Shown here in pieces: positions 1 through 42,025 of a stretch of 42,025 nt of DNA. Position numbers and translations under genes: made by a program. Below the pieces are notes generated by a model. The model ran no database searches and was not told the origin of the DNA. It saw nothing but the letters and a program-made list of their open reading frames with translations. Source of the DNA: Sulfurimonas sp. (GTDB lineage Bacteria; Campylobacterota; Campylobacteria; Campylobacterales; Sulfurimonadaceae); contig NZ_JADGFC010000007.1 in NCBI RefSeq assembly GCF_016744025.1, positions 1 through 42,025 on the forward strand. The letters are read 5' to 3'. Position 1 is the stretch's first letter. Every line of letters begins with the position of its first letter.

Positions 1-19
1 CTTTTGTACTAGATAGCAG

Positions 20-25
20 TATAAT
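20..25 (+). promoter_or_regulatory. Candidate -10 box upstream of the AAA ATPase
   Basis: A TATAAT hexamer lies 38 bases before the first start codon of the plus-strand block. No -35 element at normal spacing is visible: TTGTAC at 4-9 is too close. Sigma-70 promoters of Campylobacterota often lack a clear -35 box. An SD-like AAAGGA follows at 53-58. The genes of this block are tightly spaced, so this would be their promoter. Confidence 0.35.
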
Positions 26-63
26 CATAAATATTACTTTAGTAAACAAAACAAAGGACTTAG

Positions 64-1140
64 ATGCTACCATTTAATTATGAGGGGTTTGCAACAAAAG
101 ATACTTTTTTCGGAAGAAAAGAGGAACTTATAGATATAAATACTTTTGCACAAAAATCAAATAATTTACTTATTTATTCACTTAGAAGATTTGGCAAGAG
201 CTCCATGATAAAAGAGCAAATTGAAAGAGATACGGACACCCAATACATATATTTTGATATTTTTGATATAACCTCTGAAAATGATTTTGCTAGACTATTT
301 CTAAAAGCGATTGCAAAAGCTCAAAAAGGAGGTATTTCAACTATTATGTCAAAGCTGCCAAAGTTATTTAGTAGAGTAAGTTTTGATGTTGTTTTTGATT
401 CTACTACAGGAAAAACAAAACTATCCCCAACACTTAATAATATAAGTTTTGAGGATGCAATAGAAGATGCTTTTAATGCTCTGTTCCTAATGAGTGAGAA
501 ACAAAAGCTTGTAGTCGCTATAGATGAGTTTCAGCAAGTTTCACTTATAGAAAATGTAAAGATTGATGCACTACTAAGAAAATATATGCAAGAGAATAAA
601 AAAATATCTTATTTTTTCTTAGGGAGTAAAAGACACATGTTAACAGATCTTTTTAGATATAAAGCACCTCTTTATGAAATGGCTACACACTATGAGCTAC
701 AGGGGATAAAACTAGATGACTATATTGAATACATACAAAAGTATTTGAAAATAAGCGATGCTTTTATAGTGCATATTATAGATGTTGCTAAAAATGAGAC
801 TAAACTCATAGTGCATATTTGCAGTATTTTATATGATAGACACGCAAAAAAAAATATAACAGAAAAAATTATCAATGAAATAATTAAAGAAATTGTTATG
901 TCAAAGCATAGTTCTTATTCTATGCTATTTGACAGTTTTTCACTTGGTAAGAAAAAAGCTTTTAAGATCTTGTGCAACCACAAAGACTTATATAAAAAAG
1001 AGGTTCTTGATGAATATAGTATATCCAAGCAATCTCTTTTATCTTCACTCAATGCACTTTTCAAAGATGAAATTATAGATAAAGATAAAAACTGGTTCAT
1101 ACCAGATAGAACACTTGAATTGTGGGGGAAATCAAAATGA
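64..1140 (+). CDS. AAA/archaeal-type P-loop ATPase
   Basis: A 358-aa soluble P-loop ATPase. The Walker A is a GxxRxGKSS variant, SLRRFGKSS at residues 39-47, and the Walker B is LVVAIDEFQ at 149-157. An FFGRKEEL segment at 15-22 precedes the P-loop, which is the hallmark of the archaeal ATPase/ATPase_2 group (STAND-like NTPases). The C-terminal 100 residues look helical and may form a winged helix (KEVLDEYSISKQSLLSSLNAL). No membrane segment is present. The start is supported by AAAGGA upstream. The stop overlaps the next gene's ATG (ATGA), so the ATPase and the HTH protein are co-translated. The family is common on mobile elements but its role is unclear. The substrate is unknown. Confidence 0.85.
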   Translation: MLPFNYEGFATKDTFFGRKEELIDINTFAQKSNNLLIYSLRRFGKSSMIKEQIERDTDTQYIYFDIFDITSENDFARLFLKAIAKAQKGGISTIMSKLPKLFSRVSFDVVFDSTTGKTKLSPTLNNISFEDAIEDAFNALFLMSEKQKLVVAIDEFQQVSLIENVKIDALLRKYMQENKKISYFFLGSKRHMLTDLFRYKAPLYEMATHYELQGIKLDDYIEYIQKYLKISDAFIVHIIDVAKNETKLIVHICSILYDRHAKKNITEKIINEIIKEIVMSKHSSYSMLFDSFSLGKKKAFKILCNHKDLYKKEVLDEYSISKQSLLSSLNALFKDEIIDKDKNWFIPDRTLELWGKSK

Positions 1141-1493
1141 ATTATAATGCAGATGAGTTAATAGATAGTATGATGGTGCACTATAAGGTTAATACAATTA
1201 GTCAACTCGCGAAGGTTATTAATGTTAGTCAGCCAAGTATTAGTGCCTGGAAAAAAAAGAATTATGTAAATGCAATCAAAAAAAGAACTATGGAATTAGG
1301 TATCTACAAGGATATCTTTGAAAATGAACAGATTAAAAGACTAGAGATTATTAAGAACCTTTCAACAGAGCAATTGATAAAATTGATATCAACAAAAACA
1401 ATTGCTCTTGAACCATTGGAAGAAATGGTTAATAAAATAATTGATGCTAGATTAGAGAAAGAAATAGAAAAGAATAAAAACAATAATGAGTAG
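1137..1493 (+). CDS. CI-repressor-type helix-turn-helix protein
   Basis: A 118-aa protein. The ATG at 1137 is preferred to the in-frame GTG at 1122 because it forms an ATGA overlap with the ATPase stop and has GGGGGA just upstream. Residues 1-60 match the phage CI-repressor N-terminal fold: ISQLAKVINVSQPSISAWKK is a typical helix-turn-helix (HTH) with the recognition helix SQPSISAWKK, followed by a helix ending in LGIYKDIF. The C-terminal half is charged and helical, with no peptidase or LexA-like domain, so RecA-driven self-cleavage is unlikely. It is probably a DNA-binding regulator of this block, possibly acting with the ATPase. The operator is unknown. Confidence 0.8.
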   Translation: MNYNADELIDSMMVHYKVNTISQLAKVINVSQPSISAWKKKNYVNAIKKRTMELGIYKDIFENEQIKRLEIIKNLSTEQLIKLISTKTIALEPLEEMVNKIIDARLEKEIEKNKNNNE

Positions 1494-1521
1494 TCTTAGA
1501 TAGAAATAAGGATTAAAACAC

Positions 1522-2421
1522 ATGATAGAATTATTTAAAAGAGAAGATACTTTTAAAGAAGAAATAGAAAGACTTTGGAATTACAGAAATTATATAGACA
1601 AAACTGAACGTGAAGAAAATATTCTAGAAAGAACTATTGGTGTTCTTCACTCTCATTACAAGGTTGATTCCTTTATTGTTCAGGATTCACATAACAATTC
1701 ATTGCTTATTGCAAAAGAAGAGGGAGTAAAATTCTCTGATAATTTAAAGACACTAGATGAATATAAGCACAAAACATCTATTAATGAAGAAAGTTTTATT
1801 TATTGGAAAAATAATGCTGACAAAAATGAAGATTATGAAAAAATAATTCAATTATATTTTTCTCTTTTACTTAAGAGACTAGAAAAGCTTTTTACTGAAA
1901 AAAACACTAGACATTATTCTGTAAGAGATTCAATGACTGGATTATATAACAGAAGATTCTTAGATGAATTTAGTGCTGTTGCTGAGAAGCAGCACGAAAG
2001 AGAAAAAGTAACATATGCCGTATTAATGATTGATATAGACCACTTTAAATCTATTAACGACAAATATGGCCATCCTATGGGAGATGAAGTAATTAAGTCA
2101 TTAGCTTTTCTATTTAAAACAAGAATCAGACAATCTGATGTTGTGGCTAGATATGGCGGTGAAGAATTTATATTATTACTCTTTAACACTAACGTTGCTG
2201 ACGCTGTGAAAGTTGCAAATAACATGCTTAAAGACTTTAAAGACATGGAATTTACTACCGGTGAAAAATCTTTTAATTGTTCATTTAGTTGTGGGGTAGA
2301 TATCCTAAATGAAGAAAATTCAAACATGAGTAATGTTATTAGAAATGCCGATATTGCACTATACTCAGCAAAAAACAATGGTCGTAGTATGACTATTGCA
2401 TTCCAAAAAGAAAAAGTATAG
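1522..2421 (+). CDS. Diguanylate cyclase (GGDEF), predicted active
   Basis: A 299-aa protein that should make c-di-GMP from two GTP. The C-terminal GGDEF domain spans about residues 130-295. It has DSMTGLYNRR, the metal-site stretch MIDIDHFKSIND, and the active-site GGEEF at 212-216. An RxxD inhibitory site (RQSD, 203-206) sits five residues before it, so product feedback is expected. The N-terminal 125 residues have no transmembrane segment and look like a cytosolic sensory region, perhaps GAF-like, which I cannot assign. The gene follows the HTH gene by 28 bases with a short SD (AAGGA). A cytosolic cyclase beside an integrase and conjugation genes suggests the element changes c-di-GMP in its host. 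Activity is inferred from motifs only. Confidence 0.92.
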   Translation: MIELFKREDTFKEEIERLWNYRNYIDKTEREENILERTIGVLHSHYKVDSFIVQDSHNNSLLIAKEEGVKFSDNLKTLDEYKHKTSINEESFIYWKNNADKNEDYEKIIQLYFSLLLKRLEKLFTEKNTRHYSVRDSMTGLYNRRFLDEFSAVAEKQHEREKVTYAVLMIDIDHFKSINDKYGHPMGDEVIKSLAFLFKTRIRQSDVVARYGGEEFILLLFNTNVADAVKVANNMLKDFKDMEFTTGEKSFNCSFSCGVDILNEENSNMSNVIRNADIALYSAKNNGRSMTIAFQKEKV

Positions 2422-2600
2422 TGAAGATATTTACAGCTAAGGTTATTGATGTATCAAGAGGTAAGATAGGTTTAACTGAACAGTTCGTGATAAAAACTAA
2501 TTCAAAAGCTAGAGCTTGGGAAGAAGCTATTTTAATTGCATTTACCGATTTATTTTCTACTGGGAAAATGATAACAATTCAAGAGCAGGAGTGTTTTTGA
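2421..2600 (+). CDS. Small hypothetical protein, GTG start
   Basis: A 59-aa reading frame whose GTG start shares one base with the cyclase stop (TAGTG), suggesting translational coupling. The sequence begins MKIFTAKVIDVSRGKIGL and continues through an AWEEAILIAFTDLF helix to end at ECF. It looks like a small alpha/beta cytosolic protein with no signal peptide. I do not recognise the family. Support comes from the tight packing between the cyclase and the integrase and from protein-like composition. Confidence 0.6.
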   Translation: MKIFTAKVIDVSRGKIGLTEQFVIKTNSKARAWEEAILIAFTDLFSTGKMITIQEQECF

Positions 2601-2683
2601 AAGATAAAGAATTAATAGGAATTTATAGTATTTATACGTTCAGAGAAGCTTTCCTTATTGAGATAAAGGTTAGTCATGCCTGA
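2597..2683 (+). CDS. Possible 28-aa ORF before the integrase
   Basis: A TTG-started frame that overlaps the end of the 59-aa gene and the first bases of the integrase gene. Its product would start MKDKELIGIYSIYTFREAF. The chain of overlaps hints at translational coupling, with the integrase ATG inside its last codons. It is very short and has no recognisable family, so it may be chance. Confidence 0.25.
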   Translation: MKDKELIGIYSIYTFREAFLIEIKVSHA

Positions 2684-3605
2684 ACTCACTTTTTATGAAA
2701 GTATACAAAAATTTCAAAAATCATTAAATGTAAAAATGAAAATAGATGAGCTATCTGTAAATACAATAGATTCTTACAATAGAACTTATAAATATTTTAT
2801 TCTTTTTTGTAAGCAGTATGATAAAAAGTTATCATTTCAGAATATAAAAGAAGATGATATATACGCATTTATTGAGTATAAATCAGCGAATATGAATAAA
2901 CAAGGCAATTTATCAAACAGTTCAGTAAACTCCATTGTTTCCCACCTTAAAAAGCTCTTTAAGCATATAGAAAGAAATAGTGACGAGTCATATGACTTTG
3001 ACAAAGTGTTTGAAGATATTAAAGTCAAACAATCAGTAAGAATTCCAAAAGGAATAGACGACAAAGCCTTCAGTAAGATTGTTAAATATCTGGAGGAATT
3101 GAAACTAAATGAAACTTTTATTAATTTTAGAAACATCACGTTATTTAAATTTCTTCTTTATGGTGGACTACGTGCAAGTGAAGCTATATCAATAACTTTA
3201 TCTAGCGTTGAACTTGATATAAGCGGCGGTCTTTATAAAATTGTTTTCAAAGGTAAAGGTGACAAAAATAGAACAACGTATATCAAAGAAGATCTTCTTT
3301 ATGATGAACTTGACACCTTACGAAATGTATTCAAAATAGATACTCATAAGCCTATAGCACTTACTACATCAGGAAAGGCTATGGATAGAGTTCAGCTAAG
3401 TAAAATGGTGAATAGCGCATATTGTAGAGCAGGGGTTAAAGCAACTGGAGTACATATTCTTAGACACACTGCTGCAAAAAGATTATTAGCAGATGGCGTT
3501 TCTATTGTTGTAGTTCAATCTATACTAGGTCATGGTTCTATTCAAACTACGTCTATATATGCTAATCCTACGGAGAGTATTATTAAGAAAGAATTGACAA
3601 AATAA
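2676..3605 (+). CDS. Tyrosine recombinase/integrase
   Basis: A 309-aa site-specific recombinase of the XerC/D-integrase type. The N-terminal SAM-like core-binding domain covers about residues 8-105 (NTIDSYNRTYKYFILFCKQY). The catalytic domain carries the expected set: Arg166 (GGLRASE), a lysine in the KGKGDKNR hairpin, His260 and Arg263 (HILRHTAAKR), His286 (LGHGSIQTT) and nucleophile Tyr295 (SIYAN). All are present, so it should be active. It begins after AAAGG with 7-base spacing. The gene is followed at once by two copies of a 26-bp direct repeat, a plausible recombination site, and then by a helicase gene fragment. Likely roles are integration or excision of the 5' block or dimer resolution; the sequence alone does not decide. 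Confidence 0.93.
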   Translation: MPELTFYESIQKFQKSLNVKMKIDELSVNTIDSYNRTYKYFILFCKQYDKKLSFQNIKEDDIYAFIEYKSANMNKQGNLSNSSVNSIVSHLKKLFKHIERNSDESYDFDKVFEDIKVKQSVRIPKGIDDKAFSKIVKYLEELKLNETFINFRNITLFKFLLYGGLRASEAISITLSSVELDISGGLYKIVFKGKGDKNRTTYIKEDLLYDELDTLRNVFKIDTHKPIALTTSGKAMDRVQLSKMVNSAYCRAGVKATGVHILRHTAAKRLLADGVSIVVVQSILGHGSIQTTSIYANPTESIIKKELTK

Positions 3606-3614
3606 GAGTGAAAC

Positions 3615-3640
3615 AAACCACTAAAATAATATGTAAAACA
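3615..3640. repeat. 26-bp direct repeat, copy 1 (candidate att/core site)
   Basis: Reads AAACCACTAAAATAATATG followed by TAAAACA. It matches the copy at 3666-3691 at 25 of 26 positions; the sixth base is A here and G there. It lies 10 bases after the integrase stop. A pair of near-identical sites beside a tyrosine recombinase, where a helicase gene becomes truncated, fits a recombination site. No third copy was seen in the window. Confidence 0.7.
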
Positions 3641-3665
3641 ATTTCAAGGTAGCATCGGGGTCTTT

Positions 3666-3691
3666 AAACCGCTAAAATAATATGTAAAACA
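3666..3691. repeat. 26-bp direct repeat, copy 2 (candidate att/core site)
   Basis: This is the second copy, with G at the sixth base. The copies are separated by 25 bases. The truncated helicase frame opens about 30 bases downstream, at 3723, so this copy marks or lies near the boundary between the integrase block and the interrupted gene. Confidence 0.7.
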
Positions 3692-3722
3692 CAAGATGAA
3701 AATAGTTCTTCTTTACCCTTAG

Positions 3723-5081
3723 GTTTGTACAATCTACTCACCAGAAGAGATAACAGTTTACCTCTCTCCAAGTAAAGGCTACCCAACACTAAATTCACTC
3801 AAAGGGGATGTGAGAAATAATGTGCTTATCTCACTATGGAACAAAGTAGAGTCATTTATTGGGTTAAGTGCAACACTTAAAACAAACCCTGACTCAATCA
3901 GTGAGAGAGACAATGCATCAGCATTTGCAAGATTAGGTGTAACCAAGAGTACCTATGCGATGTGGGAGAAGAAGGTACAAGAGTGCGAAGAGTATTTAAA
4001 AAAGAGAAAAAGAGTCCCGCTTGATGAAAAAGAGGATGATAAACAACTCGTTCAATTTTTAAACAATCAGAGGAAAGGCTATAAAGAAGGATGGTTAAGT
4101 CAAGACAAGGAAGATATTTTAATTGAGAAGTTTGATATCGTACTGTTTAAAGATATCCCCAAGGGCGATAAAATTGAGACTAAAAAGAAAGAAGATGTAG
4201 AACATATCAAATATGGCGTAGTTGAACAACCTTTAGTTTTTAGCAGAGAACAAGCTAGAGTATTTATTCCTCATAAAGATTTAGTAAAACCTGCTCTAAA
4301 AGACTCTGAGAATGAAGTATTATGGTTTAGTATGATAGTAAACACTATCGCTAAAAATTATAATGAGAAAGCAACACTTGTAATATGTGGGAGCTTCTAT
4401 GAGGTGGAGCAAATATCAAGCAGATTAAAAACTCTTCTACCTAATGAAAACATCATTAGTGCTGAAAGAAATAGACCTACTTCACAAGTAGTAGCTCAGT
4501 TTAAAAAAGAGAGTGGAATAATGATAGGTACTCGTAACTATGGAACAGGTTTAAATCTACCAAAGAAACAGTTAGAGAAAGAATTTATTGTTAAACTACC
4601 TTTCCCTGTATTCAACACTAAGAAGTGGCTTGATATTAAAGAGCAAGATAAAAAAAATAATACAAGCTTCTACCAATCTACATATAAAAACGAGATGATA
4701 TTAAACTTTAGACAATGGATAGGAAGATTAATAAGAACAAAAGATGATAAAGGCGATTTGTATATTTTGGATGGAAGATACAATGATACAAGATATATGA
4801 AAACCTTGAAGTTTTGGCTAGAGAGAATGGGAATAATTCAAAAAGATCTTATCATCTTTGATGAAGAGAATTGTCAAATAAAACTCTCTCAAGATGGGCT
4901 TCTAAAAGAGTTCATCAATAGTCTTGACTGCGAAGATGATATAAAATCGTTTTATCATGAAAATATAGAGAAGATAAAGAGCACAAAAAAACTGCCTCTT
5001 GCACTAGGGGATACTTTCACTAGTGAGTTTAAAACAAAATGTAGAGAATTAAGACAAGAGATAGGACAAGTAAGCTCATAG
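3723..5081 (+). pseudogene. 5'-truncated DinG/Csf4-type superfamily 2 helicase
   Basis: The frame is open from 3723 (just after an in-frame TAG) to 5081. The first possible start, GTG 3810, has AAAGGGG only 2 bases before it, and the frame upstream reads as protein (LSPSKGYPTLNSLKGD). This is therefore the back part of a longer gene. What remains matches the C-terminal half of DinG-family helicases: a motif III-like GLSATLKT, a TLVICGSFYEVEQIS strand, IMIGTRNYGTGLNLP (motif V) and FRQWIGRLIRTKDDKGDLYILDGR (motif VI, given here by its ends FRQWIGRLIR and ILDGR). Walker A, the iron-sulfur region and the DEAH box are missing. Without the P-loop it cannot be a working helicase. An N-terminal portion may lie at the far side of the integrase element, outside the window. 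Confidence 0.8.
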
Positions 5082-5096
5082 CATGTTATTATGCTA
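5079..5096 (+). terminator. Weak hairpin after the helicase fragment
   Basis: TAGCAT and ATGCTA form a 6-bp stem around a 6-base loop (GTTATT), starting in the stop codon. No T-run follows directly, so it is at best a weak terminator between convergent units. Confidence 0.25.
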
Positions 5097-5153
5097 AGAG
5101 GTGGTTTTACGCTATTATTTGATAAAATAGTTAATACCTAGTTGAATAAAGAT

Positions 5154-5330
5154 TCAAAACCAAATATCCAGCTTCTTAGCAAACTCATCATAATTAATAT
5201 AACCAATACCAACTAGCCCAAAAACAAAACTAAAAGACGCACTTATGTTGCTTTCTATTAACAAAGACAATAATATAAATATAAGAGAGCCAATTGATAT
5301 TAGTATTGTTACATTTTTCTTTGACTTCAT
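5154..5330 (-). CDS. Small two-helix membrane protein
   Basis: A 58-aa frame with AGGA seven bases before its ATG. It begins MKSKKNVTILISIGSLIFIL. Two hydrophobic segments, about residues 8-25 and 31-46, are separated by ESNIS, and the C-terminus is polar (NYDEFAKKLDIWF). It is the last gene of the minus-strand block, 37 bases after the UvrD-like stop. No family is recognised. The good SD and clean hydrophobic profile argue for a real gene. Confidence 0.6.
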   Translation of the reverse strand: MKSKKNVTILISIGSLIFILLSLLIESNISASFSFVFGLVGIGYINYDEFAKKLDIWF

Positions 5331-5367
5331 ATTTTAATCCTATCTTTTTTTATTAAGTGAGTATTAT

Positions 5368-7347
5368 TCATGCTCGCTTCTTTGTCTTTATTTTCGATGC
5401 AGCATTCTGATTTACTGCTTCTGCTACCAATCCTGCTTCAACTAAGAATCTCGAAGGTTTCTTCTGCTTACCATTACTACTTCTCTTTGCATAAAAAAAT
5501 GTAAGCTCTTTTTTTGCCCTGGTACATGCAACATAAAACAATCTTCTTTCTTCATCATCAGATCTTTTATTCATTAGTTTCTTACTTGGAAATGTATCAT
5601 CATCCATATCTATAATAAATAGGTAAGTATATTCTAATCCTTTTGACGAATGCACAGTAAGCAATGTCGCTTTATCTGGATTTGCCTCTTCATCGTTATC
5701 ATCATTCAAATTAGGTCTTGTTAAGTCCTGATAGAACTTTTGTAACTTTGAATATCTTTTTGCAATCTTTAACATTGATTCAGCTCTAGCAACAGACGCA
5801 TTAAAGAGTTTATCTGCTTTTTCATCATCACCTTTCGTAAAACTACTTGCAAATCTATTAAGAGTATTGATAAAAAACTTAGATTTAATTAAAGAATTAA
5901 TCAAACTAGACGTATTGGTGTGTTTATTAAATTCTAATAATTCTAAAAGGCTCAATACACTTTCTCTTGAATCTGAGTAAAAGACACCATTAGAACCTAT
6001 TTGCCTAGCCTTATCCTTGCGTAAACCATCTAGTAGACTAGTTGTGCCATTGTGAGTTAGCATGTTGTAGTAGCTCTCTATCGCTTCTTTAGAATGATGA
6101 TTAACGACACCCGTAAAAACATTGGAAAACTCTAAGTATTCAAGATTTTTAAATAGAATCAATTTTACTACATTAAATATTATCTGAATATCAATATTTT
6201 CCATAAAAGTATTTTTTACATTTCTTTCTACTGCTATACCATATTCTTTAAATACCATTTCAATACCATTTCCTGAACCATTAGAGCGATATAGAATAGC
6301 AATTGTTTCGTCTACTTTTTTTCTAGCAATAGTTTCAAGACAAAGCTCTGCGACTTTCGTATACTGTTCAAATGTACTTTCCGCAACAACACAGTAGGGC
6401 TTCATTGGTTCTGACACATCTATCATAACTTCAAGCGTTTTAGGATATATTCTTTCGTTATTTGCAATAACTTTTTCTGCAATATCTAAAATTGGTTTTT
6501 GGCATCTATAATTTTTACTAAGATTATGCAGTTTAAAATTATCTCTATTTTTAAACTGCTCAATTATTTCTAAATCCGCACCGTTAAAAGCATAAATACT
6601 TTGGTCGTAATCACCAACACAAAATAAAGATTTGCTATTAATAGCTTTGATTGTAGAATCTTGCAAAGGATTAGTATCTTGAAATTCATCTATGATCATT
6701 TCTTGTATTGTATTCTTATTTGTTAACAAATACTCCCTTGCGCACAAAAGCAAGTCAGCAAAAGTTAAAGCGTTATATTTACTTTTGTCTTCTAAAAAAC
6801 TATCATAGATTAATTGGTATTGCCCCAATAAATATTCTTGGTTCTCTTCACAAATTACAATTTCCTCATTAAGCCAAATACTAAATATAATATTAGAATC
6901 ACTATTTATATAATTATCAATAAAAGAATAAATTGCATTAGATGAATACAGTCCATCAGGAATAAATTTTATTACTCTCGAATAAGTTGTATCTAGAAGA
7001 TTTCTTGCATCTCTTTCACTAATAAGCTTCTTCTCTGGAAAGTATTTTCTCACTATTCCTAAGCATAAAGCATGAAACGTTGAGACAGAAATACTGCCGA
7101 CTATATCATCATCAATGTACTTTTTTAATCTCTCTTTCATTTCCATAGATGCTTTACTTGTAAATGTTAGTAGAACTATATCTTTTGGTTTTATTTTTTT
7201 TTCAGTGAGTAGATGCACAACTCTTGCTGCTATCGTAGAAGTTTTTCCTGTTCCTGCACCGGCAAGTACTAAAATATTTCCAAATTCAGAAATCGAAGCT
7301 TGATGTTGTTCTTCATTTAATTTTTCATATATGTTTTCTTTTATCAT
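5368..7347 (-). CDS. UvrD/Rep-like superfamily 1A DNA helicase
   Basis: A 659-aa ATP-dependent 3'-5' DNA helicase of the UvrD/Rep/PcrA type. Motifs seen in order: Q motif NEEQHQA; motif I LAGAGTGKTST (about 28-38); motif Ia LTFTSKASMEMKERL; motif II IIDEFQDTN (about 215-223); motif III VGDYDQSIYAFNGAD; motif IV LSKNYRCQKPI; motif V TVHSSKGLEYTYLF; motif VI RRLFYVACTRAKKEL (about 598-612). The length is close to that of Rep (about 670). Its ATG directly abuts the stop of the topoisomerase-like gene, so the two are co-translated. This suggests a joint role in processing or relaxing element DNA during transfer or replication. All core motifs are intact, so it should be active. The exact subfamily is unclear. 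Confidence 0.95.
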   Translation of the reverse strand: MIKENIYEKLNEEQHQASISEFGNILVLAGAGTGKTSTIAARVVHLLTEKKIKPKDIVLLTFTSKASMEMKERLKKYIDDDIVGSISVSTFHALCLGIVRKYFPEKKLISERDARNLLDTTYSRVIKFIPDGLYSSNAIYSFIDNYINSDSNIIFSIWLNEEIVICEENQEYLLGQYQLIYDSFLEDKSKYNALTFADLLLCAREYLLTNKNTIQEMIIDEFQDTNPLQDSTIKAINSKSLFCVGDYDQSIYAFNGADLEIIEQFKNRDNFKLHNLSKNYRCQKPILDIAEKVIANNERIYPKTLEVMIDVSEPMKPYCVVAESTFEQYTKVAELCLETIARKKVDETIAILYRSNGSGNGIEMVFKEYGIAVERNVKNTFMENIDIQIIFNVVKLILFKNLEYLEFSNVFTGVVNHHSKEAIESYYNMLTHNGTTSLLDGLRKDKARQIGSNGVFYSDSRESVLSLLELLEFNKHTNTSSLINSLIKSKFFINTLNRFASSFTKGDDEKADKLFNASVARAESMLKIAKRYSKLQKFYQDLTRPNLNDDNDEEANPDKATLLTVHSSKGLEYTYLFIIDMDDDTFPSKKLMNKRSDDEERRLFYVACTRAKKELTFFYAKRSSNGKQKKPSRFLVEAGLVAEAVNQNAASKIKTKKRA

Positions 7348-9993
7348 TTAGCTTATCTGTAATCCTATTTTATTGTTAAAAGTCAATGTACTAAGTCCTA
7401 AGTCTATTAAATCAGTTATTAAGTACTCACCAACGAGAAGAACCCTTAATGCTTCTGTTCCATTTTCATAAATTTTGAATCTTGTTTTATTTTCATTAAG
7501 AGAGTTATCTATAAGAGTACATAAAGATAATATACTTACGTCTTTAGATTTTTTTATTACCGAAATACTTAATGTTGTTGTTAAAATTTCTTTTTTTTGG
7601 AATTTCTCAATATGAATGTCATATTCCACTGCAGGTAACAATTCAATATTATTTACACCACTAATAGAAATATCTTTACTGACTGATTCTTTATGCAGAA
7701 GTTTATTATCGGTTGTATTTGTTATTCGCTCTGTATATTCACCTAGTAATGTTTTAGCTTTTAGCTTATCGTTTATTTTCGCTGTATTAGACCTTGGGTA
7801 GCTTGGTGACAATTGCCAGGTCTTGTAAGTAGTGTCTTTTTTAAGAACAACGTATGCATTGAAAGTTTCTTTGTTTTTTTTAACTAAGTCTTCAAAGTAT
7901 AACTTACCGTTACTTTTTAACAATATTTCTAATATGTCTCTATACCTTTCTATTGGAACAGGTTTTTGAAAATGATTAAAAAATCCACTAATACCTCCGG
8001 GTTTACCATCTTTACCAGATTTATAAATAATAAATTTACATTCCTTGTCTATACACCTAAAGGAGAGGCTATCTTCTACGACTTGTTGTTTTTTACATTC
8101 TGGGCATTTTCCAATTTTTTCTAACTCATTTTCTTTTGCGTTTAAGTAATTCAATATCATTTGTCTATTAAAAAATATAGGATTATTATCTGTAAGAATA
8201 TCTCCATGAAATAAAGCAACTTTTTTTGCTTTTTCAATCATCCAGTCCTCTGGTTCGTCATCTTTTCCTTCAAAACCAATTGCAATTTCAAAATCGTTTC
8301 CTAAAAGTTCGTATTCACTTTCAATCTCTTCAGGTTCTAATTCTTCTTCACCAACCATTGTTACATTTTTCTCGAAAGTTCGCAATAATTCTTCTTCTAT
8401 TAAAGCCGGTGCATATTCTTTAAAAAGAGCATTAGAAATCATTCCAATTTCTTGTGGATGCATCATTTGTTGTCTCTCTATAATTAATCCCGCTTTTTCC
8501 ATTGAATCAATTACGATATGAGCTGACTCAGGTTTACAAAGTTTTTGTTCAACCAAGATGGATAATAATCTTCCTTTACCATATCTCGGTGGATTCTTTT
8601 CTTTTTTATCATAATCTGATATTGTTACAGGCTTTAGCTCTTTTCCTAAATATAAATTTTTAGGAAACACAATTTCCTCATTTCTTAACCCATCATCTTC
8701 TTCTGATACTCGTTGTCGATATCCATCTAACTTCTCCCAACCATCGAATTCCAGTTTATGTGCGTGAGCAACTAACTCCATGCCATTTACTTCAACAACA
8801 AGCTTAGACGCATCGTATATGCTATTTTTCATTTGAGTAGCAAGTGTTCTGTCATAAATAAATTTATATATCTCGAAATGTAATGATGGTAATTTACTTT
8901 TAAGTCTTGATGGAGAGAACTTATCTGAAAAATACAGTGGTCTAACTGCTTCTTGTTCTGAGTGTTCTAATTCATCAGCTTCTCCAAATGTTCTTCTTGA
9001 TGGCAATACATAATTTATGCCATATAGTTTTATTAGAGCCTTGTTTATTTCAAGTATAGCTTCGTCATTAATTTGATGCCCTTCAGTAAAAGGACTAGTT
9101 ATCAACTTAGTTTTAATTCCATCTATTGAGATTCCATTGCATAACTCTTCACATATCGACATTGTCTTAATAGGATCAATACGAAATAAATAAAAGCAGT
9201 TTCTTTGAAGTCTAACCGTTGTTAACGGAGCAAAAGGTCTCATTTCTTCTGTTTTAGGTTTTAAATCTTTGATTATATGAGGGATATTAATATCATTAAG
9301 AGTTTTTAATGTAATGTCTAGTTCGTCCTGGTGTTCTTTCTTAAATTTAGTTTTGCAGTGCAATTTAATATTATGTATTTTTACTTGTTCACCGGATAAA
9401 TTATTAGAACCTTTAATGCTGTTTTCTTCTACTTGCTCGCCCCCTTGCTTACATAAATACTCTTTGTGAATGTACTCTACAGACACTCTAATATAATCTT
9501 CTTTTTTAAAGTCTGTTATTTTTTGCTCTGCATTAGCAATGATGCCCATTATTACCGGGGAAGCTCTATTAAACAGCAATCTTCTAATAGAATTAGCATC
9601 AGCGCTTCTATGCTTAAACAACATCCATCTCACCATTTGGCTTATTTTATTTTGATACATTAAGTCAATATTTTTTCTTAGAGCATCTGCTTTTATATTC
9701 CCATACAATATTTGGTTAGCATTAGTTATTTTATTATCAAAAGAATCTTCACTATTAGCATTAAGAACATAGTATTGTCGGACCTGTAATATTCTTGAAA
9801 TTTCTTGTATAAGCTCTTTATTTTTTATTGATTCATCAAAATAAAAAAACAGTTCTTCCATTTCAATATCATTAAGAATATTGAAATCATAAACAATATC
9901 AGATAATAATAAAATATCTGAATCTGTTCCGAAAACTGAATCAATAACAAGAGTTCTTTTATCAAGTTCATCTACAATAATTAAATTTTTCAT
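7348..9993 (-). CDS. Type IA topoisomerase homologue lacking catalytic residues
   Basis: An 881-aa protein whose order of elements follows TopA/TopB. They are a TOPRIM-like N-terminus (MKNLIIVDELDK), an APLTTVRLQ...TMSICEELCNG stretch matching the usual PFTTSTLQ...TM..A..LYEG, SEQEAVRPLYF for the usual AHEAIRPT, an IYKFIYDRTLATQM domain-II helix, PPRYGKGRLL (about 467-477) for PPPRYTEASL, a C4 zinc ribbon (CPEC...CIDKEC, about 627-650), and a C-terminal repeat-like segment (LYFEDLVKKNKETFNAYVVL). The active site is lost. TYMRTDS is replaced by TSPFTEG, putting Ser300 at the nucleophile position, and the TOPRIM DxDREGE site reads NANSEDSFDN at 78-87. It is probably a non-cleaving DNA-binding relative. 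The start has AGGAG upstream and overlaps the 64-aa gene. Confidence 0.85.
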   Translation of the reverse strand: MKNLIIVDELDKRTLVIDSVFGTDSDILLLSDIVYDFNILNDIEMEELFFYFDESIKNKELIQEISRILQVRQYYVLNANSEDSFDNKITNANQILYGNIKADALRKNIDLMYQNKISQMVRWMLFKHRSADANSIRRLLFNRASPVIMGIIANAEQKITDFKKEDYIRVSVEYIHKEYLCKQGGEQVEENSIKGSNNLSGEQVKIHNIKLHCKTKFKKEHQDELDITLKTLNDINIPHIIKDLKPKTEEMRPFAPLTTVRLQRNCFYLFRIDPIKTMSICEELCNGISIDGIKTKLITSPFTEGHQINDEAILEINKALIKLYGINYVLPSRRTFGEADELEHSEQEAVRPLYFSDKFSPSRLKSKLPSLHFEIYKFIYDRTLATQMKNSIYDASKLVVEVNGMELVAHAHKLEFDGWEKLDGYRQRVSEEDDGLRNEEIVFPKNLYLGKELKPVTISDYDKKEKNPPRYGKGRLLSILVEQKLCKPESAHIVIDSMEKAGLIIERQQMMHPQEIGMISNALFKEYAPALIEEELLRTFEKNVTMVGEEELEPEEIESEYELLGNDFEIAIGFEGKDDEPEDWMIEKAKKVALFHGDILTDNNPIFFNRQMILNYLNAKENELEKIGKCPECKKQQVVEDSLSFRCIDKECKFIIYKSGKDGKPGGISGFFNHFQKPVPIERYRDILEILLKSNGKLYFEDLVKKNKETFNAYVVLKKDTTYKTWQLSPSYPRSNTAKINDKLKAKTLLGEYTERITNTTDNKLLHKESVSKDISISGVNNIELLPAVEYDIHIEKFQKKEILTTTLSISVIKKSKDVSILSLCTLIDNSLNENKTRFKIYENGTEALRVLLVGEYLITDLIDLGLSTLTFNNKIGLQIS

Positions 9994-10162
9994 GACACGC
10001 TCCTATTTTTAAAAAGAATTTATCAACTTCGTCTGTAGCCTTTTTCTCGCTTATATCTAAATCACTTTCTATTAACTTTACAAGACCATCTTGCCAATCA
10101 ATTGAATTAGACAATATTTTTTCAATGCTTTGTGACAAGCTGTCATCATGCAGTTCTGACAT
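9968..10162 (-). CDS. 64-aa acidic protein ahead of the topoisomerase homologue
   Basis: It begins MSELHDDSLSQSIEKILSN after a good SD (AAAGGA, spacing 6). It is predicted mostly helical and acidic, with two cysteines near the C-terminus (GACHEKFNYC) and no signal peptide. Its last 26 bases overlap the start of the 881-aa gene. Such small leaders are often translationally coupled partners. I do not recognise the family. It appears to open the helicase/topoisomerase unit, since 73 bases separate it from the PAS-GGDEF-EAL stop. Confidence 0.7.
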   Translation of the reverse strand: MSELHDDSLSQSIEKILSNSIDWQDGLVKLIESDLDISEKKATDEVDKFFLKIGACHEKFNYCR

Positions 10163-10235
10163 GAAAATCCTTTCTAAATATAGTTAACTTTTAGCATTTT
10201 TTTATATTTTTCAATTTGTATCCTGCACTATTTAT

Positions 10236-11870
10236 TCAGCTTACATGTTTATGAAATTCTTTATCCAAAAAAAGAACCTCTGGGTTTATTGCTGGTTTAC
10301 CAAAATAATAACCCTGAGAGTAATCCACACCAAGTTTACATAACTCTTCGTAAATATTTTTATTTTCAACATATTCAGCTATTGTTTTTATTTTATGCTT
10401 TTTACAAAAGACCATTATTGACTCTATAACTGTTTTGTTCTTAGGGCATCCGATACCTTTCACAAACTGACCATCTATTTTTACATAGTCGAAAGTTATT
10501 TTTGTTAAATGAGCAAAGTTAGAATATCCTGCTCCAAAATCATCTATTGCTATTTTGGCATTAAAACCTCTGACATAACGACTAAATTTGTTAAAAAGCT
10601 CATAGTTGCAAATATCTATTGTTTCTACTATTTCAAAAGTAACTCTAGAGGATACTTGTGTTCCTTTTTCTAAAAGTAATTTAAAAATTAATGCACGTGT
10701 TGTAACATCAATAATATCTTCCATGGATATATTTAAAGAAAGAGATATACTTCTGTCTTCTTCAAGCTTGTTAAATACTCTTTTTAGTACTACTTTTGTT
10801 ATTTGACTATACATGCCAGTTCTTTGAGAAAGATTTAGAAATTTATCTGGACTGATTATTTTTCCTTCTTCGTCTTTAATTCTAACTAGTGCTTCATATT
10901 TATAAGCAGATTTTGAAGAACAACACACTATAGGCTGATAAAAGACAATCACTCTATCGTCACTTAAAGCTGAACGTAAAAGAGAAGTCATTTTCATATT
11001 ATTGACCTTATCTTCAGTCAAATCAAGTTTTTTAGTATAAAGACAACCGGTATAGTGTAATCTTTTTGCTTCTTTGTAGGCAAGGTTCGTATATTCTAAT
11101 GCGTTGTATGGAAGAGTGTAAGAAGCTCCTAGAGTAACTCTTACATTTATATTCTTGTCAATTATTCTAATATCAGTTGCAAATAGTTTTTTAATAGAAT
11201 TTATTAAACGGTTCAATATTAACTTTACATCTTGTTCTGCTACTTCATCCGCATTATAAAGCAGTCCAAATTCATCATCTTTAATTCTGTATAATGTAAA
11301 TTTTCCAATCAATGAAAGTTTTTGCGAAACTACTTTTAATACATGGTTTCCGTACTCACCACCATAAATACTATTAATACTAGAAAAATCATCAATATCT
11401 ACAATTGCAAAAAATACTTTTTTCTTATCATTACAACTAGATAAATCTTTTTTAAGAGATGTTTTGTTTTTTAAGTCTGTCAATAAGCAATGAGTTTTCT
11501 CATACATTGAATTTGTTACATCATTACTTATTAATAAATATCTTTGAATATCTTTTTTAGCTTTGTCTTCTGAAAAAAGAGGAGTAATAATTGTGTTCAA
11601 ATATAATAGAGAGTTATCTCTAGTCCTGTATATTTGTATTCCTTTCCACAGTTCACCTCTTCTTATAACTATCCATGATTCAGCAATTTGCTCAACTTCC
11701 TCTATTGATTGTTCACTGCAACAAAAGCTTTGATTTTTCCCTACTAGTTCTTTTTTTTTATATTTCATCATTGATGCAAAAGACTCTGAGCAATCAATAA
11801 TATTTGCATTGTTATCATAAACACAATATATTGTATTCTTAAGTATTTCAGAAATTACTAAATTTTTCAT
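10236..11870 (-). CDS. PAS-GGDEF-EAL protein, predicted c-di-GMP phosphodiesterase
   Basis: A 544-aa cytosolic protein. Residues 1-125 form a PAS domain (IYCVYDNNANIIDCSESF, then GELWKGIQIYRTRDNSLLYLN). A GGDEF domain at about 130-285 has a decayed site: RIKDDEFGLLY at about 194-204 gives KDDEF in place of GGDEF, so it should not make c-di-GMP. The EAL domain at about 300-540 keeps every catalytic motif: YEALVRI, LSLNIS, EIVET, AIDDFGAGYS, VKIDGQF, IAEYVEN and SQGYYFGKP. It should hydrolyse c-di-GMP, possibly tuned by the PAS and the degenerate GGDEF domain. The gene lies 28 bases after the lytic transglycosylase with AGGGAAG before its ATG, so it is probably the last gene of the traH unit. 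That places a c-di-GMP hydrolase under tra expression. Confidence 0.93.
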   Translation of the reverse strand: MKNLVISEILKNTIYCVYDNNANIIDCSESFASMMKYKKKELVGKNQSFCCSEQSIEEVEQIAESWIVIRRGELWKGIQIYRTRDNSLLYLNTIITPLFSEDKAKKDIQRYLLISNDVTNSMYEKTHCLLTDLKNKTSLKKDLSSCNDKKKVFFAIVDIDDFSSINSIYGGEYGNHVLKVVSQKLSLIGKFTLYRIKDDEFGLLYNADEVAEQDVKLILNRLINSIKKLFATDIRIIDKNINVRVTLGASYTLPYNALEYTNLAYKEAKRLHYTGCLYTKKLDLTEDKVNNMKMTSLLRSALSDDRVIVFYQPIVCCSSKSAYKYEALVRIKDEEGKIISPDKFLNLSQRTGMYSQITKVVLKRVFNKLEEDRSISLSLNISMEDIIDVTTRALIFKLLLEKGTQVSSRVTFEIVETIDICNYELFNKFSRYVRGFNAKIAIDDFGAGYSNFAHLTKITFDYVKIDGQFVKGIGCPKNKTVIESIMVFCKKHKIKTIAEYVENKNIYEELCKLGVDYSQGYYFGKPAINPEVLFLDKEFHKHVS

Positions 11871-11898
11871 AAAACAACTTCCCTTAAATTAGTATTTT

Positions 11899-12420
11899 TC
11901 ACATTAAGTTTTTTTTTACTGCAGCAAGTAATTCTTTTTTATATCTATTATTATGCTTCTTAGTCTTACTGTGATATTTGGCTATATTCTTCCAAGACCA
12001 CTTTTTTTTATTATGAGACATAACAATAGAACATGCCTTTAAGTAACTTTTTTTTATGTCAAAATAATCTGCTTCTGGCATTTCCCAAAATAATTGACAT
12101 ATTTGAAAAGCACCTAAATCAAGGTTCTTTATTCCTTTTGCTTTAAGGCTTTTTAATACTGAGACACAATTTTTTTGATTTACACAATCAATAGTTCTAA
12201 CGTCAAGAAACAAATAACTAAGCTCATCATTCGCACGAATTGATTTTTGATCTTTTGCAGAGTTAAGAGAAATCAAAAATGGATATCCTACTGGGGTATG
12301 TTTATTCTTCTCTATTGTTGCAATGCCGTACATAATATTATCGTCAACTTTGCATTCATCACTTTGTGCGCTGAGACAAATTATAAGAGCTATTACGACA
12401 AAAAAAAGCTTTATTTGCAT
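11899..12420 (-). CDS. Exported lytic transglycosylase (SLT/VirB1-like)
   Basis: A 173-aa protein with a signal peptide (MQIKLFFVVIALIICLSAQ). The SLT fold is recognisable from IMYGIATIEKNKH with catalytic Glu37, NLDLGAFQI at 99-107 (usual form DxGxxQI), and the C-terminal WKNIAKYHSKTKKHNNRY with the conserved YH. Such enzymes open peptidoglycan to let the T4SS pass. It overlaps the preceding 239-aa gene by 10 bases, within the traH unit. Three extra cysteine-containing spots (C80, C86, C108) suggest a disulfide. It is a divergent member but the pattern is clear. Confidence 0.8.
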   Translation of the reverse strand: MQIKLFFVVIALIICLSAQSDECKVDDNIMYGIATIEKNKHTPVGYPFLISLNSAKDQKSIRANDELSYLFLDVRTIDCVNQKNCVSVLKSLKAKGIKNLDLGAFQICQLFWEMPEADYFDIKKSYLKACSIVMSHNKKKWSWKNIAKYHSKTKKHNNRYKKELLAAVKKNLM

Positions 12421-13130
12421 CTTTGTCCAATATCCTTGTTACAGTCAGAATTAGAGACTTTATTTTTTAGTAAATCCTCCCTTTCAATTCTTTCACCAGT
12501 AGTACAATACTTAAAAATTTCGCTTCCAACTGTAGACGAATGACATGCATCGTTTAAATACATATTTGCTATATCTTCTGAACCCAAAGATTTAAATAGA
12601 AAAGCTGAATAGAATTTAGTTTGAGCATTTTCTTCAGGAAGACTTTGAAGAGCTTCTATCGCATTATTAACTTCATCTCTGCTTGTGCTTGTATGATCTA
12701 AAACAGAAGACACATAGAGCATAACCAAGCTTATGTAGTTAGGGTTGTATCTAATTTTATTGTTGCTTTCATTTAATAAAATTGATTCAGATGCTATTCT
12801 TCTGCTGTATGTAGGATTTGGTTTCAAAAAAGTCTTCACTAAATATAGTGATGAAGTTATATGTGCTCCTTTATGACAAATCTCTAATAACTCTATTGAC
12901 CTTTTATAGAGTCTTTTCCCATTACCGACAAATTCTGAGTTCATAGATGTAGCATAAAAAGATAGAGCCATTGTTGATATAGTGTCATAGTCATTGGCTC
13001 TAATTGCTTCGCCTAAAATACCTTGTTCTACCATCACCACTTCTTTTTCGCTAAGGGGTTGATTTTCTGTACTCTCTTGCCCCATTAAGAGGCTAAAAGA
13101 GAGTAAACAAGCAATTATTATATTATTCAT
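12411..13130 (-). CDS. Exported helical-repeat (Sel1/TPR-like) protein
   Basis: A 239-aa protein with an N-terminal signal sequence (MNNIIIACLLSFSLLMG). The mature part is helical, with paired short helices and cysteines spaced as in Sel1-like repeats (KRSIELLEICHKGAH, YLNDACHSS). This is a loose resemblance, not a confident domain call. It starts 2 bases after the TraH stop and overlaps the transglycosylase gene. It is probably a periplasmic accessory of the conjugation machine. I know of no F-type counterpart at this place. Confidence 0.6.
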   Translation of the reverse strand: MNNIIIACLLSFSLLMGQESTENQPLSEKEVVMVEQGILGEAIRANDYDTISTMALSFYATSMNSEFVGNGKRLYKRSIELLEICHKGAHITSSLYLVKTFLKPNPTYSRRIASESILLNESNNKIRYNPNYISLVMLYVSSVLDHTSTSRDEVNNAIEALQSLPEENAQTKFYSAFLFKSLGSEDIANMYLNDACHSSTVGSEIFKYCTTGERIEREDLLKNKVSNSDCNKDIGQRCK

Positions 13131-13132
13131 AT

Positions 13133-14815
13133 CTAATGAGCCTTTGCTTTATTAAGTCGTTTTTGAAGAGTGTCTTGTTTCAAACTGTTGAAAATACTAT
13201 CGAGATTATTAAGATAGATAACATCACCGGAATAATCAACTAAAGCTTTAGCTATTCTTTTTGAAATATCTTCAATCCCTTTAATGTATCTATCTGCTTC
13301 ATGAGCATTTTCAGCATTTGTTCTTATACTATCAGCGGCATCTTTTTTAGCATCTCTAATAAGTTGTTCCATCGCATATTTAACATTTATTTTAGCTAAT
13401 AGGTCTGCATATTTGGGAAAATCTTTTGATTCAGCATACTTTTTAATTATTGAAACATATTGACTTCCCTTAGGCATGAATACTCCTATAGGGGTAGTTG
13501 CGGCAGAATATGTAGCACTATCTAGTATGTGCAATATTGTTTCATATGTTGCATTTTTAATTCCCGCAAAATTTAAGTCATAAGAATTCGTAGGATTATA
13601 ATCCCCGTTAGCTTGTAAATAAAATTTGGAAGTTATAGACCCATCTGCTCCTCCATCTTTTGATGTTTTTTCACTACTCAATAGTAAAACATATTCAAAA
13701 TCTGTTGGAACTTTTATACTATTTGTTGAAGTTCCCGTTAGTCCTTCTCCAGTTATAAAAGAAACAACTGTTTCACTGTCGTTAATTGGAGGGTAGAAAT
13801 TTAACTTATATGAAGGAGAAAGAGAATTACCTTTCACTACGGCCTCTGCTATTGCTTTTTTTGATTCTGCAGATAGCTCTATCTTACCATCTTCATCAAG
13901 CCCCGTAATTGCCATTGTTCCGTTCTCTGAACTTACTGCTAGAACTCCAAATATTGCAATTCTCATTGCCTCATAATTTCTCTCTTCTGAACTTATATTT
14001 AATGATTTACTATCAAATTCATTGTCGTTGAGAACCTTTTTTAAAGTATCTTTCTTGACTGAGTAAGCATCTGCAATACTATATTTACTAGTAACCACAT
14101 CTGCAAGTACAGAAGATACTACACCAAGAACTTCTTTTTTTGGTTTCGCAGTTACACCAGGTTTTGCCGACATTCCCATAGCAACGGCTGTTGCATTTTT
14201 TATACAAGCAGTATCCGTTGTCTCGCAATCAAGCATCTTTTCAAATTTTTCAACTTTGTCTACAGCTCCTTGCATAGTATCGTTAAAATAATCAGCGCCA
14301 GAATTTTCAGATAACCAATCTTGAGTCTCCTTTTTAGCCTTAGAAGTTGTTTTGTTGTTATTTAATAACGCCACTGTACTTTGACAAGCATTGGCAAGCA
14401 TACTTTGCAGTTTTCTAATTAACTTTTGAATATTTTCAAAGGCTTTAGCTAAGCTTGGCATTGTTTGCAATAGAACAACTATCACGCCCATTCCTACAGA
14501 TGAAATGGCTTGTTCTAGTTGCTTACCTATAGTTTCTAAATCTAAAAAAGCCGCGAACCCTGCATCAAGACTAATTCCACCACATCCTGCTGTTATTGAT
14601 GGTGGTCTAGCTTTAACCCAAGGGGCAAAAGAGGTTACACTTTTTTTAAATTTAAAATTTACTGCTCCAAAATTATTATATGTTATTCCAGAAGAAGGAT
14701 CTTTCCATTCACTTGAGGCAGTAGTGCTACTTTGTTGTAAAACCAAATCAGCTGCATTAGAACTAGTAAAAAGCAATGCAAGCACCAACGAAATAGATAT
14801 AATTTTATTTTTCAT
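13133..14815 (-). CDS. traH: TraH-like pilus assembly protein
   Basis: A 560-aa exported protein (signal MKNKIISISLVLALLFTSSNA). The diagnostic TraH segment is near residue 72: PPSITAGCGGISLDAG followed by a hydrophobic stretch, LLQTMPSLAKAFENIQKLI and SMLANACQS. This corresponds to the GCGGIDxxxGSFSFI...CPTI...C pattern of the family. The C-terminal part has the long helical region seen in TraH. F TraH is about 458 aa, so this one is longer. In F plasmids TraH is needed for pilus extension with TraF and TraW/U/TrbC. It overlaps the upstream thioredoxin-fold gene by 11 bases and precedes the periplasmic helper genes. The middle region is divergent. Confidence 0.82.
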   Translation of the reverse strand: MKNKIISISLVLALLFTSSNAADLVLQQSSTTASSEWKDPSSGITYNNFGAVNFKFKKSVTSFAPWVKARPPSITAGCGGISLDAGFAAFLDLETIGKQLEQAISSVGMGVIVVLLQTMPSLAKAFENIQKLIRKLQSMLANACQSTVALLNNNKTTSKAKKETQDWLSENSGADYFNDTMQGAVDKVEKFEKMLDCETTDTACIKNATAVAMGMSAKPGVTAKPKKEVLGVVSSVLADVVTSKYSIADAYSVKKDTLKKVLNDNEFDSKSLNISSEERNYEAMRIAIFGVLAVSSENGTMAITGLDEDGKIELSAESKKAIAEAVVKGNSLSPSYKLNFYPPINDSETVVSFITGEGLTGTSTNSIKVPTDFEYVLLLSSEKTSKDGGADGSITSKFYLQANGDYNPTNSYDLNFAGIKNATYETILHILDSATYSAATTPIGVFMPKGSQYVSIIKKYAESKDFPKYADLLAKINVKYAMEQLIRDAKKDAADSIRTNAENAHEADRYIKGIEDISKRIAKALVDYSGDVIYLNNLDSIFNSLKQDTLQKRLNKAKAH

Positions 14816-15866
14816 ATTTTATTCCTAATGAACCATTGAAGTAGTTTTCTACAACTTGTTCAGATGATTTTGAACTCCAAGCTTTAGAAGCAGTTAGTTC
14901 ATTTCTTTTTATATATTTACTTTGAATCATATATTCGATAACACGAGATACAATATCTGCTTGTGTTGCTCTACCTACAAAAATTAAAGTGTCTTTGCTT
15001 TTCTTTTTATCTTTAAGAAAGAAAGATGGTGTTGTATACACTTTAAATTCCTCAAAAGCTTCAGGTTGTATTACAGCATTTAATCTCTTTAGGTGTTTAG
15101 ATACATAAAAATTTTTATATTGTTTTTCCCAATCTTCTTTAGATTTATAAGAATTAAACACAAGATTGAAGTTCCATGTTGGATTATCTTTTACTAAATA
15201 AGCCAAGCGAACTAAAGAGTACATATCTAATGACTTGTTCAATCCAATAAATATGTTTAGTTCAAAAATTGGCATTTGTTTATCTACAAGAGATTTTCTA
15301 TAATTCTTTAAAGCAAGAGAGTCATAACCAACATTATTAATTGTTCCAAGAGGTTTAGTGGCCAGAGGATATTTAGGACCAAGTTCTCTGATAGCTTGGC
15401 CTTTAAGATAGCTGTCTTTTAATACATTTAAAACATACGTTCCATACCACATTTCCCTAGTTTTAACATTCTCAAGTGAAGGATTTTTATAGGCATTAGC
15501 GATTGCAGGTATTTTTTTTATTGAATTAATTACAGGCATTTTGAAACATTTTGAAGAAGAATTTTCAACACATTCAGTACCATCTGGAAGAGTCATTATT
15601 TTCTGCTGAGGATCAAACTCATTTTCAAGAATTTCTCTAATTCTAGTCTGTTCTATAAGTTGTTTTTTACTGAGTTTAACTAGTTCTACGAGAAGTTCTT
15701 GTGAAGATTTTTCTTTAAGTTTTTCATCTTTGCTTTCTTTAACATCACCAAAACGAAATCCCCTTTCAAGTTTTGGTTTCTCTTTTGACTCATTTGCTAT
15801 TACAAATGTTCCATTTATTAAGAAGATTGCCAAAACAATACTAAATTTAGTTTTAACTAGTTTCAT
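14805..15866 (-). CDS. TrbC/TraF-like thioredoxin-fold pilus assembly protein
   Basis: A 353-aa exported protein (signal MKLVKTKFSIVLAIFLINGTFVIA), with a charged linker to about residue 75. The C-terminal half shows the F-type TrbC/TraF thioredoxin-like pattern without a CxxC pair: FELNIFIGLNKSLDMYSLVRLA as the first strand and helix (shown by its ends), IQPEAFEEFKVYTTPSFFL with the cis-Pro strand, then TLIFVGRATQADIV. It stands directly before TraH, the position of TraF in many F-like systems, but the motifs look more like TrbC. A separate TrbC-like gene follows traU, so there are two such proteins. SD AAAGG precedes the ATG. The gene is the first after a 42-bp palindrome and probably starts its own transcript. 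Confidence 0.75.
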   Translation of the reverse strand: MKLVKTKFSIVLAIFLINGTFVIANESKEKPKLERGFRFGDVKESKDEKLKEKSSQELLVELVKLSKKQLIEQTRIREILENEFDPQQKIMTLPDGTECVENSSSKCFKMPVINSIKKIPAIANAYKNPSLENVKTREMWYGTYVLNVLKDSYLKGQAIRELGPKYPLATKPLGTINNVGYDSLALKNYRKSLVDKQMPIFELNIFIGLNKSLDMYSLVRLAYLVKDNPTWNFNLVFNSYKSKEDWEKQYKNFYVSKHLKRLNAVIQPEAFEEFKVYTTPSFFLKDKKKSKDTLIFVGRATQADIVSRVIEYMIQSKYIKRNELTASKAWSSKSSEQVVENYFNGSLGIKYEK

Positions 15867-15883
15867 CCATTACCTTTTAATAT

Positions 15884-15925
15884 TATAATATAGAATTGTA
15901 TTATGTAATACAATTCTATATTATA
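15884..15925 (-). promoter_or_regulatory. Perfect 20-bp inverted repeat overlapping a promoter-like repeat
   Basis: Arms at 15884-15903 and 15906-15925 are perfect inverted copies around a 2-base centre (TG). The left arm reads TATAATATAGAATTGTATTA. It lies 18 bases upstream of the TrbC/TraF-like start. Bases 15881-15907 are 26/27 identical to 32621-32647, also just upstream of a gene start. On the minus strand it holds several -10-like hexamers (TATAAT, TACAAT, CATAAT). It is most likely a promoter with an overlapping dimeric-repressor operator. A terminator is less likely because a gene starts directly after it. Confidence 0.65.
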
Positions 15926-16070
15926 GCGATATTCTTCTATAATTAACAATATTGAAAGGTGAAGTCTTTATTTTAGAGGTGCAATATAGATTTTAATTTT
16001 ATTTAATGGGTGGTATATATAGTCTTGTTCTCACTATATATTATTATATAGACAGATAGCCTTTCTATGA

Positions 16071-17657
16071 CTATCTTAACTCTTCCAAAATTCTTTCAGC
16101 ATCTGACGAGTCAATAAGCATATCTTCTCCGCCGAATTTTTCAAGCATAACATCTATATATTCTCTTGTATCTATACATTTGTGTGTAAATTGATATGCT
16201 CCCATGCGTTCAGCTATAGTTGCATCTGCCGGGAGAGTAACACCATTTATACTCGAATCTAATTCTTCAGGATCACAAGCACTAAAGCTTATTACTTCAA
16301 GTTCTTTCAGAGTAATATCTGTACAGTGTTCCCAATCTTTTGCAAATTGAGCTTTTGATTGTTCAACTATAATTCTTGTAGTTTTATCATCATAACAGCA
16401 ATATCTAAATCGCCTTTGGTATGTATTCCAAGTCTTGTCTCCATCTTCCACTACTTCTATCAAGTGGCACATGTCATATTTTCTAGCATGGTAAGTAGCC
16501 TCGTGCCTTGAGCCTTTTCCTTTTGCATCGTCTAGATTGTTACATGTATCTACGCTAGAAGCAATGCTGTCATACATCTTACTTGCCACTTGTGCGGCAA
16601 GACCTAATAAAGGGTTTATTGAACCGAGAGCCATTAATGCTATATTTTTGGCTGACAAAAGAGAACTTGCAGAATCTGAGGAGGAACTACTTCCACTTCC
16701 TGTATCACTTCCATTAACGCAAGCAGCAAGCTGTATGGTAGTCATAGCTGCTTTGATTTTCAACGCTTTTTCTTTGGCTTCTTTAGCGGCTTTTTGAGCC
16801 TCATCAGAACTCATTCCACTCTTATTTACATCTCCGGCAATTACCTTTAATGTCAACACACCAGTCCCAACTCCGTCAATTATTACCATATTGTCAATAA
16901 TGTCTGGGTTATTGGTTACTAGCTGATTATATTCATCTTCTGGAATTGTAAAAATATTAGTATCATCGTCTGCTGCATCTTCTTCACCACAAATTTCATC
17001 TACTTCACCACAAATTTCATCTACTTCATCACACTCTTCTCCATCATCTTCATATTCTTCAATCATTTTTCCTGCATCTAACCCTGCTCTAGCTGCACAA
17101 ACAGCCATGCGAGCTACATACTTGACTTGCTCACTACTATATTGCCCTACGCTTCCAATAGCACCATTCCCAACACCTGCTGTTGCTGCGCCACCTATAG
17201 CACTTAGTGCAAAGCCTGCCAAAACATAAGGGTCGTTCATCCAATCCCAATTTCCATCATCTGAGCCGTCCATACATAGACCATGCCATCCAGACCATAG
17301 ACCATTTATTTTGTCATATGCTTGAGCTACTCCGAGTGCTTCCCCGATGCCACCTTGAAATTTTTCTGATTTATAATAAACATCTACATCAAGTCCACTT
17401 ACGTCGAACTCTTGATACTCCTCTTCCCATGTTTTACATGTCCCAACTTTTGTTGTTGTATTTGTGCATTCAAATGTATATTCTTCTTTTGTATAAACAC
17501 GTTTACCTGATACATCACCTGTGTATCCAAACGGCTGAGAAGAAATAGGTACGCATATTTCTTCTGCCATAAGTAATTGATTATAAGTAACTGAAGATAG
17601 TAAGACTATGCAAGAAAAAATAGAAAAAATCTTCTTTATTATTTGTTTTATGTTCAT
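16071..17657 (-). CDS. Exported protein with TraN C-terminal-like domain
   Basis: A 528-aa protein with a signal sequence near residues 8-31. The C-terminal 150 residues fit the C-terminus of F-type TraN, the outer-membrane mating-pair stabiliser: CHLIEVVEDGDKTW, FRYCCYDDKTTRIIVEQSKAQF, then a WEHCTDITLKELEVISFS stretch parallel to the YCCFNSKLARIIQEQGR...GFTPEELSRIDFS region. The middle has two hydrophobic glycine/alanine segments (about 151-172 and 335-355), an acidic Cys repeat (VDEICGE twice) and a Ser-rich linker. Full-length TraN is usually one protein; here this domain is a separate gene at the end of a row of large exported Cys-rich proteins. It starts 1 base after the 1346-aa gene's stop. 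Confidence 0.75.
   Translation of the reverse strand: MNIKQIIKKIFSIFSCIVLLSSVTYNQLLMAEEICVPISSQPFGYTGDVSGKRVYTKEEYTFECTNTTTKVGTCKTWEEEYQEFDVSGLDVDVYYKSEKFQGGIGEALGVAQAYDKINGLWSGWHGLCMDGSDDGNWDWMNDPYVLAGFALSAIGGAATAGVGNGAIGSVGQYSSEQVKYVARMAVCAARAGLDAGKMIEEYEDDGEECDEVDEICGEVDEICGEEDAADDDTNIFTIPEDEYNQLVTNNPDIIDNMVIIDGVGTGVLTLKVIAGDVNKSGMSSDEAQKAAKEAKEKALKIKAAMTTIQLAACVNGSDTGSGSSSSSDSASSLLSAKNIALMALGSINPLLGLAAQVASKMYDSIASSVDTCNNLDDAKGKGSRHEATYHARKYDMCHLIEVVEDGDKTWNTYQRRFRYCCYDDKTTRIIVEQSKAQFAKDWEHCTDITLKELEVISFSACDPEELDSSINGVTLPADATIAERMGAYQFTHKCIDTREYIDVMLEKFGGEDMLIDSSDAERILEELR
16983..17024. repeat. 21-bp tandem repeat, two copies
   Basis: Two perfect head-to-tail copies of a 21-bp unit (TTCACCACAAATTTCATCTA plus C), with a decaying third start to about 17028. 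On the minus strand it encodes VDEICGE repeats in the acidic linker of the TraN-like protein. In-frame units suggest slippage-driven length variation in an exposed region. Confidence 0.85.
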
Positions 17658-17658
17658 T

Positions 17659-20600
17659 TTAATTCACCTCACATGGTTCTAGTGAACTGAAGCACTGGTA
17701 TTCTCTATTTTCTTGTTCTGACATATTTACTAAATATACCTTATTTGAGAAAGGAAGAGGTTTAACTAAATCAATCACAAAAGGAACACTGCTTTCTAGG
17801 CTTCTCACTGTTACTTTCACTGCGGAGTGTTCTTTAACATAAACATCGTTACTCTTTAAGCAATCACTGCTTCCTACTCCCAAATCTGGAACTCCACTTT
17901 CATAATAAGCACCTGACACACCACCTCCCCATTCCACAAAGTCACTAGCTAAACAGCTTCCGTTTTGATACTGTTTATTTTGGCCATCTGATATATTAAA
18001 ATTTTCTGCTGTTGCAAATTGAACTTTTGCATAAGTTTGAGCAACATTCCCTGACGTAGCTGTAGTATTTTTCATAAAATTTTGCTCTTGGACTGTTATA
18101 GTTCCTAGAATGTTATTGTTTTTGTCATATGCAATCACTTCATAGTCCCCTGTGTATGGAACGACTATTGATAGCATATTAACTGCTCCCATATATATCG
18201 TATTTATTTGTTTATTTATACCCGTAGCAACACCTGTAGATTCTGAGTTTTTATTTTTTTTAGCTGATAACTCATACCATTTAATACTGCCCCAACCTAT
18301 CATATTCTTTTCTGCTGTACTTGTCATCTTATTATTCACAACTGTCGTCGAAAATCCCATATTTAAGAAATAATTTTTCTTTACAGATATGACTGAATCT
18401 CTAAATCTCGTATAATCACTCTTTTTTAAAGTTCCACTATGAGCTTCCTCTCTTGCCCATGTTAAAGAGTCAGACTCAATAATACGAGGATCATATCCAT
18501 ATACGTTTTCAATATACTTAGAAGTAACAGAAAGTTCTTGATAAATCTTATAGGCTGAATCATACCAACCCCACTGTTGAGTACCCATAAACATCATTAC
18601 TACTAATATTGCGGCTGTAAAAACACCCCCAGTGAAGACACTTGCCACTCCTGCTACAACTGCACCAGTAACAAGAAGATTACCGTCTATTCCACTATCT
18701 CCCATCTGCGTTGTGATTCCCACTAGTCCACTGTAACTTCCATCTTTCTCTGTTGGTGTCCTATTTTTTGTTTTCTCTGTATGCTGTCCATTTGCATGAT
18801 CATATAACAAATCATAAATTGTCGGAGTTTGTCCAATAATAGGAGAGACTTCTTTCCCATCTAGTAATACTATATTATTCTCTGGCAATTTAAAAATATA
18901 ATTACTTACATAACCGAAAGTTCCCTCTGTGTATTCTTGTATAGAAAATATATCTCTGTACCCATTAATTTCACTTGCGAAAGAACCACTTTGTGAAGTG
19001 AAAGTTGTAAGTTTACCTGTCTGAGAGGGTATTGTGCTATTCGACTCAGATCCATCTTGCGTATCGTCACTAACATGTATTTTACAATTTGATGTAGAAA
19101 TAATCTCACCTGATAAGCAATTGTTATAACTATTGCAATCAGTATTAGCATTGCTTGTAAGCTGATAGTATGCTTCTATTCCCGCATTATTAAGAATTGA
19201 ATCAATATCGCTGTCTCCTTGTATGAGTGAACCACCTAGAAAACAATAATTTTCATTATTCACATCTGATTCACTAACCCCTAAATCAGTAAAACCATAG
19301 TCTGTGTAGGCGGGTTCAAATTTCGTCATTTCTAAAAAGGTTTCGTTAGAAGCACAAGATGAAGTATCGCTTACAGATAGAACAAAAGGCACGTCCACTG
19401 ATATATCAGTGGTGTATGATAAAGTAATACTAGCTACACTACTTACTTTTTCCGCCAATTTAGATGAATCTTTTTTCCCCACAAGCAAATATGAACCAAC
19501 TGTACTTAAATTGCTTAATATTGTTGTATTTGCTCCAAAACTAGATAACGCTACTTTTAAGTCATTATTATTGTACACATTAGTCATTGCATCACCAAAA
19601 GTGTGGACGGCAATTAATGTATCTGTTGATAAAGATGTTAAGTAGTTTGTCATCTCTGTAGCAGTAGTATTTGAATCTTTTACATTAAAAGTTTTATATT
19701 CTATTATTTTATAATTATCATTAAATACCGCAACTCCCCAATTTGAAGATTTTTTGCTAGTACCAAAACTATCAAGAATTGAGTGAGAACTCGAACTATT
19801 GGAAGAATATACCTTTATGCTCCTTGTTGCTTTTCCACTTTTATTATATACATATCCCTTGATGGATGTATCTTGTAATGCTTGGTATCTTAGTTTAAAC
19901 CAATTTTCTGAGAATTTACTTTCACAAAACTCTTGTGTCGATTCTTCATCAGTAGCAAGAGTAATCTCAAAATCATCAGTAAAAGGTGTCAATGTTAAAC
20001 TAGAAGCAGCTAGTAAATATTGAGTACTATTTACTTCTGTGTTTTCTGTAGTTCCATCAATATACGCTTTTTGTATTAATGTCTTAAAAAATCCCTTTGT
20101 CGTGTAATCAAAGATTGCCTCAACATTTGGTCTAGCTTCATCCACATTATTGGTTCTAATACATCTAGGATCGTCCTGATAGATATCTTCCTGTGTAATA
20201 GAAGTACTAACAATTTTATTTTCTATATTTGCTTCTGTTGTGCATTTCTTAATAGTAGTGTTTGTTTCATCATAAGTATTAAATTCCGTACAAATCTTCT
20301 TTACTGCTGATTTTTTTTCAATTAGTGCTAGTACCTGAACAGAGGTGTTAGCATCGTTACATATTCCCCATAGTCCAACAGCTATACCATTTTCGTATTT
20401 GATACTACTTGTTGAACCATAAGAACGCTCGCAAGTATAAGTGGAATAACATTCATCTGCTGTTTCTGTATCACTCTGAAGACAAGCGACTAGTTCATCA
20501 CACTTTGAATAAGGACACTCTACTGGTATTACAGAAACTATTTCTTTTTTTAGACAATTGTCAGAAGATGGGTTTGGTGGTGGACAATCGTAAACATTTA

Positions 20601-21699
20601 CGATTTTATTATCTTTAGTTTTTACCTTTGTCTCAACTCCATTAATCAAGATATACCCAACATCATAGTCTTTAAAAGGAGTGAATGAATTTGTTTTTAC
20701 GCAAGAGCTTTCTGCATATCCTTTACAAGTATTAACATGACATTGAGGAAGTGTAATCTGCTCCACACAAGCTGCTGAAGCTCTAATATCGTCATAAGAA
20801 TTACAAGTGAATTCAAATCTATCGCCAGATGTAGCTACGTTTGTGTCTATCTCCGTACATATTGTTGCATCTTTGGGATATTCCATTACATATTTCATAT
20901 ACCTGTAATCATAAGTATGACCATTCATCTCGTATAAATCTTCGTTTTTGTAGAGTTTCCAAGAACGTTCAACTCTTAACCAAGGAGCACAAAATTTTAT
21001 AGGTCTTAGATAGTCTGGCGAATCTAATGATATAGGGCAATAGTGTTGATCTGATGAACCAGTTCTCTGCCATGTCTTTGAATCAGGAGATGAATAAGTG
21101 TAAATATTAGAAGTATTACATATCTCATTATCAATTACGAAACTTGTGTAAGATTGACTAGAACCCTTGTCGTTTAGGTATTCACTAGCACAATCAGCTC
21201 GTCCATATCCCACCCATAAATCTTTAGCTAAGTCACCACCAGAGCTGTTGTTCAGTTTATTTAACACAGCAGTATAATTAGATGCATCTTTTGGAGTGTA
21301 CACATAACCAGAATATGTAGCGACAAGTGCTTTACATTGGGTATATGACATTCTTATTCTGCTTACAGCGTAAGTCTCATTACCTAATGTGGATATATTT
21401 TTAAAGTCTGTAGGCATACTTGAATTACTTGGCACATCTAAGTATCTACAGTTCTCTTCGTCTATATCATATGTTCCAAATCCAATTAGTAATTTTTTAT
21501 CTGAATAAAGAGATAAATCAATATTTTCAAAAGCTTTAATTGAACTCTTAGAAAATTGTTCAACATAGTATCCGTATGGCATATCCGTAGCTTTTGTACC
21601 ACTGATTAGATTTACGCCCGATACATCTCTTTCATACAAAGTATTCTCTGCGCTAAGTAATAAAGGGAAAAGTAGTATTAATATAAACTTTTGTAACAT
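17659..21699 (-). CDS. Giant Cys-rich exported protein with one membrane segment
   Basis: A 1346-aa protein. The start at 21699 is chosen over 21744 because AAAGGGA lies just upstream and the product then begins with a clean signal peptide (MLQKFILILLFPLLLSAE). It still overlaps the 803-aa gene by 22 bases. Many cysteines in the first 600 residues occur in short C-x-C clusters (SVIPVECPYSKCDELVAC), as in TraN-type adhesins. A long hydrophobic stretch near residues 1005-1037 (VAGVASVFTGGVFTAAILVV) could span a membrane. The C-terminal 300 residues are rich in beta strands. It is probably a surface or tip component of the mating-pair apparatus. No precise family was recognised, and the TraN-like role is inferred from its position. 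Confidence 0.7.
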   Translation of the reverse strand: MLQKFILILLFPLLLSAENTLYERDVSGVNLISGTKATDMPYGYYVEQFSKSSIKAFENIDLSLYSDKKLLIGFGTYDIDEENCRYLDVPSNSSMPTDFKNISTLGNETYAVSRIRMSYTQCKALVATYSGYVYTPKDASNYTAVLNKLNNSSGGDLAKDLWVGYGRADCASEYLNDKGSSQSYTSFVIDNEICNTSNIYTYSSPDSKTWQRTGSSDQHYCPISLDSPDYLRPIKFCAPWLRVERSWKLYKNEDLYEMNGHTYDYRYMKYVMEYPKDATICTEIDTNVATSGDRFEFTCNSYDDIRASAACVEQITLPQCHVNTCKGYAESSCVKTNSFTPFKDYDVGYILINGVETKVKTKDNKIVNVYDCPPPNPSSDNCLKKEIVSVIPVECPYSKCDELVACLQSDTETADECYSTYTCERSYGSTSSIKYENGIAVGLWGICNDANTSVQVLALIEKKSAVKKICTEFNTYDETNTTIKKCTTEANIENKIVSTSITQEDIYQDDPRCIRTNNVDEARPNVEAIFDYTTKGFFKTLIQKAYIDGTTENTEVNSTQYLLAASSLTLTPFTDDFEITLATDEESTQEFCESKFSENWFKLRYQALQDTSIKGYVYNKSGKATRSIKVYSSNSSSSHSILDSFGTSKKSSNWGVAVFNDNYKIIEYKTFNVKDSNTTATEMTNYLTSLSTDTLIAVHTFGDAMTNVYNNNDLKVALSSFGANTTILSNLSTVGSYLLVGKKDSSKLAEKVSSVASITLSYTTDISVDVPFVLSVSDTSSCASNETFLEMTKFEPAYTDYGFTDLGVSESDVNNENYCFLGGSLIQGDSDIDSILNNAGIEAYYQLTSNANTDCNSYNNCLSGEIISTSNCKIHVSDDTQDGSESNSTIPSQTGKLTTFTSQSGSFASEINGYRDIFSIQEYTEGTFGYVSNYIFKLPENNIVLLDGKEVSPIIGQTPTIYDLLYDHANGQHTEKTKNRTPTEKDGSYSGLVGITTQMGDSGIDGNLLVTGAVVAGVASVFTGGVFTAAILVVMMFMGTQQWGWYDSAYKIYQELSVTSKYIENVYGYDPRIIESDSLTWAREEAHSGTLKKSDYTRFRDSVISVKKNYFLNMGFSTTVVNNKMTSTAEKNMIGWGSIKWYELSAKKNKNSESTGVATGINKQINTIYMGAVNMLSIVVPYTGDYEVIAYDKNNNILGTITVQEQNFMKNTTATSGNVAQTYAKVQFATAENFNISDGQNKQYQNGSCLASDFVEWGGGVSGAYYESGVPDLGVGSSDCLKSNDVYVKEHSAVKVTVRSLESSVPFVIDLVKPLPFSNKVYLVNMSEQENREYQCFSSLEPCEVN

Positions 21700-24089
21700 T
21701 TTCCATCCCTTTCTATTGAATTTTTGCAACCAAATGAAATACATTTTCCAGAATCTATGTCAAACTCTTTTCCACTCTCGCAAGTTACTTCAACACAAGA
21801 ACCATCACTTTGTTGGTATACATTCTCTTTAGTTTCACAACCGTATCCATTTCCACAATACTCAAAATATGGTTTATTACTATCGCATGATTCAGTAACA
21901 CAAACTTCCTCCGCTATTGCATCTGGAAAATCTAATGAAATTATTGTATCAAAGTACGTTTGATCGTATAGAGTAGGTGAATAATTTGTAGGACACTGAT
22001 TATATTGGCAGTAGTGGTCAGAACAAGCGAGTGGAGAACATACAAATATAGTACTTAAATTATTAACTGCTGTGCTTTTTATAGAATAGTCTTGATTTGA
22101 AAATGAGTTTGAACTATCACTCTTTATTACACAACTGCCATTCTCAAGATCACCATCGCTATAATTATATGCACTTCCACTCTTAAAACTAAGACCTTTT
22201 AAAATATTATCTTCTTCTTCTGTCTCTGCCATAGCTATATAAAATGTTGTGCCATCAATAAGACTTTGACAATTACTTTTAGATATTAAGCCATTATAAA
22301 CTCCGTACACCGAAGAATTGTTTTCAGAATAGAATCCGGTGAATCCTTCATTGAACAATGAGTGAACTTCTTTATCTTGATAATTGAATCCATCATCTTG
22401 ATCTTCTTTAGGAACAGAAGGTAGTATAGATATTACTCCAATGAAGCCCCTTTTGTATTCATCCCAAAATTTAATGTCTTGTTCATCTGCAAGCACAGAT
22501 GTAATATCACTAGATATATAGATTCCTTCAATATTTCCAACTTTCCCACTCAAGGTACAAGTAGAGTGGATTGAACCAATACTGCTTTTTTGCTCTTGAA
22601 TATTGTACGCAATAATCTTGTTTCCATCTTCAACTTTTAACTGCTTAATTCCATTCAAATAATCAATACTTCCACTAACTGTACAGTCTCCTTTAATCGC
22701 CAAACAACTATTAATACCTTGCGCATCTTCAAAGCATATAGATTTTCCATCATCTTCTGCATACATTTTTACTAATCTATATTCACATTTAGTTGATGAA
22801 TCTGTACACAATATTGGTAGGTTGTTTCCATATCCTTCTTCCTTAAAAGAGCCGGACACATTGTTTTTTGCAAGAGGTCTAAAATAATCTATAGATTTAT
22901 TACCAATATTATCTCCACTAGATACGAAACATTGGTTACCATTTCTACTATCAGGAGCACAACTTTTAGTTAAGTTAACAGTGCGGATACAGTTATCTAA
23001 TGCCTCTGTATCATCAGCATTACAAAACGGTGTACTTCCACATGTTCCATCACTTAATACATGCTCATTCTCTAAGCATGAAGTATCTTTTTCGCACACA
23101 TCACTTAATGTTGAATATGTAAACTCGGCATTATTGCAGGTTCTATTAACTGTCTCTCCACATCCTTCTTCTGTTGATTGACAATTTGGCATCATAGCGC
23201 AATATGATGTATTGCTATCTTCATATGCCTCAGTATTTCCACATTGATTTTCTTTTTCGCACTGATGAGTAGATGAATTATAAATCATACCTTTTTCTAT
23301 ACACATATCTTCGTAAGCTATAACACATTTACCACTAGAGGGCTCTAGCACTAGAGGAGACTCACAATCAATAGAACACTCCTGATATTTCCTTTTACAT
23401 ATTGGTTGAACCGAATGGCTATATATTGTAGTGGTTAAATTATTAACCACTGTCAACTCACCATCAATCTTGCTACCATCATTTTCTATTGGGCTATTAA
23501 GTTCCCACGAAAACCCTTGTGGATTCAGACTATTTTCTTCGCATGTATATTCTTCAAAAGAATAAGATATTTCTTTTTTACATGCTGCTCCACCTGTTGG
23601 ATTTGAAACTTCAGAATATCCATTAGGACACTCAACAACTATTTTTGTGGTTGCAGGATAATATCTTCTAATTGATGTGCTGAAGTACATATCAGAGCCT
23701 CTTCCTCCACTTCGTGAACTGAAACTAACTGTGAAATCTATATAGCCTCCATAATAAGAACTCCAAACTTTTGTAGCTGAAAGTGAACCTGCATTTCTCG
23801 ATAGAGGAATAGTGACACCGCCCACTAGATTACTACTATTTGGTAAGTCAAAAGTGTTCCAACCTTTTGCACTTTTTCTTTCTCTCCAAAATCTATTTGC
23901 TGTTGACCATGAACCGTAGTATCCGGGGACAGACACCACTGTATTTACTTTTCCAGCATAATCAGTAATTGTCTTTGTGGTAATCTCAATAGAAGATTCT
24001 GTGTCTTCGTATTCATATTTACAACTAGCGAATAGACTAACACTAAATATAAAAACAAAAATAACTGATACTTTAAAAAAATATCTCAA
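21678..24089 (-). CDS. Cys-rich exported protein with duplicated beta-rich domain
   Basis: An 803-aa protein with a signal sequence (MRYFFKVSVIFVFIFSVSLFA). Residues about 57-147 (from YYGSWSTANRFWRERK to SIRRYYPA) form a Ser/Gly/aromatic domain that is identical to one in the 480-aa protein upstream. It is followed by CPNGYSEV and a series of short Cys modules (CIEKGMIYNSSTHQCEKENQC, CEKDTSCLENEH) like EGF or tip-adhesin knobs. The C-terminus again has CESGKEFDIDSGKCISFGC. It resembles TraN-like cell-surface recognition proteins in style only. The start overlaps the M50-like gene (ATGA). A role in recipient recognition is inferred. Confidence 0.75.
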   Translation of the reverse strand: MRYFFKVSVIFVFIFSVSLFASCKYEYEDTESSIEITTKTITDYAGKVNTVVSVPGYYGSWSTANRFWRERKSAKGWNTFDLPNSSNLVGGVTIPLSRNAGSLSATKVWSSYYGGYIDFTVSFSSRSGGRGSDMYFSTSIRRYYPATTKIVVECPNGYSEVSNPTGGAACKKEISYSFEEYTCEENSLNPQGFSWELNSPIENDGSKIDGELTVVNNLTTTIYSHSVQPICKRKYQECSIDCESPLVLEPSSGKCVIAYEDMCIEKGMIYNSSTHQCEKENQCGNTEAYEDSNTSYCAMMPNCQSTEEGCGETVNRTCNNAEFTYSTLSDVCEKDTSCLENEHVLSDGTCGSTPFCNADDTEALDNCIRTVNLTKSCAPDSRNGNQCFVSSGDNIGNKSIDYFRPLAKNNVSGSFKEEGYGNNLPILCTDSSTKCEYRLVKMYAEDDGKSICFEDAQGINSCLAIKGDCTVSGSIDYLNGIKQLKVEDGNKIIAYNIQEQKSSIGSIHSTCTLSGKVGNIEGIYISSDITSVLADEQDIKFWDEYKRGFIGVISILPSVPKEDQDDGFNYQDKEVHSLFNEGFTGFYSENNSSVYGVYNGLISKSNCQSLIDGTTFYIAMAETEEEDNILKGLSFKSGSAYNYSDGDLENGSCVIKSDSSNSFSNQDYSIKSTAVNNLSTIFVCSPLACSDHYCQYNQCPTNYSPTLYDQTYFDTIISLDFPDAIAEEVCVTESCDSNKPYFEYCGNGYGCETKENVYQQSDGSCVEVTCESGKEFDIDSGKCISFGCKNSIERDGKCYKSLY
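23651..23918. repeat. 268-bp perfect repeat, copy 1
   Basis: Identical at every base to 25655-25922, and in the same orientation. It encodes the YYGSWST...RRYYPA domain of the 803-aa protein. Both flanks diverge immediately. Silent positions are conserved too, so this is recent copying or gene conversion rather than protein-level selection. Confidence 0.95.
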
Positions 24090-24691
24090 AATAAACCTCC
24101 GATGTAAAGAATATTATTATGGTCCAAAAATAAATACAGCATGAATAAAATTGATGGCACTATTAAGTTAATTGGAGTACTAATAGTAAAAACATTTTTA
24201 AAATCTACTCCAGATGGAATGGCACTAAATAACAATGAAACTATTGAAAACACATATATAATTACAGTCCATAAGTTAAGTTCTAAATAGTTAAAAAAAT
24301 TGCTATACACCCAAAATGATAAAGGGAACAAGAGTAAAGGAGACATGGATATTAAAAAAACATTCCACCATTTCACATTTCGAGACTTAACATGTCCTAG
24401 TGTTATCATTTTTTGGCCAGTAAGCTTATCAACTGTTGATGATGGAATAACCGAAAAACGGAATGGCTTGCCTATAGTAAAAAATGATATTATGAAATGC
24501 GAAAGTTCATGAAAAAAAGTACCCATAAAGTACATAATCCATGCTGATAACATGTTTTTCTTAGAAGACTCTTTCATTTTTCCAATTAATGCTGCTAGTG
24601 CAATGGAATAGAATAAAATATTTTCTTTGAAATTATCAAAAATGTATGCCTCTGTAGATTCATAAAAAAATAAAAATTGACTTTCAATCAT
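24086..24691 (-). CDS. M50-like integral membrane metalloprotease
   Basis: A 201-aa protein with about five hydrophobic segments. A zinc-binding HExxH motif, HELSH at 61-65, sits inside a hydrophobic helix (YFMGTFFHELSHFIISFF, given in part). The second M50-style motif, AIPSGVDFKN at 157-166, would supply the third ligand Asp163. This layout fits small site-2-protease/M50-type peptidases that cut within membranes. The product overlaps the 53-aa exported protein gene at its start and the 803-aa protein gene at its end (ATGA), so all are co-expressed. Substrates may be the small exported protein or signal-anchored components of the tip; that is inference. No such gene belongs to the standard F tra set. 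Confidence 0.72.
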   Translation of the reverse strand: MIESQFLFFYESTEAYIFDNFKENILFYSIALAALIGKMKESSKKNMLSAWIMYFMGTFFHELSHFIISFFTIGKPFRFSVIPSSTVDKLTGQKMITLGHVKSRNVKWWNVFLISMSPLLLFPLSFWVYSNFFNYLELNLWTVIIYVFSIVSLLFSAIPSGVDFKNVFTISTPINLIVPSILFMLYLFLDHNNILYIGGLF

Positions 24692-24849
24692 TTATCATAC
24701 TTTTCAGCCAACTCAACTAGTTTATTAAATGACCCAACTATGGTATTCTTAGCACTATTCGCATCGAAAGAAAAGTTTCCATTACTATATTCAATCGCTC
24801 CAGAACTGAAACCAATACCAATTAAAATTAAAAAAAGATATTTATACAT
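24688..24849 (-). CDS. 53-aa exported protein
   Basis: A short gene with AGGAAA before its ATG. The product is MYKYLFLILIGIGFSSGAIE as a signal peptide, then a mature part of about 35 residues (YSNGNFSFDANSAKNTIVGS, then a FNKLVELAEKYDK helix). The stop overlaps the protease ATG (ATGA), so the two are translationally coupled. It could be a substrate or cofactor of the protease or a minor pilus component. It has no recognised family and does not look like TraA pilin, which needs two hydrophobic helices. Confidence 0.65.
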   Translation of the reverse strand: MYKYLFLILIGIGFSSGAIEYSNGNFSFDANSAKNTIVGSFNKLVELAEKYDK

Positions 24850-24857
24850 TTATTTTC

Positions 24858-26300
24858 CTATTCTTGAAGTGTATTTGGTATACATCTTCCATTATTTACA
24901 ACGCCTTCACATTGTATCGGTGTTTCACATCTAGCTCCAATATCACTTGTGTTGAGAATCTTACAAATATCTTTTTCGCATTTGTTTAACTCTTTATTAT
25001 AAAAAAATCCTGTTGCACACATAGTCATTTCTCCCTTGCACAAAGAACCATTATAGTTATATTGGGTCTCACATATTGGGCTATCTGGGTCTTCACAAAC
25101 CCCTGACATATTGTTATATATATAACCATTTGTTTGGCATATAACTTCAAAATCTGAAACACACTTATTTGTATCTTCATTAAATACACCATTAGAACAA
25201 GCCTTAGTATTTGTTTCACAATTATTTGTTATATTGTTGTAAATTTCGTTGCTATTAATACAAAGTTTTTCATAATTTGTCACATCTTGGCATACATCTA
25301 ATGAGACATTATAAAAAGAGTTTCCACAGTAACTCTCCACTCTTTCGCACCGGTTACTATTCCATATATAACCATCTTCACAGATGCCCGTTGTGTTTAT
25401 TGTTTCTCCACATTTCTGACTTGAATCTAGCGGACATGTGTAATTAAGTCTTACACAATTATTGCTTGGTGGAATGGCAGAGGTGGTAGTAGTTCCACCC
25501 CCATCTATTGGACTAAAACTCTGCCCTAGTTCATTAGTTTCTGTAGAACATAAATAGTTATAATAAGTATATGTTATTGTTTTTTTACAAGCATTACTAC
25601 CCGTTCCTTCTGCCTCTGAATATCCTGATGGACAAGAAACTATTGTTGTTGTAATTGCAGGATAATATCTTCTAATTGATGTGCTGAAGTACATATCAGA
25701 GCCTCTTCCTCCACTTCGTGAACTGAAACTAACTGTGAAATCTATATAGCCTCCATAATAAGAACTCCAAACTTTTGTAGCTGAAAGTGAACCTGCATTT
25801 CTCGATAGAGGAATAGTGACACCGCCCACTAGATTACTACTATTTGGTAAGTCAAAAGTGTTCCAACCTTTTGCACTTTTTCTTTCTCTCCAAAATCTAT
25901 TTGCTGTTGACCATGAACCGTAATACGAAGAAGCAGTGGAGGTTGTTGTTGTTTTAGATGTGTAGATTATTTTACTTCCAATAGAAGCTACACTGTAACC
26001 ATCTTCATACTCACCATACGAGGGACAAACTGTTTGTTGTTGAGTACATGTTTCAGTACCTAAAAAATCTGTTTCGCAATCAAATTTTTCACTTTGAATT
26101 CTTTTCTGATATGTTAATTTATTTTCAGACGTTGACATATTAGGTTCACTAATTATTCTTTCTTTTGGTACTTCTATTTCTGAGCTTTCTTCTTTATGTC
26201 CAATATCAACGATTCCTGTTTTTAAGAGAAATTTAGATGAACTATATAAACTAGATTGAGATATTAGGAATATTATTAGTATTCCGTATAGAGTTTTCAT
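24858..26300 (-). CDS. Cys-rich exported protein with duplicated beta-rich domain (480 aa)
   Basis: A signal sequence (MKTLYGILIIFLISQSSLYS) is followed by a linker with a Cys patch (CETDFLGTETCTQQQTVC). Residues about 125-215 form the domain identical to that of the 803-aa protein. The rest is a row of short Cys modules in which a C...GxxYNxxxxxCE pattern repeats at least six times (CSNGVFNEDTNKC, CQTNGYIYNNMSGVCE, CATGFFYNKELNKCE). It shares one base with the stop of the 856-aa gene (TAATG). Likely a disulfide-bonded cell-surface protein acting in mating contact. It belongs with the 803-aa protein as a paralogue pair in at least this domain. Confidence 0.75.
   Translation of the reverse strand: MKTLYGILIIFLISQSSLYSSSKFLLKTGIVDIGHKEESSEIEVPKERIISEPNMSTSENKLTYQKRIQSEKFDCETDFLGTETCTQQQTVCPSYGEYEDGYSVASIGSKIIYTSKTTTTSTASSYYGSWSTANRFWRERKSAKGWNTFDLPNSSNLVGGVTIPLSRNAGSLSATKVWSSYYGGYIDFTVSFSSRSGGRGSDMYFSTSIRRYYPAITTTIVSCPSGYSEAEGTGSNACKKTITYTYYNYLCSTETNELGQSFSPIDGGGTTTTSAIPPSNNCVRLNYTCPLDSSQKCGETINTTGICEDGYIWNSNRCERVESYCGNSFYNVSLDVCQDVTNYEKLCINSNEIYNNITNNCETNTKACSNGVFNEDTNKCVSDFEVICQTNGYIYNNMSGVCEDPDSPICETQYNYNGSLCKGEMTMCATGFFYNKELNKCEKDICKILNTSDIGARCETPIQCEGVVNNGRCIPNTLQE
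25655..25922. repeat. 268-bp perfect repeat, copy 2
   Basis: Identical to 23651-23918 over 268 bases, with start positions 2004 bases apart. It falls in frame within the 480-aa protein gene, whose sequence outside this block is otherwise unlike the 803-aa gene apart from general Cys-module style. Confidence 0.95.
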
Positions 26301-28870
26301 TAATCACTTCCTTCAGTTGAATTTTCATCATACAAGAGCATATATATAAATGTTTTTTTGCCTTCTTCATTTGAGTTTGGAGTAAGAGTAACGTTTACAT
26401 TCATATTATTAGGGCTTCCACCAATGAACATTTGTACCTTCTCTGTGTTATATGTTCCATCTGAAGCTATTTCCCCTTTTGGTAAAGAATATTTTGTAGA
26501 ATAAACTGCATATAGACTATCTATAGTGCCTATTGTCACATCTACTAAGTTCTTGTAAGACAACTGTTCTTTTGAGTAAATACCATATGCCACTATTCCA
26601 TTGAGATAAGAAGAATAGGTATCACTTGCTGTTCCATCATATATTCGAGTAAAGAATCTACCATTTCCTTGTGACGTTTGGTTAAGAAATAAAACACCTG
26701 GTGTTTCTACTAAAACTTCAAGTGAGTCATATAAGATAAAAGTTTCATAATTTTTATCTCCTGTAAATTGATACGAAGCAAATGACTCTGCATTTGAATT
26801 TTCATCGAAACTACTAAATCCAATTCCATTAAATGTTTCAAATTTTTCAACTATTGATGTAGGAGTAACAAACCACTTTAAAGTACCATCATCAGACGTT
26901 AGTTGAATTGCTGCATTTTCTATCTTTTTAATTATTTTATAACCACTTTCTGTTTTTAACATTATTGTTCTATCTAGTCTAGGATTTATCGTGCCATTTA
27001 TATCTGCTAAATTAGGAGCATTTGGTATATAGTTTGAAGATATGTCGAATAAAGAATAAAAATAATAATCATTTCCATTTCCTATATCATGAGAGTTTGG
27101 TTTTAGATTCCAAACCAATGAACCTTCTCCTGAACCATTACTTAAAATATCGTAACTATTACGCATTGGTATATTAGTGCTAACCTTATTTTGTGAGATA
27201 TCATAAGTGTCGCTATTCAGCATATTCATGTATGAAATTTCTGACATTTCTCTTATTGATGATTCTTCTCTAAGTTGCTCATTATCATTTGCACTTATTC
27301 CACCTTCAATATCAATCCTTGGTCTTACTGTATCCTGTGATACTATTCCAGACGATACTGTTATTTTTACCGTATCATCATTTATCCAACTTTTTTCAAG
27401 ATATGGCATATCATCTGCAATAAATTTTTCCATGCATAATGCATCTGTACATGATGTATTCGTTGCTTCATCAACGCAACCTACTTCAATGTCGTTTAAC
27501 GATGCAGGAAGGTTATACGGATCAATATTAGTAAGATGCTTGTATGTAGGTACACAATCCTCAACTGATCTACAAGCTGACTGACATGAAGCCTCTGAAT
27601 AGAATGCTCCGTATTGAGGTTCTTGCCTTTGTCTTGCTTCTGTAACACACACGGAATAAACCTGACTTCCAATTGAAACTGATTCAATTTCACCAGAACA
27701 ACTTGCTGAACTAGAGACAAAATGTATCTCAGGACAGAACCACCATTCATTACCGGAATATTTCAATTTTACTTTTATAAGGTTGCTTTTTAACTTTTCA
27801 TCTTCTTGTACCATTGCTGCTTTATTAATAAAGTTATATGGCTTATAAAAATCTATCTTTATCTTGCTTGTTCTTATTCCTGTTAAAAATATTTTATAAT
27901 CATTCGTTAGTTCATTTAATTTGCAATCGTAACTTGTTAATAGTTTTCTATACGAACTGTTACTGTCCATATAGCTAACATCAATTTTTACTCCGTGGTT
28001 TGAGTCTTGGAGTATTTCAAGGGCTTTAGTTGCATTATATTCATCTGAGTCTAATGTAATATTATCATCATATTGATATTTGTTTTCTATACTAAACTCT
28101 ATAAATTCACCCAACATTCCTTCATCTGCTTCAATTTCTAGACTAACTGAATCGTCTATTAGCTCTAAAGTAGTTTCCGTTACAGTTTCTATATCTTTAT
28201 TCATTTCTTTATGAAGACAACTAACTGGAATATCACAAAGATCTTCACACGCTTCTTTAGCATTCTCTTTGGAATCTTTTGCATCTCCTCCTTTAAAAAA
28301 GCTATCTTCCATACCTGGAAGAGGACAATAATAAGAGTTCACTAGCTTTCTTGTTGCGTAACAACTAATTGTTTTCAAGTTTGCAATTAGAGACCTAGCT
28401 TTTGCATAAAAATCCTCATTGAACTGTATTGCTCTTGATTCACTAGAGTTAACATCTTCCGCAAGAATGTATTCTCTTGTTAGCGTTTCCATGTTACCCG
28501 TATTTACTCCGCCAAAACTTTCCCCTAGTGTTTGGAATAAAGCACTACCTTTTGTTGCATATTTTCCTTTATTACTATCAGAAAACCCTTTAAGGTCTTG
28601 CACACTAAATGAACTTACATTTGAATCAGATTCAGAATTTCCAAATTCATCTGTTATTTGTTCTATTGCAGTAGATATCGAAAGTGATTCAATTGAAGTA
28701 TTAGAATCGTACTTAGTAAATGTTGTTGAATCACTTGCATTTGGAGTTGTTGAAGTATTAAACTCACTAAGGTTATTAGCAATGACACTATCATCTGGTA
28801 AAAAATCATAACCAAAGCAGGTCAAATAATAGTTAATAAAGAGTAGAAATAATATTTGAGTATGTTTCAA
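26300..28870 (-). CDS. Large exported Cys-containing protein, TraN position (TTG start)
   Basis: An 856-aa protein. It starts with TTG at 28870, since AAAGGAG lies seven bases upstream and the product then opens with a signal peptide (MKHTQILFLLFINYYLTCFG). No ATG gives a signal peptide. It overlaps the TrbC stop by 38 bases. Residues 30-110 are Ser/Thr/Asn-rich. Cys clusters include YYCPLPGMED and ACEDLCDIPVSC. The C-terminal 250 residues look like beta-rich domains. In F plasmids traN follows trbC, so by place this is the first part of a TraN-like set. No TraN C-terminal signature is present here; that lies in the 528-aa gene. Confidence 0.65.
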   Translation of the reverse strand: MKHTQILFLLFINYYLTCFGYDFLPDDSVIANNLSEFNTSTTPNASDSTTFTKYDSNTSIESLSISTAIEQITDEFGNSESDSNVSSFSVQDLKGFSDSNKGKYATKGSALFQTLGESFGGVNTGNMETLTREYILAEDVNSSESRAIQFNEDFYAKARSLIANLKTISCYATRKLVNSYYCPLPGMEDSFFKGGDAKDSKENAKEACEDLCDIPVSCLHKEMNKDIETVTETTLELIDDSVSLEIEADEGMLGEFIEFSIENKYQYDDNITLDSDEYNATKALEILQDSNHGVKIDVSYMDSNSSYRKLLTSYDCKLNELTNDYKIFLTGIRTSKIKIDFYKPYNFINKAAMVQEDEKLKSNLIKVKLKYSGNEWWFCPEIHFVSSSASCSGEIESVSIGSQVYSVCVTEARQRQEPQYGAFYSEASCQSACRSVEDCVPTYKHLTNIDPYNLPASLNDIEVGCVDEATNTSCTDALCMEKFIADDMPYLEKSWINDDTVKITVSSGIVSQDTVRPRIDIEGGISANDNEQLREESSIREMSEISYMNMLNSDTYDISQNKVSTNIPMRNSYDILSNGSGEGSLVWNLKPNSHDIGNGNDYYFYSLFDISSNYIPNAPNLADINGTINPRLDRTIMLKTESGYKIIKKIENAAIQLTSDDGTLKWFVTPTSIVEKFETFNGIGFSSFDENSNAESFASYQFTGDKNYETFILYDSLEVLVETPGVLFLNQTSQGNGRFFTRIYDGTASDTYSSYLNGIVAYGIYSKEQLSYKNLVDVTIGTIDSLYAVYSTKYSLPKGEIASDGTYNTEKVQMFIGGSPNNMNVNVTLTPNSNEEGKKTFIYMLLYDENSTEGSD

Positions 28871-29423
28871 ATCTACTCTCCTTTGTTGATATAAGTTTAA
28901 AAAAATCTAAGGGGCTTATATTTCCTCTCGCAATATATAATATTCTTTTGTTTTGAGGATAGATACTTCCTTTGTACTTTCCATAAAGCAATGCAGGAAC
29001 TTTCATTATCTTATACTCCGTAAAAAGAGAAGGAGCTATAAAAATATTCACATTTGCTTTAAAGTATTCTCCAGATTCATACTCATTAAACTCTTCAGTA
29101 AGTTTTGCTATCTTGTCAATAAATTTTTTTGAATAAACACCTTGCGTTATAAATGCTACTTTAGTATCCGTATTAACTCCAAGTGCAGTCATTTCAAATA
29201 TAATTTTTTTTAAATACTTTATTTCAATTGATTCACTCACTAAGCAATAGACTATGTCTCCATTACTATTAATTGAAGTCTTTGCTAATTCTTGAATTTC
29301 TAGAGCTTTAGCATATGATTGCTTATCTGAGTGTTTAAGCATCTGTAATAGAGTTTTAACCTCAAGCACTTCTCCACTCAACGTATAACATATAAATAGT
29401 AAGGCTATGAAAATATTTCTCAT
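28833..29423 (-). CDS. trbC: TrbC-like pilus assembly protein
   Basis: A 196-aa exported protein (MRNIFIALLFICYTLSGEV) after traU, which is the place of trbC in the F order traW-traU-trbC-traN. The C-terminal half has the TrbC thioredoxin-like pattern without CxxC: ANVNIFIAPSLFTEYKIMKV and then PALLYGKYKGS, followed by RILYIARGNISPLDFF. The N-terminal YCLVSESIEIKYLKKIIFEM is the first strand and helix. TrbC acts in the periplasm in F pilus assembly. It overlaps the TTG-started gene downstream. Confidence 0.75.
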   Translation of the reverse strand: MRNIFIALLFICYTLSGEVLEVKTLLQMLKHSDKQSYAKALEIQELAKTSINSNGDIVYCLVSESIEIKYLKKIIFEMTALGVNTDTKVAFITQGVYSKKFIDKIAKLTEEFNEYESGEYFKANVNIFIAPSLFTEYKIMKVPALLYGKYKGSIYPQNKRILYIARGNISPLDFFKLISTKESRFETYSNIISTLY

Positions 29424-29426
29424 TAA

Positions 29427-30452
29427 CTACTCCTGATATGCAAAAGCTGCATAATCTCTTCTTTGATTAATAATAAAGAAAACATTTTTACCACTTTCTC
29501 CTGCACCATGAAAATTATACTGGGCAGGTGATACTCCAAGTTCATGAGTTTTACTAATTGTCGGAAATAACAATTGAGTAGTGTATGCAGATTGAGGAAA
29601 AATTGGATTAATTACTGAACGACATAATATTTCTTTAGAGTGATTATTTAGTATATTCCTTGTGGTGTGGTTGGCAGAAATATCTGCAACAACACCTCTT
29701 CTACTAAACATATCATAAAAAATAGAGTTAATTGCAAGAATGCCATTTGATATTGGGTCTTGATGTACAGTACTCGTTCCGGTTGGAGTTGGTCCGAGGC
29801 AACCTGTAGAGAAGTAAAACAGATCAATTGTGTCTTTAAGTTTCTCTGCTATGCCACTTACTCTTCTTGATGAAGGGGACATAGCATCTAGTCCTGAATA
29901 AGCAACACAGGTTACTGCAGATGCAAGTTGCGCTCTAACTGAAGCAAATATTTTTTTTTCTGGAGTCATGTCACTTGCCATTATATTATCCCATTTTTTA
30001 GGATCAAATATACCTATATAGACAGGGTTGATGCTCCCTTTCTCAAATACCATTGCACCTCTAGTTGTATTCTTTAATAACATATTCATTAGTGGGAACT
30101 TTATTAAATTAACATATATGCCACCATCATCACTATTGTTTCCTGTTTTAGACGCGTCTTCAAGAAGAGTTGTGCTGAAAGCTTTCATCTCTCCTTTTCT
30201 AATACTGACTCCTGCAAGATACAAGGGTTCTGTTATAGTTGCTATATATGGGCTAATAAAGCCTTTATCTGTATTCTCTGGGGTGCAAGTGGTAATCTTA
30301 AAAGTCATTGTTACTTCTGCCCACATACTATCCCAGTCATAATTTTCAAAGAAAAGTTCTACTCCAGACTTGTTTCTTGCTTCGTCCACACTACTTTGTG
30401 CTAGAAGGAATAAAGGGAAGGTTAGAATAGCTATAACTATGTATATTTTCAT
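29427..30452 (-). CDS. traU: TraU-like pilus assembly protein
   Basis: A 341-aa exported protein (MKIYIVIAILTFPLFLLAQ). It is divergent, but the C-terminal part keeps the TraU layout: SKEILCRSVINPIFPQSAYTTQLLFP, then HELGVSPAQYNFHGAGESGKN and FFIINQRRDY, matching the usual C...P.i.Ks.Y..Q...P....C..lG.s......p..ge..yl.w..r. Length is near F TraU (330). Several of the usual cysteines are missing. It sits between traW and trbC, which supports the call. It overlaps traW by one base (TAATG). Confidence 0.78.
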   Translation of the reverse strand: MKIYIVIAILTFPLFLLAQSSVDEARNKSGVELFFENYDWDSMWAEVTMTFKITTCTPENTDKGFISPYIATITEPLYLAGVSIRKGEMKAFSTTLLEDASKTGNNSDDGGIYVNLIKFPLMNMLLKNTTRGAMVFEKGSINPVYIGIFDPKKWDNIMASDMTPEKKIFASVRAQLASAVTCVAYSGLDAMSPSSRRVSGIAEKLKDTIDLFYFSTGCLGPTPTGTSTVHQDPISNGILAINSIFYDMFSRRGVVADISANHTTRNILNNHSKEILCRSVINPIFPQSAYTTQLLFPTISKTHELGVSPAQYNFHGAGESGKNVFFIINQRRDYAAFAYQE

Positions 30453-31081
30453 TATTTTTCCCCACTAGCAACTGAAATTGCAATTCTTTTTATACTTAAT
30501 CTTTGCGTGATTAATTTATCTTCTATACGAATGATTTTAGTAGGTAGAGATTCAATCTTATATCTAGTAAGATATGGTACATTTTGCCCTCCTAGCGGAT
30601 AAGTTTCAACACCATATTCTTTTGCAAAAAGATCAATATTTTTTTTATTAATAAAGTATTTACATTTATTACCAAATGTTTTAACTATTTCATCAACTAC
30701 TCCTTTCAATAGAGAACCATCTACAAAACATAGCTCTAACTGAACACCTTTGGATAGAGTTGTAGGGATATAATCGCCTTTTGTGTACAACACACTGCCA
30801 TCAACATCTTTGATATCCCACTTAGCTTTATATAAGTCTTTTGTTGTCTCTATTGAATCAACAGCAGAAGCTTTAATTTTATACATTGAAGTTTTAAGTT
30901 TTTCTATTGAGTCATTAATATCTTTATCAATTTTTTTGTAATCTAATTTTTTTAACTCTTTTTGAATAAGTTCATTCCCATTTTCTTCAACTATCTTAAA
31001 TTGTTTACCTTGCACTCCAAAGTCAACTATTTCAGCATTCAAGTTAACAATAAACACTATTATTAAAAAGCTTTTAATCAT
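30452..31081 (-). CDS. traW: TraW-like pilus assembly protein
   Basis: A 209-aa exported protein (MIKSFLIIVFIVNLNAEIVD). The mature start, IVDFGVQGKQFKIVEENGNE, is the family's dlGv.G.ty.i.E signature. Further along are VLYTKGDYIPTT and FVDGSLLKGVVDEIV, then LFAKEYGVETYP and IESLPTKIIR, all usual for TraW (F TraW is 210 aa). It is needed for F pilus assembly with TraU and TrbC. The start overlaps the preceding 181-aa gene by one base, so the group is a single transcript. Confidence 0.85.
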   Translation of the reverse strand: MIKSFLIIVFIVNLNAEIVDFGVQGKQFKIVEENGNELIQKELKKLDYKKIDKDINDSIEKLKTSMYKIKASAVDSIETTKDLYKAKWDIKDVDGSVLYTKGDYIPTTLSKGVQLELCFVDGSLLKGVVDEIVKTFGNKCKYFINKKNIDLFAKEYGVETYPLGGQNVPYLTRYKIESLPTKIIRIEDKLITQRLSIKRIAISVASGEK

Positions 31082-31626
31082 TATTCTGCATTTCTCTTAG
31101 AGAGTCTATATTTAACTTGTCCTATCCTTCCTTTTAACTCAAATTGCTTCCATTTAACTTTACAAACCCTCAGTCCTTGCTCATAAGTCTTTAGTGCCTT
31201 AACTTTATTTCCTTCAACTTTTTCTTCATAATCACCACTGAATAAAAAACCATCACATAAATAATTTATTCGTAAATAGTCTATTGATGGTTTTGCATAT
31301 TTTGTAAACTTTACACTATCTTTAATACTCACATATTTTAATGTTTGGTTTAATTGATACTGAGAAATTATAATTGACTTTGAGTCTTTTTGTATCTTTG
31401 AAAGACCATCAAGTATCTTAAATCTTGTACTTTTATTTTTGCTGTATGCATTAACACTATATTTATTCAGTTCATCAATTTGTCTCTTGTATTTCAGAAA
31501 TTTCTTATACTCTTTTTCAAAAGCAACTTCAGAAAGTTCAATTTTTATAAGTCGTATTGCATTTTCTTGTTCCAATTCTGAACCCTGAGAAAGCATTGCT
31601 ATTAATAACAAACATAAAAACCTCAT
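31081..31626 (-). CDS. Exported helical protein, unknown
   Basis: A 181-aa protein with a short signal sequence (MRFLCLLLIAMLSQGSE). The mature part is helical and lysine-rich with only two cysteines (NYLCDGFLFSG, LRVCKVKW), possibly a disulfide. The last 45 residues (KALKTYEQGLRVCKVKWKQF) resemble one TPR-type helix pair. It overlaps the SH3b gene by 4 bases and traW by 1. In F systems trbI lies before traW, but no similarity to TrbI is visible. Confidence 0.55.
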   Translation of the reverse strand: MRFLCLLLIAMLSQGSELEQENAIRLIKIELSEVAFEKEYKKFLKYKRQIDELNKYSVNAYSKNKSTRFKILDGLSKIQKDSKSIIISQYQLNQTLKYVSIKDSVKFTKYAKPSIDYLRINYLCDGFLFSGDYEEKVEGNKVKALKTYEQGLRVCKVKWKQFELKGRIGQVKYRLSKRNAE

Positions 31627-32264
31627 TCTATTATCTCCACTATGTTCCTATGCACATAACCTATATTATTTTTTAGTTTGTACCACTCTTTATTAAATAA
31701 AACTGCGTATACAACTAGGGATTTATTTTTATTGAACGTGTCTATTGTATTTTTTGAAAAATATGGATTTTCTCTTATATTTGCAAGATTATTTTTTATT
31801 TTAATATGAAGTAATTTTTCATTGGATATTATTTCAATATATGTAGATTTTATGAAGCCTTGAGTAGTTTTACACCAACCTTTATTATTAAAATCAACTA
31901 TTGTAACTATATCTCCCATCTCATAAGTACGTATAATTTTTGCTTCTTTATTTGGCTCTTTTCTTAAGTTTAAATGCCACGATGTGACAATTGCTTCTTT
32001 ATGCAGTGAAAATATATGCTTATCACTTGTTATTAATTGATTTTTGCTTATAGATATAACCTTCGTTTTTTTATTGAACTTCTCTAGTTCTAATTCAAGT
32101 TCAGTAGATTTATCTTTCATTTGTTTTATGTCTAGTTTTAGTTGAATAATTGCGTGCTTGAAATTTTCTGAGTCTTTAATTAGCTGACTAAGAACTTCAT
32201 CTCTAAAGTCATTAGCTTGCAAACTAAATACAAATAAAAGCAATACTGTTAATTTTCTAGACAT
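31623..32264 (-). CDS. Exported coiled coil with two SH3b-like domains
   Basis: A 213-aa protein with a signal sequence (MSRKLTVLLLFVFSLQA), then a coiled coil (about residues 25-70, IIQLKLDIKQMKDKSTELEL). Two bacterial SH3 (SH3b) repeats follow: SWHLNLRKEPNKEAKIIRTY...GWCKTTQGFIKSTYIE at about 93-145, and LANIRENPYFSKNTIDTFNK...EWYKLKNNIGYVHRNIVEI at about 155-212. SH3b domains commonly bind peptidoglycan, so this may anchor or align the envelope machine. It is not part of the classical F set. Confidence 0.72.
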   Translation of the reverse strand: MSRKLTVLLLFVFSLQANDFRDEVLSQLIKDSENFKHAIIQLKLDIKQMKDKSTELELELEKFNKKTKVISISKNQLITSDKHIFSLHKEAIVTSWHLNLRKEPNKEAKIIRTYEMGDIVTIVDFNNKGWCKTTQGFIKSTYIEIISNEKLLHIKIKNNLANIRENPYFSKNTIDTFNKNKSLVVYAVLFNKEWYKLKNNIGYVHRNIVEIIE

Positions 32265-32274
32265 ATATATATTC

Positions 32275-32604
32275 CTAGCCTTTTTTAGAATTTAAATATT
32301 TTTGAAACTCTTTGTCAAATTTCATTTCAATACTAGTTTTATTGATTTTTTTATTTGCTGCATCTTTTTCTTTATATTTATTAATAGTACCTTCTAGCTT
32401 TTTTATTTCTTTATTTCTTAAAATAGCATTTTCTTTTAAAAAGTCAATATCATCAATAAGTTTAAGCAGGACTTGTTCGTGTTTTCTAAGGATTGTTACG
32501 AGGTTTGTGTTTTTAGTTTCACTGATTACTCTTGTATCAGTTGTTGATTCACTAGCGAACATTGAAGAAGTTAAAGCCAATAGCAGGAGATATTTAAATT
32601 TCAT
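32275..32604 (-). CDS. Small exported coiled-coil protein
   Basis: A 109-aa protein: a signal sequence (MKFKYLLLLALTSSMFASE), then a lysine/glutamate-rich coiled coil through nearly the whole mature part (LRKHEQVLLKLIDDIDFLKE, then a NAILRNKEIKKLEGTINKY stretch). It is the first gene after a promoter-like repeat and has AAGG upstream. It is similar in size and build to the small coiled-coil lipoprotein at 39337-39648. I cannot assign it to a known Tra protein. Confidence 0.65.
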   Translation of the reverse strand: MKFKYLLLLALTSSMFASESTTDTRVISETKNTNLVTILRKHEQVLLKLIDDIDFLKENAILRNKEIKKLEGTINKYKEKDAANKKINKTSIEMKFDKEFQKYLNSKKG

Positions 32605-32620
32605 ATGTTAAACCTTAAAT

Positions 32621-32660
32621 TATTATAATAGAGAATTGTATTATGTATTATATCACAATT
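32621..32660 (-). promoter_or_regulatory. Promoter/operator-like repeat upstream of the second tra unit
   Basis: Bases 32621-32647 match 15881-15907 at 26 of 27 positions. The distance to the start codon is alike (16 bases here, 14 there). Here the inverted repeat is imperfect: AATTGT at 32634-32639 and ACAATT at 32655-32660. Minus-strand -10-like hexamers include TATAAT at 32622-32627 and 32648-32653. The most economical reading is a shared promoter and operator controlling two tra transcripts. The exact -10 is uncertain. Confidence 0.6.
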
Positions 32661-32673
32661 AGTTTCTTTTAAA

Positions 32674-33990
32674 TTAAACACTATTTACTTCCATATTATA
32701 TGTATGTAATGCATCGTTCTTTTTTAACCATCTATCTAGGGACTCTTTTTTGGTTGTAAGTTGATTATATATATCCGTTACTTTTGAGAATTTCAGATTT
32801 TGATAAACTGGGCTATACAAATTAGTCACCAAAATATTTTTATCTACAATCTGTTCAAGTATCATATTTTGCTCATGATGAGATATTACACTTTGCGTTT
32901 GTTTTATGAGGCTTAAGAAATTTTGTATTATATTCCTTATCTCATTTTTTTTATTTTCAAATTCTTCCAAATCACCATAAGCATATGTTCTCCTAAATTT
33001 TAAAAAATCAGCGAATTGTCCATCAATAACTGAAAGAAGTTTGTTTTGACTATTTTCAATTTCTTCAATAAATTTAATTACTACATCTAATTGTCCAAAA
33101 ATTTCATCGTTTAATATTTTCTCTATCTTTGGGATATCTTTTTCTTCATTCCACATAATATGCTTCATTAAAAACAACTCACTTAGATCAACCTCTTCTC
33201 TCTTATTCAGAAATGCTGATACTAAAAAAACATCTACCGCCCCATCGAACTTTCTATCACTTACTCCAATTTCTAATAACACGACTTTTTGTCTAATAGC
33301 ATACAGTGTCTTGTATATGTTATCAGGAATACTAACGTCTTTAGAGAGGGTATTAATGCTTCTAACTTCATCTGGTGAAAACTTGGTCTTCATTATGGGA
33401 TTTGTATCATAATCTCTAGAAGCAAACTTTATCCAATCATCCGATCCGGAAATCTTCTCAACTTTATATGAAAATAAAAATCTATCCCTTAAAGGTCTCA
33501 CTTCTATATCTGTAGGCAACTCATTTGAAGCACCTCCAACCATCAAAAGAGGTACTTCTACAGAACCCTCTCCTATAATATCAACTGTTCTGTAATCAGA
33601 CATAATTGATAAAAAAGCATTCATTATTTTAGAATTACCTTTCCATGTTTCATCAACAATAGCAAAGTCAGCTTCAACAATTGAATTATTAAAGTCGCTC
33701 ACTAATCTTCCCCCATCTTCTCTGTAACTATCCCCGAATATTTCTTCATACTTTGTATCGTTCTTGATGGTTATGCTAAAAGATTTTCTTGAATCTATTG
33801 CAGTGGCTAAAATTTTTAATATTCCTGTTTTACTAACGCCAGGTTCACCTAATAAAAACGTATGCTTTAGAGAAAATAACGAAAGAACAAGTATTTGAAC
33901 TAGTTCTTCTCTGTCTATTTGTTTTCCATTTAACTCATTCATTAATTCAACTACTTTTTTTAGTAGTTCTTCTATATGCTCTGGATTCAT
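32674..33990 (-). CDS. MoxR/RavA-type AAA+ ATPase
   Basis: A 438-aa AAA+ ATPase of the MoxR group. The Walker A is GEPGVSKT (48-55), the Walker B ADFAIVDETWK (107-117), sensor 1 GGASNELPTD (152-161), with PLRDRFLF (166-173) giving the arginine-finger area. The C-terminal part is helical with a coiled coil, as in RavA. No VWA partner gene adjoins it. MoxR proteins act as chaperone-like remodelling ATPases. A place inside a T4SS operon, overlapping the coupling-protein gene by 4 bases, is unusual and suggests a role in assembly or in loading the coupling ATPase, which is inference. Confidence 0.88.
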   Translation of the reverse strand: MNPEHIEELLKKVVELMNELNGKQIDREELVQILVLSLFSLKHTFLLGEPGVSKTGILKILATAIDSRKSFSITIKNDTKYEEIFGDSYREDGGRLVSDFNNSIVEADFAIVDETWKGNSKIMNAFLSIMSDYRTVDIIGEGSVEVPLLMVGGASNELPTDIEVRPLRDRFLFSYKVEKISGSDDWIKFASRDYDTNPIMKTKFSPDEVRSINTLSKDVSIPDNIYKTLYAIRQKVVLLEIGVSDRKFDGAVDVFLVSAFLNKREEVDLSELFLMKHIMWNEEKDIPKIEKILNDEIFGQLDVVIKFIEEIENSQNKLLSVIDGQFADFLKFRRTYAYGDLEEFENKKNEIRNIIQNFLSLIKQTQSVISHHEQNMILEQIVDKNILVTNLYSPVYQNLKFSKVTDIYNQLTTKKESLDRWLKKNDALHTYNMEVNSV

Positions 33991-35834
33991 GATGCCAATT
34001 CCCTTTCATTATCTTCAAGTATTTTTTCATAACTCGCAAGTTCTCTTTTCTCTACTTCTTCACTTAGCTTTGGCATTTTAATGGATGCAGCAGGGGGCGT
34101 TCTAAATGGAAACTCCATATAAAAAGTTTTCCCATCATGCATAAATATACCTTCTCCTACGGGAAGAGCTTTTATATCTTGTGGACTACACATAAATTCT
34201 TCCGAAATATCAGTAGTGTATCTACCCTCTGAGCCACTTCCTCCTGCTGAAACCATAGCAATTGTTTTCATTTGCTTAAATGTGCCAATCTCTTCAGCAG
34301 CATTTCTTAATGATAACAATGTGTTTTGTCTCATAATTCCCTTGCTATTAACATTGTCTAATATTATGCTAGACAAAGTCTCACCTACTGCTTCTTTGTA
34401 ATCTTCGTCAGTTTGAGTGTAAACAAAAACACTAATCCCTAAACCACCTGCTCTATTAAAAAAACTTTCAATACCAGGGTAAGCGATTGCACCTGCTTCA
34501 TCTATAAATATAGCTACTCTTCTTGGTAATCCTCTACCTTCTGCTCCAACTGCACCCATCATCGAATCAAGCATACCTAGAAGCATTTTATTAAATATGT
34601 CAGCTGATTTTTTGAATTTCATAGGAAAAGGCTGTATTACAGAAACAATACCTTTGTCTTCTCTAAGTAGTCTGTTCATAAGTGGGTTTATTCTGATTCC
34701 ACATAATAGTTCACCAATCGGACCAACACTTAAAGCGGTAAGTCTATTTGTTAGAGTTTTTGATACTTTTGCAAAATGAGTCTCTTCAGTAGATAATGCA
34801 CTTTTGAGTAGGACTAATGCATCTCTTCTTAGAGCTGCTATATTTTTTCTGTATTTAACTTCTCTTTCTATCTCTACTGTTTCAACAAGGGTTTTAAGAG
34901 ATCTAAGTGTCTTGTAGTGTGCATAATATTCTAGCTCCCTAAAAGTTATAAGACTTCTGTTGAATCCATTCTCTTGAAATTCCAACAAAAGAGCTTCATC
35001 AATAACATTGCTTTTAAATTCTTCAATCATATCAATATTATCAAGATCAATATTTTCTAAAAAGTCATACTCTTCTTTGTTTTTACTATTTAAAAAAGCA
35101 TGATATCTCTTCAATTCTTTTTGCTCTAGCATTTTTGTAATTTTTCCGGTAGGATCGCTTATTTCTTGTAAATATTCAAAACTGCTCGTTATTGCCATAA
35201 GTATTTCTTCAGCAGTTTCAAGATAAAACGAGTCCATTGTAGGTGTCTTAATTGATTCAACTATTCCTCCGGTCAGTTCTAAATTACTTAATCCATAGCA
35301 AACGTTTATTCTTTGCGATATTGAAGCAAATGCTGGTGAAAAATATGTTAACTCTTCAGCTCTTTTATATTTAAAACAGCTCTCTACAACTGAAGACAGA
35401 ACTTCTTGATTTACTCCACCTTTAGGGTCTATCACAATGACGTCCATATTCTTGGCAACACATTGTTCAATATGTCCTTGCATATTTATTGTTTTTCCTA
35501 CTCTCGTTGAACCCTTAAACCCACAATGATTATCAAGTTTCCCCCATTTAGCTATTATAGGTTTAGGCTCAGGCGTGTTAGTATTGTTGAGTTCAAAGCC
35601 AACTCCAAAATACATCCCTTCACTTATGTTGTACATATTTCTTTCTGCTGCATCTAATTTTTTTTCTATATGAATTTTTCTCTGTACTATTTCAGTTTCT
35701 GAGTGTTCGCTTATTTCATTTTTGACTTTATCAAGTTCATTGTTTATTTTTTTAAATTCTCTCTTCCAATACATTAATTCTTTAAAATTTTCATCCGCTT
35801 TCTTGATTGGTTTTCTTTTTTTTTTAAATAACAA
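33987..35834 (-). CDS. traD: TraD/VirD4-like coupling ATPase without N-terminal membrane anchor
   Basis: A 615-aa P-loop ATPase of the type IV coupling protein class. The N-terminus (residues 1-75) is charged and coiled-coil (RKIHIEKKLDAAERNMYN), with no transmembrane helix, unlike F TraD. Then come GKLDNHCGFKGSTRVGKT with Walker A GSTRVGKT (about 106-116), VIVIDPKGG, and Walker B VAIFIDEAGAIAYPG (about 438-452). FVYTQTDEDYKEAVG follows, as the sensor region of VirD4-type ATPases. It would carry relaxase-DNA to the channel. It overlaps TraC by 11 bases and the MoxR gene by 4. TraC and TraD are normally far apart in F; adjacency here may mean the two ATPases work together. Confidence 0.82.
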   Translation of the reverse strand: MLFKKKRKPIKKADENFKELMYWKREFKKINNELDKVKNEISEHSETEIVQRKIHIEKKLDAAERNMYNISEGMYFGVGFELNNTNTPEPKPIIAKWGKLDNHCGFKGSTRVGKTINMQGHIEQCVAKNMDVIVIDPKGGVNQEVLSSVVESCFKYKRAEELTYFSPAFASISQRINVCYGLSNLELTGGIVESIKTPTMDSFYLETAEEILMAITSSFEYLQEISDPTGKITKMLEQKELKRYHAFLNSKNKEEYDFLENIDLDNIDMIEEFKSNVIDEALLLEFQENGFNRSLITFRELEYYAHYKTLRSLKTLVETVEIEREVKYRKNIAALRRDALVLLKSALSTEETHFAKVSKTLTNRLTALSVGPIGELLCGIRINPLMNRLLREDKGIVSVIQPFPMKFKKSADIFNKMLLGMLDSMMGAVGAEGRGLPRRVAIFIDEAGAIAYPGIESFFNRAGGLGISVFVYTQTDEDYKEAVGETLSSIILDNVNSKGIMRQNTLLSLRNAAEEIGTFKQMKTIAMVSAGGSGSEGRYTTDISEEFMCSPQDIKALPVGEGIFMHDGKTFYMEFPFRTPPAASIKMPKLSEEVEKRELASYEKILEDNERELAS

Positions 35835-38800
35835 CTTGTTCTTCCTTTAGTAACCAACCTTGATAAAAATCCAGACCCTTTTCTTTAGCTTTTGATAATT
35901 CTTTTTGATTTTCTACCTTAAGTGCAACAAGTTGCTTCTTATTACTTTCGTGTTTTGAAAAGGCCACTATCATTTCGAGAATGTTTGAAGCAGGTTCATT
36001 ATCATCTGTATCCAATAATCCTCTGTCTATATTGATATAGTCAACGTCTAAAGCAACAAGGTAAGACATTTTATGATAGTGTATTCCGACATTATCAATT
36101 GCTACTCTTGCTCCTAAATCTTTCATTCGTGAAATAAAAGTTCTCAACTCTTCAATGTTATTATTGCTTACTGTATCTTTTAACTCAATAACTAATTTAT
36201 TTTCCATTCTATAAGATACAGCTAGTTCGATAAAGGCTCTCCAATAGTCTTCATTTCTGATTTCAGAGTTGTTTTCGTTTATATGGATATCTAAGTCAAT
36301 ATCTTCAAAATACTTAAATGCTTTTGCATACATAATCATATTGTATTCTTCTACTTTATTAAATTCTTCTAGCCATTTTGAAACAACTCCATATGTTGAT
36401 ATAGTTCCATCGTTGTGCTTGATTTGAGAGAAAATTTCATAACCAGTTATTTTATCTTCCTTTATCGAGCATATAGGCTCTGCTCTAACTTGAACTCTTC
36501 TATTTTTGATTGCACTAGATATCTCTTCTTCCCAATATTTTTTCTCTTCAGTGCCTTTTATGCGGTTATGCTCAGAGTATGTTTTAGCTTTAAAGAGAAG
36601 ATCATTATCATTAGAATCTGGGTATTGTGCTTTATATACAAGATATCGAACTGTTTCAATTATTGATAATCTATATTTTTTTCTTGTATCATCAAATATT
36701 TTATTTCCTGACGGATCAGCACCGGCTGAAACCCAATGCGTTTTAGGAGAAGTCTTGATTATGAAAACGTTAGCTCCACTTTTCTTTGACATATAACAAG
36801 CCTCACCCCAATATGGTTTTTTATTTGCTACTGATTCAAAAGTTCTAACTTCGTAAGAATCTAATGGAAAGAATTTTCCACCAGCAACTTTTTGAATTTC
36901 TTTTTTATCTTGTGCCAAAAGAAACTTATGGTATGAGCTAGAGAACAATACTTGCATACTGCTATTCGCTGAAAAATCTTCAATGCCTTGTGTAATAAAA
37001 CCCTGACCACTTAAAGATTTTCTCAAAGTTCTTGCATTATTTTCTAAAATTTTTACTACAATTTCATTGTCTTTGTACATCCATCCTTCATCAATATCTA
37101 ATGTTTTTTCTCTTACGTTACCCTCTTTCCAAAATTCACTTTTAATAGAAAATGCAAGTGAGACCAATACAACATCAAGAATAATCCCTTTAAGACCAAG
37201 AGTGTCTAGCACAACGTAGTCTTTTCCAAGGTCTAGATTGTTTGGTGTGTTGAATTTTGAATAATGACTACCTTTAGGATCTGCAAAGTCAAACATCCCA
37301 ACTGAAACATTGTAAAGAAGTTCTGCTTGTCTTAAATTCTTTTTTGATTTTTCTTCTCTTGAGTAACTTTCTATAATATCTTTTGTGTATTCAAGTCTCC
37401 CTTCATGCTGATGAACCAAGAAAGTTTCTATAACTGCCCTCTTGATTTTACTTGCCAGATAAGCTTCTTCAGTTGCATCTGAAGCACTCTGCTCTTTTCC
37501 TGTCTGAACAAGATTCAGTCCTACCATTAATCCAATAATAGGAACAATACCGTCTATCTCTTCAGTATGAAGAGTTGGTACTCTACTTCCATTACCAACA
37601 TCAACAAGAAATTCTTCTTCGGTTTCTTCATCTTCGCCCTGTTCATTAGCAACTAGCACCTTAGCAGTATTGGCTTTTGTATAAAAGTTAAGTGAAACAC
37701 TTTTATTTCCTCCAATATCTATATATGTACCACCAACTATTTCACAGAATCTTCTATAAGAGTGTCCATTATCTATAACTCTTATTTTTACTCCGGATGA
37801 AAGTTTCATAATATGGGCATATGCCTGTGAGTATGACTTACCTGCTCCAGTAGCACCTGTTTTAGCTTCGTTGTAACTATCTCCACTAAAATTGTCATAT
37901 GGAATTATTTGGCCATTTCTATCATAGTAGGGAATCATCATTCGATTTGTAGCAATATTTCCTAATAATGGGGCAATTGAAGCTGTATTACTAGTGAATA
38001 AAATATCATATCGTTTTAAAAAATCTTCCACATGTTTATGATGTTGCAAAGGAAGGGAATATAAAAATGCAAATAATGTAATATTTCCAAACTTTTCTTC
38101 TTCTATATGCCAATCTTTTGCTCTAAATCTTTCTTTTAAAACCTTTGAGTATTTATCTAAATCATCTATGTTCTTTTCCATTAAAGTTACTTGAAACATT
38201 GCTTTCAATGGAGTTTGGTTTTGTTGCTCAACTAAGTCAATATTTCGCTTAGCTTCTTTCAACCTCTCATCTAGTTCTGGATGTTGTTCTCTAACATCAC
38301 GCTTAAGCTTTCTAACATTAGTGATATCATTTCTTGATTTTTTAGAAGCATTTTCGCGGGCATTATCAACATCATCAACTATAACAGTTAAAGAAGCAAA
38401 AAATGGACAAGGAAGTGGGATTTGTATGCTCTCCCCGAATCTATCAAAAAATAAGTTATAAAAATCATAGCTAGATAAAATAGTTGAACTGTTTGGGAAT
38501 TGCTTTGTTGTGAATGTTCTATATTTCCAATCATCCCCCACTGAAATATAATCAGCATCCGCAGAAGTTTTAATAGTTGTTCCCATAGAAGCAATCTGCT
38601 GATTCATTACCTTATGTCTATCGTAGCTGTTTTCCCAATCTTCCATTTCTTGTCCTGGATTTAACATTTCTTTCAACATTCTGACAAGAGAGCCTCCATT
38701 AAAGTTTATTGGAAACAAATTTCGTAGATTTCCTAAACTTTGATTATAAACCTGAGAAATATATCTATCATCTGTACCTTCTGGAAATAAGATTGAAATT

Positions 38801-39303
38801 GTACTGATAAAATCTTTAATCCTAAAGTCTACACCGTCCACAAGACTATCTTTAATACCAGACTTCATAAAGTCGTAAGAATCATCAACAAGCTCTTTTA
38901 AAACACTCGTATGGTCTACATTAATATTACAATGATGAAGATGTTTAAAGCTTTCAAGTAAATAGTTTATATTTCTACTTCCAAATGTATTAAAATGTAT
39001 AATAGTCCCCGGATCTGTAAGAGTATCAACTAAGCTAAACATAGAGTCTTCTATAGATTTAGAAGAAAAAGCAGTAGGAAAAACTCTTAATATAATTCCT
39101 TTTCTGCCGTCTGCCATATGATATGTTCCCATACCTTTATCATTTTCTTTATAATATCTATACAAAAGAAAATCAGACACTCCTTTTTGTTCTAAAAAAG
39201 CTTTTAAATTTTTCTGAGAAAGTCCTTGAGTATTTTGAAGTTCTTCTTTCGGGGCAAGAAAAATCTTTGCCATTTCGATGCCTAAATCTATATATTTACC
39301 CAT
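35824..39303 (-). CDS. traC: TraC (VirB4-type) ATPase fused to a C-terminal degenerate EAL domain
   Basis: An 1159-aa protein, long for TraC (F TraC is 875 aa). Residues 1-900 are TraC: an N-terminal domain (GMGTYHMADGRKGIILRVFP), Walker A TGATGAGKS (about 480-488), the DNGHSYRRFCEIVGG strand, Walker B LDIDEGW (about 735-741), then LSGQGFITQGIEDF and KFFPLDSYEVRTFE. Residues about 930-1155 form an EAL-like domain: GYEIFSQI (for GYEALVR), LVIELKDT, ARVAIDNVGIHYHKMSYL (for iaiDDFGtGyssl), DVDYINIDRGLLD (for KIDrsf), LVALKVENQKEL (for AEGVE), DFYQGWLL. The first Glu, the second-strand Glu, one Asp and the Gln remain. The second Asp (now Asn), Lys (Asn), the Asn (His) and EGVE Glu (Leu) are lost, so it should not hydrolyse c-di-GMP but might bind it. 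SD AAAGG. Confidence 0.9.
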   Translation of the reverse strand: MGKYIDLGIEMAKIFLAPKEELQNTQGLSQKNLKAFLEQKGVSDFLLYRYYKENDKGMGTYHMADGRKGIILRVFPTAFSSKSIEDSMFSLVDTLTDPGTIIHFNTFGSRNINYLLESFKHLHHCNINVDHTSVLKELVDDSYDFMKSGIKDSLVDGVDFRIKDFISTISILFPEGTDDRYISQVYNQSLGNLRNLFPINFNGGSLVRMLKEMLNPGQEMEDWENSYDRHKVMNQQIASMGTTIKTSADADYISVGDDWKYRTFTTKQFPNSSTILSSYDFYNLFFDRFGESIQIPLPCPFFASLTVIVDDVDNARENASKKSRNDITNVRKLKRDVREQHPELDERLKEAKRNIDLVEQQNQTPLKAMFQVTLMEKNIDDLDKYSKVLKERFRAKDWHIEEEKFGNITLFAFLYSLPLQHHKHVEDFLKRYDILFTSNTASIAPLLGNIATNRMMIPYYDRNGQIIPYDNFSGDSYNEAKTGATGAGKSYSQAYAHIMKLSSGVKIRVIDNGHSYRRFCEIVGGTYIDIGGNKSVSLNFYTKANTAKVLVANEQGEDEETEEEFLVDVGNGSRVPTLHTEEIDGIVPIIGLMVGLNLVQTGKEQSASDATEEAYLASKIKRAVIETFLVHQHEGRLEYTKDIIESYSREEKSKKNLRQAELLYNVSVGMFDFADPKGSHYSKFNTPNNLDLGKDYVVLDTLGLKGIILDVVLVSLAFSIKSEFWKEGNVREKTLDIDEGWMYKDNEIVVKILENNARTLRKSLSGQGFITQGIEDFSANSSMQVLFSSSYHKFLLAQDKKEIQKVAGGKFFPLDSYEVRTFESVANKKPYWGEACYMSKKSGANVFIIKTSPKTHWVSAGADPSGNKIFDDTRKKYRLSIIETVRYLVYKAQYPDSNDNDLLFKAKTYSEHNRIKGTEEKKYWEEEISSAIKNRRVQVRAEPICSIKEDKITGYEIFSQIKHNDGTISTYGVVSKWLEEFNKVEEYNMIMYAKAFKYFEDIDLDIHINENNSEIRNEDYWRAFIELAVSYRMENKLVIELKDTVSNNNIEELRTFISRMKDLGARVAIDNVGIHYHKMSYLVALDVDYINIDRGLLDTDDNEPASNILEMIVAFSKHESNKKQLVALKVENQKELSKAKEKGLDFYQGWLLKEEQVVI

Positions 39304-39336
39304 ATTTAATACCTTTTTGTAATTGTTATATAATTA

Positions 39337-39648
39337 TTATTTGTAATTTTCAAGCTTCTTTGAAACCTGATACTCTGGAATTATTTCTTTATTTCTCAAT
39401 ATATCTAGTTCTTTTTCTTGTTGATCAATTTTAATTTGCATTGCTTCAATTTTTGAGATATTTCGAGATGATATTGTTTTAATTTCACCAAGTACTTTCT
39501 CTTCTTTTTGCTTCATATTATTTACATCTTGCAGTAAAAAGTATGTCGTCTCTTTTAAATCCATAATGCTCACATCATCCTGAGCGCTCAAATTACAAGC
39601 ACCTAATACTAAAACTAGCATTGCTAAAATTATTTTTCTCTTTTCCAT
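39337..39648 (-). CDS. Small coiled-coil lipoprotein
   Basis: A 103-aa protein with a lipoprotein signal (MEKRKIILAMLVLVLGACNL; lipobox LGAC with the acylated Cys at residue 18). The mature part is coiled coil (NNMKQKEEKVLGEIKTIS, then KIEAMQIKIDQQEKELDIL). It overlaps TraV by one base (TAATG) and lies before traC. It may be an outer-membrane-anchored spacer between TraV and other core parts, which is inference. No F counterpart is recognised at this place. Confidence 0.65.
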   Translation of the reverse strand: MEKRKIILAMLVLVLGACNLSAQDDVSIMDLKETTYFLLQDVNNMKQKEEKVLGEIKTISSRNISKIEAMQIKIDQQEKELDILRNKEIIPEYQVSKKLENYK

Positions 39649-40310
39649 TATTTTAAACCTCCGTTTATATTTTCATCTTCACTACCATAGGATATATTAA
39701 TCTCTTTTTCTACAGATTCTTTTTTAACTATCTTTGCATTGTTATTCTCATCTACTTTCGCTTTTTTCATGTATTCTTTTATTGCTTTATCATATTTAAG
39801 TATTGACTCTTTTTTTTGCGGCTTCATTCTTTTTGTTTTTTTAGAGTACTCGTAGGAGTTCATATAATCTTTAATTTGACTATCTGATATATTATCACTT
39901 CCTAAACTGCTGTTGTTATACGTCAAATCTTGACTTCTAAAAGAGAAAGAACGAGCTCCATATGACTTGCTAACAGTATCTCTTCTACTTCTGGGTATTT
40001 GTTCTCCTGCAATGAATCCTGGCTCTCTAATCATAGTTACAATAGAGTGAGTGGCTACAAAAGTTTTATTTTTATTTTTGTAATTTTTTACCCAAATCTT
40101 CGCCCACTCTCCCATGTCAATCATGACTTTAGTGTCTGATTGCTTAGTTCCAATAACTGGTTTAAATCTAAACTCAATAGGATTATTTCTTCTTTCATAA
40201 TTCTTAGTACTTTTGTTCACCCACTTTGTTTTAACTTTTGGAGAAGTGGTGCATCCTCCAAAAGTTAAAGTGATAGTAATAAGTGCAAAATATATTATTT
40301 TTTTATTCAT
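39648..40310 (-). CDS. traV: TraV-like outer-membrane lipoprotein
   Basis: A 220-aa protein with a lipobox (MNKKIIYFALITITLTFGGC, acylated Cys20). The central segment MIDMGEWAKIWVKNYKNKNK followed by FVATHSIVTMIREPGF and IAGEQIP fits the TraV rwi.pw.d..g.y......v...i..g.W pattern. The order traB-traV-traC matches F plasmids. TraV (VirB7-like) with TraB and TraK forms the outer-membrane core. It lacks the extra cysteines usual in TraV and is longer (171 aa in F). The C-terminal 70 residues are charged. Confidence 0.75.
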   Translation of the reverse strand: MNKKIIYFALITITLTFGGCTTSPKVKTKWVNKSTKNYERRNNPIEFRFKPVIGTKQSDTKVMIDMGEWAKIWVKNYKNKNKTFVATHSIVTMIREPGFIAGEQIPRSRRDTVSKSYGARSFSFRSQDLTYNNSSLGSDNISDSQIKDYMNSYEYSKKTKRMKPQKKESILKYDKAIKEYMKKAKVDENNNAKIVKKESVEKEINISYGSEDENINGGLK

Positions 40311-40321
40311 TTGTTTTCCTT

Positions 40322-41953
40322 TTAGTAATTTTCTAAATGAGCTTCTTTATATGGAGTAGCAATTATTTTAACTCCACCAGCAAAAATAGCAGTTAGATTT
40401 TTTCTACCACCTTTTATATCAATAAATGGATAGTAACCGCTGAGTATCTTTTCATATTTTGCTATAATTAAATCAAATCCTGTTTCCATACCTGAACCAA
40501 CTCCACTCTGAACAGAAGTACCAAGTTGAGATATAGTTGATTGAGTAGTGTTCACTACCCCTCCAGTAACGAGATTTTGTGCTGAAAAGTAGTTTGTAAG
40601 CCCTTGTAAGAATCCAATTGCTGCTGACTTAGATAATATTTTACCGCTAGAGTCTACTATTAAACCTGACACTCCATCAGCACCATCTTCTCCCTTAATC
40701 CACACTTCATTATCTGGAAAGGTATGTTCAATTTTATACAAATCACCACTATCTCCCTCAAGAATGCAACTTAGATGTGTTCCAAATATTTCAGCGCGAC
40801 TTGTATTAATATTTCCAACTGCAACACCCCTCAAAAGGCATCCTTTAAGTATCCCGCTTGTTTGATCGTTAGCTGCATATGCAATACCATCAACACTCAT
40901 TAGAACGGGAGTTGGATTTTTAACGCCAATATCAAGGGTGGGAGCTTTAATTCCATTGATAAGGGTAATTCGTACAAGAGTAGTTGTAAGGTCAAATTCA
41001 AAATTTTTTATTTTACTTTGATTTAAATCTTTCATTCCCGTATCAAACGATAGTTCTTGAATTTCTACAGAACCCATATCAACTTCAACTGTTTCATATT
41101 CGACTTCTTTTATAATTTTTATATCTGCGACTCTATTATTCGTATCCAAAAGCTCATTTCCGCTATTACTATTGTTGGTATTTAGATCTGGAATTGGGTT
41201 AATAACTTTCGTTGAACTATTCGCATTTGGAAATATTATTTTTCCATTATTAAGTTTGAGTCTTGGAGCATTTTTATATCCTTCAACTTTTTTTTTTAAA
41301 TTAGTTATCGTCCTCTTAGTATCCGTGTTTGCAGAAATAACATCTCCTACTTTTTGGTCAACTATTTTAAGAATACTTTTTTTTGTATTTTCCAATTCTA
41401 TAGTCTGCTTATCACTAAGCTCTGTTAACTTCGTATCAATATGCTCGGTTATAACGCTTGTTTGTTCTAGCATATTTGCACTAATTACTTTTCTGCCATC
41501 CTCAGCTTTTTTTTCAACAATATTGATTTTGTCATCTAAAATATTTTGTTCAAGAAAATAATCTTTTTTATCAATTCCACCAAAAGACGTAGTATCGTTC
41601 AATATGCTTTTGATATTAATTGGTCTTCTAGCCATTTGTTCATTATCTTGAAGAGCAAGGATAACTGCACCCGTTATTAAAATAACCACCAATCCTACAA
41701 GTCCAAGTTTCTGTGCCATTTTTTTAAGATAACCAGATCTTTGTTTTTGCATATCACCAAGAGTTGTTTCACTATTTTCAAGCTCTTTTTGCTTTTGCTT
41801 TATATCTTTATTTATATCTTTTTTAACTTCTCTTTTTTTAGCAAATTCTTTTTTATTGAAGTTTTCAATCTTAGAATATAATTCAACGAAAAAATTCTTT
41901 TTTCTATCAGAGAAGTTTTCTTCGTTATTAATAGCATCTTCATTATTAGGCAA
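40322..41953 (-). CDS. traB: TraB/VirB10-like T4SS core protein (TTG start)
   Basis: A 543-aa protein. The start is TTG at 41953, with AAAAGGGG ending five bases before it. The cytosolic N-terminus has a coiled coil to residue 75, then one transmembrane helix at about 84-103 (LGLVGLVVILITGAVILALQ). A long coiled-coil region follows (SANMLEQTSVITEHIDTKL), with an Asn/Pro-rich spacer. The C-terminal VirB10-type beta domain starts near residue 315: LRGVAVGNINTSRAEIFGTH, LSCILEGDSGD, then VSGLIVDSSGKILSKSAAIGF (given in part), as in TraB of F-like systems. It spans the periplasm and joins inner-membrane ATPases to the TraV/TraK core. Confidence 0.85.
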   Translation of the reverse strand: MPNNEDAINNEENFSDRKKNFFVELYSKIENFNKKEFAKKREVKKDINKDIKQKQKELENSETTLGDMQKQRSGYLKKMAQKLGLVGLVVILITGAVILALQDNEQMARRPINIKSILNDTTSFGGIDKKDYFLEQNILDDKINIVEKKAEDGRKVISANMLEQTSVITEHIDTKLTELSDKQTIELENTKKSILKIVDQKVGDVISANTDTKRTITNLKKKVEGYKNAPRLKLNNGKIIFPNANSSTKVINPIPDLNTNNSNSGNELLDTNNRVADIKIIKEVEYETVEVDMGSVEIQELSFDTGMKDLNQSKIKNFEFDLTTTLVRITLINGIKAPTLDIGVKNPTPVLMSVDGIAYAANDQTSGILKGCLLRGVAVGNINTSRAEIFGTHLSCILEGDSGDLYKIEHTFPDNEVWIKGEDGADGVSGLIVDSSGKILSKSAAIGFLQGLTNYFSAQNLVTGGVVNTTQSTISQLGTSVQSGVGSGMETGFDLIIAKYEKILSGYYPFIDIKGGRKNLTAIFAGGVKIIATPYKEAHLENY

Positions 41954-41955
41954 AG

Positions 41956-42025
41956 TTACCCCTTTTGTGAGATTTTATAATCATTTGTATTCTCCTTAAT
42001 TATTTTTATAAATTGTTTGGGTAAG
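41956..42025 (-). CDS. C-terminal end of an upstream gene (partial, probably traK position)
   Basis: The minus-strand frame that opens at the window edge ends with LPKQFIKIIKENTNDYKISQ and a TAA at 41956-41958, two bases before the TraB TTG. The residues look protein-like and the spacing fits tight tra packing. In F plasmids traK precedes traB. Only 22 residues are visible, so the identity rests on position alone; the AAAAGGGG inside it would serve TraB. Confidence 0.5.
   Translation of the reverse strand, partial: LPKQFIKIIKENTNDYKISQKG

Follow-up and report, generated by a model that had tools for sequence, protein, structure and literature searches.

What is the role of an EAL domain at the end of a conjugation ATPase? 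Type IV secretion systems require ATPases of the VirB4 class; to our knowledge, the switching of their activity is poorly known. We analysed 42,025 nucleotides of a Sulfurimonas sp. contig (NZ_JADGFC010000007.1; this whole stretch is called the window in the following), which contain an F-like tra cluster with TraB, TraD, TraH, TraU, TraN and TrbC. The traC gene of that cluster encodes a protein of 1159 aa which ends in an EAL domain (Table 1). As stated in the initial annotation, both parts lie in one uninterrupted reading frame, with its ATG at 39303, its stop at 35824 and zero internal stops.

Table 1. Features of the traC-EAL gene and of its tra cluster in the window.
Feature	Position	Strand	Basis or remark
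traC-EAL (VirB4-class conjugation ATPase with C-terminal EAL domain), 1159 aa	35824..39303	-	ORF, Pfam, NCBIfam, relatives
TraC_F_IV N-terminal domain, residues 43-419	38047..39177	-	Pfam
Walker A GATGAGKS, residues 483-490	37834..37857	-	G, K, S invariant across the fused family
Walker B DIDE, residues 736-739	37087..37098	-	D738 and E739 invariant across the fused family
Long linker helix (predicted) into the EAL barrel, residues 899-933	36505..36609	-	AlphaFold2
EAL domain, catalytically degenerate, residues 926-1152	35848..36528	-	Pfam, alignment, AlphaFold2
TraD/TraG-type coupling protein, conserved neighbour	33987..35834	-	first 11 bases shared with the end of traC-EAL
MoxR-type AAA ATPase, a neighbour conserved among fused clusters	32674..33990	-	profile match, cluster comparison
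Conserved small tra protein, 220 aa, upstream of traC-EAL, without Pfam family	39648..40310	-	
TraB/TrbI (VirB10-like)	40322..41953	-	profile match
PAS - degenerate GGDEF - EAL protein, candidate partner phosphodiesterase, same tra cluster	10236..11870	-	
TraH, tra cluster member	13133..14815	-	
TraU, tra cluster member	29427..30452	-	profile match

The TraC part is recognized by the Pfam families TraC_F_IV (PF11130; E 8e-26) and P-loop_TraG (residues 480-545, E 1e-11), and the C-terminal part by EAL (PF00563; E 2.3e-33) with a profile score of 116 bits, which is above the cut-off of 31.3. The TraC-F-type model TIGR02746 matches over residues 61-838 (E 4e-98) with 329 bits versus an equivalog cut-off of 567. 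The protein stays below this cut-off and is therefore treated as a divergent TraC of the TraC-like/VirB4 class rather than as an F equivalog. Both Walker motifs are intact and invariant at their key positions, in agreement with the earlier claim of a complete TraC. The top structural matches of a full-length AlphaFold model are VirB4/TrwK; its pTM of 0.41 is too weak for placing the EAL domain on a TraC hexamer. From its sequence the protein is predicted to work as TraC, the VirB4-class ATPase, in an F-like conjugation system, and the joining of TraC and EAL in one chain is confirmed as a genuine fusion.

A search of other Campylobacterota tra clusters, which had been proposed as a check, revealed 12 further genomes or contigs with the same full-length architecture. 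The 13 full-length fusions are spread over five families of Campylobacterales, and four aligned full-length relatives are 25-31% identical to the window protein. Two fusions lie in complete replicons, the plasmid pAMYT of Malaciobacter mytili and the chromosome of G172. The pAMYT protein (WP_114843316; full length, 25.7% identity over 99%) is annotated as 'EAL domain-containing protein', i.e. by its EAL alone; it keeps the ExLxR motif and has the same neighbours. MOB-suite assigns pAMYT to the non-mobilizable class. The gene order TraB/TrbI - orf - TraC-EAL - TraD - MoxR is conserved among the fused clusters.

A single clade of fused TraCs is not rejected (p-AU 0.375), and every ordinary TraC falls outside of it. 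Nine other TraCs of Campylobacterales, with 820-949 aa and without EAL tail, form a separate clade. An ordinary TraC extension, which the initial annotation had named as the counter-reading of the C-terminus, thus does not apply to TraC at large; within the clade of fused TraCs the tail is the rule. The fused EALs also group together, with long branches (SH-aLRT 96), in an early tree, of which just this grouping is used and which included one row, HOST_L085, that is the 'DDFG' of a TraC and not an EAL, and which was left out of later alignments. Genomes outside the Campylobacterota were covered by one low-sensitivity scan and a plasmid collection. Among viral contigs no relatives of TraC or of the PAS-GGDEF-EAL phosphodiesterase were found; canonical viral EALs, found by pattern, were used solely for deepening the EAL alignment. 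In line with the initial annotation, the open-licence papers searched contain no description of the fusion and nothing relevant on a TraC or VirB4 with EAL or c-di-GMP, an absence which is no proof.

The AlphaFold model of the window EAL domain has a pLDDT of 87, and its closest solved fold is the EAL domain of LapD (3pjt, Z 27.2, 2.1 A over 234 residues, 19% identity). Both support a true EAL fold, as proposed for the C-terminal tail. According to the alignment E956, N1009, E1040, D1070, E1131 and Q1148 are kept, and N1071, N1091, L1128 and Q960 are changed. The initial annotation had listed four losses. The second Asp of DDFG is indeed replaced (N1071, with the first Asp kept as D1070), and so is the KID Lys (N1091), a loss limited to this family member. 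For EGVE the claim holds for the first Glu (L1128); the second is kept (E1131). The presumed loss of the NxS Asn is refuted by the alignment, N1009 being invariant in 14/14 fused EALs. The ExLxR motif reads EIFSQ, with Q960 at the position of the Arg.

Catalytic EALs require both Asp of DDFG, the KID Lys and the first Glu of EGVE, a set which is incomplete in the window protein. D296 is present in 17/17 catalytic EALs vs 1/14 fused EALs and E352 in 17/17 vs 0/14. The first Glu of EGVE is absent in all 14 fused EALs, the first Asp of DDFG is present in 13 of them, and a one-metal frame (E, N, E, D, the second Glu of EGVE and QG) is nearly invariant across the family. Only five of 214 columns are invariant (E, N, the second EGVE Glu, Q and G); four of these are active-site positions, and the fifth is a Gly adjoining one of them. 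Among the first eight sequences active-site positions made up 5 of 6 invariant columns (hypergeometric P 4e-7). Hence the fused EAL domain is almost certainly non-catalytic, to judge from the aligned residues, the second-metal and catalytic residues being gone and the one-metal pocket frame retained.

That the tail is an active phosphodiesterase, which lowers c-di-GMP near the secretion apparatus, is accordingly most improbable: the EAL fold is retained, as is part of its metal site, but two residues found in every catalytic EAL compared, the second DDFG Asp and the first EGVE Glu, are lost, and in the window protein the Lys is gone as well.

Genes for c-di-GMP enzymes are found in several of the clusters. 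Four tra clusters (window, pAMYT, S. indica, G503) contain intact EAL genes, and that of G172 has a topoisomerase-GGDEF gene; the EAL of the PAS-GGDEF-EAL protein in the window has complete catalytic residues (EALVR, DDFGAGYS, AEYVE). In six fused clusters of family f14 no c-di-GMP enzyme was found in the cluster. In three hosts (G763, G719, G662) the fused EAL is the sole EAL and the single GGDEF is degenerate. Universal c-di-GMP sensing by the fused EALs, which was considered as a candidate, is weakened by these hosts; as they lack a second EAL and an intact GGDEF, c-di-GMP cannot serve as input in every case. The EAL part of the near-identical copies in G719 and G662 has a dN/dS of about 0.1, calculated from 9 changes, and is apparently under purifying selection.

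The explanation we lean towards is that the EAL tail would be a module which serves the conjugation ATPase in regulation or docking and which is coupled to c-di-GMP in part of the hosts. TraC is joined through the predicted helical linker to an EAL domain almost certainly unable to hydrolyse c-di-GMP, and this docking or receptor module may set the timing of TraC work, either in pilus assembly or in transfer. In hosts with c-di-GMP the tail might relay the signal, either because it binds the nucleotide itself or because it pairs with the EAL domain of a phosphodiesterase encoded in the operon. For the window protein a contact with a protein partner, e.g. the PAS-GGDEF-EAL protein, would be likelier than direct binding of c-di-GMP, because the ExLxR Arg, the KID Lys and the EGVE Glu are lost. 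The recurrence of the fusion in at least a dozen related bacteria points to a tie between DNA transfer and EAL signalling or a docking role. Against this explanation count the three hosts without other EAL, the f14 clusters without c-di-GMP enzyme and the weak full-length model, and also that the link between fused TraC and operon phosphodiesterase is not phylogenetically independent and that Sulfurimonas-type hosts carry dozens of such genes. A more specific version remains rather doubtful. It holds that the fused clade has a ligand-gated, one-metal, non-hydrolysing EAL pocket in a VirB4-class motor which switches pilus assembly, the ligand being c-di-GMP or, where the host makes none, another phosphodiester or nucleotide, with the matching phosphodiesterase or cyclase in several tra operons.

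A tail acting as direct c-di-GMP receptor, whose bound state turns the TraC ATPase on or off, we consider unlikely. The nearly invariant pocket frame, which the window protein keeps, is consistent with such a receptor, as is the nearest fold, a c-di-GMP-bound receptor. The exact ExLxR motif is present in 3/14 fused EALs (pAMYT, HLG_WM_MAG_12, G503) and ExFxR in four more, and the phosphodiesterases in the clusters would tune the ligand level. However, the positions of LapD R450 and E617 are occupied by Q960 and L1128 in the window protein, and the exchange E617A in LapD sharply lowers c-di-GMP binding (PMC3032545). The ExLxR motif and the first EGVE Glu, as found in receptors of the LapD/FimX type, are thus both missing, and since the KID Lys is lost together with the ExLxR Arg, binding of c-di-GMP by the window EAL is doubtful. 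The fusion is moreover kept where the host shows no visible c-di-GMP synthesis. The initial annotation had compared the degeneration to that of LapD and FimX and suggested direct gating by c-di-GMP or by a partner protein; the pattern is the reverse, which makes direct gating of the window protein by c-di-GMP uncertain, a doubt that the annotation had itself raised. As a whole the earlier interpretation is partly supported.

Quite improbable in our view is a dead EAL that serves as c-di-GMP-independent protein-binding or oligomerisation domain of a T4SS subtype, without signalling role. It would fit the three hosts without other EAL, in which the tail is retained under apparent purifying selection (few changes), and the conserved placement beside TraD and MoxR. 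Yet the conserved positions cluster in the ligand/metal pocket rather than on the surface, and c-di-GMP enzymes are encoded inside five other clusters. In addition, the ExLxR Arg position is C, Y and Y in hosts without c-di-GMP genes and R or K in 8/11 others.

A chance read-through, an assembly join or a decaying leftover can practically be dismissed, as a TraC of the fused clade without EAL in a sister cluster (G575) and a broken copy in G561 stand against the 13 full-length fusions (two in complete replicons), invariant pocket residues and a dN well below dS. An artefactual or frameshift join of traC and EAL is ruled out by the many independent fusions.

A signalling-type domain which is covalently attached to a VirB4-class motor and kept across five families offers a concrete handle on motor control. 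If the regulatory module is real, horizontal gene transfer would be linked to a biofilm/motility signal in the machine itself and not through gene expression alone. Hosts that lack visible c-di-GMP genes provide a natural test of the function of a dead EAL lacking its usual ligand.

Several known systems share single traits with the fusion. The EAL of LapD is likewise catalytically inactive and C-terminal. The c-di-GMP-binding Arg of ExLxR and first Glu of EGVE are R450/E617 in LapD and R481/E653 in FimX (PMC3032545, PMC7288161). LapD retains these two residues but neither Asp of DDFG, whereas the fused EALs keep the first Asp and have lost the EGVE Glu, the window copy also lacking the Arg; HAMP, GGDEF and membrane part are all absent from TraC-EAL. 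FimX, a type IV pilus regulator, also brings a degenerate EAL to a pilus ATPase system, but it is a separate protein working with PilZ and PilB, and its pocket degenerated by a different route; in TraC-EAL the domain is part of the ATPase chain. Besides FimX and LapD, MshE and the export ATPases FliI and HrcN are precedents for c-di-GMP effectors (PMC12564702, PMC5013675). MshE/HxrA, FliI and HrcN are assembly or export ATPases under c-di-GMP control, as is conceivable for TraC-EAL, but they belong to other ATPase families, and their sites are an MshEN domain or a subunit interface without EAL (PMC5013675, PMC12564702). SXT/R391 ICEs and plasmids carry diguanylate cyclases (reviewed in PMC10333796, PMC4542580); these c-di-GMP enzymes are separate cargo genes, and for the conjugation machinery as such no c-di-GMP domain has been reported. 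With F-type TraC (TIGR02746, PF11130) and VirB4 the window protein shares the TraC_F_IV domain, a P-loop of VirB4 type in which both Walker motifs are intact and the tra-operon setting, and it differs from them by about 260 extra C-terminal residues, which are the EAL domain.

Selection has maintained, in a T4SS clade of its own, a VirB4-class motor whose EAL tail is dead but conserved in its pocket. The window protein combines a TraC part with a C-terminal EAL domain (see table). The NCBIfam TraC-F-type model matches its residues 61-838 with 329 bits, which is under the equivalog cut-off, and the protein is therefore a divergent TraC. The EAL fold proposed for the tail in the initial annotation is borne out by an AlphaFold2 model of residues 852-1159 (23 aligned EAL sequences; pLDDT 87, pTM 0.76), whose closest solved structure is that of the c-di-GMP-bound EAL domain of LapD, with a Foldseek E of 1.5e-16, a VIA-align Z of 27.2 and 2.1 A across 234 residues. 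In this model a long predicted helix (residues 899-933) runs into the EAL barrel. The model of the whole protein has low confidence (pTM 0.41), and its top matches are VirB4/TrwK and EAL structures; both domains are thus recognised, their arrangement excepted.

Features of the window and of related tra clusters
Feature	Position	Strand	Source	Remarks
TraC-EAL	35824-39303	minus	window	single unbroken frame, 1159 aa
TraC_F_IV domain	residues 43-419		window TraC-EAL	Pfam
TraG-type P-loop	residues 480-545		window TraC-EAL	Pfam
EAL domain	residues 926-1152		window TraC-EAL	Pfam, E 2.3e-33
MoxR-type AAA ATPase	32674-33990	minus	window	directly after coupling protein
PAS - degenerate GGDEF - EAL	10236-11870	minus	window	all catalytic EAL residues; adjoins topoisomerase and UvrD genes
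ILEI-type domain protein	17659-21744	minus	window	1361 aa, within tra cluster
Stand-alone GGDEF protein	1522-2421	plus	window	299 aa, intact GGEEF; adjoins tyrosine recombinase (2676-3605)
Intact stand-alone EAL	L032:33747-35000		pAMYT tra cluster
Intact stand-alone EAL	L034:14548-15264		S. indica tra cluster
Intact stand-alone EAL	L108:8238-8975		G503 tra cluster
DNA topoisomerase, one GGDEF	L037:3339-6335		G172	intact GGEEF; ~3 kb after TraC
DNA topoisomerase, two GGDEF	L121:11651-15658		G575	intact GGEEF motifs
Unfused sister TraC	L049:1471-4257		G575	929 aa, stops just before EAL; coupling protein directly next
Broken fusion	L120:643-1722		G561	TraC end and EAL only

Full-length fusions occur in 13 genomes or contigs. 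Beyond the window there are 12 copies, namely in the Malaciobacter mytili plasmid pAMYT, S. indica NW8N, the Campylobacterales MAG HLG_WM_MAG_12, the complete chromosome G172, the genome G503, the contig JALUWO010000201.1 and six genomes of one family, f14 (G763, G719, G662, G656, G738, G732). The contig is binned as Candidatus Gracilibacteria, which is probably a mis-binning; its tra cluster is close to Sulfurimonas MAG sequences. One more fused copy (L042/G493) ends at a contig edge. The fusions span five families, all in one order, and four aligned relatives are 25-31% identical to the window protein. Among 4425 matching records of the plasmid collection pAMYT alone reached at least 80% query coverage.

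In the maximum-likelihood tree of the TraC part all fused proteins and the unfused TraC of genome G575 form one fully supported group, outside of which nine ordinary TraCs from the same order fall; the AU test does not reject a tree in which the fused proteins make up a single clade (p-AU 0.375). The G575 protein offers a natural tail-less comparison for the fused clade. The gene order TraB/TrbI - orf39648 - TraC-EAL - TraD - MoxR is repeated in the fused clusters within the reach of each contig or fetched stretch. The MoxR-type ATPase, to our knowledge no usual F-type tra gene, is kept after the coupling protein in these clusters and in G575. In the window, the start of the coupling-protein gene shares 11 bases with the end of traC-EAL, whose strand also carries TraB/TrbI, TraH, TraU, TraN-like and TrbC-like genes. 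The source genome (2.9 Mb, 252 contigs) belongs to the genus of Sulfurimonas indica (G076). The ILEI-type domain protein, with counterparts of up to ~1900 aa in other fused clusters, may be a large protein with a surface or adhesion role, and the stand-alone GGDEF protein may belong to the mobile element.

Pocket positions, in RocR numbering, were counted in 14 fused and 17 catalytic EALs. E175, N233, E355 and Q372 with the next Gly are kept in all fused sequences, so that the NxS Asn, initially annotated as lost in the window protein, is in fact present. E265 (Asp in the remaining copy), D295 and K316 are each kept in 13/14, the exception for K316 being the window protein (Asn). D296 (1/14), E352 and E268 (both 0/14) are absent from most or all, and the ExLxR Arg position holds R in seven copies, K in one and otherwise Q (window), S, S, C, Y and Y; these four residues are present in 17/17 catalytic EALs. 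Only the truncated G561 copy has both Asp of DDFG. Of the six EAL columns invariant in the first eight fused sequences, five fell on active-site positions (P 4e-7). Five columns stay invariant when all 14 are taken, four of them active-site positions and the fifth a Gly adjoining one of these. G719 and G662 are nearly identical, their EAL parts differing by 6 synonymous and 3 non-synonymous substitutions (dN/dS ~0.1). Judged from the kept and lost positions, catalysis is almost certainly gone, yet a one-metal frame is strongly kept.

The tail would act as a regulatory or docking module on pilus assembly or transfer, a reading that we favour by a modest degree. In hosts using c-di-GMP it would probably report c-di-GMP, in pAMYT-type members likely by ligand binding, and in the window member more likely through pairing with the putative operon phosphodiesterase at 10236-11870. 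Direct gating of the window protein by c-di-GMP, resembling the degenerate EALs of LapD and FimX, is rather unlikely. In a phmmer alignment (LapD chain number plus 399) R450 of LapD, which sits just past KVL in the middle of the c-di-GMP site (PMC3032553), aligns with window Q960, and E617, whose exchange to Ala severely reduces c-di-GMP binding (PMC3032545), with L1128; c-di-GMP contacts of FimX include R481 and E653 (PMC7288161). Gln-Arg in LapD stands against Asp-Asn in the window protein, and the two EAL domains have thus degenerated in opposite ways. Because both LapD site residues are missing, direct binding by the window protein is less credible, whereas the proteins of pAMYT, HLG_WM_MAG_12 and G503 would be better candidates since they retain ExLxR.

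In four fused clusters, that of the window included, an intact stand-alone EAL gene lies among same-strand tra genes; the nine F-like tra clusters from this order with an unfused TraC (~40 kb each) gave one weak partial EAL-like match only. The topoisomerase-GGDEF proteins of G172 and G575 are a second unusual c-di-GMP fusion within the same kind of element. No c-di-GMP enzyme gene was found in the six f14 fused clusters and no second EAL in the whole genomes of G763, G719 and G662 (99-100% complete), which each encode a single, degenerate GGDEF (YLGDSEFG, YLGGGRFG, YLGSGRFG). These clusters and genomes count against a universal c-di-GMP role. A purely structural, c-di-GMP-independent role of the tail is improbable in our estimate. 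The fused EALs of these three genomes keep the pocket E, N, E, D, K, E and Q, with His in place of the second Asp; their ExLxR Arg is C or Y, while R or K stands in 8 of the 11 other copies. That this Arg tracks the c-di-GMP genes of the host is suggestive only, because the fused copies are related. Each f14 genome encodes one degenerate-GGDEF protein of ~360-400 aa (L243-L248), which in three of them ends in (N/D)FEIS and is the sole GGDEF-like protein.

Conjugative elements with c-di-GMP enzymes (PMC10333796, PMC4542580) and c-di-GMP-binding assembly or export ATPases (PMC5013675, PMC12564702) are already known. As the initial annotation had supposed, no description of an EAL domain fused to TraC or VirB4 was found in a literature search restricted to open-licence papers; TraC-EAL represents a known machine with a new domain architecture.
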